A stretch of DNA of 64,000 nt from Longicatena caecimuris (lineage in GTDB: Bacteria; Bacillota_I; Bacilli_A; Erysipelotrichales; Erysipelotrichaceae). Within the stretch, counting starts at the first letter, position 1; every line of letters begins with the position of its first letter. This document shows positions 1 to 64,000 of this stretch, in pieces. The position numbers and the translations under genes were made by a program. The stretch lies in NCBI RefSeq assembly GCF_004341945.1, contig NZ_SMBP01000019.1, positions 1 through 64,000 of the forward strand, given 5' to 3'. The notes below the pieces were generated by a model. It searched no databases and was not told the DNA's origin. It saw nothing but the letters and a program-made list of their open reading frames with translations.

Positions 1-377
1 CGTTGACTCATTCCTCGTGCATACATCGCTAATACTTTATCTTCTATTCCTGAAACATCTCTTTGTCGTTTTGATATCAGCTGTGGCTCAAAAGAACCAT
101 CACGGTCTCTTGGTGTATCTATCGTGATATCTCCCTTTGTAGTATGAACAGTTTTTTGACCATATCCATTTCTACGATTCTGCGTTTGTTTATATTCTTT
201 ATTATTATTCTCATATCCTAAATGATGACTCATCTCACCTTGGAGCAACGATTCAAATATCGGACCAAAAAGTTCTTTGAGTGCTTCATCTGCATCTTCT
301 GCTGATTGTGGATCAAATTGTTTTGCGATTTCTTGCGCGAGTGCTACTGTTTTTGGATCTCTTTTTATTCTTGCCAT
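1..377 (-). CDS. IS256-family transposase, N-terminal part (cut by window edge)
   Basis: The reverse strand reads MARIKRDPKTVALAQEI from an ATG at 377 and stays open for about 125 codons to the left edge, so the C-terminal part with the DDE catalytic core lies outside. The segment contains the FGPIFESLLQGEMSHHLGY, RRNGYGQKT, DTPRDRDGSFEP and MYARGMSQ blocks that mark mutator/IS256-type transposases. The gene would move its own insertion sequence, whose end appears to be near 478. Whether the copy is intact cannot be seen. Confidence 0.9.
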   Translation of the reverse strand, partial: MARIKRDPKTVALAQEIAKQFDPQSAEDADEALKELFGPIFESLLQGEMSHHLGYENNNKEYKQTQNRRNGYGQKTVHTTKGDITIDTPRDRDGSFEPQLISKRQRDVSGIEDKVLAMYARGMSQ

Positions 378-478
378 ATGTTATTTCCTCTACTTTCTTT
401 TATTGTATCATAAGCATATAAAAACTGTGTATCGTTAAGTCGTACGCTCTTAATTTACACAGTTTATTTTACACTCTC
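378..478. mobile_element. Terminal region of the IS256-family element
   Basis: Between the transposase start and the ispD terminator lies a stretch with the inverted pair AAACTGTGTA (from 422) and TTACACAGTTT (to 465), followed by TATTTTACACTCTC. Read outward-in this begins GAGAGTGTAAAATAAACTG, the style of end seen in IS256-family elements. I place the outer end near 478 by inference. The other end is off the window, so the terminal repeats cannot be compared. Confidence 0.5.
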
Positions 479-487
479 AAAATTCAC

Positions 488-533
488 AAAAAAAAGGAAG
501 TATCCAATGATTATCATCATTTTTCTGCTTCCT
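488..533 (-). terminator. Rho-independent terminator of ispD
   Basis: On the minus strand AGGAAG (533-528) pairs with CTTCCT (500-495), with a nested AATGAT/ATCATT hairpin inside and a run of eight T directly after. It lies just downstream of the ispD stop codon. Confidence 0.75.
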
Positions 534-575
534 ATATTCTCGATTCAACATACAAAAACGCAACATGGTAACCTT

Positions 576-1223
576 TTATTTACCTGCAATATCTTCTTTT
601 GTTGTCACCTTTATATTCTCATAACTGCCTTCTACCGCATATACTTCATAATCACCGCATAATTCCATGATTTGCGCATCATCTGTCGCCTGCAGCTGTT
701 TTTCATATGCGATATGATAGGCTTTCAGGATAGCATCACTGCGAAAAGCTTGTGGTGTCTGTGCCTGATATAAGGTAGCACGCTGTGGAGTTGATACAAC
801 TTTTCCATGTTCCACTACTTTAATCGTATCTTTCACCGGCATCATTAATAAACAAGCAGCCTTTGTTTGAAGCGTATCCACAATGCGATCAATACATGTC
901 ATGGACAGCCATGGTCTGGCACCATCATGTATCAGCACATAATCACATGCTACAGCTTTTAACCCATTATAAACAGAATCCTGACGGGTAGTACCGCCTT
1001 GTACAAATACCACATTCCCCTTTGCACATAACTGCATAAAGGTTTCCATATCCTCTAAACTAGCTACTACAATGATCTGATGACAACGCTTATCTTGTCT
1101 AAAACATGCAATGGTCTCTTCTAAAATCGTCCTGCCATTCTTTAATGTAAATAACATTTTATTATATCCCAATCCCATACGACTGCCACTGCCTGCTGCT
1201 ACAATGAGTGCTGTATATTTCAT
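576..1223 (-). CDS. ispD: 2-C-methyl-D-erythritol 4-phosphate cytidylyltransferase
   Basis: This 215-residue protein has the usual IspD length and a nucleotidyltransferase fold. It opens with the glycine-rich CTP-binding loop AAGSGSRMG and carries the VLIHDGARPW, MPVKDTIK, TPQAF and TDDA(Q) blocks of the family. IspD transfers CMP to methylerythritol 4-phosphate in the cytosolic MEP pathway of isoprenoid synthesis. Ribitol-phosphate cytidylyltransferases (TarI) share the fold, but no teichoic acid genes are adjacent, so IspD is preferred. It is a single gene, with an IS element and a terminator downstream and a divergent peptidase upstream. Confidence 0.85.
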   Translation of the reverse strand: MKYTALIVAAGSGSRMGLGYNKMLFTLKNGRTILEETIACFRQDKRCHQIIVVASLEDMETFMQLCAKGNVVFVQGGTTRQDSVYNGLKAVACDYVLIHDGARPWLSMTCIDRIVDTLQTKAACLLMMPVKDTIKVVEHGKVVSTPQRATLYQAQTPQAFRSDAILKAYHIAYEKQLQATDDAQIMELCGDYEVYAVEGSYENIKVTTKEDIAGK

Positions 1224-1371
1224 AAACCATTTCCTTTCTCGATCTTAAATACTTACATCAGTTTTCACAATTATACCATAGAATACGCTTATTTCTGAAA
1301 GAAACTTAAGCGAAACTGTGCTATAATTAGCTACAAGATAATATATCTCAAGATGAAGAAAGAAGGATCTT

Positions 1372-2619
1372 ATGTATAAAGAAAGACGAAAAAAATTGGC
1401 TGCTGCTTTGCCAGATAATGCCATTGCCCTACTGTTTAGCAAAACAGCCCCTTATAAGGTCGGCGATGAAAAGTATGAATTCTCTGTAGACCGCAGTTTT
1501 TATTATATGAGTGGTTTAGACAAAGAAAATATGGTACTTGCCATCATCAAAGTTGAAGGACGTGTAAGTGAGTATTTATTTATTGAACGTTATGATGAAG
1601 AACTGGCAAAATGGGTCGGCGGCAGAATCATGCCAAAGGATGCCGCAAACATCTCCGGTATCCAAGAAATCTATTGGCGTGAAGAAGCCATGGATACCAT
1701 AGGAAGTGTCTTATCACGTTATTTTAGTGGTTATGCAAATGTTGATGTATATGCGGATTTCACGAAACAAGAAGCTGAACAGGCGGATAGTGAAGCGCAT
1801 ATTTTTGCACGCAGTTTACTGCAAAGATATCCACACATCGTTTTACATGATCTGGCAGGATACATCAGTGCACTGCGTTTGGTTAAGGATGAAGATGAAT
1901 TGGCAAAATTACAAAAAGCCATTGCGGTGACAAAGGAAGCCATTGAAAATATGATGGCTCATGCGCATGCCGGCATGGGAGAATACGAATTGGAAGCTTA
2001 TTTTGATTTCGTCTTAAAATCAAATAACTGTCTGCATTCTTTCCCATCCATTGTGGCAGGAGGCAAAAATGCAACTATCCTACATTATCAGGAGAATAGT
2101 CAAAAAATCAAAGACCGCTCTTTGGTTTTATGCGATTTAGGGGCAGCTTATTCCTATATGAATGCCGATATTACACGCACCTTCCCGATAAATGGGAAGT
2201 TCACAAAACGCCAACGTCAAATTTATGACATTGTTTTAACAGCCAATAAGATGATCATGCAGATGGTAAAACCAGGTATAACCTTACGTGATTTAAATAA
2301 TGAATTGATTAAATTTTATCATCAAGAATTAAGTAAACTTAATTTATTAAAACATGGAAAAAGTGTTGCCGATTATTATTGGCATGGAGTTTCCCACATG
2401 CTTGGCCTAGAAACACATGATGTCACCTTGCCAAACTATAAACTGCAGCCTGGCAATGTCTTTACAATTGAACCCGGCTTGTATTTAGAGGAGGAAGGCA
2501 TTGGCATACGCATTGAAGATAATGTGCTGGTGGTGGAAGATGGCTGTATCAACTTAAGCAAAGATATTATCAAAGAACCGGATGAAATTGAAGCCTTTAT
2601 GGCGGCTCATGCCAAATAA
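1372..2619 (+). CDS. pepP: Xaa-Pro aminopeptidase (M24 metallopeptidase)
   Basis: The 415-residue protein joins an N-terminal creatinase-like domain (about 1-160) to a C-terminal pita-bread M24 domain. All five metal ligands are visible: Asp255 (CDLGA), Asp266 (NADITRTF), His342 (GVSHMLG), Glu367 (TIEPGLYL) and Glu382 (RIEDN). The enzyme removes an N-terminal residue preceding proline, in the cytosol, using two divalent metals. The start is set by AAGAAGGA about 8 nt upstream, and a TATAAT box is seen at 1322-1327. It is followed by mscL after 35 nt, probably co-transcribed. Confidence 0.88.
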   Translation: MYKERRKKLAAALPDNAIALLFSKTAPYKVGDEKYEFSVDRSFYYMSGLDKENMVLAIIKVEGRVSEYLFIERYDEELAKWVGGRIMPKDAANISGIQEIYWREEAMDTIGSVLSRYFSGYANVDVYADFTKQEAEQADSEAHIFARSLLQRYPHIVLHDLAGYISALRLVKDEDELAKLQKAIAVTKEAIENMMAHAHAGMGEYELEAYFDFVLKSNNCLHSFPSIVAGGKNATILHYQENSQKIKDRSLVLCDLGAAYSYMNADITRTFPINGKFTKRQRQIYDIVLTANKMIMQMVKPGITLRDLNNELIKFYHQELSKLNLLKHGKSVADYYWHGVSHMLGLETHDVTLPNYKLQPGNVFTIEPGLYLEEEGIGIRIEDNVLVVEDGCINLSKDIIKEPDEIEAFMAAHAK

Positions 2620-2654
2620 ATCCTACGTGCAATCGTTAAGAAAGGGGTATACAC

Positions 2655-3149
2655 ATGAAAAAAATTTATGCAGAATTTAAAGAATTCATCATGCGTGGAA
2701 ACGTGCTTGACTTAGCTGTTGGTGTTATCATCGGTGGTGCTTTTCAAAAAATCATTGGTTCTTTGGTGAATGATATCATCATGCCAATCATTACGATGAT
2801 TACCGGTGGCATTGACTTTTCCAACTGGTTTATCGCCCTTGATGGCAATACGTACACTTCTTTAGCAAAAGCACAGGAAGCAAATGCATCTACCTTGAAT
2901 TATGGTGTCTTTTTAACAGAGGTCATTAACTTTCTCATCATGGCCTTTGTAATCTTCATGATGGTCAAAACAATGAACTCCTTAGCGCGTAAAGCCCTTC
3001 GAAAAAAAGAAGAAGCAGCAGAAGCACCTACAACAAAAATTTGTCCTTTCTGTAAATCGGAAATCGCAATCGAGGCTACACGCTGTCCACATTGTACCAG
3101 TGCATTGCCTAACGAAGAAGAGGCAGCTGATGAAGTGGCAAGTGAATAG
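2655..3149 (+). CDS. mscL: Large-conductance mechanosensitive channel with C-terminal zinc ribbon
   Basis: This is an MscL homologue. The conserved N-terminal helix and first membrane segment ([20 protein letters not shown]) are followed by a second membrane segment near 88-105. MscL is a homopentameric pore that opens under membrane tension to release solutes during osmotic downshock. The protein is 164 residues, longer than the roughly 130-140 typical, because a cytoplasmic tail with CPFC-x10-CPHC (Cys130, 133, 144, 147) is attached, a likely zinc ribbon. An SD AAAGGGG precedes the ATG. Confidence 0.9.
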
Positions 3150-3187
3150 ACGAATAACTTTCTGAATGAACATAAATACATCAAAAG

Positions 3188-3245
3188 AAAACTGGAACTT
3201 CCTATCGTAAGACATTCTGCTTATAGGATTGTTTCCAGTTTTTTA
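3188..3245. terminator. Bidirectional terminator between mscL and the SDR gene
   Basis: AAAACTGGAA (3188-3197) pairs with TTCCAGTTTT (3233-3242), and CCTAT/ATAGG extends the stem inside. A T-run follows on the plus strand and an A-run precedes, so it can serve both convergent genes. Confidence 0.8.
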
Positions 3246-3254
3246 TTTCTGATT

Positions 3255-4007
3255 TTATTTATTTTTACGATGCTGAATGTGATAACTACAGCTCATCAAC
3301 AAACGATTTGGTAAAAAGCGTGTCGCGATATAAGAGGCTTTCATCAACATGCCGGGAATGATCAGTAACTTTTTTTCTAACATACGGCGTATGGTAATCG
3401 CAGCTACCTCTTCGCTTGTTTTTCCATCCATTAAAAACTTAACATTTGCCACCTTGTCGAATTCGGTTCTCACCGGTCCCGGGCATAATACCGAGATGGA
3501 AACATGACTGCCTTTTTTCTGCAGCTCTTTCCATATCGCCATCGACAAGCGAAGTACATAGCTCTTGGTCGCATAATAGGTTGCCATCAACGGTCCCGGT
3601 AAAAAAGCGGCGGAGCTGGCTACATTTAAGATATAGCCTTTATCACGACGAATAAAATCCTTTAAAAAGAGCTTGGTAAGAATATGCACCGCCTGTATAT
3701 TAGTTTGCACCATCTGTAAATCTTTATCTATATCCGTTTCATGAAATTCCCCATAATCTCCAAAGCCGGCATTATTGATCAGAATATCAATAGGTTCATG
3801 GACAAAGCGTTGGTATAACGCTTCACAGTTCTCACGTTTTGAAACATCTAAAACAACTACGGTAACATGTACCGGTAATTCCTCTTTTAGTTCCATCAAA
3901 CGTTCTTTTCTTCGTGCAACCAGAATCAAATCAACTTTGGCCTTTGCCAGAACTCTGGCCATATCTCTTCCAATCCCACTGCTGGCGCCGGTAATTAATG
4001 CTTTCAT
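3255..4007 (-). CDS. Short-chain dehydrogenase/reductase (classical SDR)
   Basis: The 250-residue protein has the Rossmann cofactor motif TGASSGIG (7-14), the structural NNAG motif (78-81), a catalytic Ser131 in NVASSAA, and YxxxK with Tyr144 and Lys148. This marks an NAD(P)-dependent classical SDR, most like the DltE/YqjQ branch acting on small carbonyl or fatty-acyl substrates. The C-terminal region after about 215 is hydrophobic and basic, possibly membrane-associated. The substrate cannot be inferred. It lies downstream of the ClpC-like gene but is separated from it by a terminator. Confidence 0.8.
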   Translation of the reverse strand: MKALITGASSGIGRDMARVLAKAKVDLILVARRKERLMELKEELPVHVTVVVLDVSKRENCEALYQRFVHEPIDILINNAGFGDYGEFHETDIDKDLQMVQTNIQAVHILTKLFLKDFIRRDKGYILNVASSAAFLPGPLMATYYATKSYVLRLSMAIWKELQKKGSHVSISVLCPGPVRTEFDKVANVKFLMDGKTSEEVAAITIRRMLEKKLLIIPGMLMKASYIATRFLPNRLLMSCSYHIQHRKNK

Positions 4008-4075
4008 AACATCACTTCCTTATGTCTTTACTATAGCACATTTTTTCGGTTATAACGCTCATTTCCTTCTAGGTT

Positions 4076-4098
4076 TAGAAAAAGGAGGTTAGACCTCC
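4076..4098 (-). terminator. Terminator of the ClpC-like gene
   Basis: On the minus strand GGAGGT (4098-4093) and ACCTCC (4089-4084) form a 6-bp stem with a 3-nt loop that includes the stop codon, followed directly by TTTTT. Confidence 0.65.
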
Positions 4099-6020
4099 AC
4101 GAGATGCTGTTTTAGTTTTCTGGTTACTTCTTCCATGGATGTGCAAGAAGAAATCACTTCTTTAATCTTTGTATCCGCTAAAGTCTTATTCCATTGTTTT
4201 AAGACATTATGAACGATGTGCAATTTATCTTCCTGCTTCAGATCATGAAACCAGAAGATTTCATCAATGACGCTTAAAAATGATGCAGGCAACTGTCGAG
4301 ATAAGATTTGTTCCAGACTTTGGGTTTCTTGAAAATGCAATTCACTGCTATTTGTTAGCGTGAAATCACCATTCAAGATCATGATACAATGGCGCAGATC
4401 CACCTTGTAAATATCATGTTCCATATACCCTTTTTCAATGGATTGACGTAAGAATTGCAGCTGTGCTTCATGCGCCATATGCAAATTCATGATACATACG
4501 ATCGTATAGGGATTGCGTCTTAGTAAAGATAAATTATGCGCAAAGTTTTGTTCAAAGGCTGCCATATCAAAAGTTACCATATCTTCCTGATTAAAATAAG
4601 TGCGGTTAAATTTTTGCATCAGTGTCTTCTTCCCAACCCCGGGATTTCCTAAAAACAGCCAAACCCCTAAAGGACGTTGGGTAATTACGCCCTGCTCGAT
4701 CCATTGTAACTGGGCAATTAATTTATCAATAACTTCTTCCTGTCCAATCAAGGATTCTTGCAGCTGCGCCTTTAACAATTGTACACGATCAACACTGGCA
4801 AGCGGAATCGCTGTAAGCTTTTCCACAACATCTTTAACCATATCTTCATTGACTTGATGCGTATTGCTCGCTTTCGCACTGACACAGGATAAATCTAATA
4901 CATCAATCGCTTTATCCGGAAACTTACGCTGTGGCATATAATAGTCACAATACGCGACGATTTTCGCTAAGATATCCATCGGAATATGCACCTGATGAAA
5001 ATCCTCATATTCTTTTACCTTAACCTTTAACATTTCCAATGTTTCGCTCTGATTTGGTTCTTTGATCGTGATAATTTGAAAACGCCGTTCTAAGGCTCGA
5101 TCTTTTTCGATATATTTTTCATATTCTTCTACTGTTGTAGCACCGATACATTTAATCAATCCACGCGCAAGATATGGCTTTAACACACTGGATACATCAA
5201 TGCTGCCTTCTGACTTACCTGCACCGATCATCTGATGGATCTCATCAATAAAAAGGATCACATTCGGATATTTCTCTAACAGGCGAATAATATTTTGCAA
5301 TTTCTCTTCAAAATCGCCGCGATATTTCGTTCCTGCTACTAATGAATTCAGATGCAGTTCATAAATACTGGCATTGCGTAAGGATGGTACCTGATTTGCC
5401 TGTATCATCCCGGCAAGCTTTTCCACTAATGCGGTTTTCCCCACACCGGGTTCTCCGATCAATAATGGATTCGCCTTATCTTTTCTTGATAATACCGAAA
5501 TCATAAAAGAAAGTTCTTTATCTCTACCTATAATATCCTGATTTAAACCACAGGTATTTAGATTCCGTAATTCATTTACTTTATCCAATTCATTACGTCC
5601 CCCATGTTCCATCTGCATCAGCAATACATTCTCATCAATATCATAGCGATGCAAGATTTCCGTAGCCACACAGCTTGCTGTCTGCAGCAGTGCTAAGGAT
5701 AAGGAATGTACATCCATCACTTTTGCTTTTTTATGCTGTGCGATCTGCATGGCACGCTCTAAGATATCATCGACGACCTGAGTGATTTGGATTTCTTCAA
5801 CACTTTGATCACGCAAGCCAAATAGTACCATTAAATCTTCTTTCATTTGATAGTAACAAACACCCTGTGCGCTGATTAACTGACATAACTGAGTCTCACT
5901 ATCTTTTAAGATTGCCAGTAATAAATGCTCGCTTCCTATATAGTTGTTTCCCATATCACGCGCCTCTTCACCTGCGCTTTTCATGATATTTGTCACCTGT
6001 TTATTTAAACGATATTTCAT
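4089..6020 (-). CDS. ClpC-like AAA+ protein with degenerate second ATPase module
   Basis: From the preferred start (MKYRLNKQV, with GGTGAAG upstream; a start 7 codons earlier is possible) this is 643 residues, against about 810 in typical ClpC. An N-domain with the two Clp repeats (GSEHLLLAIL and VHSLSLALL) is followed by AAA module 1 with Walker A GEPGVGKT (189-196), Walker B VILFIDEIH (254-262) and an arginine-finger region DRALERRF. The second module keeps GNPGVGKK (458-465), but where an acidic Walker B is expected it reads TIVCIMNLHMAHE, without the DE pair. No coiled-coil middle domain is obvious. It may be an unfoldase adaptor or a chaperone with only one active ring. Whether it docks ClpP is unclear. 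Confidence 0.8.
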   Translation of the reverse strand: MKYRLNKQVTNIMKSAGEEARDMGNNYIGSEHLLLAILKDSETQLCQLISAQGVCYYQMKEDLMVLFGLRDQSVEEIQITQVVDDILERAMQIAQHKKAKVMDVHSLSLALLQTASCVATEILHRYDIDENVLLMQMEHGGRNELDKVNELRNLNTCGLNQDIIGRDKELSFMISVLSRKDKANPLLIGEPGVGKTALVEKLAGMIQANQVPSLRNASIYELHLNSLVAGTKYRGDFEEKLQNIIRLLEKYPNVILFIDEIHQMIGAGKSEGSIDVSSVLKPYLARGLIKCIGATTVEEYEKYIEKDRALERRFQIITIKEPNQSETLEMLKVKVKEYEDFHQVHIPMDILAKIVAYCDYYMPQRKFPDKAIDVLDLSCVSAKASNTHQVNEDMVKDVVEKLTAIPLASVDRVQLLKAQLQESLIGQEEVIDKLIAQLQWIEQGVITQRPLGVWLFLGNPGVGKKTLMQKFNRTYFNQEDMVTFDMAAFEQNFAHNLSLLRRNPYTIVCIMNLHMAHEAQLQFLRQSIEKGYMEHDIYKVDLRHCIMILNGDFTLTNSSELHFQETQSLEQILSRQLPASFLSVIDEIFWFHDLKQEDKLHIVHNVLKQWNKTLADTKIKEVISSCTSMEEVTRKLKQHLVEV

Positions 6021-6184
6021 ATCTTCACCATCCGTTTCCATATAGCATATGATTTCTCTTGGTTGCTTTTGTTAGTATGGACTGCCAAATTCATTTAAAA
6101 CGCAAGAAAGAAGTCTAAATCTTTCGATATCTTTATTGTATGAATTCAAGAAAAAGGATATGATAAACTCATAGAGAGGTATGA

Positions 6185-6442
6185 ATGAATATGAACATAA
6201 AAGATTATGCAAAAAAGATAAACAAGGAAGCCATCTATTGTTGCTATGACACTTATATAGAAAATCCGAAAGAATATGAAAAAATCACGAGATATCAGAT
6301 GCTTGCTTCCCTTTATGAAGTGTTTACACAAGAAGATGCTCTTTTTCACCTATTGAGTTACGAAGAATTTCTGTCATTAAAAGAATGTATAAAGAGTCCA
6401 AAGAAATCAGCAAATGGCTTTATTCCCCATAAAAACTCATAA
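6185..6442 (+). pseudogene. 5' part of a host gene split by the ICE
   Basis: The frame starts at an ATG behind GAGAGG and gives 85 residues (MNMNIKDYAKKINKEAIYC...), helical and acidic, ending at a TAA contributed by the element. TTGTAT and TATGAT, about 17 nt apart upstream, could be its promoter. Codon 85 is TCA at 6437-6439; the right flank also presents an in-frame TCA at 33994-33996 leading into 434 more codons. I infer this is the N-terminal part of one protein of about 519 residues. The function is not recognised. Confidence 0.75.
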
Positions 6443-6456
6443 GAATTTTGATTATC
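6431..6456. other. Left attachment junction
   Basis: Host AAAAACTCA meets element sequence TAAGAATTTTGATTATC. With the right junction (TCAAGTTTTT) the empty site would read AAAAACTCAAGTTTTT, an A-run and T-run around a short spacer, the kind of target Tn916-type integrases use. The exact 5-7 bp coupling sequence is not resolved. Confidence 0.65.
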
Positions 6457-6570
6457 TTTTCAAATGTTGTCAAATGCCGGTATAACCTGTATTTACGGGC
6501 TTTTCCGATGTTTTCTTTTCGGAAGATACATTGCATAAGCTGGCATATCCATGTATGACTTTGCTTTCAA

Positions 6571-6608
6571 AAGTAGTAAAAGTGTAGTAAATTTAGCCTT
6601 TACTACTA
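6571..6608. repeat. Integrase arm-type (DR2-like) repeats, left end
   Basis: AAGTAGTAAA (6571-6580), GTGTAGTAA (6582-6590) and an inverted TTTACTACT near the int stop codon match the AGTAGTAAA motif bound by the N-terminal domain of Tn916 integrase. The same motif occurs at the right end at 33920-33940. Confidence 0.7.
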
Positions 6609-7793
6609 AGCTGACAGCCGTTCCATTTCAGCTTTTGCAGAAACGAATGAACCATGTGCATAATAGCCAAGTGTCATGGTGATGTTGGAATGTCCCATAA
6701 TGTACTGTAAGGTATTTGGGTTCATTCCTCTGTTTGCCATGTTGGTACAGAATGTATGTCTGAAAGTATGTGGGGTCACATTCGGTAACTTGTCCTTATG
6801 TGTCTTGTTGTACTTCTTAATCAGCCCTTTAACCATACCCTCATAATTTCCTGCTACCTTTGGTAAGCCCTCACGGTTGAGGAACAAGAAACTGTTGTAA
6901 CCGTCAATCACGATTGGCTCTGCTTTCTTACGGTTCTTGCTAATGCGTCTAAACGCTTGATAAGCCTTTTCACTCATTGGGAGCTGGCGAATACCGCTGT
7001 TTGTCTTAGGCGGTTCAATGTAGTACCCGACTTCTGTATCTCTCAAAAGCTGGTGGTCTACATTGATTGACCTGTTTTGAAAGTCTAAGTCCTTAACTGT
7101 CAATCCACACAATTCTGAAACACGAAGCCCTGTTTCTAACAGAATGATGATTTCATCACGATACTTTTTATAAATCTTGTCGCTTTCCATAAAGGACAGC
7201 AGGTCTGCTTCCTGTTCTGGGGTTAATGCAATCTTAGGTTCAGTATCATCTTCCAGAACATCACTCAATTTGAAGTCGAAAGGGTTCTTTCTGATACAAT
7301 CGTCCTGTATTGCTACATAGAATGACGCTTTCAGTGAACGCTTGAAATTGCTTATCGTCTTGTAGGCATATCCATTTTCATTCATTCTGATACACCATTC
7401 TTTAGCGTCTGACTGTTTGACCGTATCAATGCTTCTAGCACCGAGGGAGTCTTTTTTCAGAATGTCCATAAGGTACTTGCGTCCCTTTTCCGTATTGCGT
7501 TTGATGTTCTTTCTGTGGCTGTTCTTCTTAGCGTAAAGCTGGCAGACAGTCATTTTCTTTCCAACAGTGTCAATGCCGTCATTAAGGTCTTTTTGTATCG
7601 CCTGTTCTTTTTCACGGAGTGAAATATCTTCACGTTTTCCTGCTGGGGTTTTATCCGTTGGAACAAGTTTCCAAGCATACTCAAACTTTGGCTCTCCAAG
7701 TGCGTTTATATATTTGTAGGCGTATCTTCCGTCTTTTCTCTGGCTCTCTCCAGTCCTTAAAATTCGTCCTTTGTTATCACGTCTTTTTTCCAT
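6606..7793 (-). CDS. int: Tn916-type tyrosine recombinase (integrase)
   Basis: The 395-residue protein is close to the roughly 405 of Tn916 Int. The N-terminal arm-binding domain (KGRILRTGESQRKDGRYAYKY) is followed by a core-binding domain (about 80-175) and a catalytic domain. The catalytic residues are visible: Arg224 (TGLRVSEL), Lys263 (PPKTNSG), His342 and Arg345 (HTFRHTF), His368 (GHSNITMT) and Tyr378. It integrates the element into AT-rich targets and, with Xis, excises it. The ATG is preceded by AAAGGAG. It is the last gene of the leftward xis-int unit. Confidence 0.96.
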   Translation of the reverse strand: MEKRRDNKGRILRTGESQRKDGRYAYKYINALGEPKFEYAWKLVPTDKTPAGKREDISLREKEQAIQKDLNDGIDTVGKKMTVCQLYAKKNSHRKNIKRNTEKGRKYLMDILKKDSLGARSIDTVKQSDAKEWCIRMNENGYAYKTISNFKRSLKASFYVAIQDDCIRKNPFDFKLSDVLEDDTEPKIALTPEQEADLLSFMESDKIYKKYRDEIIILLETGLRVSELCGLTVKDLDFQNRSINVDHQLLRDTEVGYYIEPPKTNSGIRQLPMSEKAYQAFRRISKNRKKAEPIVIDGYNSFLFLNREGLPKVAGNYEGMVKGLIKKYNKTHKDKLPNVTPHTFRHTFCTNMANRGMNPNTLQYIMGHSNITMTLGYYAHGSFVSAKAEMERLSA

Positions 7794-7870
7794 GATGTTA
7801 AGCTCCTTTCAAAGTAGAAAGAGCCTTGATACGACTACCTATATTGTACCATATTTCAGGCTCATTTTCA

Positions 7871-8074
7871 CTAAATAACGTCCAAAGTATCAACGATTTT
7901 TTCAAACTGTTTCCGCTTAATCTGCACACGGTTTCCATTCATAATGACCCAGCCAGAGTTGATGTTTTCCTCTGCCAGCTTACGCAATTTCTTCTCCCCA
8001 ATACGAAAATATTTAGACGCTTCCTCTATTGTCAAGGTGTATCTTTCCCAAATTGGCACATCAGTATTGTTCAT
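7871..8074 (-). CDS. xis: Tn916-type excisionase
   Basis: The 67-residue basic protein has a winged-helix/MerR-like DNA-binding fold ([20 protein letters not shown]) and ends [20 protein letters not shown], as in Tn916 Xis. It bends the element ends to favour excision. A very strong SD (AAGGAGGTGGTACACT) precedes the ATG. It lies 77 nt upstream of int in the same direction. Confidence 0.95.
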
Positions 8075-8156
8075 AGTGTACCACCTCCTTTATGTGCTTT
8101 TTCAGAAGCAGACAGACGGCTTTGGAAAGCTCCGCTAGTATCTCAACTATTCTCAT
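8061..8156 (-). CDS. Possible 31-residue small protein overlapping xis
   Basis: An ATG at 8156 opens a frame of 31 residues ([17 protein letters not shown]...) that ends 14 nt inside xis, with the xis SD within its coding sequence. The peptide is amphipathic and helical. Its own SD is weak (TAAGA). It could be a leader peptide coupling translation to xis, or chance. I do not recognise a family. Confidence 0.4.
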
Positions 8157-8487
8157 TCTTATGAGTGAACCGTATCATTAGGGCGTATCATTATTCTGTG
8201 AATACAGGTCAAGGCAGAACGACCATTCCAAAAGTCGCTCACGGATCACTGCATGAATCGCTCACTTTCTTTTGGGAAAGGTCATGGCGTGCAAGTTCCG
8301 TTGGCTCACTATACCCACAAACGTATCTGTCTGCTTTATTCAGTTGTCAAAGAACAAATCGGCTTATCAGCCTGTCAAAGCCTACTTGCGTGCAAATAAA
8401 CTTTAACAGTATGATAAATTCCAGTCCCAGAGGGAGGACGCAGGAAAGGGGGTATTGCGTCACTCCGAATGGGAGAGGAACAAGGGG
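8157..8487. other. Gap between orf8 and xis
   Basis: No convincing gene is seen on either strand; a 108-residue plus-strand frame here lacks family features and an SD. On the minus strand two TTGACA hexamers occur (near 8341-8346 and 8377-8382), possible -35 elements for xis-int transcription, but the matching -10 boxes are poor. In Tn916 this interval carries the transcript that reaches xis and int from orf7/orf8. Confidence 0.45.
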
Positions 8488-8736
8488 TTAGGCTACTTTA
8501 AAATCAAGCACCTTTTCTATCAGCTTTGTTTCCAGACGGCGACGCATATCATCATCAACACGGGTGTGTGGATTTCCGTAGTCGTCATAGACCGTCCTCA
8601 TGGATAAACGGGCGATATATGGCTCATAATGGCTCAATACAATATCCATAGCCAAAGGGTCGCCCAAGGAAGCTGATACAATGACAGGGAAAGGCAACAG
8701 CCCATTCCCTTTATGTATGCTTTTATTCTTGTTCAT
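8488..8736 (-). CDS. Tn916 Orf8-like helix-turn-helix protein
   Basis: The 82-residue protein (MNKNKSIHKGNGLLPFPVIVSA..., with ..HYEPYIARLSMR..) resembles Orf8 of Tn916 and the N-terminal conserved segment (region 1/2-like) of small sigma factors. It overlaps the end of orf7 by 14 nt, so the two are translationally coupled. In Tn916, Orf7 and Orf8 together activate transcription of the transfer genes after the element circularises. Confidence 0.85.
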   Translation of the reverse strand: MNKNKSIHKGNGLLPFPVIVSASLGDPLAMDIVLSHYEPYIARLSMRTVYDDYGNPHTRVDDDMRRRLETKLIEKVLDFKVA

Positions 8737-9157
8737 GCTTTTTGTCCTCCATTCTTTTTTTCAAATCTTTCAGAGCTTTGTTCCTCTGGTCGTTCACTGT
8801 CCTGCGGACGCTGTTCAGCAGTTGTGCTATCTCAATGTCGCTGTATTCCAGAAAATAGGAAAGCAGTACAATGTCCCGTTTCTTTTCTGGAAGCTCCTGT
8901 AAGGCTTCTGCCAGCAGTTCGTCCCGTACTGCAATGTCATACTCCAATACTTTGAACAGGCTGTAATCAGTGGAATACTCGTCATAGGTACAGAGTGTTC
9001 CTAGCTGTTCCTGTGATAGCTCTGAAAACGAAGTCTGTACGCTGTTCATGTATTGGTTATTTCTCTGTATGTCGATTGCTTCATGTTTCAGTACACGTTT
9101 GCAGTAGCAGTCAAAGGTAAGCTGTTTTTCTTCTTCAAGGGAAGTGGCTTTTTTCAC
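8723..9157 (-). CDS. Tn916 Orf7-like sigma factor
   Basis: The 144-residue protein ends in a sigma-70 region 4 helix-turn-helix (LPEKKRDIVLLSYFLEYSDIEIAQLL, about 86-125). This matches Tn916 Orf7, which with Orf8 drives expression of the excision and transfer genes. The ATG follows an AAGGAGG-type SD. It is preceded by a terminator-like hairpin (9283-9315) that may gate its expression. Confidence 0.88.
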   Translation of the reverse strand: MKKATSLEEEKQLTFDCYCKRVLKHEAIDIQRNNQYMNSVQTSFSELSQEQLGTLCTYDEYSTDYSLFKVLEYDIAVRDELLAEALQELPEKKRDIVLLSYFLEYSDIEIAQLLNSVRRTVNDQRNKALKDLKKRMEDKKHEQE

Positions 9158-9282
9158 GTTCTCACCTCCTTCCGTTTATCAAAAGGCGGTGATTTCAACC
9201 ATTCCTTCCCCCTTTCCGCCATTAGTACGAATGGGAGGGGGCGGTTTGGCAATGTTATGGAAAAAAGTTGCAGACAATTAAA

Positions 9283-9315
9283 AAAGCTCAAAACAGGTTG
9301 TCCCATTTGAGCTTT
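9283..9315 (-). terminator. Terminator/attenuator in front of orf7
   Basis: AAAGCTCAAA (9283-9292) and TTTGAGCTTT (9306-9315) form a perfect 10-bp stem. On the minus strand it is followed by TTTTTTAA, so it stops leftward transcripts before orf7. Confidence 0.7.
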
Positions 9316-9558
9316 ACTTAAAATATCTAACAAACACTTATGACGTTCTATCCAAAGTCCACAATATAGTGTTTTGGATAGGTTTTTATTATTTTAACTG
9401 TTTTACCTGTATTACAGCCTGTCTACTGCAATTTCCCATAAATAAAGCTCCTCCCATGCGAAAATGCCTGTTATGGTGCAAATTTCCGCATGATAAGGAT
9501 AACGGACAATTCCTTTTAATCTCCTGTCATATTTCCGTTTTTTGGAAGGAATTAAAAA

Positions 9559-9595
9559 GGTTATTGCATGTCAGCATAATGCTGGTGCAATAACC
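9559..9595 (-). terminator. Terminator after the 9601-10221 genes
   Basis: GGTTATTGCA (9559-9568) pairs with TGCAATAACC (9586-9595), with a nested CAGCAT/ATGCTG hairpin. TTTTTAA follows on the minus strand, directly after the 121-residue gene. Confidence 0.8.
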
Positions 9596-9600
9596 CTTTA

Positions 9601-9966
9601 CTATCTCAATCCAGTTTGTGTGTTCAGTTTATTTCGATAATATTCTTGCTTATCAGCAGGAATATGGTTGCAGAAATCATCAATCCATTTCTGGTATGTT
9701 TCTGCGGTATCTTCATCTAGGTAATAGGCTGGATAATCAGCCAGTATTTGATTTTCCCGTTCAAGCTGTCTAGTCAGCTTAACAGTTAATTCTATATACC
9801 GTTTATGCAGGTCTAGGGAATATTCCACATAGTCCAGTGCCATAGTAAGGTAGGTAATGCGTTCAAAATCCTGCAATGTCATGTCTATACGCCCTGTAAG
9901 CAAATCACGGTCATGTGGACTGCATAACGACAGGAAAGTGCTTTCCTCTTTTTCCAACTTCTCCAT
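9601..9966 (-). CDS. Hypothetical ICE protein, 121 residues
   Basis: The protein is mostly helical and acidic, with a central LTVKLTRQLERENQIL segment. I do not recognise a family with certainty. It is the second gene of a leftward pair starting from the 10295-10323 promoter and is closed by a good terminator, so it is probably expressed. It has no counterpart in Tn916 itself. A role in ICE control is suggested only by position beside the XRE repressor. Confidence 0.7.
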   Translation of the reverse strand: MEKLEKEESTFLSLCSPHDRDLLTGRIDMTLQDFERITYLTMALDYVEYSLDLHKRYIELTVKLTRQLERENQILADYPAYYLDEDTAETYQKWIDDFCNHIPADKQEYYRNKLNTQTGLR

Positions 9967-9984
9967 GCTTCGCCCTCCGCTATT

Positions 9985-10221
9985 TTACAGTTTGCGATTC
10001 AACTTTTTTGTCATTATATAAATAAATTCCTCTGGGGTAGGAGTGCTGTTCCCAAAATATTTTTTAAACTCTGCCTGTTTTTCTGGGTCTGGACTGTTCC
10101 GTGCTTCGTCAATGGTAGCCTGCATTTCTTCTCTTACTTCTGCGACAGAAATACCATGTGTACGGGCAATCGTTTTTAACAGGTCTTTTGTATCTCTTTT
10201 CTTAAAGCCAATCATATACAT
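9985..10221 (-). CDS. Hypothetical ICE protein, 78 residues
   Basis: The small, charged protein starts MYMIGFKKRDTKDLLKTIA; an EVREEMQATIDEARNS segment looks like a helical DNA- or protein-binding element, and the start of the protein resembles the Spo0A-C-like or sporulation-associated small proteins often found on ICEs. The identification is weak. It sits first behind a good promoter, divergent from the XRE regulator, which probably controls it. Confidence 0.7.
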   Translation of the reverse strand: MYMIGFKKRDTKDLLKTIARTHGISVAEVREEMQATIDEARNSPDPEKQAEFKKYFGNSTPTPEEFIYIMTKKLNRKL

Positions 10222-10294
10222 ACCTCATTTCTTATATACTTGATAATCATAGCATTTTTACTATAACTCATGGAATGATTTATTTTATGACACC

Positions 10295-10323
10295 ATTATA
10301 ATACATTTTTGCAAAGGTTACAA
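10295..10323 (-). promoter_or_regulatory. Promoter of the 10221-9601 operon, overlapping the XRE promoter
   Basis: On the minus strand TTGTAA (10323-10318), a 17-bp spacer and TATAAT (10300-10295) form a near-consensus sigma-A promoter. On the plus strand TTGCAA and AATACT, also 17 bp apart, overlap it and could drive the XRE gene. Overlapping divergent promoters fit autorepression by the XRE protein. Confidence 0.65.
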
Positions 10324-10361
10324 TATAAGAGAATACTTTTGACGAAAGGAGTGTGCCAGCT

Positions 10362-10730
10362 ATGGAGCTTGACTTTAAAGCCATAGGAAAAAGAATAAAG
10401 ATAGCAAGAATAAACCAGAACATAACACAAGAAACGGTTGCTGACAAAATAGGTGTCACTCCGCAACACGTCAGCAATATAGAAACTGGTAATTCCAGCG
10501 TCAGTCTAACGACACTTGTTGCGATTGCTAATCTGCTGAAAGTGTCGGCTGATGAATTGTTATGTGACACTATCTTGATTGCAAAACCAGTCTTTGAAAA
10601 AGAAGCGAAAGAATTGTTCAGCGATTGCAATGATTATGAAATACGGGTATTGGTTGATGTATTGAAAGCAACTAAGGCTTCTATGCGTACCGTAAAACTG
10701 TTTGAAACTACTATAAATGAGAATGAATAA
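10362..10730 (+). CDS. XRE-family transcriptional regulator (Orf9 position)
   Basis: The protein has an N-terminal helix-turn-helix (IGKRIKIARINQNITQ, then IGVTPQHVSNIETG) and a C-terminal tail of about 50 residues that could sense a signal or oligomerise. The ATG at 10362, about 12 nt after AAAGGAG, is preferred over the GTG at 10353, giving 122 residues. It occupies the place of Orf9 in Tn916, the repressor of orf7/orf8, and is the only plus-strand gene of the ICE regulation block. A terminator follows immediately. Confidence 0.85.
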   Translation: MELDFKAIGKRIKIARINQNITQETVADKIGVTPQHVSNIETGNSSVSLTTLVAIANLLKVSADELLCDTILIAKPVFEKEAKELFSDCNDYEIRVLVDVLKATKASMRTVKLFETTINENE

Positions 10731-10780
10731 AACCGTAGTCTGTATAGATCACACGAGTGTGAAGTACAGCTACGGTTTTT
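10731..10780. terminator. Terminator of the XRE gene
   Basis: AACCGTAG (10731-10738) and CTACGGTT (10770-10777) with nested CTGTA/TACAG and CACAC/GTGTG stems make a long hairpin followed by TTTTT on the plus strand. Its right arm covers the end of the convergent winged-helix gene. Confidence 0.85.
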
Positions 10781-11182
10781 CTTCATTGAATTTGTAACCT
10801 ACACCCCAGACTGTAAGAATGTACTTTGGGCTTTGTGGGTCTGGCTCTATTTTCATTCTTAGCTTTCGTATAAACCCTGTTAAGTTCTTAGCGTCTGCTA
10901 CATAATCGTAGCCCCAGACATTGTCGTAGAGCTGTTCTTTTGTAAATACCTGTCCTTTATGTAACATGAGGAAGTAGAGCAGGTCAAATTCTTTGGCTGT
11001 CAAATATACAATATTTCCATCTTCATTATTAAAGGTACGGGCGTATGGGTCAAGATGAAATCCATTTACCGATTGCTTAATAAAGGCAGGAGGACTAGAG
11101 AATTTAGATGATAGCCATTCAACGGTTTGCTGAAATATTTGTTCTTCGGTTTCAGAAAATAATACCACTAATATTTTCCCAT
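10770..11182 (-). pseudogene. OmpR-type winged-helix regulator, start frameshifted
   Basis: A C-terminal OmpR/PhoB winged helix (LTAKEFDLLYFLMLHKGQVF to YILTVWGVGYKF) follows about 45 residues that do not form a receiver domain. GGAGG lies 8 nt before an ATG at 11182, but this reads M-G-K-Y-stop. With one extra A in the AAAA run (11179-11176) it would read M-G-K-I-L-V-V and continue in the long frame. The alternative GTG at 11168 is 20 nt from the SD. So it is either inactivated by a one-base deletion or poorly initiated. It may control the adjacent acyltransferase and hydrolase genes. Confidence 0.7.
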
Positions 11183-11213
11183 TTTATCGACCTCCTTCCA
11201 AATTCTATTTAGA

Positions 11214-11231
11214 GATAAACTGGAATTTATC
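11214..11231. promoter_or_regulatory. Palindromic box 1, upstream of the winged-helix gene
   Basis: GATAAACTGGAATTTATC has perfect outer arms GATAAA/TTTATC. It lies about 32 nt upstream of the winged-helix ATG. Related boxes occur at 12342 and 13482, always upstream of a cargo gene, which suggests a shared operator. Confidence 0.45.
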
Positions 11232-11253
11232 GCTCTTTATGTTTTATATCAAT

Positions 11254-12303
11254 TTACTTAATTCCAAATAAAAGTTTTGTTATTTTAAATCTTCTGCAAA
11301 TTTCATAACACAATATGGAAAAAAGAAAGGTTCCCAGCATAATACTTAAGTATTGAAATGGTACGTTCAATTTTGTTTTTAAAACAAAATACGCCAGTAC
11401 AACTAAAATTGACTGATGAAAATAATAGAGAGGAAAAGCCGCTTTTGATAAATACTGCATGATAGGATTTGTCTTATTAAAAAACTTTCTCCATACTCCC
11501 AAAAACGCTAAAATGCCAAACCATTTTACAATACGGTTTGCAATATCCCACACCAAGCCACACATATCAACTGTCATATAAATAAGGGATATTCCCGCAA
11601 ACAGGCACAGCAGCAGTATCCAATTTTTCTCCAGCAATTCCTGCACTTCATCTAAGGAAAGCAGGAAGAAAGCGATAATGAACAAGGTAAATGCCTCGCC
11701 AATGCTTTTTCCTCCTGCAAAATCCAAAATCGGCGTCATGATTAGAATAGCTAGAAACAGCGGAAAGAGTTGCCATACTTTTATTTTTTTCCTATCAATC
11801 GGCTTATTCCGTTTCTGAAACAAAGCAATCATGGGAATTGCCGCCACAGACACAATAAACAAAAAGAGTATAAACCATAAATGTCCAGGAGTAAATCCAC
11901 CGTCATATCCGGTCAGGTCAGTAAACTTCGTAAAATAAACTGCATAATGTGCAAAGTAATTTCCTTTATAGCCATTCCAAAATACATCTGCAATATAAGA
12001 CTGTACTGGAATAATAAGCATAATTCCCACTAAAAGCGGTATCAACAGTTTTTTCACTCTTTCCATAAAAAATTCTTTTATGCTCCGCCTTTTTAAAGCG
12101 AATGCCACCGAAATCCCTGAAATAGTAAATAACAGCGACATCCACCAAGGCGTAAGAAACCCCATGGGAACAGCAAGCCCCTCCACAATCTGTCCATGTA
12201 TATAAAAAGCCTCTCCAAAATCATTGAATATCATAGCTGTATGATACGGAATCAACAGCAATATGCAAAATACCCTTAAATTATCAATATAATATTTTCT
12301 CAT
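11254..12303 (-). CDS. Membrane acyltransferase, acyltransferase-3 family
   Basis: The 349-residue protein has about ten hydrophobic segments. It begins with the family signature YYIDNLRVFCILLLIPYH, containing the catalytic-type histidine, followed by an Arg-rich loop (FALKRRSIKEFFMERVKKLL). Family members (PF01757, OafA/WecH type) transfer acetyl or other acyl groups to sugars or small molecules at the membrane. The substrate is unknown. It is part of the AT-rich cargo, downstream of the isochorismatase-like genes. Confidence 0.85.
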   Translation of the reverse strand: MRKYYIDNLRVFCILLLIPYHTAMIFNDFGEAFYIHGQIVEGLAVPMGFLTPWWMSLLFTISGISVAFALKRRSIKEFFMERVKKLLIPLLVGIMLIIPVQSYIADVFWNGYKGNYFAHYAVYFTKFTDLTGYDGGFTPGHLWFILFLFIVSVAAIPMIALFQKRNKPIDRKKIKVWQLFPLFLAILIMTPILDFAGGKSIGEAFTLFIIAFFLLSLDEVQELLEKNWILLLCLFAGISLIYMTVDMCGLVWDIANRIVKWFGILAFLGVWRKFFNKTNPIMQYLSKAAFPLYYFHQSILVVLAYFVLKTKLNVPFQYLSIMLGTFLFSILCYEICRRFKITKLLFGIK

Positions 12304-12341
12304 TTCTCTGCCTTTCGTCTGGAAATTACGCCCTTCTTCTC

Positions 12342-12359
12342 GATAAATTCTAATTTATC
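12342..12359. promoter_or_regulatory. Palindromic box 2, upstream of the acyltransferase
   Basis: GATAAATTCTAATTTATC is a perfect palindrome with 8-bp arms around a 2-nt centre. It overlaps the stop codon of the upstream hydrolase and lies about 40 nt before the acyltransferase ATG. Confidence 0.5.
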
Positions 12360-12879
12360 TATTCATCAATTCAAGAGTTTTTTCAAATGAAATACATTCT
12401 GCGTATCTTCCATTCCAAATGTACTCATTATAATATCTATAAGAATTTTCCGCTGTCATATACTCATTATCAAGCGTACTATTTGTATTTGCTGGAACAA
12501 TCATTTTAAGTCCATGCTCAAAACCACATTTCACTGTTGCATCCATGCAGTAATCTGTTTGTAGCCCTACAATAATAATTGTATCTTCTTCTTTTTCATG
12601 CAGGTAATCCAATAACCCTGTATCTCTAAAAGCACTGTTTACATTTTTATCAAAAACACGCTCATTTGGCATTGGCTGAAATTCTTCGTATATTTCATAG
12701 CCTAATGCGCCTTTAGTTAATTTCTGTCCAACACCATCATCATGTCTAACATAAATAACTTCTATATCATTATTGCGCGCCTCTTTGATTAGTGTTTTAA
12801 TACGATATACAAAAGTCTGTAATTCGTATAAGTCATTATTCATAATTAAATTTTGAGTATCAACAACCAGCAATATCAT
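12355..12879 (-). CDS. Isochorismatase-family cysteine hydrolase (first)
   Basis: The preferred start is MILLVVDTQ (12879); an ATG 5 codons earlier also exists. The catalytic triad of the family is visible: Asp in VVDTQ (residue 7 from this start), Lys78 in FDKNVNSAF and Cys111 in LQTDYCMDA. Such enzymes hydrolyse amides or enol ethers (nicotinamidase, N-carbamoylsarcosine amidase, isochorismatase). The closest style is the YcaC/PncA-like amidohydrolases. It directly follows the second copy (18 nt), so they are co-transcribed. The physiological substrate is not known. Confidence 0.85.
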   Translation of the reverse strand: MILLVVDTQNLIMNNDLYELQTFVYRIKTLIKEARNNDIEVIYVRHDDGVGQKLTKGALGYEIYEEFQPMPNERVFDKNVNSAFRDTGLLDYLHEKEEDTIIIVGLQTDYCMDATVKCGFEHGLKMIVPANTNSTLDNEYMTAENSYRYYNEYIWNGRYAECISFEKTLELMNR

Positions 12880-12897
12880 TCTATTACCTCCCATATT

Positions 12898-13443
12898 CTA
12901 ACTTTCAGTGAAATAATCAGCACTTGTAATAACATCTGCAAATTTACCGTTCAATGAAGCCATGTATACATCGTTTATAAAACTTGCAGGTAGCTTTCGC
13001 CCATTCCATTCTAAGTCTTTTGTTGCACATGCGTCTGATATAAGAGTGACGTAATAACCAAGTTCTTTTGCTGCTCTTACAGACGTATCTACACACATAT
13101 GTGTCATCATTCCACACATGACTAGGTTTTTTATTGACAATGAGGATAACTTTTCATGCAAGGTTGTTTCATGAAAACTGTTAGGCATATACTTTACAAT
13201 AATATTTTCTGAACGCAAAGGTTCTATATCCTTGTGGATTTGAACACCTTTTGTGTTTGGAAGAAAAAAGGTTGCGTTCTCTGGTGATATGTGTTGCACA
13301 TAAAAAATAGGGAGTTTTTCTGTTCTAAAATGTTTCAGCAATTTTTTTGTTACTGTTAGTGCTTGTTCCGCTTGAAAAAGCTCACACTTCCCATGAGGAA
13401 AATAGTCATTTTGAATGTCAATAATTACTAAGGCAGTATTCAT
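12898..13443 (-). CDS. Isochorismatase-family cysteine hydrolase (second)
   Basis: The 181-residue protein has Asp9 (VIIDIQNDY), Lys84 (IIVKYMPNSF) and Cys117 (GMMTHMCVDT), the full catalytic triad. HMCVDTSVRAA is typical of nicotinamidase-like and streptothricin hydrolase-like members. It is only distantly similar to the neighbouring copy, so a recent tandem duplication is unlikely; two substrates or a heteromer are possible. It heads a leftward unit that continues into the other hydrolase and probably the acyltransferase. Confidence 0.87.
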   Translation of the reverse strand: MNTALVIIDIQNDYFPHGKCELFQAEQALTVTKKLLKHFRTEKLPIFYVQHISPENATFFLPNTKGVQIHKDIEPLRSENIIVKYMPNSFHETTLHEKLSSLSIKNLVMCGMMTHMCVDTSVRAAKELGYYVTLISDACATKDLEWNGRKLPASFINDVYMASLNGKFADVITSADYFTES

Positions 13444-13481
13444 TTTATCAAATCCTTTCTCTTTATAATCTTTTCAGCTCT

Positions 13482-13499
13482 CCAAAATTCTAATTTATA
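13482..13499. promoter_or_regulatory. Palindromic box 3 (partial), upstream of the hydrolase pair
   Basis: CCAAAATTCTAATTTATA shares a 12-nt core with box 2 (AATTCTAATTTAT region) and keeps one full arm. It lies about 40 nt upstream of the second hydrolase ATG. Confidence 0.4.
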
Positions 13500-13592
13500 T
13501 TACTTTCATCTTTAAATGGCAAAAATGCTTGTAAGCTATTTTAAAATGTCGTATTACCTTATATAACTTGCCTTTCAAAATAATTTCTCATA

Positions 13593-14705
13593 CTATTCAA
13601 TAGGTTTAATTTTGAAAAAATCTTGTATTGTAGGTAGCTTTTTAATGTTTTGAGAATATGTTTTATTCTTAAAATTGCTATCAATATTAAAGGAATGCCA
13701 TTTATTCTCTTCCAAACCTCCCCAACAAATATCAATTTTTCCCAAAGATAAGTTAAAGACAATACTTTTAATTGTTCCAAAATAATCGTCATAAAATGGA
13801 AGCATTAGACCATTAGGATAAGGGGTTAGAAGTAATTCTTTAATTTCTGGCTCATCTATAAGAGGAGTTTGCGTAACCCATTTTTCCAAACACTTGTATC
13901 TTTGGATTGAATTTTTCATTGCATATGGCTCAATATTTATCATGTTTGGAATATGAATATGATTAGTGGCAATGAGATAATCTTTTTTATTATCCTTTTG
14001 AATAAGATTTATTTCTTTTTTTCCGTCCATAATTTCAATAAGTACGGCTTCTCCACTTTTATCGGCTATCATCAAATTGATATTACAGGCTATAGGCATA
14101 TCATATAAAGTATCTAAAGCTTCTTTGACGTTTTTGCAGTTTTCTAATAGGGTTCTTACAACTGCCCAAAATTGCAAACCAATGACTTTAGGTTTTTTCC
14201 CTCCTTGATAATCATTGACAGGTCTACCACATGCACTTTGAGATATTGCTAACCCACACTCATTCATCCCTTCGCCACGTCCAAATTGCATAATATTTGT
14301 ACCTATATGTGAATACTTATTTGTAACTGATGTTTTACTTAAGCAAAAATCATCCATTTGTTCTGAATAGTCGTAATTTCTTGCCATAATTGTATGATGA
14401 TTTTTAGTTTTGTTAGGCAAAAGAATTAGTTGACTACAAGCTGGAGTTAAGTAGGTTAATGGAACAAAAACAATTTTACTTTTTGATATACCCAAGACAT
14501 CAGAAAAACCTTGTAATTCTTCATTCAATCCAGGACAATATTTGTCAAAAAGTTCAAATACATTTTTTTCATTGTCTGAAATAGCTTGAGAGTTTATAAA
14601 AATATTTTTTAAATGATTATTTTCCAAAACTATATTACCTAATTGCTTTCCTATATCATAACTTGTACCTTTTAGTTCAAGGAAATTCACATTTATATTT
14701 TTCAT
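13593..14705 (-). CDS. C45-type Ntn hydrolase (linear amide C-N hydrolase)
   Basis: The 370-residue protein resembles the acyl-CoA:6-aminopenicillanate acyltransferase (C45) branch of the Ntn hydrolases. GTSYDIGKQLG near the N-terminus, Cys90 in PACSQL as the likely autocatalytic nucleophile, the ARNYDY motif (108-113) and GMNECGLAIS are all family hallmarks. Self-cleavage before Cys90 would give a two-chain enzyme that hydrolyses or transfers acyl groups on linear amides such as N-acyl amino acids, penicillins or conjugated bile acids. The substrate is open. Two nucleotides separate it from the upstream cysteine-rich gene, in one operon under the MerR-type promoter. Confidence 0.83.
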   Translation of the reverse strand: MKNINVNFLELKGTSYDIGKQLGNIVLENNHLKNIFINSQAISDNEKNVFELFDKYCPGLNEELQGFSDVLGISKSKIVFVPLTYLTPACSQLILLPNKTKNHHTIMARNYDYSEQMDDFCLSKTSVTNKYSHIGTNIMQFGRGEGMNECGLAISQSACGRPVNDYQGGKKPKVIGLQFWAVVRTLLENCKNVKEALDTLYDMPIACNINLMIADKSGEAVLIEIMDGKKEINLIQKDNKKDYLIATNHIHIPNMINIEPYAMKNSIQRYKCLEKWVTQTPLIDEPEIKELLLTPYPNGLMLPFYDDYFGTIKSIVFNLSLGKIDICWGGLEENKWHSFNIDSNFKNKTYSQNIKKLPTIQDFFKIKPIE

Positions 14706-14706
14706 T

Positions 14707-15162
14707 CTACTTTTCTTCCTTTTGTTCTCGAATATATTTTTCTACTTCTTCACGATTAAGTCTTCTGATTTCTGAATTGTTAAACTCAATGTATTTTGAA
14801 CGCTGATAGATGGGCGTCATTGCAACACATGTCTTACTTTTGTTTTTCTTTAAGTATTCTTGCAATTCTGCTTCATTAGAAAAAATTTTATATGATTTTC
14901 TTCCATTAGCACTAACAATCTCATAAATACCACAATTCGTTTTCATTGTAACATCAGCTGTCCGCAAATATAGCTTTGCTATATCTAACGTCTTAAATGG
15001 GAAGTTCCATCTTTGCATACCACCTTTTTCTGTTTTATTTATACAGATACATCTACCACATGTGCTACAAATATACTGTAAATGATTTTCCAAACATTCC
15101 CGTGGTTTTAATAAAGGTGTAATTCTTTTCTTGTTACTATAACATTCTTTACATTCATTCAT
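14707..15162 (-). CDS. Cysteine-rich protein of unknown function
   Basis: The 151-residue protein has an N-terminal CKEC (Cys4, Cys7) and a second cluster CSTCGRCIC (about 32-40), together able to bind zinc. A central globular part (MQRWNFPFKTLDIAKLYLRTADV) follows and a charged, probably coiled C-terminus. Similar uncharacterised proteins occur in clostridia. It overlaps the ArsR-like gene by 8 nt and abuts the C45 hydrolase gene. It could be a partner or sensor for either, but no function is claimed. Confidence 0.72.
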   Translation of the reverse strand: MNECKECYSNKKRITPLLKPRECLENHLQYICSTCGRCICINKTEKGGMQRWNFPFKTLDIAKLYLRTADVTMKTNCGIYEIVSANGRKSYKIFSNEAELQEYLKKNKSKTCVAMTPIYQRSKYIEFNNSEIRRLNREEVEKYIREQKEEK

Positions 15163-15460
15163 GTTGTCTCTTCTCCTTTAGTTTTATAATAATTTCTGAT
15201 AGATTATTTAGTTCGGTATAATTTGTCCTATAATACGGTATATTACCTTTCCGTAATGGTACAACCAAATTACAATCAACTAAGATTTTAAGATGTTTTT
15301 TCGTATCATATTTAACTAGCAACAAAGATTTTGAGATTTTCCCTGCGTCCTTTGGTTCTTCAAGGATAGTAGCAAGAATATTTCTACGTGTTTTACAACT
15401 TAGTGCCTTAAATTGAAGACCAATATTATCTGATTGTTTGTTTTTTAATTCTACTTCCAT
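15155..15460 (-). CDS. ArsR-like winged-helix regulator
   Basis: The 101-residue protein has a winged-helix fold: FKALSCKTRRNILATIL (helix), DAGKISKSLLLVKYDTKKHLKIL (recognition helix) and a wing PLRKGNIPYYRTN, as in ArsR/SmtB and HTH_20 proteins. No obvious metal-binding cysteine pair is present, since Cys22 and Cys63 stand apart. It is the first gene of the leftward operon and is divergent from the MerR gene. Confidence 0.78.
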   Translation of the reverse strand: MEVELKNKQSDNIGLQFKALSCKTRRNILATILEEPKDAGKISKSLLLVKYDTKKHLKILVDCNLVVPLRKGNIPYYRTNYTELNNLSEIIIKLKEKRQHE

Positions 15461-15486
15461 TAAACATCTCCTTTCGTTATAATATA

Positions 15487-15517
15487 AGTATAAACGTTAT
15501 CACTGTTGCAAGGTCAA
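15487..15517 (-). promoter_or_regulatory. MerR-type promoter with 19-bp spacer
   Basis: On the minus strand TTGACC (15517-15512) and TATACT (15492-15487) are separated by exactly 19 bp, the over-long spacing that MerR-family activators correct by twisting DNA. It lies between the MerR gene and the ArsR-like gene and points at the hydrolase operon. The MerR protein is therefore the likely direct activator of that operon. Confidence 0.75.
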
Positions 15518-15545
15518 TAGAAATTTTATGAAAGTAGGAATAGGC

Positions 15546-16361
15546 ATGCTTAGAATAAAAGAGTTTTCTGTTTTATCCCAGATTGGAGTTCGTATGCTTC
15601 GACATTATGATAATATAGGATTATTACATCCAGCACATATAGATGAAAACAACAATTATAGATACTATGACGAAGAGCAATTACTAATAGCAAATACAAT
15701 ACAAACACTGAAAAGTATAGGCGTTAACTTGAAAGAAATAAAATCTTTGTTAAATAATTGCGATAATTCAGTTTATATGAGTGCCTACTTGAACGAGCTA
15801 CTTATAAAGCGTCAAAAAGAATTAAAGGACATGGAAGATAATATCACACATATTAGTTCTGTTCTTCAAAGTATAAATAATAACTCAATATATAGTTTTA
15901 AAATCAATTTAAAAGAAATTCCTCAGCACAATGTAGTAAGTTTACGAAAAAAAGTACATTCTTATCAAGAAGAAGCAGAACTTTTTCAAACTATGTTCCA
16001 TGAAATATCTGAACAGGGTATAAAATTACAAAGTCCTCCGTATAACAAAACGATTTACCATGATAAAGAGTTCAAACACACAAATATTGATATTGAAATT
16101 CAATGTAACGTGATAGGGCAGTATTCAGATTTCCACGACATCACTTTCAAGACTATACCTTCTAAAAAAATAATTTCAATCGTTATGCAAGGTGATTTTG
16201 ACTTCATGAATGGTTTAAACTTAGCGGTGGCAAACTGGTTAAGGGATAATCATTATATTTTTTCTGGACCTATGTATAACGTATACCATAGACCTCCAAA
16301 CAGGAATGTTTCTTGTGAAAATTGGCTTATTGAAGTGTGTTTTCCTGTGGAAAAAAAATAA
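15546..16361 (+). CDS. MerR-family regulator with GyrI-like effector domain
   Basis: An N-terminal MerR DNA-binding domain (LRIKEFSVLSQIGVRMLRHYDNIGLL) is followed by a long dimerisation helix (about 75-125) and a C-terminal GyrI/AraC effector-type domain ending WLIEVCFPV. This is the architecture of BmrR-like multidrug sensors, which bind hydrophobic or cationic ligands. The ATG at 15546 is preferred because MLRIKEF is the usual start; an ATG at 15528 is in frame. It is divergent from the operon whose 19-bp-spacer promoter it probably controls. Confidence 0.87.
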   Translation: MLRIKEFSVLSQIGVRMLRHYDNIGLLHPAHIDENNNYRYYDEEQLLIANTIQTLKSIGVNLKEIKSLLNNCDNSVYMSAYLNELLIKRQKELKDMEDNITHISSVLQSINNNSIYSFKINLKEIPQHNVVSLRKKVHSYQEEAELFQTMFHEISEQGIKLQSPPYNKTIYHDKEFKHTNIDIEIQCNVIGQYSDFHDITFKTIPSKKIISIVMQGDFDFMNGLNLAVANWLRDNHYIFSGPMYNVYHRPPNRNVSCENWLIEVCFPVEKK

Positions 16362-16408
16362 TAATAGGGGGCTGTTTTACTAACAATTAGTACACAGCCC
16401 CTTATTAT
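16361..16408. terminator. Bidirectional terminator between MerR gene and tcpC
   Basis: ATAATAGGGGGCTGT (16361-16375) pairs with ACAGCCCCTTATTAT (16394-16408), with CTAA/TTAG inside. It separates the cargo from the conjugation operon, which ends here from the other side. Confidence 0.8.
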
Positions 16409-16409
16409 G

Positions 16410-17303
16410 TTATTTTACAATCTTCCAATTTCCGTCCTTGTGAAGCACTAGCTCAAACTGTGAAATCTGTATTGCCTTTGTCTGATTATCAATAAATTTC
16501 ACAAACACGCTTACTTTCACATTTTCCCCGTCCTGTGTGAAAATAGGGTTTATCAATTCCGAATACAGATAGTCACCGTTTATCGGTTCAAGGACATTTC
16601 CTTGTACATAATAGGCAAGTTCCTTTTCCGTTGCCGTAGGGTAGAGCTTGAAAAAGGTTTCCAGAAATGTCGTTGCGTCCTGCATGGTTTCAGCGTCCAC
16701 CGTTCCGTCTGTTTCCTGTGCTTTTGGCTCATAAGTTGACTTCTGGCGTGCTGGGGCAAGGGTCGGGTTCTTTGTGATTACCATGTTTCTGTCTGCGTCC
16801 ACATGGACAGCTACGGTATAGGTAGCACTGACCGATTTCGTCTGGTCGCCCTCCTTTACCTGCTGATCTACTTCGTAGGTAGCAGTAAATTCGTTCTCCC
16901 CAGACTGCGCCACATTCCATATCTGCACGTCACTGACCGTTGAACTGGTTGGTATATCCGTCCGTATAGTATCAACATTCAAGTCCTGCAATTCCTTTGT
17001 CAAATACTCGTTGATAGAAGCGGTACGCTTCTCAATGGTTTCTTTGTTGTTATCCCATGTATAGTAAGACTTCGCAAAGTTCTTCACGAAATTCTCAATC
17101 CCGTTTGTGTCATTAAGCCGTAGCTCTATGATTTCCTTTTCATGTGTGGTGTGCTGGTCGATTGCCGTGAAATTCTTGTATATTCCGAAGCTGACACTTG
17201 CAATCAGTACCAGCCACAGGGCAATGACCGATTTCTTATGCGTCCCGACTTTCACGGTACGCACCTTTTTTTCTTTGGGGAGCTTTTCTTTCTTCTTGAA
17301 CAT
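16410..17303 (-). CDS. tcpC: Conjugal transfer protein TcpC (Orf13)
   Basis: The 297-residue protein has a short basic cytoplasmic N-terminus, one membrane helix (about 27-46) and an extracytoplasmic region with two NTF2-like TcpC domains. It matches Tn916 Orf13 and pCW3 TcpC, a membrane-associated scaffold (VirB8-like) required for efficient conjugation. It is the last gene of the leftward transfer operon. Confidence 0.9.
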   Translation of the reverse strand: MFKKKEKLPKEKKVRTVKVGTHKKSVIALWLVLIASVSFGIYKNFTAIDQHTTHEKEIIELRLNDTNGIENFVKNFAKSYYTWDNNKETIEKRTASINEYLTKELQDLNVDTIRTDIPTSSTVSDVQIWNVAQSGENEFTATYEVDQQVKEGDQTKSVSATYTVAVHVDADRNMVITKNPTLAPARQKSTYEPKAQETDGTVDAETMQDATTFLETFFKLYPTATEKELAYYVQGNVLEPINGDYLYSELINPIFTQDGENVKVSVFVKFIDNQTKAIQISQFELVLHKDGNWKIVK

Positions 17304-17332
17304 TTCATCAATCCTTTCTGTGATTTCATTTT

Positions 17333-18340
17333 TTATTGTTTCATTCTTCCTGCACCGATTAGGTGCTGTTGCCAGTAGGAGCTTGTAAGGTCTGCGTAGC
17401 CGATAGGGTCGCCGGCATGATACATCTGATTGTTGCCAACGTATATTCCGACATGACTTACATAGCTACCGCTGTTATAGGTGGAATGGAAAAATACCAA
17501 GTCCCCAGCTTTTGCTTCTGACAGTGGGATATGCTGGGTCACGTCATACTGTGCCTGTGCCACACGAGGTAAGCTGATACCAGCCTTGCCATAGCACCAC
17601 TGCACCAGACCGCTACAATCAAAAGAGGTATTCGGGTTGTCGCCACCATACACATATTTCCAGCCTTGATATTTCAGTGCTTCGTTCATAACCGCCTGTA
17701 CGGTTTTATCATCAAAGTGTGTGACAGTAAGGTATTGGCTTACCAATTCCACATAAAACATATTTCCGTAGTTGTACCGCCAGCCCCCGTTACGGGCAAC
17801 GGCTATCGGGTTCGTGTAGGTCACTTTCGTACCTCCCGACTTGTCCTGTGAAAAATTCTCCGCCAGCGTAAAGCTGTGCTTTTTTCCGTTTCCAGCTACA
17901 TAGCCCAGATAACCGCCACCGTAGTTGTAGCTTTGAATGACGGCGTTTATGTCCTCAATCCCTTGTCCTTTGGCAGAAGCAAGCAGTTCCGAGAAATACT
18001 TACAGCCTTGTTTGATTGAACTTTCTGTATCTAAGGAGTTGGGTGGAAGCCCCAGACTTTCAGAGCTTTGCATAACATCAACGGCTGTCCCTCCGCTTTC
18101 CACCTGCATAATAGCAAGCAGATAATTCACATAGTCCTCAATTCCATATTCCTTTGCATACTTTTCTACCATTGGCTGATGTTTGAGGACTTCGGGGGAC
18201 AGGTTCATGCCTGTAACAGTGGAAGAAGAACCACTGCCCCCGTCATCGTCCTCCGCACTAATCAGTACCCCGAAGAACAGCACAAGAGAGAACAGCACAG
18301 GGAAGATACTGCCGATAATCAGCATGTGCTTTATTCTCAT
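17333..18340 (-). CDS. Bifunctional cell-wall hydrolase (Orf14; lysozyme-like plus NlpC/P60)
   Basis: An N-terminal membrane anchor or signal (about 5-28) is followed by a lytic-transglycosylase-like domain with the catalytic Glu81 (MQVESGG) and a C-terminal NlpC/P60 endopeptidase with Cys242 (FDCSGL), His296 (SHVGIYV) and His308. This is the CwlT/TcpG arrangement of Tn916 Orf14. It opens peptidoglycan locally for the transfer channel. Its start overlaps the end of orf15 by 4 nt. Confidence 0.93.
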   Translation of the reverse strand: MRIKHMLIIGSIFPVLFSLVLFFGVLISAEDDDGGSGSSSTVTGMNLSPEVLKHQPMVEKYAKEYGIEDYVNYLLAIMQVESGGTAVDVMQSSESLGLPPNSLDTESSIKQGCKYFSELLASAKGQGIEDINAVIQSYNYGGGYLGYVAGNGKKHSFTLAENFSQDKSGGTKVTYTNPIAVARNGGWRYNYGNMFYVELVSQYLTVTHFDDKTVQAVMNEALKYQGWKYVYGGDNPNTSFDCSGLVQWCYGKAGISLPRVAQAQYDVTQHIPLSEAKAGDLVFFHSTYNSGSYVSHVGIYVGNNQMYHAGDPIGYADLTSSYWQQHLIGAGRMKQ

Positions 18341-20538
18341 TTCCTGCGTCCTTTCTTCTTATGGGTACTGGTTTTCTTCTGGCTGGTCTGCTGGGAATTT
18401 TGGATATTCTGGGACTTCTGCAAGTGCCTTGTGCGCTGGGTATTGACTGTCCGTTCCGTCTGGATATTTTTCTTTAGTTCCTGTGTGGTGGCAGGTTTTG
18501 GAGTGTCCGAAGCCTTGACGGTCTGACGCTGTGCGCTCTGCCTTTGCTCTGGAACTTTCACGGAAGCCCCAGCCGTAGCAGGTCGTTCCTTGCCAGCAGT
18601 CGTTGTCGGTGTGGCAACAGCAGGTCGTTTTTTATCCTCTGCCTTTGGTACGGTCTTTGTTTCTGGCTTTGGTGTAACTGCTGGTCGTTCATGCTGACGG
18701 GTAGCTCCTGTTGTCGCTGATCCGTCCGCTTGCTTTTCAGAATGCCTTGCTTCCTGCGCTTTCTGCATTTCCATACGCTTCTGTGCCACGCTCTGTCTGC
18801 GCTGGTTGAGCTTGTCACTGCGCCCAGACTGTCTTGTTTCCTGTTCCTGTGTTACGCCACGCTTGAAGTCGGACACGGTTTTCTTTGCGTTTTCCGTTGC
18901 TGAATAGACCGCATAGCCAGCCTGTATGGGCATATCCTTGACCGCTTCTTTGACTTGTTGTGCTTTGTCTTTCACACGGTTCTTTGTGTCCATGACTGCA
19001 CCAGCCTTTGCACCTGCACGGCTTCCAAAGCTGGAAGAAGCGGTATTGCTCCGCTGTTCCTTATTCTGGTTAGGCTTTCGGGCAGAACTGCCACCGCCAG
19101 AGAACATAGAGCCTGTGACCGCACCAGCTACACTTCCAGCACCGACAGCCCGTGCCATTCTACGTTCCATACGTCTAGCCCTGTGACGCATGAACATATA
19201 AGGTCTGCGGAATATCCTGCGTCCCATGTTCTGGCTGTCCCCAGCATTTAAGCTGAACATACTCATAATGTCGCCCAGCTTGAAGTAGATACCTGCGAAT
19301 GTCACTATCTGCAAGAACGCCACCATAAAGAACGGGTAATTGTCGGACATATTGTAGAACATACTGGAAATGGAAAATGCCACGGTCACAATCAAGGTAA
19401 TGCCGGCACGGGTCATGATAGTGTTGAATACCTTAACGACTGCTTGTTTTGCCATGCCCTCATAGCTGGGTATCATGGATAGCAGGAAACTTATAGGCAG
19501 GAACATGGCGAAGATGATAAAAAGTATCTGGCTGAAAATCATCATAGCCGTAAGCAGGAATACAAAAATCGTTATCCCTAAGTTGAAGATAAGCAGGAAG
19601 AACACCATTCCCAGACGATTTACCACCTGCGGTATCGTCATGTTATCATTTTCTCTGTCCTCGATTTCTGTTTTCACAATGTCCTCTCTGGTTTCCCCGT
19701 CCTCGTCTGACGGGCTGGCAGATACCAGAGCTTCCACACGGTCAGCCCCGATTTCCTCCATGCTCGAATTGCCGAACTGCAAGAGAAGCCACGGCTGTTG
19801 CACCTGTATGGCAAACAAGCTGTCACGAATGAGGTCTACGCTGTCCTTGCCCTTGCTGTCACTGTCTGGGAGCATGATTTTTGTTCCCAAGTCCAGCGAA
19901 GCTGTACTAATATCTGATGAAAAATCGTTTACTTTCTTGATGTAATCGGGAGCATAAGCGATAAAGGAAGCCGATACCAGAAACACCACCAGAAAGTTAA
20001 TGACTGCGTGGATTGCCTTGCTGGTTTCCCGTTTGATTAGTCCCGTGTAGGCAACATAGATACCTACAATAAGGATAAGCAGAAGCAGGAAGCCCACATA
20101 AAAGCCAGAACTGGAAAAGCCCTTTGATGTAACCCCAGCAAGGGTCTGTATGCTTTTTCCGATACTGTCTGCCATATCGTTAATAAAGTTGAGCTTGTAG
20201 GCTTCCTGCACCACATAGCCCGTAGCGTTGCTAAGATATAAGCTGATAGTCCAGACAAAGTTGGTAATACAGTAAAGCCCGTATTGAACACTTTTTCCAA
20301 TGCCGTCCAGCCAGTTCCAAGGTAGCCACGACCACGAGTTATCCACATAGAAGTCAAGCTGATAATTGCTTAATGGGTACTTTGAATACAGGTTGCCAGC
20401 GTCTATTGTATCGTCCACCAGCCCCGAAGCATGGGCGACTGTCCCAAGCATGGCTAATAAGGCAATGACGATAACAAACACCAGCAGAGCCATTCCCAGC
20501 ACATGAAATACTTTCTTTCCTGTGCGTTTCCAATCCAT
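18337..20538 (-). CDS. Polytopic conjugation channel protein (Orf15, TcpH/VirB6-like)
   Basis: The 733-residue protein has a hydrophobic signal-like N-terminus, then several membrane segments between about 95 and 440, including a strongly hydrophobic stretch around 310-360. A long Arg/Lys/Gln/Thr-rich low-complexity cytoplasmic tail follows (about 470-733). This is the Tn916 Orf15/TrbL-like architecture. It forms part of the inner-membrane translocation channel with Orf16 and TcpC. Start and stop overlap the neighbours by 1 and 4 nt. Confidence 0.9.
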   Translation of the reverse strand: MDWKRTGKKVFHVLGMALLVFVIVIALLAMLGTVAHASGLVDDTIDAGNLYSKYPLSNYQLDFYVDNSWSWLPWNWLDGIGKSVQYGLYCITNFVWTISLYLSNATGYVVQEAYKLNFINDMADSIGKSIQTLAGVTSKGFSSSGFYVGFLLLLILIVGIYVAYTGLIKRETSKAIHAVINFLVVFLVSASFIAYAPDYIKKVNDFSSDISTASLDLGTKIMLPDSDSKGKDSVDLIRDSLFAIQVQQPWLLLQFGNSSMEEIGADRVEALVSASPSDEDGETREDIVKTEIEDRENDNMTIPQVVNRLGMVFFLLIFNLGITIFVFLLTAMMIFSQILFIIFAMFLPISFLLSMIPSYEGMAKQAVVKVFNTIMTRAGITLIVTVAFSISSMFYNMSDNYPFFMVAFLQIVTFAGIYFKLGDIMSMFSLNAGDSQNMGRRIFRRPYMFMRHRARRMERRMARAVGAGSVAGAVTGSMFSGGGSSARKPNQNKEQRSNTASSSFGSRAGAKAGAVMDTKNRVKDKAQQVKEAVKDMPIQAGYAVYSATENAKKTVSDFKRGVTQEQETRQSGRSDKLNQRRQSVAQKRMEMQKAQEARHSEKQADGSATTGATRQHERPAVTPKPETKTVPKAEDKKRPAVATPTTTAGKERPATAGASVKVPEQRQSAQRQTVKASDTPKPATTQELKKNIQTERTVNTQRTRHLQKSQNIQNSQQTSQKKTSTHKKKGRRK

Positions 20539-22994
20539 TACACCACCTCATTTCTCACGGGTGGTCTGGTATCAAAGGCGGTCAGCAGTTCTTCAAAAAC
20601 AGGGTGTATCTGTACCACGCCCACACGCCCGTACAAGTCCTGCAACAAGCACTGTCCATTTTCCAAATCACGAAGCCGTTTCTGGTTGTTCTCGTCCTCC
20701 TTGTCAATGCCGAAAAATTCTAGGGTCTGTTTTATCTCTGCTATGTCGGTACTGCGGAACGCAAATTTCAGACCGATATTGTTTTTCAGACTTTCCTTTG
20801 CCACGTCCCCAGAAGCCTGTGTAACGAAGTAAACACCTGCGTTCATGGCACGACCAGCACGAACCAGTTTGTTTGATAAGGTTTCGCCCTGTGCCACGTT
20901 CAAGAACGCCCACGCTTCGTCAAGGTCAACTATCTTGAAAATCGACCTGTCCGAATGAATGAAGTCAAGCGCAAAGGTGGATATGACAATCAGCATTGCC
21001 ACGGATAGTAATTCAATGGTGGTGTATTCCTCAAAGGTGGTATCTTTATCGGGCAATACAAGGTCTGCCACCTGTATAATGTTTAATTGCTTTTCAAGGC
21101 TGATAGCGTGTTCCACCTTTCCGTCACTAAACAGCAGGTGTGCAAAATCATAATCGGTAAAGCTCTCGATATGGTCTGCGATATTCCGTGAAATAGGGGT
21201 ATCTTCCTTGCGTAGCTCGTCAATGACTAGAAGCAGTCCTTTTGTTTCGCTCTGGGTCACGGAGCGTACCGCTTTACGAAGTACAGGGAACTTTTCGCCG
21301 TCCCTTGATGAAATACCTGTAAGGAATGTTAGTGTGTCGATTGCAAGGCTTTCAGCGTCTTTCTCGTTCCGCATAATCACGAACGGGTCAAGAAGTCCTT
21401 TGTTCACTTCATCACTTGTCAGATTGACGATATTTATCTCGTCCGCAATCTCTGGAAGTGTCGCTTTCCAGTTGCCACGCTCACTTTTTGGGTCTAGGAT
21501 AACCGCCTGTCCACCAAACAGCACCGCATAGTAAACAATCAAGTTGTTGCAGAATGATTTCCCACCGCCCAAACTTCCCACAAAAGCAGAAGCTAGGGCG
21601 TTTGTCACTGAACCTTTTACACCTCGACTGGCAAGGGCTGGCTGTAAGTAGACGTTTCGTCCTGTGTCCACAGAATAGCCGATATAGATACCCTCATTTT
21701 CCCCCAGCATTTGGGTAGCTCCAAACCCAAGCGAAGCCAGAAAGTCAGACTTCACATACTGTACATAGTCATTGATATACCGCTTGCTTGCTGGCATAAA
21801 CTCGGAATGAAGCCCCAGCATATCCCCAGCAGGACGCACCAGCTTCACATTCAAATCATCATAAAAATCTTTGACTTCATCTGCACGGCGTTTCAGTTCG
21901 TCAAGGTCTGGGGCAGATACCCGTATCACATAGGACAGCTTGTACATGCTTTCCTTGCTCTGGTCTAAGTCCGTTTCCAGCTCGTCCACGCTGTCTAAAG
22001 CGTCCACCACGTTACTGCTGGTTTCGCTTCCAGCTTGATAGGCGTGGTTGTCCAAATCTTTCAATTCCTTTTTCTTGTTGCGTACTGTGGTTAAGGCTTT
22101 CTTGTTTCCCACGATTTCCACATTCATTGACGTATCTATTGGAAAGGTAAACTGCTGTTGCTGGAAATAGAAGATTTCACTGGACGGAAAATCTAATTCG
22201 CCCACAATGGCGTTGACCGTAAAATAGGTCGCATAGCTTTCTGTGTCCTCATGTTCTAATCTTAAATACCGCTGGCTTTCCTCAATCAGACAACGGCTGG
22301 GACGGATAAGGTCATACCGCTTGATAAGCGTTTCTTTTTTCAATTTCTTTTTGGGTAAGTGATATTCGTAATCCTCATAAGCGATACCGTCCCGTCCGTA
22401 AAGGTGTTCTATCAGATAACCAAAATCATTTTTATCCAGACGGCGTACCTTGAAGCGTCTGGAAATCTTGTTTTCCAGCAGTTTTTCCATTTTTAAGTAA
22501 CGGTTTGTTTCGTCATTACTCATGGAAACGAAGTCATTCATTAACGTGTGGTTGACTTCCAACAGAAATTCCTTGAAGCTCATAAAAGCAGATTTCTTCA
22601 TGCTGGACAGGTTCAATTCCTGTTCTGTTACCATGAGCTTGAACCCTAAGAAAAAGCGATAGTCCACTTGATTGTCCCCAATCATGGAAACAAGGGCTTC
22701 CGTCTGCTGGTCTATCTTTGCTATCGCCACTTGACGGAGCTTGCCTGTGACAAGCCGTTTTGATTTTTCCTGTGTGGCACGGACAGAGCTTTCTGTGGCT
22801 ATCTGCAAGGCGTGTAGCTTTCCCTCACGGCTCTGTGCGATTAGCTGACGGAAGTTGTCATGGACAATGTATTTCTGTTCTGGGGACAGGAACGAATAAT
22901 TGTAGGGGATAAGCTCATAATAGGCGAATACTTCGCCGTCCTTATTCCACACAAGGTTGTTTTCAATGTATCGTATCGGGTACATAAATCTCAC
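20538..22994 (-). CDS. VirB4-type conjugation ATPase (Orf16, TcpF)
   Basis: This 818-residue ATPase is full length for Orf16. An N-terminal VirB4/CagE domain (about 1-420) precedes the motor with Walker A GSLGGGKS (473-480, Lys479) and Walker B FKIVDLDEAW (Asp692, Glu693). It energises assembly of the transfer apparatus at the membrane. Confidence 0.94.
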   Translation of the reverse strand: MRFMYPIRYIENNLVWNKDGEVFAYYELIPYNYSFLSPEQKYIVHDNFRQLIAQSREGKLHALQIATESSVRATQEKSKRLVTGKLRQVAIAKIDQQTEALVSMIGDNQVDYRFFLGFKLMVTEQELNLSSMKKSAFMSFKEFLLEVNHTLMNDFVSMSNDETNRYLKMEKLLENKISRRFKVRRLDKNDFGYLIEHLYGRDGIAYEDYEYHLPKKKLKKETLIKRYDLIRPSRCLIEESQRYLRLEHEDTESYATYFTVNAIVGELDFPSSEIFYFQQQQFTFPIDTSMNVEIVGNKKALTTVRNKKKELKDLDNHAYQAGSETSSNVVDALDSVDELETDLDQSKESMYKLSYVIRVSAPDLDELKRRADEVKDFYDDLNVKLVRPAGDMLGLHSEFMPASKRYINDYVQYVKSDFLASLGFGATQMLGENEGIYIGYSVDTGRNVYLQPALASRGVKGSVTNALASAFVGSLGGGKSFCNNLIVYYAVLFGGQAVILDPKSERGNWKATLPEIADEINIVNLTSDEVNKGLLDPFVIMRNEKDAESLAIDTLTFLTGISSRDGEKFPVLRKAVRSVTQSETKGLLLVIDELRKEDTPISRNIADHIESFTDYDFAHLLFSDGKVEHAISLEKQLNIIQVADLVLPDKDTTFEEYTTIELLSVAMLIVISTFALDFIHSDRSIFKIVDLDEAWAFLNVAQGETLSNKLVRAGRAMNAGVYFVTQASGDVAKESLKNNIGLKFAFRSTDIAEIKQTLEFFGIDKEDENNQKRLRDLENGQCLLQDLYGRVGVVQIHPVFEELLTAFDTRPPVRNEVV

Positions 22995-23361
22995 TCCTTA
23001 CTGCGGTAATGCTTTCGTTGCATTTCTGGTTGTGCAGTTTTACCGCCTTTCCTGCGTAGGTCGTTTTGGGTCGCATGGCATAAGTTGCCATTGACTTTAG
23101 GAAGCTGTACGGCTTCTTGCCGTCAAAGGTCTTTTGCGACATAAACCAAGTGAGGGCAACGGGAATACCGAAGTATTTTAAAAATGCCCCCTCAATCAAG
23201 TTCAGTGGTGGCAGGTCGGCAAACAGGATAATGACAAACTCTGTCAATACGAACCAAGCCATTTGTGAAAAGGTAATGGGGAACGGGAGGTTAAAATCGT
23301 TAATGCTGTACAGCACTTTTTCCACGTTCCAGATACCTGTGTAGCTTTTTACTTTCTTCAA
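22963..23361 (-). CDS. tcpE: Conjugal transfer protein TcpE (Orf17)
   Basis: The 132-residue protein has two membrane segments (about 30-47 and 55-75) and the FLKSMATYAMRPKTTYAGK block of the TcpE family, matching Tn916 Orf17. It overlaps the start of orf16 by 32 nt, indicating translational coupling. It is a small membrane component of the type IV-like transfer machine. Confidence 0.9.
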   Translation of the reverse strand: MKKVKSYTGIWNVEKVLYSINDFNLPFPITFSQMAWFVLTEFVIILFADLPPLNLIEGAFLKYFGIPVALTWFMSQKTFDGKKPYSFLKSMATYAMRPKTTYAGKAVKLHNQKCNESITAVRSEIYVPDTIH

Positions 23362-23383
23362 ATCGTTTCACTCCTTTCATGGG

Positions 23384-23471
23384 AAAAGGGCAGTCAGCAC
23401 GTCTGGCCGTCTGCCCTTAAATCAGAAAAGCTGTCTGAATATCCCTTAAAAGGGTTATGATCAGACAGCTT
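23384..23471 (-). terminator. Two hairpins between ardA and orf17
   Basis: AAGCTGTCTGA and its complement TCAGACAGCTT (23426-23471) form a stem followed by TTTT on the minus strand. A second stem AAGGGCAG/CTGCCCTTTT (23384-23418) follows. They could partially separate the ardA genes from the channel operon or act as processing sites. Confidence 0.6.
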
Positions 23472-23961
23472 ATTGTTGAATTTCGCACATGCCGTAACTG
23501 GTTTCGATAAAATAACCGCCGATTTCCAAGTTGCGACCATATGCTTCATAATCAATATAATCTTGTAAGCTGGGCGGTATTTCTCCCAGAGTTTGCAGTT
23601 CGTCTACAAAATACCGTGCCACGTCCTCCATGCTGTCACAGTCGGGGTAGAAGTAAATCTGGTCTTTGTGTTCAACCACACCCTCCAAACTTCCGTAGTA
23701 TGAAATAAAATCGTCCAGACTGTCCACGACTTCCTCTGGTAGTTCTTCTATCATTTCATACATCTGGTTCAATTCGTCAATGGAGATATATTCTGACACT
23801 TCACAAGGGAAGTTGTCCGTATCATGGACGGAGTATTCTTCATATTCGCCGTTCAGCCCGATACGCTCTGCGATTTCTTCAAAATCGAGAGGAAACGAGA
23901 ACCAGTCCCCAACTAAATATCCCTCGTTGTACTTGCCGAGATTGGCAATGTAGACACGCAT
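23470..23961 (-). CDS. ardA: ArdA-family antirestriction protein (downstream copy)
   Basis: The 163-residue, very acidic protein has the ArdA layout: RVYIANLGKYNEGYLVGDWFSFPLD at the start, the antirestriction motif region with LDDFISYYGSLEG, and a terminal DYEAYGRNLEIGGYF block. ArdA dimers mimic DNA and inhibit type I restriction enzymes when the ICE enters a new cell. It is paralogous to the gene just upstream; Tn916 has only one (Orf18). Confidence 0.93.
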   Translation of the reverse strand: MRVYIANLGKYNEGYLVGDWFSFPLDFEEIAERIGLNGEYEEYSVHDTDNFPCEVSEYISIDELNQMYEMIEELPEEVVDSLDDFISYYGSLEGVVEHKDQIYFYPDCDSMEDVARYFVDELQTLGEIPPSLQDYIDYEAYGRNLEIGGYFIETSYGMCEIQQ

Positions 23962-23991
23962 ATCATCAACTATACGCTGACACCTCTTTTC

Positions 23992-24492
23992 CTACCACGG
24001 TATCTCAAAAATGCCGTGGTCTGTTTCTATGAACCGTCCGTTTTCATCAAGGCTTTGTCCATAGGCTTCAAAGTCAAAGTAACGCACACAATCTTCCGAC
24101 AGAGAGTGAAACGCTGGGTCATCAGCCAGCACATGACGGGCAACGTCTGTCATGGAATTACAGTTGGCATAATGGATAATGTCATGCCTGTAATTGTGCA
24201 GTTCGTCCAGATTGGAATAATACGCCATGAAAGCAGGTAATTCTTCTCTGATTTCTGCTGGCAGGTTTTCATACATGCGGTATAAATCATTTAGAGTATC
24301 GACCGTTGTTGCTTCGCTCACATCATCTGCAAAGGGAAGTTCCATTTCCACAATGCGGTAATCTTCGCTGTCAGCTTCCACGCCAAGCAGTTCTTCAAAC
24401 TCTGTTTCATCAATCGGCAAATCAAACCAAGCGGAGGGGAATTCGCCGTTTTTAGGGATTGTTGCTTCTATCAAAACTCTTAATTCTTCCAA
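23992..24492 (-). CDS. ardA: ArdA-family antirestriction protein (upstream copy)
   Basis: The 166-residue acidic protein carries LPAFMAYYSNLDELHNYRHDI and YFDFEAYGQSLDENGRFI, which align with the same blocks in the adjacent copy. Overall similarity is only moderate, so the duplication is old or came by separate acquisition. Different surfaces may target different type I enzymes. The genes are 30 nt apart. Confidence 0.92.
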   Translation of the reverse strand: MEELRVLIEATIPKNGEFPSAWFDLPIDETEFEELLGVEADSEDYRIVEMELPFADDVSEATTVDTLNDLYRMYENLPAEIREELPAFMAYYSNLDELHNYRHDIIHYANCNSMTDVARHVLADDPAFHSLSEDCVRYFDFEAYGQSLDENGRFIETDHGIFEIPW

Positions 24493-24618
24493 TTTATTTC
24501 ACGTCCTTTCGTTTGTCTGGGGTTTCTTCTTGTACCATTCCTTACCCCCTTTCATTCCCCCTAAGCCCAGCTCCACTAGGGGGAAAGGTGGGTTTTGCAG
24601 GTGTGCAAAACCTGTTAT
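24493..24618 (-). promoter_or_regulatory. Hairpin-rich gap between orf19 and ardA
   Basis: GGTTTTGCA/TGCAAAACC (24592-24613) forms a 9-bp stem with a 4-nt loop, and CCCCCTA/TAGGGGG (about 24564-24586) a second. Neither has a clear T-run, so these may be mRNA processing sites or part of a single-strand origin used after transfer, as described for Tn916 near here. Confidence 0.45.
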
Positions 24619-24840
24619 CTAAGCACCAATAATCTTATTGAACAGGTTTAACAGTACGTCTTTCACACCGCCAGCGTTGAACACAAGACCTACCGCAATC
24701 AAAGCTACCACCAGAAAGCCGATAAGTTTTGAAAACTCACGCTTGAAGCCCAGATACACGCCGATAACCACGATTGCCATTAAAACAAGGCTCTGTGCAT
24801 TGCTTAAAAACCAGTTGTATAAGTTCTGCCCGAAGTTCAT
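24619..24840 (-). CDS. Small membrane protein (Orf19)
   Basis: The 73-residue protein starts MNFGQNLYNWFLSNAQSLVL and has two hydrophobic segments (about 17-34 and 42-58). It matches Orf19 of Tn916, a small integral membrane component of the transfer system (TcpD-like). The start codon overlaps the stop of the upstream small gene (ATGA). Confidence 0.88.
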   Translation of the reverse strand: MNFGQNLYNWFLSNAQSLVLMAIVVIGVYLGFKREFSKLIGFLVVALIAVGLVFNAGGVKDVLLNLFNKIIGA

Positions 24841-24971
24841 TCTTCCTCACCTCCTTTCATGCGCTCCATCTCCCTGTCTGCCTGTTTTCCTGCAATAAGC
24901 AGACACATGAGCATGACACCGATACCACCGCCCAGCGATACCAGCAGTAAATCTTTCAATAATTCCAGCAT
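24837..24971 (-). CDS. 44-residue DUF3789-like membrane peptide
   Basis: An ATG at 24971 with AAAGGAGG 9 nt upstream opens a 44-codon frame (MLELLKDLLLVSLGGGIGVML...KGGEEE) with one membrane helix. Its last codons supply the SD of orf19 and its TGA overlaps the orf19 ATG. Such DUF3789 peptides sit at this position in many Tn916-like elements. Confidence 0.85.
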   Translation of the reverse strand: MLELLKDLLLVSLGGGIGVMLMCLLIAGKQADREMERMKGGEEE

Positions 24972-24974
24972 TTC

Positions 24975-26177
24975 TTAGTCCTCCTTTGATTGAAAAACGA
25001 CTTCCTCACTGGAAGCCGTCTGCTGTTCTATGATTTTTTCGTGTTTGTCTGTGAGTTTTGCGTCCTGTACCAGACGGTCAATGATGTTCGTGCCGTTGAT
25101 ACGGTCAATCTTCTTTGCCATTTTCAAGGTAGGGGCGACCTGCCTTGCTATCCAGTTCAGCGTCCGTTCCAGCGTGTACGGTTCTGGTTTGGTCGTTAAT
25201 TTCAAACGCCCACGATCAGAACCGATAAACCACGCCCAGCGGTCATTGACCTGCCAATCACTGCGCTTTTTCCCGTCCTCCTTGTCCACGAAGCGCATAT
25301 AGCGGTTGATAATGTCAAATGCTGTCCGCTCTGCGTCATAGTAGGTCAGCAGGTCACGCACGGCATAATAGGCACGGTCATTTTTCAGTCTGATTTCAAA
25401 GCGGTTCTTCACAGGTGTTTCTTCTAGCGGAGTACCCAGCTTTGCATACTGTTCCTGTGCCTTTTCGTAAATGCAGAAGTAAACTTCTGATTTTAGAGAA
25501 CCGATATATAACGTATGTCCCATACCTGCCTTGTCCTGTTCGTGGCTCTTAATCAGTTGCCCTGAAGCATAGGACTTGAAACTGCGGAACACGGAGATAC
25601 ATTCCTCACAGTCGCATTTCTCTGTAAGCTCTGGAATGTCAAGTATTCCTGCCTTGTCATTGATTGCTAGGTCTAACCGCTTCATTACACCGCCGTCAAC
25701 CAGTGCGTCCATGAGGAAGTCATACCAGCTTCTTTCCTGTGCCAGCAGGTAGCTTTCCATTTGCCGACAGCCTTTGCCTTTCAGTTCCAGCAACACGCCT
25801 TTTTCCTCGTCCGCAGAAGTAAGCACGAATATATCCCCGATATAGTAATGCTCCGTATAGCTGTAAAAGCCGAAGTCCTCATGTAGCATGAAGTCCATGT
25901 TGAGCTTTAATATATCTCGTATTACGTGCTGTACGTCCATTGTAGGGAAGCGTATTCTTACATAGTCGAACAACATTTCCAGCGAATTGTCTGGATTGCA
26001 TTTTTCCAGTGCTACGGTAAGCTGTCCCTTGATTTCCTCTGTCAGCTTGATTTTCCCGTTTTCTATACGGCTTACATGTTCACGGCTCATGCCAGCTACC
26101 AGCGCAAGCCTGTTTTGTGATACTCCATAGACAGAACGCTTATCTTTAAACTCTGTTATCCAGTCTGTTTCATTCAG
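24975..26177 (-). CDS. Relaxase, MobT/Rep_trans type (Orf20), CTG start
   Basis: This is the initiator-type relaxase of Tn916-like elements, which nicks oriT and also starts rolling-circle replication of the excised form. The frame is open upstream of the first ATG (26090) and encodes the first half of a helix-turn-helix (YGVSQNRLALVAGMSREHVSRIENG), so the real start must be earlier. The only sensible one is CTG at 26177, 8 nt after GGAGG, giving 400 residues, the length of Tn916 Orf20. The catalytic domain (about 100-330) includes MKRLDLAIND and NRFEIRLKN. The C-terminus is charged. Confidence 0.9.
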   Translation of the reverse strand: MNETDWITEFKDKRSVYGVSQNRLALVAGMSREHVSRIENGKIKLTEEIKGQLTVALEKCNPDNSLEMLFDYVRIRFPTMDVQHVIRDILKLNMDFMLHEDFGFYSYTEHYYIGDIFVLTSADEEKGVLLELKGKGCRQMESYLLAQERSWYDFLMDALVDGGVMKRLDLAINDKAGILDIPELTEKCDCEECISVFRSFKSYASGQLIKSHEQDKAGMGHTLYIGSLKSEVYFCIYEKAQEQYAKLGTPLEETPVKNRFEIRLKNDRAYYAVRDLLTYYDAERTAFDIINRYMRFVDKEDGKKRSDWQVNDRWAWFIGSDRGRLKLTTKPEPYTLERTLNWIARQVAPTLKMAKKIDRINGTNIIDRLVQDAKLTDKHEKIIEQQTASSEEVVFQSKED

Positions 26178-26190
26178 TTGTCATTCCTCC

Positions 26191-26411
26191 AATCTGGTAA
26201 TGTGACATTTGACTGCTGTTGTCACACCCGTTAGAAAACAGCGGAAACCCTTGTACCTTGCGGAGATTTCCGTATTTCTTGATACTGTTTTCTGGTATTT
26301 TGTGCCCCTCTGTTAGATACCGAGGGGCTTAATCGTTTGGCAGGGCAAGCCCTGCCAAACAGGAACGGCACTTTACGGTCTTGTTGACCGCAAAGCACCG
26401 TTCCTATTGGT
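26191..26411. other. oriT region with nested palindromes
   Basis: This gene-free interval between orf20 and orf21 is where Tn916 oriT lies. GCCCCTC (26304-26310) and GAGGGGC (26322-26328) flank GTATCTAACA (minus strand), matching the Tn916 nic region with its GTATCTAACAG motif. Next to it are an 11-bp perfect inverted repeat TTTGGCAGGGC/GCCCTGCCAAA (26336-26359) and a 45-bp nested palindrome (26361-26405) with arms AGGAACGG/CCGTTCCT, CTTT/AAAG and CGGTC/GACCG. GTGACA/TGTCAC also occurs near 26202-26226. Confidence 0.8.
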
Positions 26412-26810
26412 CTATCTGTTCATGCCGATATAAAGCACTATAAAATCAATATCTGATTTAAGACAGGCTTTCAGCGTATCTTCTGGAATTTCACTTCCAC
26501 GAATATCTTCTTTGAGAAAGTCCTTTCCCACAAGCTCAAAAGCATAGTCAATACGGCTGTTACAGATAGAATGTCGGCTATCCAAGCGTATACAGAAACG
26601 ACACGGCAAGTTACGCACCTTATAAATAATTTCATCTGTGATTTTATCTATCCTTGCTTCAAAGCGATTTTTTGGATTGATACTAAATGGTTTATATCTG
26701 TCTGCTGTCAATACGTCACAGTCTGAAAGAAATTGTTCATAATTCAAACAGATATATTTCATCCTTTTTCCCGTTGGTGTGTGAAACACTTCTATTTCTT
26801 TATATTTCAT
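26412..26810 (-). CDS. Unrecognised 132-residue protein between tcpA and oriT
   Basis: The protein starts MKYKEIEVFHTPTGKRMKYICL, with mixed alpha/beta composition and scattered cysteines (CRFC near 71-74). No family is recognised and Tn916 has no gene here. It starts 4 nt after orf21, so it is translated with the coupling protein and its product appears just when the relaxosome forms. An accessory role in oriT processing or in DNA modification with the Mom-like gene is possible, but only from position. Confidence 0.7.
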   Translation of the reverse strand: MKYKEIEVFHTPTGKRMKYICLNYEQFLSDCDVLTADRYKPFSINPKNRFEARIDKITDEIIYKVRNLPCRFCIRLDSRHSICNSRIDYAFELVGKDFLKEDIRGSEIPEDTLKACLKSDIDFIVLYIGMNR

Positions 26811-26814
26811 GTAT

Positions 26815-28209
26815 TTAGTCCTCCATTGGTTGTTCTTCTGGTACAGCTTTTCTTACATTAGCAAGCGTACCAATAGTTTGTAAAAAATCATGTTCTTTTG
26901 GTACAAGTGGGGTGTAAAACTCTGATATGACGCTTGTACCCACATCACAATAACCACGCCCTTTGATACGCTTTTGAAAGAACTTCTTTTGCGTATCGCT
27001 TCCAAACATCATGCCGTAGCCAAGCTCACTCATGCGCCCTAATGCCACACGGAAGTTGAAGTTATCTCTGATACCGTCACTGAAATACTTTGCGTCTGGA
27101 CGCTGACAGGCAAGGATAAGGAAGTAGCCAGCCTGTCTGCCTAACATGACGATTTTCTTTAGCTGGCTTAATATGGCTACGCTTTCCTTTGTGGTTAAAC
27201 ACTCCATGAACGCCACGTATTCGTCAAAGATAAGGAAGTGCGGAGCAAGCCCCAGATAGGCGTAGTTCTGTCCTGTTTTGTAGTTTGGCATGAGCTTCAT
27301 TGCTTCACTTCTTGCCACCATGCCGTCATAAAAGCCATTGACGCAATCAATCATATCTTCCTTTTTGTAGTAGACCTTATCCATGACCGTTCCCAAGTCC
27401 GCAAGGTCGGCGTTCTTTGGGTCGAGGATATAGAGGACGGTATTTGTCCGCAACAGGGCTTCAATGATAGTTAAGATAAAGTAGGTCTTACCGCCACCAG
27501 TTCCACCACAGATAAGGGCATGGGGGAGAGCGTCATATTCCCAGACAAGGTTTTTCATCAAGCGCAAGCCCCCGTTTTCTGCCTGTACTTCCTCTATGGA
27601 AATGCGATTTGCTATCATGTCATAGAGCAGGGTATATTCCACGTAGCCGTCATACAACAGCTTGTCGGTCAACTCGCAATACAGACCGCTTTCCAGCTTA
27701 TCTTCCAACTGCAAGAGCTGGTCTTGATACTTCCCCAGCGTGATTTCACACTGGATATGAAGCAAGCCTTTTTCCATGCGGTAATACATTCGGGGAAAGT
27801 AGCTGATTTTCTCCTTTGACTTACCAGATTGCAGGTCAGTGAAGAAGCTGTTTCCCTGTATCGTCACTGCTTCATACCAGCCGTTTTCCAAGACCATACG
27901 TGCCAGCTTTTGGCGGTGTATAAGCTGTTTATAACGGTCAAAGCAGAAGCGGTAATACAGAAAAGCGACCAGTATACAAATACCAGTCGCTATAATAATT
28001 GTTATGAAGTTGTAAGGGGAGAGCGACAACGCCAGCCCGTCATTTCTGATTAAGCTAAACGTGTCCCAATCGGTACGCATAATCTGTCCCAAGTTCAAAA
28101 GCAGTATGACCGCCACGAACAGAAACAGGAGCGAACCGCCACAGAAGCGGTACACAAGGGACTTATCGCTGGCTCTGATACGCTTCCCCTTATATTTCAG
28201 AATAGACAT
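26815..28209 (-). CDS. tcpA: FtsK/SpoIIIE-type coupling ATPase (Orf21, TcpA)
   Basis: The 464-residue protein has two N-terminal membrane helices (about 22-42 and 67-88), then an FtsK/HerA ATPase with Walker A CGGTGGGKT (about 232-240) and Walker B FLIFDEYVAFM. It couples the relaxase-DNA complex to the membrane channel and pumps DNA. It matches Tn916 Orf21. Its start overlaps the Mom-like gene by 13 nt. Confidence 0.94.
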   Translation of the reverse strand: MSILKYKGKRIRASDKSLVYRFCGGSLLFLFVAVILLLNLGQIMRTDWDTFSLIRNDGLALSLSPYNFITIIIATGICILVAFLYYRFCFDRYKQLIHRQKLARMVLENGWYEAVTIQGNSFFTDLQSGKSKEKISYFPRMYYRMEKGLLHIQCEITLGKYQDQLLQLEDKLESGLYCELTDKLLYDGYVEYTLLYDMIANRISIEEVQAENGGLRLMKNLVWEYDALPHALICGGTGGGKTYFILTIIEALLRTNTVLYILDPKNADLADLGTVMDKVYYKKEDMIDCVNGFYDGMVARSEAMKLMPNYKTGQNYAYLGLAPHFLIFDEYVAFMECLTTKESVAILSQLKKIVMLGRQAGYFLILACQRPDAKYFSDGIRDNFNFRVALGRMSELGYGMMFGSDTQKKFFQKRIKGRGYCDVGTSVISEFYTPLVPKEHDFLQTIGTLANVRKAVPEEQPMED

Positions 28210-29009
28210 AAGACCTCCTGTTGGTTGTTATAGTGCTGGGTATTGTACTGACAGACATTTTTATTGAAATGTGGCTGTAATATTTTTTCGTATCTCCTGT
28301 TTGCAATACGCCTTTCAAAATACAGGCTGTTATTCTTAGGATAGCTATGTTGAGTATAAGTTGGATATTTTTTCAAAATATGCCTTGCTTCCTGTGTCAA
28401 AGGGTAGATATAACGAAACATAAGACCGTTGATTTTTTCTATCTTCTTGTGTTCGCAAAATTCGTGTGTCAGCCAGTGGCGTTTTTCCACTCCGTCATAA
28501 ACTGCATTTTCTTCCAGCAAAATCCTTGCACTTCTAGGGTGTATCTTTTCCAACGTCTGGCTGTCACGATATACACTTGTCTTAAAACTTCCGCAATAAT
28601 AAAAATTGGAAGCCTGATAGACATAACCGCATTTTCCCTCGATACCGTCTGCCAATGTGTATAAGAAAAGGCAGTCTGTATACTTTTGCAACCATTTGAT
28701 TAGGTACGAAAGTGTAAGACTGCCGAAATACTGTGTATGGTTCATTTCTGGAAGAAAACACATTTTGCCGATTTCCAGATAATCTGCCGTAACAAGATTA
28801 TGTGACGGAAACAACTTGTGTAACGTCTGCAAGGGCTGTGTACCCCATCCTAATTCCACCACACCCAATAATTTCTCATGCTGGTATATCCCTAAGAAGT
28901 AACGGCATAACCGAGGTACCACTTTTGAATAGTGATACCTGCGGATAAATGCGACTGCCTGTTCTTTCGGGAGTTCCTTGATTGATAAAGACATATCCTT
29001 GTGGGTCAT
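28197..29009 (-). CDS. Mom-family DNA adenine modification protein (likely)
   Basis: The 270-residue protein has the look of the Mom family: an RYHYS motif (24-28), a beta-rich GNAT-like core (LGVVELGWGTQP), YLEIGKMC (78-84) and the block ADGIEGKCGYVYQASNFYYCG (120-140) with KIHPRS after it. Phage Mu Mom converts adenine in DNA to its N6-carbamoylmethyl form, which blocks many restriction enzymes. The C-terminal 90 residues are Lys/Tyr/His-rich and unmatched. It sits between orf22 and orf21, transcribed with the transfer genes, so the element could be protected before it leaves. Assignment rests on motif recall, without a search. Confidence 0.68.
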   Translation of the reverse strand: MTHKDMSLSIKELPKEQAVAFIRRYHYSKVVPRLCRYFLGIYQHEKLLGVVELGWGTQPLQTLHKLFPSHNLVTADYLEIGKMCFLPEMNHTQYFGSLTLSYLIKWLQKYTDCLFLYTLADGIEGKCGYVYQASNFYYCGSFKTSVYRDSQTLEKIHPRSARILLEENAVYDGVEKRHWLTHEFCEHKKIEKINGLMFRYIYPLTQEARHILKKYPTYTQHSYPKNNSLYFERRIANRRYEKILQPHFNKNVCQYNTQHYNNQQEVLCLF

Positions 29010-29014
29010 AGTGT

Positions 29015-29404
29015 CTATTTCCCATTAGGCATATCTTTTTTTGCTTGCTGGTTCTGTGAGCTTATAGGCTGTCCCTGTCTGTTCTTTAACACAATGTCGT
29101 CTGCCTTAATAAACCAGTCCACGTCTGCCCCTTGAAAGGTGGCGTTTGCTACCGTATCCGCAACAGGGTTGATAAGCTCCACCTCTGCGTTGTAGTCAAA
29201 TTCCTTTAACGGAACAGTGGCAGGAATGGACACCTGTATCATGCGTCCCTGTCCACGGCATTTAAGGTCATAAGTGCGTTCTTTGATTTCATCTGAAACC
29301 GTTCCGTCCTCATTCTGGATATGCACCTCACGTCTTAATGCCGAAAACTTCAACTGCCCGAATGTCTTTTCTTTTTCAATCACGATACCGTTTGCTAATC
29401 TCAT
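29015..29404 (-). CDS. YdcP/DUF961 protein (Orf22)
   Basis: The 129-residue protein starts MRLANGIVIEKEKTFGQLKFSA and contains ELINPVADTVANATFQGADVDW, features of the YdcP (DUF961) family of Tn916 and ICEBs1. These small proteins help replication and relaxosome function of the ICE; the exact role is not settled. It pairs with the paralogous Orf23 upstream. Confidence 0.9.
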   Translation of the reverse strand: MRLANGIVIEKEKTFGQLKFSALRREVHIQNEDGTVSDEIKERTYDLKCRGQGRMIQVSIPATVPLKEFDYNAEVELINPVADTVANATFQGADVDWFIKADDIVLKNRQGQPISSQNQQAKKDMPNGK

Positions 29405-29419
29405 ATGCTTTCGTCCTCC

Positions 29420-29743
29420 TTATTTATTCTCTGCTGGTAACATATCATCTGCCAGCAGGATATAGTTTGTAAACCCTCTCGTGCCGATTTTGTAGCCCTC
29501 TGCGGTAATGCGTGGGTTAATCAGCTTCACTTTCTGTTCTGGCTGGAAATGCTTTTCCCCAGCTTCAGCAGGAAGCACCACGATAATATCGTCTGCCCTC
29601 TGCACATCACTGTAAAGGTTGTAGCTTCGGGACACTGCCGTCATGCGTCCGTTGATCCTGCGCTGTACAACCTCGCTTTCTCCTGCATATTCCAGATTGC
29701 CGAATGTCTTTTCCATGTTCGGCACTACAAATTTAAGTTCCAT
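29420..29743 (-). CDS. YdcP/DUF961 protein (Orf23)
   Basis: The 107-residue protein (MELKFVVPNMEKTFGNLEYAG, LINPRITAEGYKIGTRGFTNY) is the second DUF961 member, paralogous to orf22, as at the start of the Tn916 transfer operon. It is the first gene of the long leftward conjugation unit, with AACGAGGT upstream as a modest SD. Confidence 0.9.
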   Translation of the reverse strand: MELKFVVPNMEKTFGNLEYAGESEVVQRRINGRMTAVSRSYNLYSDVQRADDIIVVLPAEAGEKHFQPEQKVKLINPRITAEGYKIGTRGFTNYILLADDMLPAENK

Positions 29744-29952
29744 ATGTTTTACCTCGTTTCTTTCTTTTGATAGTTATTGTTTATATGGGGAGCTACACTC
29801 CCCATGCCCCTAGTGGACTGTTTTTTTCTATCAATCAAAAAGACGATTGACAGAAAAGAAACAGTTTGAAGTTGTGTTCTGCGGTAGGCGTTCTATTGCG
29901 GAGGGGAACGGGACTGCTCCTGTATATATTTTCTTGCCATAGTGATACCGCC

Positions 29953-32900
29953 CTATGACTTCTTAGTTTTGCGTTTCTTCAAGAAGTATGTTCCAGCTAA
30001 TGCAATGCCAGAAGCACCCAACAGAACAAGCAGACCGATAATATTTGTTGTATCGCCTGTCTTTGGACTGTCCGTCTTTTGCACTGGTGTATCTGGCTTA
30101 TCTGGTGTGGACGGCTTTTCTGGTTCTTCTGGAGCAGGTGTTTCTGGTTTCTCTTTGACCGTTACCGTCTGCCCTTTGTCGTTAATGTCCTTATGTTCTG
30201 TAACCTTTTTCGGTTCATCTGGATTGCTTAAATCATACAATTCTTCAAAGGTTACAAGGTCTTTTCCTCCAAGCTCGGAAGCGTCAAAGGTAAAGGCAAT
30301 CTGGACTTCCATTGTTTCACTGTCTGCGACAAATGAATAGTCATTTTCCACACGCTTGCCGTCAATAACAAGCTCTGCATTTTCTTCCTTAATCATCTGC
30401 CAGCCCTTTAGCTGATACTTTGTACCAATTTCCAGACCGTCCAGCTTAGCCGTATCAATGATAGTTACTTCCTTTCCAGCTTCCACGACTTTTTCGCCGT
30501 CCTTGCTGGTAGCAGTGGTGTGGATATTGATGATACGTTCAGTAATCAATACCGTTTGTCCGTCATCCTCAATGTCCTTGTGTTCTGCTACCTTGACAGG
30601 CTCTTTCGGATTGGACAGGTCGTACAATTCCTCAAAAGTTACAAGGTTCTTTCCACCAAGTTCAGAAGCATTGAACGTATATTCAATCTCAATTTTCATT
30701 TCCTCACTGTCAGCAGTAAAGGTATATTCACTTTCCACACGGTTGCCGTCAATGACAAGCTCTGCGTTTTCTTCCTTTAACATCTGCCAACCCTTTAACT
30801 GATACTTAGTACCTTTTACAAGCCCGTCCAGCTTGACGGTATCAACAATAGTGACCTCTTTTCCTGCAAGGATAGATTTTTCCCCGTCCTTGCTGGTAGC
30901 TGTGGTATGGATAGAGATTTCTTTTTCGTATTCATCTGTCAAAGTACCTAAATCAATGACGGTTCTATCTCTTGACACTACAATGTCAAAAGCAGGAATG
31001 AGCTTGAAGCCTTTGTTGCTGGCACAGCGTAATTCCTCAATCTCGTAAGTATCGTAAAGCAATGCACCCTTGCTGTCGTCTGGCTCTGATGAACCAAACC
31101 ACACGCCGTCCTCGCTGGTCTTTCCTGCATTGGTATTGTGCTTGTGGGAAGCCCAATCCGAAGCAGTGGAGAACTGCCCGTTTTTGTCTGTCACGACAAT
31201 GTGGCTTTCGCCTGTGGTCTTGCTGGTAATCTTGAAAGGCACATCTGCTAATCTCTTATGAGTGCCAGCACCAATCTTCACACCCTCAATGTCGCCACGC
31301 TTAATCTGGTTATAGATAGAGCTTTCTTCGCTTGTAAGGTCAACGATTTTCCCATTCTCTTTGATTTCAAATTCACGGGAAACCGCACCTGTTCTTAGAT
31401 AGCCCTCTGGGGCTTTGCTTTCGTCAATACGGTATCTTCCATATGGGAGCGTATCAGAAGCAGTGGAAGCGATACCGTCAATGCCTGTGTGGATTGTCTT
31501 TACCACTTCGTCTTTACCGAACAGTTTACCGCCCACCAAGACAGCATTTTCATTTAAGGAAGTAATACTAAACGCTGTATCTTTTAGTGTCGCACCGCCT
31601 TGTGGCTTTGTATCTTTGGTTTCAAGGTCACGCTTTTGTATCTTCACACCGCCACGGATAACTTGATTGTAGGCAGAGTTTTCCTTGTCTGTAAGGTCAA
31701 TGATTTTCCCGTTCTCTGTGATTGTAAATTCATGGGAAACCGCACCTGTTGTCAAGTAGCCCTCTGGGGCTTTGGTTTCGTCAATGCGGTATGTTCCATA
31801 TGGAAGCGTGTCAGAAGCAGTGGAAGCGATACCGTCAACACCTGTATGGATTGTCTTTACCACTTCGTCTTTGCCGTATAATTTCCCGTCAACCAAGACA
31901 GCATTTTCATTTAAGGAAGTAATACTAAACGCTGTATCTTTTAGTGTCGCACCGCCTTGTGGTTTCGTGTCCTTTGTTTCAAGGTCACGCTTCTGAATTT
32001 TCACACCGCCACGGATAATCTGGTTGAAAATGGCGGTTTCCTCGCCTGTAAGGTCAACGATTTTCCCATTCTCTGTGATTTCAAATTCACGGGAAAGCAC
32101 GCCTGTTGCCAGATAGCCCTGTGGCGACTTGCTTTCGTCAATGCGGTACTTTCCATAAGGGAGCGTGTCGGAAGCAGTGAAAGCGATACCGTCAATGCCT
32201 GTATTGATCGTCTTTACCACATCATTCTTTTTGTAGAATGAACCCTCAACCAGAACAGGGCTTTCATTCAAGGAAGTTATGATAAACTCTGTATTTTCCA
32301 GTATCGCATTACCTTGTGGGGTTGCGTCCTTTGTTTCAAGGTCACGTTTCTGTACTTTGACACCGCCACGGATAACCTTGTCAGATACGGAGTGCTGGTT
32401 GCTTCCAGATAATACGGCAAGGTCGCCGTCCTCTGTAATTTGTGTTACATACATGCCCTTAATCTGTTCCGTGCTTCCATTGGCTTGCATATATGCACCC
32501 TCTAACAAGTAACCTGTTGGGGCTTTGGTTTCTTCAACGGTTATCGTTCCTAAAGGCAGACAGTTGATACCGTTCTGTGAATAGAAACTGTCCCCAGCTA
32601 CTTTGTACTTGTCAGCTAAACGGGTAACGTAGTGTACTGTGCCGTCACTATCTTTTTCAGCAAGCGTCTGTGTTGTCCACGTTCTTGTGGCTTCTGCTGG
32701 AAGATTGCCCTTGTTGTAGTAACCGTCATAATACTTCCATGTAAATTCTGCACCTGCAAGGGAAGCGTTCCCTTGTGGGTTGTCTTGTCCTGTTTCCAAG
32801 TCAATCTTGAAAAGTTCCAGCAAGGTTTCTGTGACTTTTGGCGTGTCGCTCACTTTCAAAGTGGCAGTCTTGCCAGCTTCCACGGTCAGCGGATAAACAT

Positions 32901-33726
32901 TCTTGTCTAACTTGAAGCCAGCAGGAGCTTGTTGTTCCTTGATATATACTGTGCCAGCTTTGACTTCTACGGCTTCGGTATTCCCGTTACTATCTGTCGT
33001 AAGGGTGGTAATGACATTCTGGCAATTCTTATCAGAATAGACACCGTAGACCGCCCCAGCAAGGGAATACACATCACTGCCGTTTGTAATGCTGGCATTG
33101 GAGGAAACTTTCTGTAACTTTGCGTTTCCTACATTCAGCTTCGCCCAGAACTGCCCGATATCCTGCCCCTTGCCAGTGTAGATATAACCGCCACATTCAT
33201 AGCGTCCTTTGTTGGCTTTCACAAAAGCCTTTGCACCAGCGTAGACTTCATCTTGTATGGCTTTTGAGATTTCATCATAGGAAGCACGGACGTTATCACA
33301 CTGCCAGCCCAGATGAACGCTTAACCTCTGCCATACAACGCATTGTTCCAAAAGATAAAGCTGTTTGTGGTTCAGTCCTGTATGTCTTGCCCCGTACTGC
33401 TTGACATATTCAAGGGATAAAGCAACGTCCGCTATCTGGTCGGCACTCATGCGTGAACTTGCGTCTGAACGTGTCTTATAGCCAGACTGAAAGTCCGTGT
33501 TGATGTCAACACAGTATGCTGTTTCGCCCTCTACGGTCATAATGCCCTCATGGAATGTAGAACCGATACTGCCGTCATTCATAACCTTTTCTACATATCC
33601 TGCCTTTTCCTCTGCGTCTGTCCAGTATTGCTTTTCTGACGCATGGACTGTCGAAGCTGGCAGGGTAGTAAACACGGTTGCAAGGGTAAGCATACCTGTA
33701 AGCAATCGCTTTAATTTCTTTTTCAT
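29953..33726 (-). CDS. Thioester/VaFE-repeat LPXTG-type surface protein
   Basis: From MKKKLKRLLTGM (33726, behind AAAGGAGC) the protein has 1257 residues and a signal peptide ending near ASTVHAS. An N-terminal thioester (TQXA-like) domain has a Cys in AYCVDIN and a Gln in LLEQCVVW. Then come Cna-B/prealbumin-type modules, including three nearly identical 119-residue repeats (RGGVKIQKRDLETKD...). After them, two VaFE-type repeats (IHTTATSKDGEK... LVTFEELYDL), a proline-rich stalk and SPKTGD-hydrophobic-KKRKTKK for sortase anchoring. Such proteins form covalent bonds with host or neighbouring-cell surfaces. It sits where Tn916 has orf24. Confidence 0.9.
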   Translation of the reverse strand: MKKKLKRLLTGMLTLATVFTTLPASTVHASEKQYWTDAEEKAGYVEKVMNDGSIGSTFHEGIMTVEGETAYCVDINTDFQSGYKTRSDASSRMSADQIADVALSLEYVKQYGARHTGLNHKQLYLLEQCVVWQRLSVHLGWQCDNVRASYDEISKAIQDEVYAGAKAFVKANKGRYECGGYIYTGKGQDIGQFWAKLNVGNAKLQKVSSNASITNGSDVYSLAGAVYGVYSDKNCQNVITTLTTDSNGNTEAVEVKAGTVYIKEQQAPAGFKLDKNVYPLTVEAGKTATLKVSDTPKVTETLLELFKIDLETGQDNPQGNASLAGAEFTWKYYDGYYNKGNLPAEATRTWTTQTLAEKDSDGTVHYVTRLADKYKVAGDSFYSQNGINCLPLGTITVEETKAPTGYLLEGAYMQANGSTEQIKGMYVTQITEDGDLAVLSGSNQHSVSDKVIRGGVKVQKRDLETKDATPQGNAILENTEFIITSLNESPVLVEGSFYKKNDVVKTINTGIDGIAFTASDTLPYGKYRIDESKSPQGYLATGVLSREFEITENGKIVDLTGEETAIFNQIIRGGVKIQKRDLETKDTKPQGGATLKDTAFSITSLNENAVLVDGKLYGKDEVVKTIHTGVDGIASTASDTLPYGTYRIDETKAPEGYLTTGAVSHEFTITENGKIIDLTDKENSAYNQVIRGGVKIQKRDLETKDTKPQGGATLKDTAFSITSLNENAVLVGGKLFGKDEVVKTIHTGIDGIASTASDTLPYGRYRIDESKAPEGYLRTGAVSREFEIKENGKIVDLTSEESSIYNQIKRGDIEGVKIGAGTHKRLADVPFKITSKTTGESHIVVTDKNGQFSTASDWASHKHNTNAGKTSEDGVWFGSSEPDDSKGALLYDTYEIEELRCASNKGFKLIPAFDIVVSRDRTVIDLGTLTDEYEKEISIHTTATSKDGEKSILAGKEVTIVDTVKLDGLVKGTKYQLKGWQMLKEENAELVIDGNRVESEYTFTADSEEMKIEIEYTFNASELGGKNLVTFEELYDLSNPKEPVKVAEHKDIEDDGQTVLITERIINIHTTATSKDGEKVVEAGKEVTIIDTAKLDGLEIGTKYQLKGWQMIKEENAELVIDGKRVENDYSFVADSETMEVQIAFTFDASELGGKDLVTFEELYDLSNPDEPKKVTEHKDINDKGQTVTVKEKPETPAPEEPEKPSTPDKPDTPVQKTDSPKTGDTTNIIGLLVLLGASGIALAGTYFLKKRKTKKS
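31264..32380 (-). repeat. Three 357-bp direct repeats in the adhesin gene
   Basis: The phrase TTCAAGGTCACG recurs at 31621, 31978 and 32335, exactly 357 bp (119 codons) apart, and the intervening DNA is near-identical over long stretches. Such identity suggests recent duplication or ongoing recombination that changes stalk length. Confidence 0.85.
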
Positions 33727-33919
33727 GTTCTTAATGCTCCTTTCGTTTTGGGTAATAAAATAGCCGTCCATTTCTGAACGGCTGGAAATAGAAAAGGAAC
33801 GCTTCATTGTGGGCGTTCCGTAGTCTAAATGCTTTATTCAATTTTGATGTTTCAATACTGATGTGCTGTACCATATCTTTGCAAAACTAAGAATATCAGC
33901 GTATCAAGGCTCATTCGTC

Positions 33920-33947
33920 AGTAGTAAATAAGTAGTAAAATGAGTAG
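33920..33947. repeat. Integrase arm-type repeats, right end
   Basis: AGTAGTAAATAAGTAGTAAA contains two tandem copies of the DR2-like AGTAGTAAA motif, with a third partial GAGTAGTT. They mirror the left-end sites and define the right att arm of the ICE. Confidence 0.7.
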
Positions 33948-33984
33948 TTCTAATCCTTAGATATTGCGATAGATACAGTGTTTT

Positions 33985-34006
33985 AGGGGATAATCAAGTT
34001 TTTGCT
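33985..34006. other. Right attachment junction
   Basis: Element GGGGATAA meets host TCAAGTTTTTGC. GATAATCAA (33989-33997) is the inverted copy of TTGATTATC at the left end. In-frame TCA at 33994-33996 equals the last host codon on the left, so excision here would rejoin the split gene. Confidence 0.65.
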
Positions 34007-35301
34007 GTGTTTTTGACACAAAACCTTATGAAACTTTATTACATAAGTTTCTTGTCATCTATAATTTTAATGAATTGTTGGTACCTAATGAAATCCAAGC
34101 AGCTGTGAAAGCAACTGAGCAGAAATATACGGAAGAAGACTTTCGAAAAAAAGATACGCTCAATCACCTCATGATTGGTATCTTACGTTGTTATGGCATT
34201 TTAACATTAACAGAATTTGACATGTTATGCGAAAAATATGCGATAGCGATTCCTTCTATTGAAGAGTATTATCTTACTGCTTTATACTTACATCCTTATT
34301 TTTCCTTATATTCAAGACAGGATGGAAGCATGTTACTTGTGAACGAGGAGATTTTTGATTACATAGATCAAGTCATTGATATACAAAACAGCCATGTTTA
34401 TTGCGTATGTGATCGAAAAAAAGATGAGCTGCTTGCGATTGGCACAACCGGTGTAAATACAAATCATCCAGCAATCAATACGCTATATAAAATATTATCA
34501 GAATCGACATTCACCTATATAGAAAATGGATTTTGGGCAGATTTTTTCTTTGCTGTACATACCTGTAAAGACCCAGCCAACCTCATACAATGGTTTGATG
34601 ATCTATCAATTGATGACGATATGCTTGCATCACTTTCAGAAGCGGTTTTAGATGCTTATTTCAACACCCCTAGTGCTGCACTATTTGGCTGTACACCGAT
34701 GGAATACATGGACTATATTAATGAACAAAGTCAACAAAGTATGCAAGGGAATGCCTCACTTGATGAAAATGACACAGCATTATTCTATGATATTTATTTA
34801 GCCTTGTTAGAATATACAAATAAGAAATATAAAATCGTGAAAGGATTGAAAAAAATCTATCACCGCAGCCATCTAGAACCGGAAAAAATGACAAAAATTC
34901 GTAATTTCTTATTTGAGCATCGAAACATCATTGATGATTTTATAAAAAAGAATCCTTTTCAATTCGATGAGGAAAAACTCGCTTTGATCAAAGACTTTAA
35001 ATATGCGGTAAAAGGCATGGGTATCATTATAAAATATGAAGCAGATTATACTGTTATATCTATGCAAGATGACAATTTTTATGCCATCTTAGGTTTAACT
35101 ACGAATATTGACGAGGTGATTCCGAATGAACAACTTCCTTATCCGGTGCAAATTACCTTATTGCCATGGCGCAATAAAATTATTTATGATGGCTTGCTTG
35201 AAAGCTATGCGATACAGGTAGGAAAGAATATGAAAAAGATGATTGCCGAGGAATTGGCAAATCATCACCTTATTACTAGCATTAAACCATTTCAAGCATA
35301 A
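33997..35301 (+). pseudogene. 3' part of the host gene split by the ICE
   Basis: The frame is open from the element end and has no good ATG or SD before about codon 27 (only TTG at 34075), as expected for an interrupted gene. It encodes 434 residues: a helical region (HLMIGILRCYGILTLTEFDM) and a long acidic C-terminus. There is no recognised family; the style is of large helical proteins of Erysipelotrichia, some with SEC-C tails, though none is seen here. A strong terminator follows. With the left part it would make about 519 residues. Confidence 0.78.
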
Positions 35302-35318
35302 TAGAATCACCAACCAGT

Positions 35319-35352
35319 AAAAGGCTGTTCACATCAATAAACAGCCTTTTTA
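35319..35352 (+). terminator. Terminator of the split gene
   Basis: AAAAGGCTGTT (35319-35329) and AACAGCCTTTT (35340-35350) form an 11-bp stem followed by T residues. Confidence 0.85.
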
Positions 35353-35468
35353 TGTGTATCCTTTTGCTAATTTTCTTCACTTAATAATTTTTTAATCTTA
35401 TGAACAATAACGGAAACACAAGCCGTATTACATTTCACACAGCTTATGTTCTCTAATATTCCTATGCT

Positions 35469-36386
35469 CTATCTATCCTGTACCGCTTTGACAATTGCCT
35501 TTGCGTTGATGCCATACTTTTCAAATAAAGCTTGTGCATCGCCACTTTCTCCAAAGGTATCCTGTACACCGATATGTTTTACAACACAGGCATCCGCACT
35601 GCTTGCCACAACATCCGATACTGCACTTCCTAAACCGCCAATCACACTATGCTCTTCACAAGTGATGATCGTATCATGGGTTTTTGCCAATTCTTTTATT
35701 AAGGCGGTATCTAATGGTTTTATGGTTGAAATGTTTACCACAGTAGGGGCTTCCTCCAACATAGCAGCTGCTTTTAAAGCTTCTTGTACCATCATACCAC
35801 TCGCCACTAAGGCAACCTTTTTCCCCTTACGTAAAACATTGCCTTTCCCAATTTCAAATGTATAAGATACATCATATACACTCTCTACTTTGCCTCTGCC
35901 AAGACGTACATAACAAGGTCCATCTATGTTAGCTACTGCTCGAATGGCCTGTTTAGTTTCCTCTTCATCACAAGGCTGAATCACTGTCATTCCCGGAATC
36001 ACACGCATTAATGCCAGATCTTCATTACACTGATGACTAGCACCATCTTCCCCTACACTTAGACCTGCATGGGTAGCGCAAATCTTCACATTTAGATGAG
36101 GATAACCAATGCTGTTACGAATTTGTTCAAAGGCTCTTCCTGCCGCAAACATCGCAAAGCTGGACGCAAAGACGATATACTTGCTTGCCGCTAAACCTGC
36201 CGCAATGCCCATCATATTTCCTTCCGCAATACCAACATCAAAATGACGCTGTGGACAAACCTTTTTCGCTTCGCTTGTTTTGGTACTTCCTGCCAGATCC
36301 GCATCTAAAACAACAACTCGCTCATTCTCTTGTATGAGCTGTGCCAACGCTTTTCCATAGGCCTCTCTTGTTGCACACTTTGCCAT
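35469..36386 (-). CDS. Transketolase, C-terminal subunit
   Basis: The 305-residue protein carries the pyrimidine-binding domain of transketolase (FDVGIAEGNMMGIAAGLA, with the catalytic-type Glu) and the C-terminal domain (TCEEHSVIGGLGSAV). It must pair with the separate N-terminal subunit encoded just upstream (1-nt overlap). Together they exchange two-carbon units between sugar phosphates with thiamine diphosphate. As the last gene of the PTS operon it suggests the imported sugar enters the pentose phosphate pool. Confidence 0.92.
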   Translation of the reverse strand: MAKCATREAYGKALAQLIQENERVVVLDADLAGSTKTSEAKKVCPQRHFDVGIAEGNMMGIAAGLAASKYIVFASSFAMFAAGRAFEQIRNSIGYPHLNVKICATHAGLSVGEDGASHQCNEDLALMRVIPGMTVIQPCDEEETKQAIRAVANIDGPCYVRLGRGKVESVYDVSYTFEIGKGNVLRKGKKVALVASGMMVQEALKAAAMLEEAPTVVNISTIKPLDTALIKELAKTHDTIITCEEHSVIGGLGSAVSDVVASSADACVVKHIGVQDTFGESGDAQALFEKYGINAKAIVKAVQDR

Positions 36387-37204
36387 TATGCCTCACCTCC
36401 TAATTCCTTTATTGCTTGTTCATACTGTTCTTTATTGGGGGCTGTTCCATGCCAGCCTGCTTGATTTTCCATGAAGGACACGCCTTTTCCTTTCACGGTA
36501 TTGGCAATGATGGCTGTTGGTCTTCCCTTATTTTCTCTGGCTTTTGATAAAGCCGATAAAATTTCATCCATTGCATGACCATCTACCGTCAACACATGGA
36601 AATGAAATGCCCTAAATTTTTCTTCTAAAGAATCAACATTCATAACCTTTGCCACCTCACCATCAATCTGCAAACGGTTATGATCAACAATGACACATAA
36701 ATTATCCAGCTGATACTGTGCAGCTGCCATGGCAGCCTCCCAAACTTCACCTTCCTGACATTCTCCATCGCCCAATAACGCATAGACACGATGATGGTTT
36801 TGGGCAAGCTTATTGCCCAGTGCCATGCCAACAGCTGCAGAGATTCCTTGACCTAATGAGCCAGTTGACATATCAACACCGGCAACATATTTCATGTTGG
36901 GATGTCCTTGTAATCGTGAGTTTATCTTGCGAAATGTCAATAATTCACGTTCATCAAGAAGTCCTTTTTCACACAATACCGCATATAACAAAGGAGATGC
37001 ATGTCCTTTACTTAAAACGAAACGGTCACGATCGATGCTATTTACATTCGCTTCTGTGATATCCATCTCTTGAAAATATAATGCCGTCACAAGATCTGTT
37101 GCACTTAGACTTCCACCCGGATGTCCGCTTTGTGCCGTATAGACCTGTTTTAAAATATGCTTACGTATTTGTCTGGCATGTTCTACTAATTCCTGTTTAT
37201 CCAT
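36386..37204 (-). CDS. Transketolase, N-terminal subunit
   Basis: The 272-residue protein has the thiamine diphosphate-binding domain, with the GDGECQEGEVWEAAMAAA motif and a histidine in SGHPGGSLS. It supplies the diphosphate-binding half of a split transketolase whose other half follows directly. Split forms are common in Firmicute sugar operons. Confidence 0.92.
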   Translation of the reverse strand: MDKQELVEHARQIRKHILKQVYTAQSGHPGGSLSATDLVTALYFQEMDITEANVNSIDRDRFVLSKGHASPLLYAVLCEKGLLDERELLTFRKINSRLQGHPNMKYVAGVDMSTGSLGQGISAAVGMALGNKLAQNHHRVYALLGDGECQEGEVWEAAMAAAQYQLDNLCVIVDHNRLQIDGEVAKVMNVDSLEEKFRAFHFHVLTVDGHAMDEILSALSKARENKGRPTAIIANTVKGKGVSFMENQAGWHGTAPNKEQYEQAIKELGGEA

Positions 37205-37304
37205 AACTTACCTTCTTTCTTGTTGTCATGTTGTTATACATGTACTTCCTCATGATACACCTGTTTATAAAGGAAGAGCTGAAAGATGCTTCCAGCTCCT
37301 AAGA

Positions 37305-38579
37305 TTATTTTTCAATGGCTTTACGAATACGGCTGGTAACTCCCTTTAGGTTGTAGCATTCGGCATACTGCTGTAAAGGACGTTTGATGTGATCAACAAC
37401 AAAGCGCTGTCCATCAATATGGAATTTTGCCAAATTCGCATAAAGCTTCTGTAATTCTTTTTTTACATCTTCATCATTGAATGCATAATGACCGGAGATA
37501 TCAAGAATTTCTAAGGATAATGCTTCATCTTTTAAGATATCCTCTACCTGTAGATTACGCTGTTCTCCCATCATCCATTTTCTCCAGCGTTCTGTTTTGA
37601 TTGCTTTTACCAACAAGGTATTTCTTAAATCCGAAGTTTCATCAAGCAAACCTTCCTCTTTTAAGATTTTTTCCACATCACACAGCTTTAAGTAAGCACG
37701 GGTTTCTTCTGTACCATACTGTGGTGCTACATTGCTGGCAGTTACATTTGCCGGAATATGTTCCAGTAAGGTCACATCATCCAAATAATCCGCATTATGT
37801 TCCTTAAGTCCTACACCATATTGTTTCGCCATCTGTGCTAGGTCATAGGCGTTATGGAAATTATAGGTTCCTACCTGTTCTGTTTTTCTTGTTAACGTAC
37901 CTGTCTGACCAACGATGAAAGTAGGCATTGGTAATCCTTTGGCAGTTAATTCTTTTTCCAGCTTTTCGATAAATTCATGATACTTCTCTGTCGAAGTTAA
38001 ACCACCATTGGTTTCCTCTGTTCCAACTTCATAGCCAATTTCCGGTAAGCCGCGTTTTTTACGTTCTTCTTCACAATAGGCAATTAAATCAACCGTACGA
38101 CTTAATACCACATCCAAAGGAATGACTTTACCAATTTCAAATGGGTCCTTCGTTGGGTCGATCATCAATAAATCAAAACCATTTTCAATATCAGCTAAGT
38201 AAGACTGACGAGCTAATTTCATTGCTTCTTCTTCTGGCAGGTGGGCATTACGCTCATTATCTCTTTGCCAAGGTCCACCATGATCACGACACAAATAGTA
38301 CAAACCATCAAAGCCTACTTCATTCGCAACCTTGCGAATATCTTCATTAAAGCGTTTCTGATCCCAGCCATTCACATAGCCGCCACCTAACGCATCGGCA
38401 TCTACCTGATTACGACTGGCAATGAACATCAAAGGGAAATCATAATCTCTGGCGATTTCAAAACTTGCCTGTAATAAATTAGGTGACATTGGCCCTATGC
38501 CTAATAACGTTGCACTATCTCCTGAATCTTGTAATTTTAATAGTCCTTCCACTACTTTTTTAATTGGTAACTTTTCCAT
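37305..38579 (-). CDS. GatZ/KbaZ-type tagatose-bisphosphate aldolase subunit
   Basis: The 424-residue protein matches the non-catalytic, TIM-barrel subunit of class II tagatose-1,6-bisphosphate aldolase (GIGPMSPNLLQASFEIA, FIASRNQVDADALGGGYVNGW, LCRDHGGPW, EVGTEE). In E. coli GatZ stabilises the catalytic GatY. The aldolase gene is adjacent upstream, so a GatYZ-like complex is likely. No tagatose-6-phosphate kinase is in the operon. Confidence 0.87.
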   Translation of the reverse strand: MEKLPIKKVVEGLLKLQDSGDSATLLGIGPMSPNLLQASFEIARDYDFPLMFIASRNQVDADALGGGYVNGWDQKRFNEDIRKVANEVGFDGLYYLCRDHGGPWQRDNERNAHLPEEEAMKLARQSYLADIENGFDLLMIDPTKDPFEIGKVIPLDVVLSRTVDLIAYCEEERKKRGLPEIGYEVGTEETNGGLTSTEKYHEFIEKLEKELTAKGLPMPTFIVGQTGTLTRKTEQVGTYNFHNAYDLAQMAKQYGVGLKEHNADYLDDVTLLEHIPANVTASNVAPQYGTEETRAYLKLCDVEKILKEEGLLDETSDLRNTLLVKAIKTERWRKWMMGEQRNLQVEDILKDEALSLEILDISGHYAFNDEDVKKELQKLYANLAKFHIDGQRFVVDHIKRPLQQYAECYNLKGVTSRIRKAIEK

Positions 38580-38642
38580 ATCTTTCTTCTCCTCTTTTTA
38601 CCTATTTTGTATGTTTCACCGTTACGCTTGATAAGCATATGC

Positions 38643-39500
38643 TTATTTGTATAAATATGCTTTCCCAACGGTGTTTAACAGACGCATCTTATTAGCGATG
38701 ACACTTCGCGCCGCCTGAATGGCCGAAGGAAATATCGCATTTGGCTCATATGCATCTGGATGAAGCGCTAAATATCTTTTTGTTTCAGTAAAGAATGCTG
38801 TTTTTACATCACTGGAAATATTGATCTTACAAATTCCTAAGGCGACGGCCTGAGCTATCTCTTCATCCGGATTGCTGCTGCCTCCATGTAATACCAAAGG
38901 GATGTTCACCTGTTCGCGAATGGCTTTTAATACATCCAACCTTAACGTTGGTTTATAATTTGTGGGGTAAATGCCATGGGCAGTACCAATCGCAACTGCT
39001 AAAGTATCCACACCTGTTTTATCCACAAATGTTTTCACCGCTACCGGATCACTATATTGAATGTCACTGACATGCTCCTTGCTAATCGCACCTATCGTTC
39101 CTAATTCAGCTTCCACGGATACATGCTGAGGCTTTACAAGCTCACAGATATCCTTTGTTCGCCGGATGTTTTCATCTAGAGGATACGAGGATGCATCGAT
39201 CATGACGGAAGTAAAACCACAACGCAATGCTTGCAATATCTGTTGACGATTAGCGCCATGATCCAAATGGATGACACAGGGAACACTTGTCGTATGGGCA
39301 ACCTCCAGAACCGTTTTCATAAAAGGTTCTTTCAAATAGGCAAGCTCATCAGGGTGAATCTCATAAATCACAGGTGCTTGTAAGGCTTCACTTTCTTCCT
39401 TCACAGCATTTAATATTTCCAGACTGCCGATGTTGAAGGCAGGAATCGCAAAATGATGTTTTTGTGCGATTGTTAACAGCGCTTGCATATTCATCAGCAT
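38643..39500 (-). CDS. Class II ketose-bisphosphate aldolase
   Basis: Starting at MLMNMQALL (39500, SD AAGGAG 9 nt before), the protein has 286 residues. It shows HHFAIPAFNIGSLE, the zinc-ligand segment VIHLDHGAN, ASSYPLDENIRRT, VEAELGTIG, IGTAHG and LVLHGGSSN, all class II aldolase marks. It splits fructose- or tagatose-1,6-bisphosphate to triose phosphates. With the GatZ-like neighbour, tagatose-bisphosphate is the more likely substrate. Confidence 0.9.
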   Translation of the reverse strand: MLMNMQALLTIAQKHHFAIPAFNIGSLEILNAVKEESEALQAPVIYEIHPDELAYLKEPFMKTVLEVAHTTSVPCVIHLDHGANRQQILQALRCGFTSVMIDASSYPLDENIRRTKDICELVKPQHVSVEAELGTIGAISKEHVSDIQYSDPVAVKTFVDKTGVDTLAVAIGTAHGIYPTNYKPTLRLDVLKAIREQVNIPLVLHGGSSNPDEEIAQAVALGICKINISSDVKTAFFTETKRYLALHPDAYEPNAIFPSAIQAARSVIANKMRLLNTVGKAYLYK

Positions 39501-39504
39501 ATCT

Positions 39505-39963
39505 TTATTCTCCTTTTCGATTCCTATGAATTTCATTTTGTTTCTTTGCCTCATCTTCTAAATGATGAAGATATTGAACAATTTTCATGCGATACAAATG
39601 TCCTTTCAGAAAGCTTAGCAATCGAATACCGAAATGCACATCATGCAGTTTTTCTTGATAGATGATACAGGTATAGTTTTCATCCAATGGCTGTAAGCGA
39701 TAAGAAATTGTCTGTGTATATTTAGGGTATTGGCTCTTTACCTTGTAATATTGTGCTTCCTGTAGTGCTTCTATTGTTACCGGAATGCGATATTCCTTAT
39801 CATGAAACTTTAGCTTTTGAGTATACGAATAGCCCTGATGCAGCTGGGCAGGACGTTTAGCAAGCTTCACCTGTTGTTTGATATCCTTTTGTAGCTCTTT
39901 TAATAAAATGCGATAGATAGCTGCCGCATTTACATGGACATTTACTTTCACTTTCATATTCAT
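39505..39963 (-). CDS. DUF3284 protein
   Basis: The 152-residue basic protein matches the DUF3284 style found in PTS operons: KVNVHVNAAAIYRILLKELQKDI, SYTQKLKFHDKEYRIPVTIE, and a long C-terminal helix. It has no known function. A distant counterpart lies in the second PTS operon at 47367-47762. It ends 5 nt before the aldolase start. Confidence 0.75.
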   Translation of the reverse strand: MNMKVKVNVHVNAAAIYRILLKELQKDIKQQVKLAKRPAQLHQGYSYTQKLKFHDKEYRIPVTIEALQEAQYYKVKSQYPKYTQTISYRLQPLDENYTCIIYQEKLHDVHFGIRLLSFLKGHLYRMKIVQYLHHLEDEAKKQNEIHRNRKGE

Positions 39964-39994
39964 CTTTCCTCATCACTTGGCTCTTAGGCAAGGA

Positions 39995-41140
39995 TTACTT
40001 ATTTTTTAAACGTACATACCATGAACAAATTTCCTTTAACAAATCATCTTGATAAGAGAAACCGCATATTTGATGAACCGCTTCGATGATGCCTTTTTCT
40101 TGAATGAGCATCTGCATCTGCATAGCAGCTTCATCCGTTTTTTCATCATAAAGCAAACCATACGCAATCGCTTGTACGATATGTTCATAAGGTAAGTGAT
40201 GCGCTTTACACATACGGGCACTGCCACATAAGCGATCATCATAGCTAAGCTTACGCAGTGGATCTTTTCCTACCCGATAAACCGTATCCGGCATATCTCC
40301 TTTTGCTTTCGGAAAGACACTTAACTTATCCAACTGCTCTTCACTGATGGGATACTGTTGCAGGATACCGGCACGTATTTCTTTGGTAACTTCCTGAATA
40401 AAGGCTGCCCCATCTTCATCTTCCAATAGTTCATTAATGGTCGTATAACCTCGATACCAACCAAGATAAGCACTGGCCGCATGAGGACCATTCACAAGGA
40501 ATACTTTAATATCTTTTAACATGGCGATATCATCACATAACTCTAACCACTCAATATCTGCGATATCAATCGTTAATGGCGGTTGTATCAATAAGGACAA
40601 GACTGCTGTTGAGCGAATGTTTAGCGAACGATGATCATCGGCATCGGTACTGCGGCGAATGATGGTATCCCGTATGACGACCTGATGCATAAACCAAGAC
40701 AGTAGCTCTTCATTCATATCTTTTACAAAAGCATCCTGAATCATTGGTATCATGCCGTTTTTATTTGTTAAACAAAGCATGCTCAGCTTTTGATTGGGAT
40801 TTGTCTTTGCCCGCATCTTAAAGATTTCTTTTACATATGCGATAGCCTCAGGAAAATCTTGGGGATAGATGCTAAGAAACAAGAGATCGGCATATACGAT
40901 GGCATGGCAATCCTGTGGCTCTAGCAGGGTTTCATATGCCTCATAGCCGCTTACCTCATGTTCTTCTATGCACTCCTTGCGATAGACCTGCACATGGTAA
41001 CTGCCTGTTTCTTTTAGTTTTCGGATAACACCGGCATCTTTATCTAAAAATGTTGTATGCCAGCGTGGTGCATTGGCAAGGGTTTCTCCAAGAAACCCCT
41101 TCCCCAATCTACCTGCACCAAGAATGACTGCATTTGCCAT
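39995..41140 (-). CDS. Mannitol-1-phosphate-dehydrogenase-family enzyme (operon 1)
   Basis: The 381-residue protein has an N-terminal Rossmann motif GAGRLGKGFLGE and the family's catalytic region (VFLVNGPHAASAYLG, with the Lys replaced in the usual KLxxLN pattern by VNGPHA). It oxidises a polyol phosphate or reduces a ketose phosphate with NAD(H). It is paralogous to 47818-48960. Because no mannitol-type EII is present, the substrate may be another hexitol or pentitol phosphate. Confidence 0.82.
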   Translation of the reverse strand: MANAVILGAGRLGKGFLGETLANAPRWHTTFLDKDAGVIRKLKETGSYHVQVYRKECIEEHEVSGYEAYETLLEPQDCHAIVYADLLFLSIYPQDFPEAIAYVKEIFKMRAKTNPNQKLSMLCLTNKNGMIPMIQDAFVKDMNEELLSWFMHQVVIRDTIIRRSTDADDHRSLNIRSTAVLSLLIQPPLTIDIADIEWLELCDDIAMLKDIKVFLVNGPHAASAYLGWYRGYTTINELLEDEDGAAFIQEVTKEIRAGILQQYPISEEQLDKLSVFPKAKGDMPDTVYRVGKDPLRKLSYDDRLCGSARMCKAHHLPYEHIVQAIAYGLLYDEKTDEAAMQMQMLIQEKGIIEAVHQICGFSYQDDLLKEICSWYVRLKNK

Positions 41141-41149
41141 AAGACTTCC

Positions 41150-42223
41150 CTATTTCGTTTCTACCGCTTTGGCTTCTGCTTTCTTTTTCTTATCCTCTAA
41201 ATTCGGTTTGATAAACATCAATGCAATGGCTGTCACAACGACACCGATTGCCATATCTAAGGTGTATAACAGCGGCTTGCTGGTAGCTGCTACAACGATC
41301 ATACCGCCATGAGGAACATAACAGTCAATTGCATGCATCATTGCTAAGCCGGCACCTACCGCACTACCTAAACAGATTGCTGGCAATACATGTTTGATAT
41401 CCTTAACAGCAAATGGAATTGCCCCTTCGGTAATACCAATCAATCCCATAAAGGCTGCGGTAATACCTAATTGTTTTTCAGCATCATCATATTTTTTACG
41501 TGAAATGAATGTTGATAAAGCTAGTCCAAGTGGAGGAATGGCAACCGCAACACGAAAAGCACCGTTTGGTCCATAAATACCTTCTGCCATCAATGCCATG
41601 GTAAATGCTGAAGCTGTCTTATTAATCGGTCCACCCATATCAAAGGCTGTCATCAATCCAATAACGATTCCTAACAGGATAGCGCTGCCGCCCTGCATAT
41701 TGCTTAACATCGTGGTCAAGGCTTTCATCAAAGCACCTAATGGACCAACTAAGATATACATATAAGCTAAACAGCAAATCAGTGTTGATAGAATAGGAAT
41801 GATCAAGACTGGCATGATGCTTTTAATGGTTGTGTTCACCTTCCATGATTTGATCCATTTGCATACATAACCAACAAAGATACCCATGATCATCGCACCT
41901 AAGAAACCGGTAGATACACTATTTTCACCAACGGGATTGTTAGCGATATAACCGGCAATCATACCAGGTGCTAAGCCCGGTTTCCCAGCTAGTGAATAAG
42001 CGATATAACCAGCTAGCATAGGAATCATCATGGCCATACCGGCAGAACCAATCGTATTCAAATTCTGCATGAAAGGATTGGTGACTTTCATACCTTCGGC
42101 ACCGGCATCTCCGGTTGCTAAGGCGATGGCTAAGAAGACACCACCGATAACAACGGCTGGAAGAAAATATGAAACACCGGTATTAAACGCCTTTACCAAA
42201 TCTTTTCCAATATTTTTAAACAT
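41150..42223 (-). CDS. PTS EIIC, fructose family (operon 1)
   Basis: The 357-residue membrane permease has about nine hydrophobic segments and the fructose-family marks AYSLAGKPGLAPGMIAGYIA, FDMGGPINKTA and GITEGAIPFA. It carries the sugar across the membrane while it is phosphorylated via the separate EIIB and EIIA. The specificity is not readable from sequence. Confidence 0.92.
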   Translation of the reverse strand: MFKNIGKDLVKAFNTGVSYFLPAVVIGGVFLAIALATGDAGAEGMKVTNPFMQNLNTIGSAGMAMMIPMLAGYIAYSLAGKPGLAPGMIAGYIANNPVGENSVSTGFLGAMIMGIFVGYVCKWIKSWKVNTTIKSIMPVLIIPILSTLICCLAYMYILVGPLGALMKALTTMLSNMQGGSAILLGIVIGLMTAFDMGGPINKTASAFTMALMAEGIYGPNGAFRVAVAIPPLGLALSTFISRKKYDDAEKQLGITAAFMGLIGITEGAIPFAVKDIKHVLPAICLGSAVGAGLAMMHAIDCYVPHGGMIVVAATSKPLLYTLDMAIGVVVTAIALMFIKPNLEDKKKKAEAKAVETK

Positions 42224-42247
42224 AGGATTTCCTCTCTTTCCTCTTCT

Positions 42248-42562
42248 TTAGAGCTTTTCTGCCTGATCAATGATCTCAGCAGGATTTTTGATTACTACAG
42301 AAGGATCAATCGTGATGACCTTGCCTTCCTCTTCTTTTTCTTCAAAACGTTCTTCTCCTTCGATGCCGATGGCTACTGCCAAAATGACAGCATCTGCACT
42401 GGCGATATCATCTTCCTCCAGTTCATTTTCAATACCCATGCCCCCTTGGGTTTCTACCTTGTAGTCATAACCTCTTTTCTTACATTCCTGTTCAATGGCT
42501 TCCTGTGCCATGTACGTGTGCGCAATACCTGTGGTACATGCGGCAACGGCAACGATTTTCAT
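42248..42562 (-). CDS. PTS EIIB, fructose type (operon 1)
   Basis: The 104-residue protein shows the phosphocysteine loop CTTGIAHTYMA with Cys9 and the acidic EEDDIASADAVILA region. It passes phosphate from EIIA to the sugar bound to EIIC. Confidence 0.93.
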   Translation of the reverse strand: MKIVAVAACTTGIAHTYMAQEAIEQECKKRGYDYKVETQGGMGIENELEEDDIASADAVILAVAIGIEGEERFEEKEEEGKVITIDPSVVIKNPAEIIDQAEKL

Positions 42563-42581
42563 TTCTTTTTCCTCCTATCGT

Positions 42582-43031
42582 TTATTCCTCTTCTAATACG
42601 GAAATACAGTCATAAAATGCTTCACTGGTTTTCGCATCTTGTAATTGTTGGCGAAAATCCGCTTTGATCAAATGGCGACTTAGCATTGCCAATATTCGCA
42701 AATGCTCTGCATTACGGCTTGCTAATGGAACTCCAATCATAAAGATCAAATTTACCTGTTCCTCATCCCATTGCAAAGGATGATTCAGCTTTAAACAAGC
42801 CACGAAGGTATCCTTAACCGCATCACTTTCGCCATGCGGTATGGCAACGCTGTAGCCAATGGCTGTAGATACTACTTCTTCGCGTTTCAAAACAGCCTCA
42901 ACATAACTTTTTTTATCGGTAATCTTACCCGCTTTATCCGCAAGGTCCGCAAGATAAGAAATGACTTCCCTTTTATCTTGAAACTGTTGATCACTGACGT
43001 TTACTATCTCCTTTGTAAACACATGTTTCAC
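42582..43031 (-). CDS. PTS EIIA, fructose/mannitol type (operon 1)
   Basis: The 149-residue EIIA-2 domain has the phosphohistidine His66 in SVAIPHGES and the VSTAIGYSVA strand before it. It receives phosphate from HPr. It overlaps the ManA-type gene by 4 nt. Confidence 0.93.
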   Translation of the reverse strand: MKHVFTKEIVNVSDQQFQDKREVISYLADLADKAGKITDKKSYVEAVLKREEVVSTAIGYSVAIPHGESDAVKDTFVACLKLNHPLQWDEEQVNLIFMIGVPLASRNAEHLRILAMLSRHLIKADFRQQLQDAKTSEAFYDCISVLEEE

Positions 43032-43987
43032 CTCTTTTCCTTCGGTATGGCAACCATCACTTGCATACTCCCTTGCAAGGTGTAGCGCTTGGCAAGTGAT
43101 GTGACAATGAGATTATCTCCCGCTTTGACATCCAGTGTTTCCTGCTTGGTTTCAAGTAATCCCTGACCCTGAAGAATCGTTAACAACGCATAGCTTTCAT
43201 TTACGATGTCCACTGCTTCCTGTATTTGATATTGACGAATGGTGAAGATGTCATTGTCACAATACGTAATACAGGTAAAGGCTTTTTCCTTTTGTATTGT
43301 AGGAGTAAGTGGGGCATCTTTATGAGGGATGCATACAACATCTGCCGCCTTAGCAATTTGCAGAGGTCGTTTATTTCCGAAAGCATCTGTATTGTCATAA
43401 TCGTAAATGCGATATGTGATATCAGAATTTTGTTGAACCTCATACACAAGCATTTTCCCTTCACAGCCATGTAAGATACCGGCAGGAATATACGCAGCAT
43501 CTCCATCATGAATTGGTTTGCGTATTACCAAATCATCAATTTCACCCTGGGCAATACGTTGCAAGAAGGCTTCTTTGGTTTTGGCCGTATGCCCATAGAT
43601 GAGTTGTGTGTTTGGTGCTGTTTTCAGATACAAACAGAATTCACTTTTTCCTGTGGCATGTTCATGGGCTTGAGCATAAGCATCATCGGGATGTACCTGT
43701 AAGGATGGAGAGGATGATACATCATTCATCTTGATTAACAAGGGAAAGTGTTCCTGTTTACTATTAGCAAACAACTCACGATGCTGTTCATACACTTCGC
43801 TCAAACGCATATCTTGAAAAGGTTCTTGTAAGATTCTGCTTTCTCCATGTTCATGGGCACTGATCATCCAATATTCACCAATGCGTTGATGGGTATCTTG
43901 GGCTAAACCCAAATATTCAGCAATCTGCGTACCGCCATATGCTTTCTCTTTCATCACGGATTTCAGTTTCAGAATTTCCTTGCTCAT
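43028..43987 (-). CDS. manA: Class I mannose-6-phosphate isomerase (operon 1)
   Basis: The 319-residue, short cupin-type ManA has zinc ligands in QVHPDDAYA and HEHATGKSEFCLY and the AYIPAGILHGCEGK block. It interconverts mannose-6-phosphate and fructose-6-phosphate. As the first gene of the leftward operon it defines the promoter region shared with the divergent regulator. Paralogous to 50827-51813. Confidence 0.88.
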   Translation of the reverse strand: MSKEILKLKSVMKEKAYGGTQIAEYLGLAQDTHQRIGEYWMISAHEHGESRILQEPFQDMRLSEVYEQHRELFANSKQEHFPLLIKMNDVSSSPSLQVHPDDAYAQAHEHATGKSEFCLYLKTAPNTQLIYGHTAKTKEAFLQRIAQGEIDDLVIRKPIHDGDAAYIPAGILHGCEGKMLVYEVQQNSDITYRIYDYDNTDAFGNKRPLQIAKAADVVCIPHKDAPLTPTIQKEKAFTCITYCDNDIFTIRQYQIQEAVDIVNESYALLTILQGQGLLETKQETLDVKAGDNLIVTSLAKRYTLQGSMQVMVAIPKEKR

Positions 43988-44009
43988 TGTCTTGCGCTCC
44001 TTTCTTACG

Positions 44010-44123
44010 CCCCTATTGTAAAAGGGGAAATTTATTTGCGAAATACCAACTCTTTTCTACAACTTCCGGAAATAAAAAAACACCGGCAATTACCGGCACC
44101 ATGCTTTCCCCTATAGGGGAAAG
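44010..44123 (-). promoter_or_regulatory. Structured leader of PTS operon 1
   Basis: On the minus strand, in the order transcribed, are a perfect 20-bp palindrome CTTTCCCCTATAGGGGAAAG (44123-44104), a GCCGG...CCGG hairpin followed by TTTTTTT (44100-44072) that looks like a terminator, and a CCCCT/AGGGG hairpin (44027-44010) just before the manA SD. The terminator lies about 90 nt upstream of manA, so it could attenuate the operon, or stop an antisense read. The palindrome may be an operator. Confidence 0.5.
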
Positions 44124-44321
44124 ATTTCAAGAAATTATGCTGTATTTATGCAAAAACTCCCTTTAAATGTCATAAAAAAATGTTATGATAGTGATACTGC
44201 ACGTGTTCGTGTATCTTTTTTTCCACAACATCTGGAAAGAGTTTGCAATAGCCGATTCCAAGATTTCATCTTATGATATCTTAGGGATTTCTCTATTCCT
44301 TATTCTGAAAGGAGAATCACA

Positions 44322-46268
44322 ATGAAATCATCGAAATTAACGCTGTTTCTTAATCTTCTGCTGGAAGAAGAAGACTTCCATAAGACCAGCTACTATGCCG
44401 AAAAGCTCATGGTATCCAGCAAAACCATCTCCAATTATATCAACGATTTACGCTACTATATGCGAAATCATCAGGTAGCGTTAATTTCACGCCATGGTGT
44501 TGGCATACGCTTAGAAGGCAGTATGGAAGAGCGCGCAAAGCTACGTGAAGCGATACAGCAGGATTTAGATGAAACACCCACAAGTAAAAATCGTCAACAT
44601 AAAATTCTCGAAAAATTATTAATGAAAGATGAATGTGTGTCGGTGCGTCGTCTGTCGGATGCCTATTGTGTCAGTTCCACTTCCATCGTGAAAGATTTGG
44701 AGAAAATCGAACAGCATCTTTCGCAACAGGATCTTTATTTACAACGTGATAAAAGCGGGACCCGCATCATCGGTAAGGAACAGCGGATTCGCAGTGCCAA
44801 GCGGAAGTTTATTTTCAATGAACTCATGGCCTTGTCGCAACAAGATAAAGTCATTGACCGCAAGACTTGTCAAGCAATCTTATCTCGTTATGTGGATGAA
44901 GAAAGTCAAAACATCAGTCGTCAGATGATTCAGATGGCACAGGATAAATTAAATTTTCATCTGGATACCAATTACTATAATCAGATTTTTGTCACCTATG
45001 CGATCTTTATCTCAAGAATTCGCAAAGGTTATGGGATTACAGAAGCACCAGCCCGTCCGGTTGTTACCGAACTGCATATATTAAAGACCTATCCTATCAC
45101 AGAGGAGATTACCCAATGGTTAAAAGATGCGCATGGCATCACGATGAATGATCGAGATATTCGCTGGGTGAATGCAAGGATTGCCGGTGTGTATCATGAA
45201 GATCAAAAAGCTAAGGATGGCTATTCTCCTATCGTACAGGATATTGTGAATGAACTGATAACTTCCATCGGTGATATCTTCTCGGTAGACTTCATGTCTG
45301 ATGAGCTGTTAAAGACAGGTTTATCTAATCATTTTGTCCCTATGATTGCCCGCTTAAAAAACAACATTAAGATTACCAATCCTTTTTTGCTTCAGATCAA
45401 GCAGCAGTTTACCGCCATGTTCAGTGTCATTTCCCTTGCTTCCAGCGTGCTGGAAAAGAAATTAGGGTATACCTTGTCCGATGATGAAATCGGGTTTATC
45501 CTCATTCACTTTCAGGCAGCATTAGAACGACATAACTTATCAAAAAAGATTGCCATTGTGTATAACTGCAACTTAGCGAATGCCTTATTGATTGAAAATC
45601 AGATTAAGATCAATCTGCCTACCTTTGATGTCATTGAATTAATCAACATCCAAGATTTGAAAGAAAAATACTTGCATGATTTTGATTTCATCATTTCAAC
45701 GATGGAAGTATCAACAGATTTACCTTCTGTCGTCATTTCTCCATTAGCTGATAGCAATGATATTCAAAAAATTAAGCAGACCTACGATAAGCTGATACGT
45801 GATGTCAAGGAATCACGCTTTTATTCCCTGTTGCAAGCCATTAGCAGTGATACGATCTTAGTGAAACAGAAATGTAAATCAAAAGAAGAAATTTTAAAAA
45901 CAGCAAATGATATCTTACGAAAAAAGGGATACATAACCGAGGACTTCTATCAAAGTGTCTTAAATCGTGAAAAGATATCTTCTACAGAAATTGGCAATGG
46001 TATTGCCATTCCCCATGGACTTGATACTTTTGTAAATCATACCGCCATTGTTCTTATCACGTTAGAAGAACCTATTCTTTGGAAAGAAGATATGGTGCGT
46101 GTCATCTTCTTTACGGCAGTATCTTTTGAACAGAAGGAAATCATGAAAAAACTTTTAAAGGATTTGTATCATCTCATCAGTGCTAATGAATTTATAGAGC
46201 AGATATCCGCAGCGGAAACGTGTGAAGAGGTGCTAGGTCTTTTGTATGGTAAAAGATTATCGAAATAG
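44322..46268 (+). CDS. MtlR/BglG-type PTS-regulated activator (operon 1)
   Basis: The 648-residue protein has N-terminal helix-turn-helix domains (SKTISNYINDLRYYM; SSTSIVKDLEKIE), two PRD domains (about 180-410; LILIHFQAALERHN), an EIIB-like domain starting IAIVYNCNLANALL and a C-terminal EIIA-2 domain with IAIPHGLD. Phosphorylation at PRD and EIIA histidines by the PTS would set its activity. It is divergent from operon 1 and paralogous to 51973-53916. SD AAAGGAG is well placed. Confidence 0.9.
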   Translation: MKSSKLTLFLNLLLEEEDFHKTSYYAEKLMVSSKTISNYINDLRYYMRNHQVALISRHGVGIRLEGSMEERAKLREAIQQDLDETPTSKNRQHKILEKLLMKDECVSVRRLSDAYCVSSTSIVKDLEKIEQHLSQQDLYLQRDKSGTRIIGKEQRIRSAKRKFIFNELMALSQQDKVIDRKTCQAILSRYVDEESQNISRQMIQMAQDKLNFHLDTNYYNQIFVTYAIFISRIRKGYGITEAPARPVVTELHILKTYPITEEITQWLKDAHGITMNDRDIRWVNARIAGVYHEDQKAKDGYSPIVQDIVNELITSIGDIFSVDFMSDELLKTGLSNHFVPMIARLKNNIKITNPFLLQIKQQFTAMFSVISLASSVLEKKLGYTLSDDEIGFILIHFQAALERHNLSKKIAIVYNCNLANALLIENQIKINLPTFDVIELINIQDLKEKYLHDFDFIISTMEVSTDLPSVVISPLADSNDIQKIKQTYDKLIRDVKESRFYSLLQAISSDTILVKQKCKSKEEILKTANDILRKKGYITEDFYQSVLNREKISSTEIGNGIAIPHGLDTFVNHTAIVLITLEEPILWKEDMVRVIFFTAVSFEQKEIMKKLLKDLYHLISANEFIEQISAAETCEEVLGLLYGKRLSK

Positions 46269-46274
46269 TAAAAA

Positions 46275-46455
46275 GTAGTCACTTTGAAGTGTACTCAATT
46301 ATTTGGACTTAAAGTAAATAGGCTAAATCAAGCAGTTACGAAGGATTGATTTCTGTATTGCACAGGAGTTAATCTTTTTCCTTTTGTTGTTATTCTTTGA
46401 GTATTCCTTTTTCTATGATCTTTAAGCGCTAAAAAACACTTGCGAAGTGCTGATT
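46275..46455 (-). pseudogene. Remnant of an IS3-family transposase (3' end)
   Basis: The minus strand reads NTQRITTKGKRLTPVQYRNQ and a few more codons to a TGA at 46330-46328, resembling the C-terminus of IS3-family OrfB. Just beyond, GTGTACTCAATTATTTGGACT (46289-46309) looks like an IS3-type end. The frame closes upstream at about 46454, so only about 40 codons remain. Confidence 0.55.
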
Positions 46456-46474
46456 ACATAAGACGGTCATACCT

Positions 46475-46600
46475 ATTAAACCACCTACTGTAACAATGTC
46501 ATCATTCTTATATAAATTTTTCTCCATCAGCATTCGCAAATGCAATGACTGCATACTTTATATCATCCACATATTCTCTTTAAAATTTAATGGTTCTACT
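46475..46600 (-). pseudogene. Remnant of an AlbA_2/Schlafen-type domain gene
   Basis: The minus strand contains REYVDDIKYAVIAFANADGE in one frame. The preceding F-K is present one base out of frame, and the following segment is also shifted. FKREYxDDIxKxVxAFANxDGG is the hallmark of AlbA_2 putative DNA-binding proteins. The frameshifts and missing ends show decay. Confidence 0.6.
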
Positions 46601-46627
46601 CTCAATCATAAATATCCTTGCTAACAT

Positions 46628-46859
46628 CTTGCTAACTATCTATCTAACAATCATTAGTAGCAAGAAAGCATGTTTTGCTTACTATAGTTATATGATAAAT
46701 TGATTTTTTCTACTTTATTTACATAAAACATCATGATTCGATATTAAAAACTAATAAAAGTGAATTTTTTGTGCTTATTATCTTTGTAAGAAAAGAAGAA
46801 CTATTTTAATCTTGCTAACAATCTATCTAACATTCATGCTAACAATTATTACTAGCAAG
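46628..46859. repeat. Two copies of a CTTGCTAAC hairpin element
   Basis: CTTGCTAACTATCTATCTAA...TAGCAAG at 46628-46664 and CTTGCTAACAATCTATCTAA...TAGCAAG at 46811-46859 are imperfect copies. Each is bounded by complementary CTTGCTA/TAGCAAG and AT-rich inside. They flank about 145 bp of AT-rich DNA without a gene. The origin is unknown; a small MITE-like element or operator repeats are both possible. The rest of the 46269-46944 gap holds only the two gene remnants. Confidence 0.55.
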
Positions 46860-46944
46860 ACTTTTCGTACCTCAAAATACACAACATAGTATACCCCCAT
46901 TTCTATCTTTCCCATCATCTTTTTCGTTTCCTCTTACAGAATAC

Positions 46945-46973
46945 TTGTACTTTTTTAATTGTACGATTATAAT
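46945..46973 (+). promoter_or_regulatory. Promoter of the 106-residue gene
   Basis: TTGTAC (46945-46950), a 17-bp spacer and TATAAT (46968-46973) form a near-consensus sigma-A promoter, 25 nt before the ATG at 46998. Confidence 0.75.
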
Positions 46974-46997
46974 GAGCAAGAAAGGAAGGAACACAAC

Positions 46998-47318
46998 ATG
47001 ACAGTACAAGATTTAGCTTCATTTCATGAAACCTTAAAACAAAATAACATACCCTTTTACACCGATATCTTCACAGATGATATATGGGGTGATATGGGTG
47101 TTGATACAGCATCGGTAAGTGTAACAGCAAACGAAGATAGCTGGCATATTCATTATATAAGAACACAAAGTGGCATTCCTTATATCTTTGCCGACTATGT
47201 AAGCAATATCGTAGATGAATACCATAAAGATTTATCCCATGAACAGTTCTATGATTACCTCAATCTGCATAATCTACAAAAAGCATTTGCTGATTTTATG
47301 CATACAAATCATGTATAA
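46998..47318 (+). CDS. Hypothetical protein, 106 residues
   Basis: The start at MTVQDLASFHETL follows AAGGAAGG and a good promoter. The protein is acidic, Tyr/His-rich and mixed alpha/beta (SWHIHYIRTQSGIPYIFADYV). No family is recognised. It is monocistronic, with its own promoter and a terminator, and convergent with PTS operon 2. It may be unrelated to sugar uptake. Confidence 0.75.
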   Translation: MTVQDLASFHETLKQNNIPFYTDIFTDDIWGDMGVDTASVSVTANEDSWHIHYIRTQSGIPYIFADYVSNIVDEYHKDLSHEQFYDYLNLHNLQKAFADFMHTNHV

Positions 47319-47345
47319 GCCTTGTGAAACATTAACATTTTATTT

Positions 47346-47368
47346 AACACGCAAGTTCTGCGTGTTTT
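47346..47368. terminator. Terminator between the 106-residue gene and PTS operon 2
   Basis: AACACGCA and TGCGTGTT (47346-47353, 47359-47366) form an 8-bp stem followed by TTAT on the plus strand. Confidence 0.7.
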
Positions 47369-47762
47369 ATTGTGCTTTATCGATAAAGGTTGTTAATGCC
47401 TCCATCATGGTAAAACGTGCCTGTGATGTTCTGGCTCGCCATGCATAAACCAGCTTATTACGAATAGTTGTATGGGTGATTTTTTCTTCATAAAGAACAC
47501 GATACTTTTCATCGAAAGGTTCAATTTTATGAACGAGTATTTGTATCATACCAGGATATTGCTTCTCCATTTGAAAAATACTTTGATTATCACATCTACG
47601 CAGACAACATAAGGTGCCATAGGAATCCTCAAAACAGAAACCTTCTTGAATATCCTCATAACGTAGATTCTTTTGATGTTTCTTCACCTCATCATAAAGC
47701 CCTTTTTTCAGGTTTTCAAAATAACGATTTACATCCATTGCTACAATTTTCACTACCCGCAT
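47367..47762 (-). CDS. DUF3284-like protein (operon 2)
   Basis: The 131-residue protein (KIVAMDVNRYFENLKKGLYDEV, KITHTTIRNKLVYAWRARTSQAR) has the length, position and strand pattern of the DUF3284 gene of operon 1 (39505-39963), though similarity is low. It is the last gene of operon 2. Function unknown. Confidence 0.65.
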   Translation of the reverse strand: MRVVKIVAMDVNRYFENLKKGLYDEVKKHQKNLRYEDIQEGFCFEDSYGTLCCLRRCDNQSIFQMEKQYPGMIQILVHKIEPFDEKYRVLYEEKITHTTIRNKLVYAWRARTSQARFTMMEALTTFIDKAQ

Positions 47763-47817
47763 AATTACGCTCCTTTCTAACAGCGAAATGACTCTTGAAT
47801 AACAAGAGCCACTTCAT

Positions 47818-48960
47818 CTATGCTTTTTTCAATTGTTCATAGTAATATAAGATGCGTTTGGTGACTTCATGTTCTTTAGCAAAACCAGTAAGTTTTACAA
47901 TCGTCTGTAAGATACCTTCCTCATGAATGCTTTTTTGTAATACCACTGCTTGTTTATCTCTAGGCTCATCGTAGAGAAAACCATATGCCATCGCTTTGGC
48001 TATCGCGTCATAAGGCAATCCATGCGCATAACACATAGCAGCACTGCCGGCTAAACGATCACCTTTGGTCAATTTGCGAATTGGATCATACGCCACACGA
48101 TAAATATAATCTACCATTTCACCTTTCGCCGCAGGGAAATGACTTAAGTTATACAACTGCTTTTTCGTTAGTGGATAATGCTGTAAGACACCTTCTGTTA
48201 TCTCTTTTTCTACTTCCTTAATAAAGGCTGCCCCTTCTTCATCACTACTAATTTCATTAATAGTTTCATAGCCTTTATAATATCCCAGAAAAGCACTGGC
48301 AGCATGTGGACCATTTACCACAAACACCTTTACATCTTTTAATAGCTCTAATTGATCACATGTTTCCATCCACTCAATCGCTGATAGATCAACATTTAAG
48401 GGTTGCTGGATCAGTAAGGATAATACCGCTGTCGTACGAATATTTAAGGCCGCATTGCTTTGGGCATCTGTACTTCTTCGCACGATAGAATCGCGTAAGA
48501 CAACCTGTTCCTGAAACCAGGCATGTGTTTCTTCTGGCAAATGTTCATAAAACATCTGCTCAATATCTTTCATTAAATGATTTTTATTTGTGATAAAGAT
48601 CATACAAAGCTTCTTATCAGGCTGTTGCTGTTTTCTACGATACAGCCCTTCACAGACAGTGCATACAGCCTGCGGTATTTGTTCTGGGTAAATGACAAAG
48701 TAAATGACATCGGCATCGATTACACTTTCCATTGCCCCACTTTGTTTCCATGTATAAGCATCATAACCACGAACGCGATGCTCATCAATGCGTGTTTCGC
48801 GATGTACACACACATCGTAATACCCCTTATTTTTCATTGCCTCAATGACGTTTTCGTCAATATCTATAAATGTCGTTTTCCATCCTTCTGCATTCGCAAG
48901 GGTTTCCCCGATAAAACCCTTGCCTAATCTTCCTGCACCAATAATCAATGCGTGTTTCAT
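47818..48960 (-). CDS. Mannitol-1-phosphate-dehydrogenase-family enzyme (operon 2)
   Basis: The 380-residue paralogue of 39995-41140 shares GAGRLGKGFIGETLANAE, LRDSIVRRSTDAQ, VFVVNGPHAASAFLG and DRLAGSAAMC. An NAD(H)-dependent polyol-phosphate dehydrogenase is inferred. It directly follows the EIIC gene (6 nt). Confidence 0.82.
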   Translation of the reverse strand: MKHALIIGAGRLGKGFIGETLANAEGWKTTFIDIDENVIEAMKNKGYYDVCVHRETRIDEHRVRGYDAYTWKQSGAMESVIDADVIYFVIYPEQIPQAVCTVCEGLYRRKQQQPDKKLCMIFITNKNHLMKDIEQMFYEHLPEETHAWFQEQVVLRDSIVRRSTDAQSNAALNIRTTAVLSLLIQQPLNVDLSAIEWMETCDQLELLKDVKVFVVNGPHAASAFLGYYKGYETINEISSDEEGAAFIKEVEKEITEGVLQHYPLTKKQLYNLSHFPAAKGEMVDYIYRVAYDPIRKLTKGDRLAGSAAMCYAHGLPYDAIAKAMAYGFLYDEPRDKQAVVLQKSIHEEGILQTIVKLTGFAKEHEVTKRILYYYEQLKKA

Positions 48961-48966
48961 ATCGTT

Positions 48967-50031
48967 CTAAGCAGCTTCCTTATCTGCTTTTTCAACAATT
49001 GGCTTTTTTAATACATTTGCCAGTAAGGCTGTCACGATCGTACCGACGATAATAGCAATGACAAACCAAACTTTTTCATCAATGATCGGTAATACAATAG
49101 GTCCGCCATGTGGCGCATAATCCTTAACACCGGTAACTGCCGCAATAGCACCGCCAACAGCACCACCGGCCATAATGGATGGAATAACTTTTGCCGGATC
49201 TGCAACTGCCAATGGAATTGCCCCTTCAGAAATACCAATCAATCCCATGAACAAGGAAGCCTTACCTGCATCACGTTCTTCCTGTGTATATTTATTCTTT
49301 GATAATAAAGTTGCCAGACCCATACCTAATGGGGCAGTACAAATTGGAACCGCACAGATACCAAAGAATTCATAATGACCTTCTGCCATCATACCGATGG
49401 AGAACAAGCAAGCGGTCTTATTTACCGGTCCGCCCATATCAACTGTAACCATCATACCCATGATGATGCCAAGCACTACTTTACTGCCACTGGATAAGCT
49501 AGTTAAGAAGCTTTCGATACCGCCCATTGCCATACCGATTGGATTCGCTAAGATATACATATAGAAGATACATACGATAAAAGATGTCACAACCGGAATA
49601 ATCAGAATTGGTACAACCGTTTTAATTAAGTCCGGATAATGAATTTTCTTCATATAACGTACGATATATCCAGTCATAAAACCTAACACCAATGCTCCTA
49701 AAAAACCAGTTTTTACCGCATTACCACCAATTGTAATTTCTGTGTTCGCAATATATCCGGCAACCAATCCTGGTGCTAAACCTGGTTTCCCCGCAATGGC
49801 ATAAGCGATATATCCAGCTAATACAGGAATCATCATAAACAAACCAGCTGCACCGATTTCCTGTACATGCAATAGAAATTCGTTTTTGATTACCATACCT
49901 TCACCTGCCACGGCTGTACCACCAAAAGCAATAGAACCGGCATAGAAGATACCACCGATAACCGTCATTGGAATCATGTAAGACATACCTGTCATCAGAT
50001 AATTCTTAATTTTCTTAAAATCAACACTCAT
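48967..50031 (-). CDS. PTS EIIC, fructose family (operon 2)
   Basis: The 354-residue permease shares the GKPGLAPGLVAGYIA, VDMGGPVNKTA and GISEGAIPLA marks with the operon 1 EIIC. About nine membrane segments are present. Overall divergence from the paralogue suggests a related but different sugar. Confidence 0.92.
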   Translation of the reverse strand: MSVDFKKIKNYLMTGMSYMIPMTVIGGIFYAGSIAFGGTAVAGEGMVIKNEFLLHVQEIGAAGLFMMIPVLAGYIAYAIAGKPGLAPGLVAGYIANTEITIGGNAVKTGFLGALVLGFMTGYIVRYMKKIHYPDLIKTVVPILIIPVVTSFIVCIFYMYILANPIGMAMGGIESFLTSLSSGSKVVLGIIMGMMVTVDMGGPVNKTACLFSIGMMAEGHYEFFGICAVPICTAPLGMGLATLLSKNKYTQEERDAGKASLFMGLIGISEGAIPLAVADPAKVIPSIMAGGAVGGAIAAVTGVKDYAPHGGPIVLPIIDEKVWFVIAIIVGTIVTALLANVLKKPIVEKADKEAA

Positions 50032-50064
50032 AGTTTCACTCTCCTCTTTTCTTTATTATGTTGC

Positions 50065-50373
50065 TTACTTTACTGCTTCTTCTAACTTCATGATTGCGGC
50101 CTGCGGATTTTTAATCGCATCCGCCACATCAATCTCAACAACAATTTTGTCTTCAAAACGTTCCATACCTTCTACAGCACAACCAACCGCGATTAATACA
50201 ACATCCGCCGTTTCCACTTCATCTTCAGTGATTTCATTTTCAGCACCCATCGCACCTTGCGTTTCTAATTTAATTTCATGTCCCCTTTTACGACCTGCTT
50301 CTTCTAATGCCTCTTGCGCCATATATGTATGCGCAATGCCTGTTGGACAAGCGGTAATGCCAACAATCTTCAT
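50065..50373 (-). CDS. PTS EIIB, fructose type (operon 2)
   Basis: The 102-residue protein has the phosphocysteine loop CPTGIAHTYMA (Cys9) and the ETQGAMGAEN segment. It is the partner of the EIIC downstream. Confidence 0.93.
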   Translation of the reverse strand: MKIVGITACPTGIAHTYMAQEALEEAGRKRGHEIKLETQGAMGAENEITEDEVETADVVLIAVGCAVEGMERFEDKIVVEIDVADAIKNPQAAIMKLEEAVK

Positions 50374-50375
50374 AG

Positions 50376-50822
50376 CTAATCTCCTTTCTCTGTTTCCAGT
50401 TTTTTCAAACAGTTGAATAACTGTTGTTCATTTTCTGCATGCAGAATATCTTCACGAAACTCCTGATGCATTAGATTTCTGCTTAACCAAGCTAATATTT
50501 GCAAATGCTCTTTTGTTCGCTTATTCTCTGGAACCCCAATCAGAAAGATCATCTTCACCAGCTCATCACCCCAATGCAGCGGAGCTTCTAAGGTAGCGAC
50601 TGCGACAAAGGATTCTTGTACATCTTGACTGGAGCCATGCGGAATCGCGATATCATAACCAACTGCGGTAGAGAATTCCTCTTCCCGTTGACAAACCGAT
50701 TGTTTATATGCTTCACCTCCTATCACTTTCTTACTTTCTATCGCTTTTTGAATCAAGAAATCAATTGCTTCCATTTTGGTTTGAAACTGTTTCTTGACAA
50801 ACGTTAACTGCTGATCAAACAT
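50376..50822 (-). CDS. PTS EIIA, fructose/mannitol type (operon 2)
   Basis: The 148-residue EIIA-2 domain has His62 in IAIPHGSS and STAVGYD before it. Two nucleotides separate it from the EIIB gene. Confidence 0.93.
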   Translation of the reverse strand: MFDQQLTFVKKQFQTKMEAIDFLIQKAIESKKVIGGEAYKQSVCQREEEFSTAVGYDIAIPHGSSQDVQESFVAVATLEAPLHWGDELVKMIFLIGVPENKRTKEHLQILAWLSRNLMHQEFREDILHAENEQQLFNCLKKLETEKGD

Positions 50823-50826
50823 GTCG

Positions 50827-51813
50827 TTATTCCCCCTTCACCATGCCTGGCTCACTTACCAATAAGGAAAGATTTCCATCGATCGTATACTGTTTTGCAT
50901 TCGAAGTGATAATGAAGCTCATGCCTGCACCGATACCATAAGTATCTTCTCCTGTAGTTAATGTGCCTTTGCCATCTAGTACCAAGCATAAGGAATATGT
51001 TTCATTTTCTATACACTCTGCTTCATGTATGCCATACTTCGTAATGCGGAAGAAAGCATTGTCGATATACTGTTGGATTTCATTTTGTCCATGCTCTGTA
51101 ATTTGCGGTTTTACCATCGGTTCTTCGTGTGGGATTGTCACAACATCTAAGGCTTTTTCCAAATGCAATTCACGTGGTTTTCCATTGACATCTACATTAT
51201 CATAATCATAAATGCGATATGTCACATCACTGCTTTGCTGGACCTCTGCCATCAGCATCTTTCCTTCTACGCCATGTACGACACCTGCCGGTGTATATAC
51301 AAAATCACCTGTTTTTACCTCTTTACGTATGAGCAGCTCATCCCATCGCTTTTCCAGTGCCATTTTTTGAAACTCTCCACGACTTTTGGCACGATGTCCG
51401 CGTACTAATTTTGTTCCATCATCCACATCCAGAAATAAACAAAACTCAGCTTTCCCTAAGTCATGCTCATGTACCTTCGCATATGCATCATCCGGATGTA
51501 CCTGTACGGATACCGGACTGGTAATCTCATTGATCTTTACCAATAAAGGAAACCGTTCGCGTTTATCGTGATGAAATAATTCACGATGCTTTTCATAAAC
51601 CTCTTTTAGGCTTTGCCCCTCGCAAGCCGTATTGGTAATGATACTGACACCGTTATCATGAGCACTGATTGCCCAGTATTCACCAATTTTCTTATTCATC
51701 TCCTCTAAAAAGCCAAATTTTTTCTGGATGCGATTTCCTCCATAGATTTTTTCTTTCAATGGCGATTTTAGAAATAACACCTCATCCTTCATATCATCAC
51801 TCTCCTTTGACAA
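50827..51813 (-). CDS. manA: Class I mannose-6-phosphate isomerase (operon 2)
   Basis: The 328-residue protein carries VQVHPDDAYAKVHEHDLGKAEFCLF and FVYTPAGVVHGVEGKM, giving the zinc-site residues of ManA. An ATG at M8 (MKDEVLFLKS, 51792) is an alternative start. It heads operon 2, just downstream of its regulator gene. Confidence 0.88.
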   Translation of the reverse strand: MSKESDDMKDEVLFLKSPLKEKIYGGNRIQKKFGFLEEMNKKIGEYWAISAHDNGVSIITNTACEGQSLKEVYEKHRELFHHDKRERFPLLVKINEITSPVSVQVHPDDAYAKVHEHDLGKAEFCLFLDVDDGTKLVRGHRAKSRGEFQKMALEKRWDELLIRKEVKTGDFVYTPAGVVHGVEGKMLMAEVQQSSDVTYRIYDYDNVDVNGKPRELHLEKALDVVTIPHEEPMVKPQITEHGQNEIQQYIDNAFFRITKYGIHEAECIENETYSLCLVLDGKGTLTTGEDTYGIGAGMSFIITSNAKQYTIDGNLSLLVSEPGMVKGE

Positions 51814-51887
51814 CTACATTATGTCATGAGAAACTTTTTTACGATATGCCAATCCTCTTCATAGTTTTTTGTAAGTCTTAGGACACA

Positions 51888-51937
51888 TAAAAAACCGTCT
51901 GCTTCTTATATTTAACAAACACAAAAAACAAACGGTT
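51888..51937 (-). terminator. Terminator of the operon 2 regulator
   Basis: On the minus strand AACCGTTTG (51937-51929) and CAGACGGTT (51897-51889) form a stem with a long loop, followed by TTTTTATG. It separates the regulator from manA, so operon 2 needs its own promoter in 51814-51887. Confidence 0.65.
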
Positions 51938-51972
51938 AGCTTAAATGATAATACAAGGTGTAGCAAGACCAT

Positions 51973-53916
51973 TTAAAGACTTCTGACAATTTCATAAAAT
52001 GCCTTTTCTGTTGTACATTCACGTACGCGGTGAATCGTATCTTTGGATTTGATGAACTGATAAATATTGCTAATCAACTTTCTGGAACGTTCTTTATCCG
52101 CAAAATTAAAGGCCAGACAAATAATGATGTCTACTTTCTCTTTATCCCATACAATTGGTTTTTTCAATGTCATTACGAGGATCTTTTCCTTTTTCACATA
52201 CTTTGAAATCCCATGCGGTATTGCTAAACCATTTCCCATTTCCGTAGGTGCCATGCGTTCTCTTTCTTTCATAGATGCCAAAAAACCTTCACTGACATAA
52301 CCATTGTGCATAAAAATCGTATGAATTTTTTCCAAGACCGTGTCTTTATCCTCATAATCTTGTTTTAAAAGTAGGGTTTCTTTATCCAACGTTTCTAACA
52401 ATAGATTTTTAACACTTTCTTTGTGCTTGCTTGTATCGGCACATATCTGATTAATTTTATGAACATCATATTCGTCCACCAGTGGCGAAATCAAAATAAC
52501 AGGTTTTTTATCATAAGCAATCTCTACCGTGGATATGATAAAATCAAAATCATCAAGATAGGATAGTTTTAAATCATCTAAATTAAAGGTTTCGACAACA
52601 TCAAAACGTGGCAGATTGCGTTTCACTCGATGTTCTACTAAATCCGCATTCGCACCGCTTGAATGAATTACAATGGCAATTTTCTTAGAAAGATTATAGC
52701 GTTCGATAGCAGCCTGTACATGGATTAATAGAAAACTAATTTCATCATCTGAAAGATGAATATTCAAAGAATTCTCAAAGGTGGAAGCAGCTAAGACCAA
52801 TACACTAAACAGTGCCGGATATTGTGCTTTTATTTGCGGTAAAAAAGGATTGGTAATCTTAATCTTATTCGTAATGCGTGTCATCATAGGAACAACATGC
52901 TGCTGTAAACCTTTAAATAATTCCTCATCATCATTCAGATTTTCTCCTACTACCGCCGAAATCGTTTCTATGAATTCACTTAACTGACTTCTAATCTCTT
53001 CCGCCTTACGACTCACACTATGTATATCATTTTCATGATAAACACCGGATACCCGAGCATTCAGCCAACGTACATCTTGATCTTTTAAAGCAATCCCATA
53101 GGTATTCTTCAGCCATTGTGCCAATTCTAATGTCACGGGATAAGTTTTTAACCGATGTAGTTCCGATACAACAGGACGATAAGTTGTTTGTATTAAAAGA
53201 TGTTCCTTTTCCACACGATCAAGAAAGATAGCAAACTGTATAAAAATCTGATAATAATACATATCATCCATTAGTTCACAAGAAAGTTTATCATTTACAA
53301 AGGTAATCATTTCTTCCGCAATTTCCATATATCTTTTCGCTACATAATTTGCCAAAATTGCTTTGCATGTTTTTAAATCATAGCTTTCCTTAGCAGACAA
53401 CTTCTCTTTAAACTTTTCAAAAACATAGTTACGCTTTGCACTGCGAATGTGCTGTTCCTTTCCGCTCACATATGTACCACTCTTATCTCTTACTAAGAAT
53501 AATTCATTCTTTTGCAATACCTTATCTACATATTCTAAATCATTGACGATACTGCTTTTCGCAACATCATATTTCTCTACCAGCTTGCGAACAGATACCG
53601 TTTCATCTTTCATCAAAAGATTTTCTAATAACTCTTTTCTGCGAAAGTCAGTGAAGTCCTGTGTTAAATATGTTTCTTCAAGATAACGCCGAAACACATC
53701 TCGCTCATCCTCAGCACCAACTAGCAAATACCCCTCACCTCTTCGCTTTTCGACATGAAGATCAAATGGACGAAGCTCATATTCCAGCTCCTTTAAATAA
53801 TTGTAGATCGTCTTTGTGGATACCTTTAAATGTTGGATAAAGTATGCAATCTGTTTAGGTTCTTTTAAATCTAATAATAGAATATAAAAATTTTTAAGAT
53901 TTTCATTTGCTGCCAT
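51973..53916 (-). CDS. MtlR/BglG-type PTS-regulated activator (operon 2)
   Basis: The 647-residue paralogue of 44322-46268 has the same order: helix-turn-helix domains (STKTIYNYLKELEYEL; AKSSIVNDLEYVD), two PRDs (LLIHVQAAIERYN), an EIIB-like domain in which the active-site region reads IVIHSSGANADL (Ser in place of Cys) and EIIA-2 with LAIPHGIS. Unlike operon 1 it is transcribed in the same direction as its operon. Confidence 0.9.
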   Translation of the reverse strand: MAANENLKNFYILLLDLKEPKQIAYFIQHLKVSTKTIYNYLKELEYELRPFDLHVEKRRGEGYLLVGAEDERDVFRRYLEETYLTQDFTDFRRKELLENLLMKDETVSVRKLVEKYDVAKSSIVNDLEYVDKVLQKNELFLVRDKSGTYVSGKEQHIRSAKRNYVFEKFKEKLSAKESYDLKTCKAILANYVAKRYMEIAEEMITFVNDKLSCELMDDMYYYQIFIQFAIFLDRVEKEHLLIQTTYRPVVSELHRLKTYPVTLELAQWLKNTYGIALKDQDVRWLNARVSGVYHENDIHSVSRKAEEIRSQLSEFIETISAVVGENLNDDEELFKGLQQHVVPMMTRITNKIKITNPFLPQIKAQYPALFSVLVLAASTFENSLNIHLSDDEISFLLIHVQAAIERYNLSKKIAIVIHSSGANADLVEHRVKRNLPRFDVVETFNLDDLKLSYLDDFDFIISTVEIAYDKKPVILISPLVDEYDVHKINQICADTSKHKESVKNLLLETLDKETLLLKQDYEDKDTVLEKIHTIFMHNGYVSEGFLASMKERERMAPTEMGNGLAIPHGISKYVKKEKILVMTLKKPIVWDKEKVDIIICLAFNFADKERSRKLISNIYQFIKSKDTIHRVRECTTEKAFYEIVRSL

Positions 53917-54026
53917 TTTCTCACCATCTTTTCCATTTTATTGTATAAATTAAGCATTATTAAGATTAAATACCATTATAACGTATTTTTTTGTCTGTTA
54001 ATATGCATATTCTTAGGTGTATGAAA

Positions 54027-54083
54027 AAACTTGGAATCTCATTACTTTGGAGTGATCTTTATCACACCAATGAAACTCCAAGT
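54027..54083 (-). terminator. Long terminator after the surface-protein genes
   Basis: ACTTGGA at the left pairs with TCCAAGT at the right, continued inward by TCATT/AATGA and GTGAT/ATCAC, giving a long imperfect hairpin followed on the minus strand by TTTTTT. It closes the surface-protein operon. Confidence 0.8.
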
Positions 54084-54109
54084 TCCTTTAACTTACATGA
54101 AATAAAATG

Positions 54110-56209
54110 TTAGATATGCGTTTTCCTCATCCTTTTCTTAAGCACGAACAATACTCCTGCACAGCCAATGATTGCAATTCCAATGAATAGTGCAATCCCT
54201 GTTCCTCCTGTGATTGGTATCCAGAAGTTCTTATCATTGTACACGATCATATGCACTTCATCACTTTCGCCTACTTCCTTCGTGATGACATATATCTGCT
54301 CATCTTCACTCTGCTCTGCTGCTTTCCCATTGACCTTCACAAGCAGCTTTCCTGTTCCTTCTTCTCTTGTGATCTCGATCTTGATGCTTTCTTCCAGCAG
54401 CTTATAGCCTTTTGGTGACTTCGTTTCTTTCAGATAATAGGTACCTGCTCGCAGCTTTTTAATCAACAAGCCTTCTGCTTTTCCGCTTGTATAGCTTGCG
54501 ATCGCATTTTTCATCTCTGCATCGCTATACAAAGTAAACTCTGCTCCTTCTAAGGCTTCCTTATCACGATTCATTTTCTTTAGATAAATCGCAATTTCTT
54601 TTGGTGTATAAGCATTGGTAAATGAGAATTGTATCTTCTTATCAAGCTTTTCTTCTTGTACATTGGTAAGAATCTTATATTCCACATTCGTCTGTTTCTC
54701 TTCTACCTTATAAGTTTCTTTTTGTTTCAGCTCCCTGAATAGCGCGGTCTGATTTCCTTTTACCTGAAATTCACCCGCTTCATTTGTCTTATATGTACTC
54801 TCTGCATCACCTGTTGGAATGACATAGTTCGCATTCTTGACAGCTTCATAAACGTCCCCATTCTTTCTGCTCAACACAAAGGTGAACTTGATATCATCCA
54901 TCGGTATCTCACCTGTTGTATTCTCAATCAGCTTCGTAACGGATAACGTTCCTTCTTCTTTCATCTCTTCATTCACAAATGGCAGTATTTCCACATTATC
55001 GCCTACGACCTTGTTCTCATAGCCTTCATTGCTTACCGGTGTCTTTTGGATATAGCCTGGTTTTACTATTTCCTGTACATTGTATATCGTTCCTGGTTCT
55101 ATACCTAAGAACATAGCACTCTGATTCGCTTTCAAGGTGAAATGTCCATTCTCATCTGTTGTATAGGTTGCATCATCTACACGTTTTCCACTCACACTAT
55201 CATACAGTACATATTTCGCATTGCTCCATGCCTTTTTTGTATGATCTGTTAATAAGAACGTAAATGTTTCATCCGATGTGTTCTTATCGCTCAATGTCTT
55301 ATTGACCCCAAAGGAAGCAATCGCATTGGTATATTGCACTGCTGTTACCGGTGCCTGTGTCGCTCCGCTTTGTTTTACATCACCCAATACTCGCCAACCT
55401 TCTGCGTTTTCCTCAACGACCTCATAGTCCACATCTGCCTTGACTTCCTTAAAGACAGCACTCTGTCCGCCTTTTAAGGTAAATCTGCCGTTTTCATCGG
55501 TCCTTGCTTCTTTTACTTCTTCGCCAGTATCGCTATCCTTGATCGTATATGCCTCATCCGCATATGCTTTCCCTTCCAGCTTCAAGGTAAAGTGAAAGCT
55601 ATCTTCTCCATCATATATATAACCTTGTGGAAAGGAGATATGCTTTGTCACGATCAGATCCGTTGTCTTCTGCTCGATATATGGCATATACAGATTCACA
55701 AATTCGACTCTGGCACCATCCGGCTGGATCGTACCAACCGCAGAGGTCCCCGCTGCCGGAGAAACCTGTTGAAAGTTTTCTTGCGGCAGCTCCAAGATCT
55801 CATAGGATACCCCATTACCAACATACTCAAATTTTGCAGTATATCCCCCATATAAGGTAAAGTTTCCATTACGATCGGTCATGAAAGGTATCTTATTGGT
55901 TGTTTCTGAAGATATCGTACCATCCTGATGATTGTATACCTCATCTCCGTTTTCATTGAACACACGGTATTGTTCCTTATTGGCAAGCTTTCCATTTAAC
56001 TTTAATACGAATTTGAAAGCCACATCCTTTGGTACCTCATAGCGATCATCAGCACTTTCTACATGCTTGGTGATAAAGAGGTCAGGAGTCTTATTCTCTT
56101 CATTGGTAAAGGTCACTCTCGTTGTTTCCTCTGCCTGTATAGCTTGCGTACCTGCGACCATACAGAAAGCAGCAAGCAATAGTACGCTGATTCGTTTTAT
56201 ATATTTCAT
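54110..56209 (-). CDS. Sortase-anchored Cna-B-type surface protein
   Basis: The 699-residue protein starts at MKYIKRISVLLLAAF (56209), 6 codons after the upstream gene's stop is reached in another frame, and has a signal peptide ending near IQA. Four to five repeated modules of the DUF5979/Cna-B type (DGNFTL... or ENGRFTLKGGQSAVF) are followed by a SpaA-type prealbumin domain (EGAEFTLYSD...YYLKETKSPKGYKL). The C-terminus is IPITGG, a hydrophobic helix and KKRMRK, an LPXTG variant. A stalk or pilin-like role at the cell wall is inferred. It is co-transcribed with the giant gene upstream. Confidence 0.87.
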   Translation of the reverse strand: MKYIKRISVLLLAAFCMVAGTQAIQAEETTRVTFTNEENKTPDLFITKHVESADDRYEVPKDVAFKFVLKLNGKLANKEQYRVFNENGDEVYNHQDGTISSETTNKIPFMTDRNGNFTLYGGYTAKFEYVGNGVSYEILELPQENFQQVSPAAGTSAVGTIQPDGARVEFVNLYMPYIEQKTTDLIVTKHISFPQGYIYDGEDSFHFTLKLEGKAYADEAYTIKDSDTGEEVKEARTDENGRFTLKGGQSAVFKEVKADVDYEVVEENAEGWRVLGDVKQSGATQAPVTAVQYTNAIASFGVNKTLSDKNTSDETFTFLLTDHTKKAWSNAKYVLYDSVSGKRVDDATYTTDENGHFTLKANQSAMFLGIEPGTIYNVQEIVKPGYIQKTPVSNEGYENKVVGDNVEILPFVNEEMKEEGTLSVTKLIENTTGEIPMDDIKFTFVLSRKNGDVYEAVKNANYVIPTGDAESTYKTNEAGEFQVKGNQTALFRELKQKETYKVEEKQTNVEYKILTNVQEEKLDKKIQFSFTNAYTPKEIAIYLKKMNRDKEALEGAEFTLYSDAEMKNAIASYTSGKAEGLLIKKLRAGTYYLKETKSPKGYKLLEESIKIEITREEGTGKLLVKVNGKAAEQSEDEQIYVITKEVGESDEVHMIVYNDKNFWIPITGGTGIALFIGIAIIGCAGVLFVLKKRMRKTHI

Positions 56210-56213
56210 AATA

Positions 56214-59200
56214 TCATGCCCCTTCCTGTGATGATTGCCATTCGATTTTACCTGGATCAAAGTTCCAAGGGTAATTACGCATAGTACTTGGATCTGTATT
56301 ACCTGTAAAAATGATTTTTTCAAGATTAGTGCAACCTTGGAATGCAGCATTTCCTATACTTGTTACGGATTTTGGAATAATTAATGAGCCAGTGAAACCA
56401 TTACATCCATAGAATGATAAATACCCTATGCTTGTTACGGTATCTGGGATTATTAATGAGCCTTTGAATCCGTTACAACCATAGAATGCATATTCTTCTA
56501 TGCTTGTCACGGAGTCTGGGATTATTAAATCTCCTGTGAAGCCATTACATCCATAGAATGTAGAATCTTCTATGCTTGTTATGGAATTTCCAATTGTCAA
56601 TGAACCTGTAAAGCCATTACAACCTATGAAAGCATATTCCCCTATGCTTGTTACAGAATCTGGTATTACTAAATCTCCAGTGAAGCCACTACAATAAGAG
56701 AATGCATCATCTCCTATGCTTGTTACGGATTTGGGAATAATTAATTTACCAGTTAAACCATTACAATCATAGAATGCATAATTCTCTATACTTGTTACTT
56801 TGTCTGGAATTATTAATGAACTTGATAAATTGCTACAATTAGAGAATACATAACTTTTTATGCTAGTTATTGATTTTGATATTGTTAATGTTCCGTTAAA
56901 TCCACTACAATTAGAGAATGCACCATTTTCTATGCTTGTTACTGAGTCTGGGATTATTAAATTTCCTGTAAAGCCTTTGCAACCATAGAATGCATATTCT
57001 CCTATGCTTGTTACTGTGTCTGGAATTATTAATGATCCTGTGAATCCTTTACATTCTTGGAATGCAGATTTTCCAATGCTTGTTACTGAGTTTGGTATTC
57101 TCAATTCTCCCGTAATTTTACTACACTTTTCGAATGCAGCTCTTTCTATGCTTATTATCGTATCCGGCATTTTTATACTTGTAATATTTTCATTGCCATA
57201 AAATGCAAGTTCACCTATTGATGTTATAACACGCGGATTGCCTTCATACATTATAACTTCTGGTATTTCTACATCGCCAGTATTCAATACTACAGGTTCT
57301 CCTGTATTGGCATCTATTACACCAGTAGTTACCATTTCTTTTGTTAATGTTATCGTTCCTATTGTTTTTAAAGATTTTACTTTCTTAATAGATTCTCCTG
57401 TTTGATCATCGGTATAGGTGAATGTTAAATCAAATGTTCTCACATTCTTAGGTACTGTATCTATATTTATCTCATAATCATCATCCGATAATCGTACTAC
57501 CCTTCCATCTGAATAGATCGCATTTACAGTGAATTTGGATTTATCTACCTTACTGTCTTCTTTGAGATATTCTTCATTTGTTTCTACAGATAGGTCTGCC
57601 AGTATGATCGGTGCTTTTGCCTGTATCAGCATCATGTTCTTCGTTAACTGCAATGTCTTATCGTTTGTTCCTGATAGGTCGGTTAAGATATATGGTGTAT
57701 CTTGTTTCTCACTTACTGTCCATGCAGTATCATCTGGTAGATCTAATCTTGCGTATTGATTGCCTTTGATCTTGATCTCACCTGTCGTTCCTGTATTTCC
57801 TGTTGCTATTTGTTTATTTGTGGTTACATCATAGATCACATAGTTGATGTTAGTTCCTTTTCTGCTTTCTAGGATATCCTCTAAGCTTGTGATCACTTCT
57901 TGTTTGGAACGTGTGACCTGTCTTAGCTCGAAGGTGAATTCCTGTTCACTGTCTACATTAAGTGCTTTCGCTATTTCAATTGGTGTCGTACGATTGCTAT
58001 TGACGAAAGTATTCGCATCTTCGATAGCCAAGCTGCCATTATAGCTATCAGCTAGCTGCAGATATCCGGATAGGATGCCCCATGTATCTTCACTTTCTTC
58101 TAAGATTTCTACGATACGATAGCTATCTTTCATTGGATTGCTTGGATTGATCTTAACATCATGCTCTGTGAAATAGAGAATTGGATAACCCTTTGCTGTT
58201 TTCTCTACCGTTATCTTTCCATCAGCTTTTGTTTTCTGAATGCGATTGTTTATCCAATCGTTATCATCCCCTAAGATATAAGAAACTTCATTTGCCGGAT
58301 TCCATACCGTTCCATCATAGCTTTCTACACGGAAGACCAATTGCGAACCTGTAGGTATTTCCTCAGAGCCTAGCCTCATCTTCTTTTGGATGATGGACTT
58401 CTGTTGTTTACCTATGATCTGATTCTTGATGATCGCTAATGGCTTGTTCTCTATCGTATCTTGTATTGCACCATCGTTTACCGGTTCTTTTTGGATGATC
58501 TCGATAAAGCTTGCTCCATCTTTATACAGCTTGTATTGGTCATTTGTACTTTCGCTCAAACGATAGCTGTCACCAGCTGTTAATGTAGGAATGACGACCT
58601 GTTTCCATGGTTCTATCGTCAAGGTACTATTGGCATTCCAAGTGATCGTTTCTATCGTGTTGGTTAGTGCATCGGTTACTTGCACATTTTGGGCTTTAGA
58701 AGGCCAGATCTTCCAATCACCATTTGCATCTTGTACTTCTAGTTTCAAGGTTACTTTTTCTTTTCCTCGAATGGTAGGATCATTCTTGATCGTTTCAAGA
58801 TACTGCTCTCCTATTTTATTGACATCCCCATCACCTACGACATATTCTTTTCCGATCAGCAATGTGTTTTCTGTTCCATTCACAAAGGTTACCTTGGAAC
58901 CTTCTTTATCGATCGTACCTGTCGATGATTCCCCATTTGCCGGGAAGATCTGTGGATAATTGACATCTGGTGTTTCTATTATCTCATAGTTGGTACCTGC
59001 TGGTCCCACATCATGGAAGATGATCGTTTGTCCATTCTTGATGGTAAAGGTACCGATATCCGTTGTTGTAGTGGTAGTATCTGGTTCTCCGCTACGTTGT
59101 ATCGTGTACTCCTTATTCGCATATATTGCACCGTTTACCTTGATGGTCATGGTAAATTCTTTATCGTTGATCGCATTCAATTTTTCTTCTGTCATATCAG

Positions 59201-62200
59201 TCGCATCATAGCTGACCATCTTAGTAACACGGATCGGTCTTAGGATATAGTCATTGATGATCGTTGCATCGCTCTTTAAGGCATACAGCGGCATCGTTCC
59301 TTCTACCGTCCCTTGGATCGCTTTATAGTTATCACTCGTATCATCGATCTCTACGATCTTGAAGGATGTGCCTGCCTCAAAGCCTTTGATCTTTACGGTC
59401 TTACCTGATAATGCAATGCTGAATTTACCTTCATCATCCATTGTGCCATGCACATCACTTTCTGTTCCATCTTCCTTTAGGATGACCCATTCTGCATTTG
59501 CAAATGGTGTATCCTTTGTGAATACCTGGAAAGTAAATGCTTGGGTACAGTCTTCAGCTTTCTGATGGGTAAGTTCTTTCTTCAGATATAGATCTTTCCA
59601 TTTGTAATAGTTTGTGATGCTTACAGAATTGCCATCATTTACCATCGTTCCTGTTACGCTATCTTTTCCTGCATCCGTAAACCAATCATCGCCTTTTTGT
59701 GTTTCTTTGATCTCATATGCTGTTCCTGCAACACCCGGGAACAAAGCTACGATCTCTCCTGCCTTGATCGTAAATTTACCATCTTCATCCGTCTTCAAGA
59801 CATTCTGATTCAACTTCTTAGGGATACCACCATCCGTACGCACGCTATCCACGAGCCAGTATTCAGCATTTGCCATTGGTTCTCCATCTGCAAATGCTTG
59901 GAAGATGAAGCTTTCTTTCTTGACTTCTGCTTCCTTATCCTTAGGATCGTTTTCCAGCTTCTTTTGCGCATATAATACCGGACGATACGTATTCTTATAT
60001 GTCCTTATCTGGATCTCATCCTGTTCCTTAGTTTCTATTTCTACTTTCCAGAATGGATTTTCTTCTTCCTCTACCGTCAACAGATTCTTATCCTTGACAT
60101 CGAATACCGCTTTTTCATCCGCATGCAGATAGAAGCTGCCATCTGCTTCCGTCGCATAGACACGATTGGTTCCTTGGCGTTCCCAATTTCCATCTATCTT
60201 CTTAAATAATTGATATTCTTGTGTGGCATAGGTAGAACCATTATAGCTTGCGATAAAGCGGAACTCACTGTTCTGCTTTTCTTTTGGTACATTACCGCCA
60301 AATACTTTTACGATCTCTACTTTTTCTAATTCATGTTGTGATACCTGTACAGAATTCCCGATGACCGTATGCTTCGTACTGGTTCCTACTTTTTCTGAAT
60401 AATAGGCAGAATTGTTATAAGCATAAACAGCCGTGTCATTCTTATTGGCTGTATTGCTGTGGTCAGCATCTACCTTGGATTCATCCTCATTTGGTGAGAT
60501 CATATGTATCCGAAAGCTCACAGAGCCCATATCTACGATTTCAAAATCATCACCATTCATCTTCTTGCTTAGGTCTACTGCGACTGCCTTGACATCCGCA
60601 AATTTATGATCTTTCAACCACTCTTCTTCTGTATACCAGCCATTCTTTTGCGTCAAGATAGAACTTGGAAGCTCTTCCCCTGTTGATATTCTTGCATCTC
60701 TATCTGCATTGTAATAGATCACAGGCTTTATCCCTGCTTTCTCTAAGCCTGTCGTGATGATGCCATCAAAGGTTCCATACCACCAGTTATCTTCAAAGTG
60801 CTTATCCTTCTCCTGTTGTGAGCGATGTTTTGGAGCATCCTCCAACAGATCATATACAACGATATTCTTTAAGGTATCCTGTGCATTCCTTACCGTTATT
60901 TCATAGGTATAGCCTTCTTTTGGTGCTACGATGGCACTTTCTGAGAAGACCCCGAAGCGGTCATTATCTGCTTTTACCAGTTTCTCGATAGTATCACTAT
61001 TGGCTATTGCCATATCATCATTGACGCTGGTGTTGGCATACAATACCGTTCTTTCATCCGTTATACCATCCCCATCAATATCCTCTCCCAAAACCTTGTA
61101 TTCATCTTTTGATAAGGTATCAGGATAATCGCTTCCATTATCCAACATGACCTGATCATCTGTTCCTAACAATGGCTCATTATCCTCTTTTTCTGGCATG
61201 AACGCAGAAATATTCGTTGCCGCATTGCTGATGTCGATATCCTTCCATTCATAGTACGCACCAAAGCTGATGCCCCAGCTTTCTGCCCACATGGAATCAT
61301 AAAAGCCTGCTGGATCTGCACCATCATAATGGATATGGAACTTGACCATCATTCTTCCCGTTCCACGATAATTCGTTATGATATCTTCCTTAGAATCGAC
61401 ACTGACCTTGACCTGACTGGTATCCCAGCTCTTTTCATACATCCATGTCATAGCATTTGTTGTCTTTACACGTCCTGCAATGATCTCTACGCTAGGATCA
61501 TACTTTACGCCATATGGCAACAGATCATAAAAAACGACATCTTTTCTTCCCGGTGAGCGGACCAGATTTGCCTTTAGATAATCAATAGCTTCTGAACCAT
61601 ATAGTTCATAGCCATCATATGCCATGATATCGTATTTCAGATGTACCCTTCCGGTACCTGCATCATTCCAGCTCGTTCCATATTTATAAGATGCTGCATT
61701 TTTCTGTACCGAGGTCAGATAAGCAAATGCATTATCACGAATCGGTAGAGTACCATACAACGCTTCGCTCAATTCCTTTAATTCTGGTTCGGCATAGTTA
61801 AAACCTATCGTAGCATCGTGAAAATAGCCTTCCTCCTTGCCATCTTGTAAGCTTTGTCCCATGACACCGGCAATATTTTCTAAGGTGAGCATCTGCTCAT
61901 TATCCTCATCTTTTACCAGCTCTTGAAAGGCCGGCGAATCATGCTGGATACGTACTTTTAGGTCGATTGAACATGTGGAAAGGTAATTAACAGATTCATG
62001 TTCTACCTTTACCCTCCATGGTTTTCTATTGATCTGTTCTTCTGTAAAGGTATAAGACATCGTTCCGCTAGCATTCCATGGGATAACCTTGACTTCTTCC
62101 CATACTGTGCTGCCTTTGAACATTGCATAAACGATGGTATCCTTTGATTCTTCCGGTTTTGCCTCGCTGTCTTCCCAAGGATCATATCCGGTATCGTTTT

Positions 62201-64000
62201 GCTTGATGCTTACCTGACTATAGTAGTAATCATCTCCATCTAAGATCTTGTAACTGTCTGTTGAACCGGTATTTGGATAGGCATAGAGAAAATCATCGAC
62301 GGTCGTCATCTTATAGCTGGCTCCTTCGATACGTTCACCTAATTTACCATCTTCATTGGATGCATGATGGGTGAGCTTATAGCCACGTGTTGAACTGTTT
62401 ACGTGAAATGGAATGTCACCAATATCGGTGTTTTGTTTTCTTGCGGCTTTATAGGCTTCCAAAAAGCTCTTATACGTGCCTCCACCATTCTTATCAACAC
62501 CGATGATATCGCCTTTGTAATTCCATGCATAATCACGATATACCCAATTTGCTTTACTTGTTAGCTTTTGATCCTCATCTACTATATCATATGGATGTAA
62601 TACGACTTCAACTGTATTTTCAATCAAGGTATTCGGTTGGATCTTATCAGCAGGATAAGCAACGACTACTAGGATATACCCATATTGATTATCATAGTGT
62701 ATTAGCTTATCTTTGTTCATATCGGAGATTTTATAATAAGCACTATCTCCACGATAATTTATCTTGTTGTAGCTTCGATTGAAGCCAACTACTTTGCCCT
62801 CAAGATTTGATATATCTTTTAGGTATAATTCCCATGGCTGGGTTGCACTTCCTGTGATCTGCACTTGCCAAGCTACATATTTATACTTGGTAAAGTTATC
62901 TCCTTTGTACTCTTGTGGCAGGCTCGTTACGATGCTAGCCAACTGTTTCTCGGTATAAATACCTGGGTAATAGCTTTTAGCCCCTAAGGTATACGGCATC
63001 TTTGTGACCTTGGATAGCTTAACTTGTGAATCAATATGTCCCGTTAAAGGAGTCGTTGTCTTTTCTTCTTTTTGATCTTTAAATTGCACAGTGGCGGTTG
63101 GTTTTAAGCTCCATGTACTATCATCTACGAATTCCATGATTTGTAGATTCTTATACAATACCTGAAATGCCACATTGGAACCTGATGTGATCTTTTTATA
63201 GTTAAAGAACACAAGCTCATTGGTATCTTCATCCAGATAATAATTGAATGGTGTGATTCTGTTTTCTACAGGAGCATCTAAGGTTCCCTGTGGTATTGCG
63301 ATGTTGGTAGGTAGGATTCCTTTGTGATCCCTATCGTTAGACAATGTAGCAGGTATACGTATTTCAACACTACCTTTTTCTATATCACGATTATTGTGAA
63401 ATTCTATCTGGTATTTCAATGAGAAATCATTTGTCTTCTCTACATGATATTTATCATTTTGTCCTACATAATACGCATTGAATGCCCAGTCTTCGCTATC
63501 TAAAACTGCATACAAAGCTTTTATGAAATCACTATCCTGTGCATTAGCTGCTCCTACTTTTGTACTGTTTAGTTTGTTTAACTGCGCTGTAGTCATTAGT
63601 GGTTCTATTTTAGTGATTTTATGACGAATTGTTTTTTCTTCTTGTTTCTCTGATTGCTTGACTTCTGCTTTCTTCGTTGTATTCGTTTCTGTTTTCTTAT
63701 TCGCGGTCTCTTTTTGCTTTCGCGTTTCCTGCTTCACCGGGTTATCGGCTTTAGAAGCTTCCTTATTTACTTCTTGTTTTTGTCTTGTTTCTTTTCCTTC
63801 TTCAAACGCTTCTACTCTAAATAAAGCTAGTTCTAGTTTACTGCCTTCTTTGAGTTCTACATCTTCTTGCTCGATACGGTATTCCTTGTTCTTCTCCACT
63901 AGTTTTGGTTCTGCTTTTTTATTTACTGGTTCTTTCTCATCTTTTTTCTCTTGGATGATCGTATAGTCTTTTAGGTTCTTTTCGCTATCGACACTTTTAT
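56214..64000 (-). CDS. Giant surface protein with Cna-B-type modules and BspA leucine-rich repeats (5' end off window)
   Basis: The frame is open to the right edge (the GTG at 63899 is internal), so at least 2595 residues are encoded and the start is missing. A Lys/Glu-rich segment (TRKQKETANKKTETNTTKK) is followed by large beta-rich domains, then repeated DUF5979/Cna-B modules with DxDGKFTIKAG motifs, a bacterial Ig-like module and 13 BspA-type LRRs. No LPXTG motif or membrane helix ends it. The C-terminus (KIEWQSSQEGA) lies 4 nt from the next start. It may be secreted or attach through the anchored partner. Confidence 0.85.
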   Translation of the reverse strand, partial: KSVDSEKNLKDYTIIQEKKDEKEPVNKKAEPKLVEKNKEYRIEQEDVELKEGSKLELALFRVEAFEEGKETRQKQEVNKEASKADNPVKQETRKQKETANKKTETNTTKKAEVKQSEKQEEKTIRHKITKIEPLMTTAQLNKLNSTKVGAANAQDSDFIKALYAVLDSEDWAFNAYYVGQNDKYHVEKTNDFSLKYQIEFHNNRDIEKGSVEIRIPATLSNDRDHKGILPTNIAIPQGTLDAPVENRITPFNYYLDEDTNELVFFNYKKITSGSNVAFQVLYKNLQIMEFVDDSTWSLKPTATVQFKDQKEEKTTTPLTGHIDSQVKLSKVTKMPYTLGAKSYYPGIYTEKQLASIVTSLPQEYKGDNFTKYKYVAWQVQITGSATQPWELYLKDISNLEGKVVGFNRSYNKINYRGDSAYYKISDMNKDKLIHYDNQYGYILVVVAYPADKIQPNTLIENTVEVVLHPYDIVDEDQKLTSKANWVYRDYAWNYKGDIIGVDKNGGGTYKSFLEAYKAARKQNTDIGDIPFHVNSSTRGYKLTHHASNEDGKLGERIEGASYKMTTVDDFLYAYPNTGSTDSYKILDGDDYYYSQVSIKQNDTGYDPWEDSEAKPEESKDTIVYAMFKGSTVWEEVKVIPWNASGTMSYTFTEEQINRKPWRVKVEHESVNYLSTCSIDLKVRIQHDSPAFQELVKDEDNEQMLTLENIAGVMGQSLQDGKEEGYFHDATIGFNYAEPELKELSEALYGTLPIRDNAFAYLTSVQKNAASYKYGTSWNDAGTGRVHLKYDIMAYDGYELYGSEAIDYLKANLVRSPGRKDVVFYDLLPYGVKYDPSVEIIAGRVKTTNAMTWMYEKSWDTSQVKVSVDSKEDIITNYRGTGRMMVKFHIHYDGADPAGFYDSMWAESWGISFGAYYEWKDIDISNAATNISAFMPEKEDNEPLLGTDDQVMLDNGSDYPDTLSKDEYKVLGEDIDGDGITDERTVLYANTSVNDDMAIANSDTIEKLVKADNDRFGVFSESAIVAPKEGYTYEITVRNAQDTLKNIVVYDLLEDAPKHRSQQEKDKHFEDNWWYGTFDGIITTGLEKAGIKPVIYYNADRDARISTGEELPSSILTQKNGWYTEEEWLKDHKFADVKAVAVDLSKKMNGDDFEIVDMGSVSFRIHMISPNEDESKVDADHSNTANKNDTAVYAYNNSAYYSEKVGTSTKHTVIGNSVQVSQHELEKVEIVKVFGGNVPKEKQNSEFRFIASYNGSTYATQEYQLFKKIDGNWERQGTNRVYATEADGSFYLHADEKAVFDVKDKNLLTVEEEENPFWKVEIETKEQDEIQIRTYKNTYRPVLYAQKKLENDPKDKEAEVKKESFIFQAFADGEPMANAEYWLVDSVRTDGGIPKKLNQNVLKTDEDGKFTIKAGEIVALFPGVAGTAYEIKETQKGDDWFTDAGKDSVTGTMVNDGNSVSITNYYKWKDLYLKKELTHQKAEDCTQAFTFQVFTKDTPFANAEWVILKEDGTESDVHGTMDDEGKFSIALSGKTVKIKGFEAGTSFKIVEIDDTSDNYKAIQGTVEGTMPLYALKSDATIINDYILRPIRVTKMVSYDATDMTEEKLNAINDKEFTMTIKVNGAIYANKEYTIQRSGEPDTTTTTTDIGTFTIKNGQTIIFHDVGPAGTNYEIIETPDVNYPQIFPANGESSTGTIDKEGSKVTFVNGTENTLLIGKEYVVGDGDVNKIGEQYLETIKNDPTIRGKEKVTLKLEVQDANGDWKIWPSKAQNVQVTDALTNTIETITWNANSTLTIEPWKQVVIPTLTAGDSYRLSESTNDQYKLYKDGASFIEIIQKEPVNDGAIQDTIENKPLAIIKNQIIGKQQKSIIQKKMRLGSEEIPTGSQLVFRVESYDGTVWNPANEVSYILGDDNDWINNRIQKTKADGKITVEKTAKGYPILYFTEHDVKINPSNPMKDSYRIVEILEESEDTWGILSGYLQLADSYNGSLAIEDANTFVNSNRTTPIEIAKALNVDSEQEFTFELRQVTRSKQEVITSLEDILESRKGTNINYVIYDVTTNKQIATGNTGTTGEIKIKGNQYARLDLPDDTAWTVSEKQDTPYILTDLSGTNDKTLQLTKNMMLIQAKAPIILADLSVETNEEYLKEDSKVDKSKFTVNAIYSDGRVVRLSDDDYEINIDTVPKNVRTFDLTFTYTDDQTGESIKKVKSLKTIGTITLTKEMVTTGVIDANTGEPVVLNTGDVEIPEVIMYEGNPRVITSIGELAFYGNENITSIKMPDTIISIERAAFEKCSKITGELRIPNSVTSIGKSAFQECKGFTGSLIIPDTVTSIGEYAFYGCKGFTGNLIIPDSVTSIENGAFSNCSGFNGTLTISKSITSIKSYVFSNCSNLSSSLIIPDKVTSIENYAFYDCNGLTGKLIIPKSVTSIGDDAFSYCSGFTGDLVIPDSVTSIGEYAFIGCNGFTGSLTIGNSITSIEDSTFYGCNGFTGDLIIPDSVTSIEEYAFYGCNGFKGSLIIPDTVTSIGYLSFYGCNGFTGSLIIPKSVTSIGNAAFQGCTNLEKIIFTGNTDPSTMRNYPWNFDPGKIEWQSSQEGA
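56290..57240 (-). repeat. Thirteen 72-bp leucine-rich repeat units
   Basis: The 24-residue unit VTSIGxxAFxGCxGFTGSL, ending in IIPDS or similar, repeats 13 times with small changes. At DNA level CATAGAATGCATA and TATGCTTGTTAC recur every 72 bp. The stretch is more AT-rich than the rest of the gene, so it may have been added later. Confidence 0.88.

Follow-up and report, generated by a model that had tools for sequence, protein, structure and literature searches.

The window, by which we mean the whole 64,000-nucleotide stretch of DNA analysed here, carries a Tn916-type conjugative element whose transfer operon includes a gene for a 270-aa protein. Judged by its profile matches and predicted fold, this protein is a genuine member of the Mom family. 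In phage Mu, Mom attaches a small group to adenines in DNA, at their exocyclic N6. We propose that the enzyme in the window hypermodifies adenines of the excised element in the donor cell as an anti-restriction measure, and we assign this best reading a probability of about 0.62. The features on which the argument draws, all on the minus strand, are:

6606–7793 (−): Tn916-type tyrosine integrase, with the Tn916 integrase DNA-binding domain
23470–23961 (−): ArdA-family antirestriction protein, profile match 4e-38
23992–24492 (−): ArdA-family antirestriction protein, profile match 1.1e-16
24975–26090 (−): MobT relaxase (orf20), NF041493 at 670.8 bits with a cutoff of 600
26202–26207 (−): TGTCAC, core of a putative MobT binding site downstream of nic, after the consensus in PMC9371924
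26305–26327 (−): oriT nic hairpin CCCCTCGGTATCT^AACAGAGGGG, with a CT'AA nic site (PMC9371924), upstream of mobT
26412–26810 (−): 132-aa protein between FtsK and oriT, without a Pfam or NCBIfam match
26815–28209 (−): FtsK/TcpA-type coupling protein (orf21), its start overlapping the end of Mom by 13 bp
28197–29009 (−): Mom-family protein (GNAT fold), 270 aa, assigned by profile, fold and conserved residues
29015–29404 (−): DUF961/YdcP protein at the Tn916 orf22 position, ending 5 bp before Mom
29420–29743 (−): DUF961/YdcP protein at the Tn916 orf23 position, by profile match

Family and fold of the Mom protein

The Mom reading frame starts with ATG, has no internal stops and is the only Mom copy in this genome. 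Residues 8–225 of its product match the Pfam profile PF25680 (Mom) from position 2 to 202 of 202 (E = 1.8e-60, 204.5 bits), which passes the curated cutoff of 27.1 bits across the whole domain, and PHROG 1384, 'Mom-like DNA modification protein', matches as well (9.3e-29); neither PADLOC nor NCBIfam contains a model fitting Mom. A phmmer search of the PDB returned 8bv8, 'Methylcarbamoylase mom' (2.2e-9), which was also the sole PDB match of a profile made from the Mom relatives (E = 9.4e-59).

An AlphaFold model built from an alignment of 51 relatives reached a mean pLDDT of 92.2. Its best matches in the PDB were both chains of 8bv8, described there as 'phage Mu protein Mom inactive mutant S124A' (Foldseek E = 6.5e-14). 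Structural alignment to 8bv8 gave a Z of 20.1 over 196 residues, the best among the top 999 chains; the next value was 12.7, which none of the remaining chains, mostly GNAT proteins, exceeded. Mu S124, the residue mutated in 8bv8, aligns with S97 of the window protein, a position that is Ser in 50 of the 51 relatives and Thr in the other. Invariant in the alignment are H26, Y27, E79, D121, G128, Y131, A133, N135, H157 and Y200, and R199 is nearly so. The earlier note had recognized Mom from two motifs, RYHYS and ADGIEGKCGYVYQASNF, and had named structure prediction against Mu Mom as a check. Both motifs are present, at residues 24–28 and 120–136 respectively, the best fold is that of Mu Mom, well above other GNATs, and the family identity now has strong support from the profile, the fold and the retained active-site serine.

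The likeness to phage Mu Mom thus extends to the family profile, the full-length GNAT-type fold, the catalytic serine and the other invariant residues. The two proteins differ in sequence, with only ~25% identity and K82 in place of Mu R111, in a C-terminal extension that runs ~40 residues past the end of Mu Mom in the window protein and its clade, and in carrier, a conjugative element instead of a phage. In Mu, com precedes and overlaps mom, whereas no com zinc-finger gene overlaps the mom start here; the gene directly upstream is that of the DUF961 protein, and a Com-like partner was rejected for want of room upstream of Mom. By analogy with the Mu enzyme, the window protein is predicted to catalyse N6 adenine hypermodification in DNA.

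The transfer operon and the order of entry

The element is of the Tn916 type by its MobT relaxase, Tn916 integrase, DUF961 pair, FtsK coupling protein and two ArdA proteins. It extends from ~6.55 kb to ~33.95 kb, with approximate ends; a direct-repeat search for these ends found only an 11-bp AAGTAGTAAAA pair near 6571 and 33930. The earlier note had placed Mom within a conjugation operon together with two ArdA genes, and the gene order confirms this. Two DUF961 genes, FtsK, MobT, ArdA and T4SS genes follow one another as in Tn916 and Tn925 (pCF10). Unlike these, the window element has two ArdA genes and a 132-aa gene before oriT, and it holds Mom between orf22 and orf21, where Tn925 has nothing. 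The DUF961 protein at the orf22 position is by homology a relaxosome OB-fold protein, after the OB-fold role described for ICESt3 (PMC12614216). Mom is co-directional with its neighbours, and the Shine-Dalgarno AGGAGG of FtsK sits in the last Mom codons, a packing that suggests co-transcription. Promoter matches were at the level of chance, and an Rfam scan of 24000–34200 gave no match.

Several further features of the element and its surroundings were recorded. A strong terminator-like hairpin lies at 27964–27991 (−), within the FtsK coding sequence and soon after the gene start. Cargo at 12355–14705 (−) comprises two isochorismatase-family hydrolases and an acyl-CoA:6-aminopenicillanic acid acyltransferase-like protein. 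A 1284-aa surface adhesin with near-identical repeat blocks followed by an LPXTG-like anchor is encoded at 29953–33807 (−); its place is taken by a SrtB-anchored collagen-binding adhesin in a plasmid-borne relative from C. difficile (L025). Just beyond the right end of the element, a 408-aa reading frame at 34075–35301 (+) is without a Pfam match.

The nic hairpin folds well, is unique within the window and is conserved in 23 records, including the window's own. Relatives of the 132-aa protein encoded beside it (27–42% identity) occupy the corresponding position in several further ICEs, and the protein is therefore probably a conserved accessory factor of the region around oriT. As a partner of Mom it was rejected, being found in elements that lack Mom and missing from L001, L002 and L004. 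In ICEBs1, entry into the recipient begins at the relaxase-bearing 5' end, with the region downstream of oriT in the lead (PMC4595007). Mom lies ~1.9–2.7 kb upstream of nic, on the late-entering side, with mobT and both ArdA genes on the early side. If the ICEBs1 polarity holds here by homology, Mom would be among the last genes to enter the recipient, and mobT and ArdA would be early. Because Mom, unlike ArdA, is expected to enter late, we favour action in the donor.

As seen across loci L117–L141 and L025–L027, the gap between orf22 and orf21 is a variable cargo site inside the transfer operon. In some Tn916-type elements, including Tn925 on pCF10, the DUF961–FtsK gap is empty (55–86 bp). 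In others it holds unrelated genes, among them those for GPP34-like and MBL-fold proteins, HTH regulators, 2-thiouracil desulfurase, DUF3795, DUF3796 and lipoprotein-like proteins. Mom is absent from most of the sampled Tn916-type elements and also from a second one in this genome (L129; G000 contig C14, FtsK at 56812–58146), in which a DUF3795 protein and another reading frame occupy the slot. We rejected an anti-restriction-specific slot, as unrelated genes fill it in other ICEs; for the same reason, the position of Mom is by itself no proof of a role in transfer. The case for such a role comes from its recurrence in different conjugative systems, its maintenance, and its known protective effect in Mu.

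Relatives in conjugative elements and phages

Mom relatives at 63–78% identity were found at 16 genome loci and in four conjugative contexts. One is the same orf22–orf21 slot of Tn916-type ICEs, in Blautia, Faecalicatena, Enterococcus, Streptococcus, Staphylococcus, Peptostreptococcus, Eubacterium and Salinicoccus. Another is a divergent MobT element from Enterococcus termitis, in which Mom is immediately followed by the gene for an LPXTG surface protein. The third, a CD1110-VirB4/PrgI/TrbL element, was found in Blautia parvula and Clostridium symbiosum; its Mom gene is flanked by VirB4, which has a group II intron, and by the gene for the CD1108 hydrolase, and a DarA_C protein is encoded downstream. 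In the fourth, from E. phoeniculicola, Mom stands ahead of an LPXTG protein gene, with a VirD4-like coupling protein encoded nearby. At locus L013, Mom is adjoined by a group II intron maturase (5801–7591); downstream, at 12500–13270, this Mom-bearing conjugative element encodes a DarA_C protein (defence against restriction).

Identity of 99.8–100% over 7–15 kb links Mom-bearing loci across Enterococcus, Streptococcus and Peptostreptococcus (L004–L008), and likewise across Enterococcus, Staphylococcus and Eubacterium (L009–L012); on this sequence evidence, Mom-bearing elements have spread recently between genera. One Mom copy, that of Salinicoccus, is broken, as is FtsK of the same element. 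Mom is rare among related genomes, with any match present in 4 of 196 genomes of the family and 3 of 392 genomes of the phylum, and a tblastn search of PLSDB plasmid records gave none at the limit used. The IMG/VR record IMGVR_UViG_2878502230_000004 (L017), which shares 9.2 kb with the Blautia element at 100% identity, is a Tn916-type ICE and not a virus. Between the window and Blautia Mom genes, pS is 0.845 and pN 0.158, a constraint as strict as that on neighbouring transfer genes. Synonymous change is saturated and protein change limited, and the comparison therefore indicates that the gene is maintained by purifying selection.

Moms of Edwardsiella phage vB_EtaM_ET-ABTNL-9 and Psychrobacter phage vB_PmaS_Y8A share 52–55% identity with the window protein over nearly the full length, including the C-terminal extension, whereas their context is that of phages of Gram-negative hosts and not an ICE. 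Phages of these two host genera are the nearest named ones in the Mom tree, in which all nine ICE rows fall into a single, fully supported clade (100/99) whose neighbours are Moms from phages. The tree fits one passage from phages to ICEs, a direction that we infer, with later movement among conjugation systems. Separate acquisitions by Tn916-type elements, which the tree splits, are not claimed, because a single Tn916 clade was not rejected (p-AU 0.209).

A proposed role in the donor and its alternatives

Tn916-type transfer genes are expressed upon excision of the element. Because Mom is co-directional with these genes and packed among them, the excised circle would be modified in the donor. 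There the enzyme would modify DNA adenines with a small group at the exocyclic N6, on the circle and probably also on neighbouring host DNA. Modified adenines would then be carried into the recipient on the transferred strand, and second-strand synthesis would leave hemimodified sites at which many restriction endonucleases would be blocked. Phage Mu DNA is modified before it is packaged as dsDNA. Conjugation, in contrast, moves one strand, and protection would therefore depend on hemimodified sites resisting cleavage. ArdA inhibits type I enzymes, and Mom would complement this inhibitor, which is encoded on the first-entering side of oriT. As to the host itself, no HSDR_N matches, indicative of type I restriction, were found in the genome. 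Mom modification protects the DNA of phage Mu from restriction (PMC6483171, PMC10286901), and conjugating DNA is hit by restriction to a varying degree (PMC11602122). Marking of element DNA before transfer, as the earlier note had suggested, is plausible and favoured in view of the four conjugative contexts and the location on the late side of oriT, although the operon slot, a cargo site that takes unrelated genes in other Tn916-type elements, is no proof in itself.

Mom might instead be a passenger of the cargo slot, an enzyme that modifies DNA for a benefit outside transfer, for example by shielding the element or its host from nucleases of other mobile elements or phages. The diverse slot genes of related ICEs, which have no link to anti-restriction, the empty slot of Tn925, and the many Tn916-type elements without Mom, including the second in this genome, would all be expected of a passenger. 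We nevertheless consider this unlikely, as Mom occurs in at least four different conjugative contexts and thus beyond the orf22–orf21 slot, fits the operon without a gap while providing the ribosome-binding site of FtsK, and belongs to elements that spread recently between genera. Mom could also act mainly in the recipient, where newly made protein would mark both strands of the circular dsDNA before or during integration. Expression of transfer genes from the circular form is part of the regulation of Tn916-type elements. This form is present in the recipient too (model cited in PMC9154091), which speaks for recipient action. However, under ICEBs1 polarity Mom would be among the last genes in, after ArdA, and protection produced in the recipient would come late, and we regard this account as quite improbable.

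A Mom fold might also serve another reaction or substrate, be it ordinary N-acetylation, a different adenine adduct, or an RNA or protein target. The chemistry of GNAT enzymes is versatile (PMC8072286), and the low identity to Mu Mom, the R111 to K82 exchange and the C-terminal extension leave scope for divergence. Yet proteins from ICEs, phages and Mu have all kept the active-site serine together with the H-Y, E, D, Y, N, H and R-Y positions, some of the closest relatives from phages and viruses are encoded directly next to cytosine or adenine DNA methyltransferase genes, and the fold match to Mu Mom stands well clear of that to other GNATs. A different chemistry or substrate is, in our view, very unlikely. 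Adenine hypermodification of the excised element in the donor accommodates these observations best. That Gram-positive conjugative elements hypermodify their own DNA in the donor before transfer via a phage-derived Mom, so that the single strand arrives restriction-proof, and that this module, passed between unrelated conjugation systems, contributes to their unusually broad host range, is a wider proposal to which we give somewhat less than even odds.

The means by which conjugative elements are known to counter restriction are chiefly protein inhibitors, ArdA among them, and ordinary methyltransferases. Orphan methyltransferases are enriched in the leading regions of plasmids, where anti-restriction genes also lie (PMC11541004). 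These plasmid systems resemble our proposal in that conjugative elements counter restriction by means that include DNA modification; they differ in using methyltransferases from an early-entering region, whereas the window element has a hypermodification enzyme on the late-entering side. The term Mom is absent from the searched text of that article. Our literature search, which covered mainly open-access papers, yielded no reports of Mom in ICEs.

Collectively, our data suggest that conjugative elements borrowed a phage trick to evade the restriction enzymes of new hosts. A hypermodification enzyme would guard against many restriction types at once, acting on the DNA itself in the donor. If this is true, unusual adenines are predicted in the DNA of the excised ICE, and phage DNA hypermodification would be linked to the wide host range of the type of element that spreads resistance genes.
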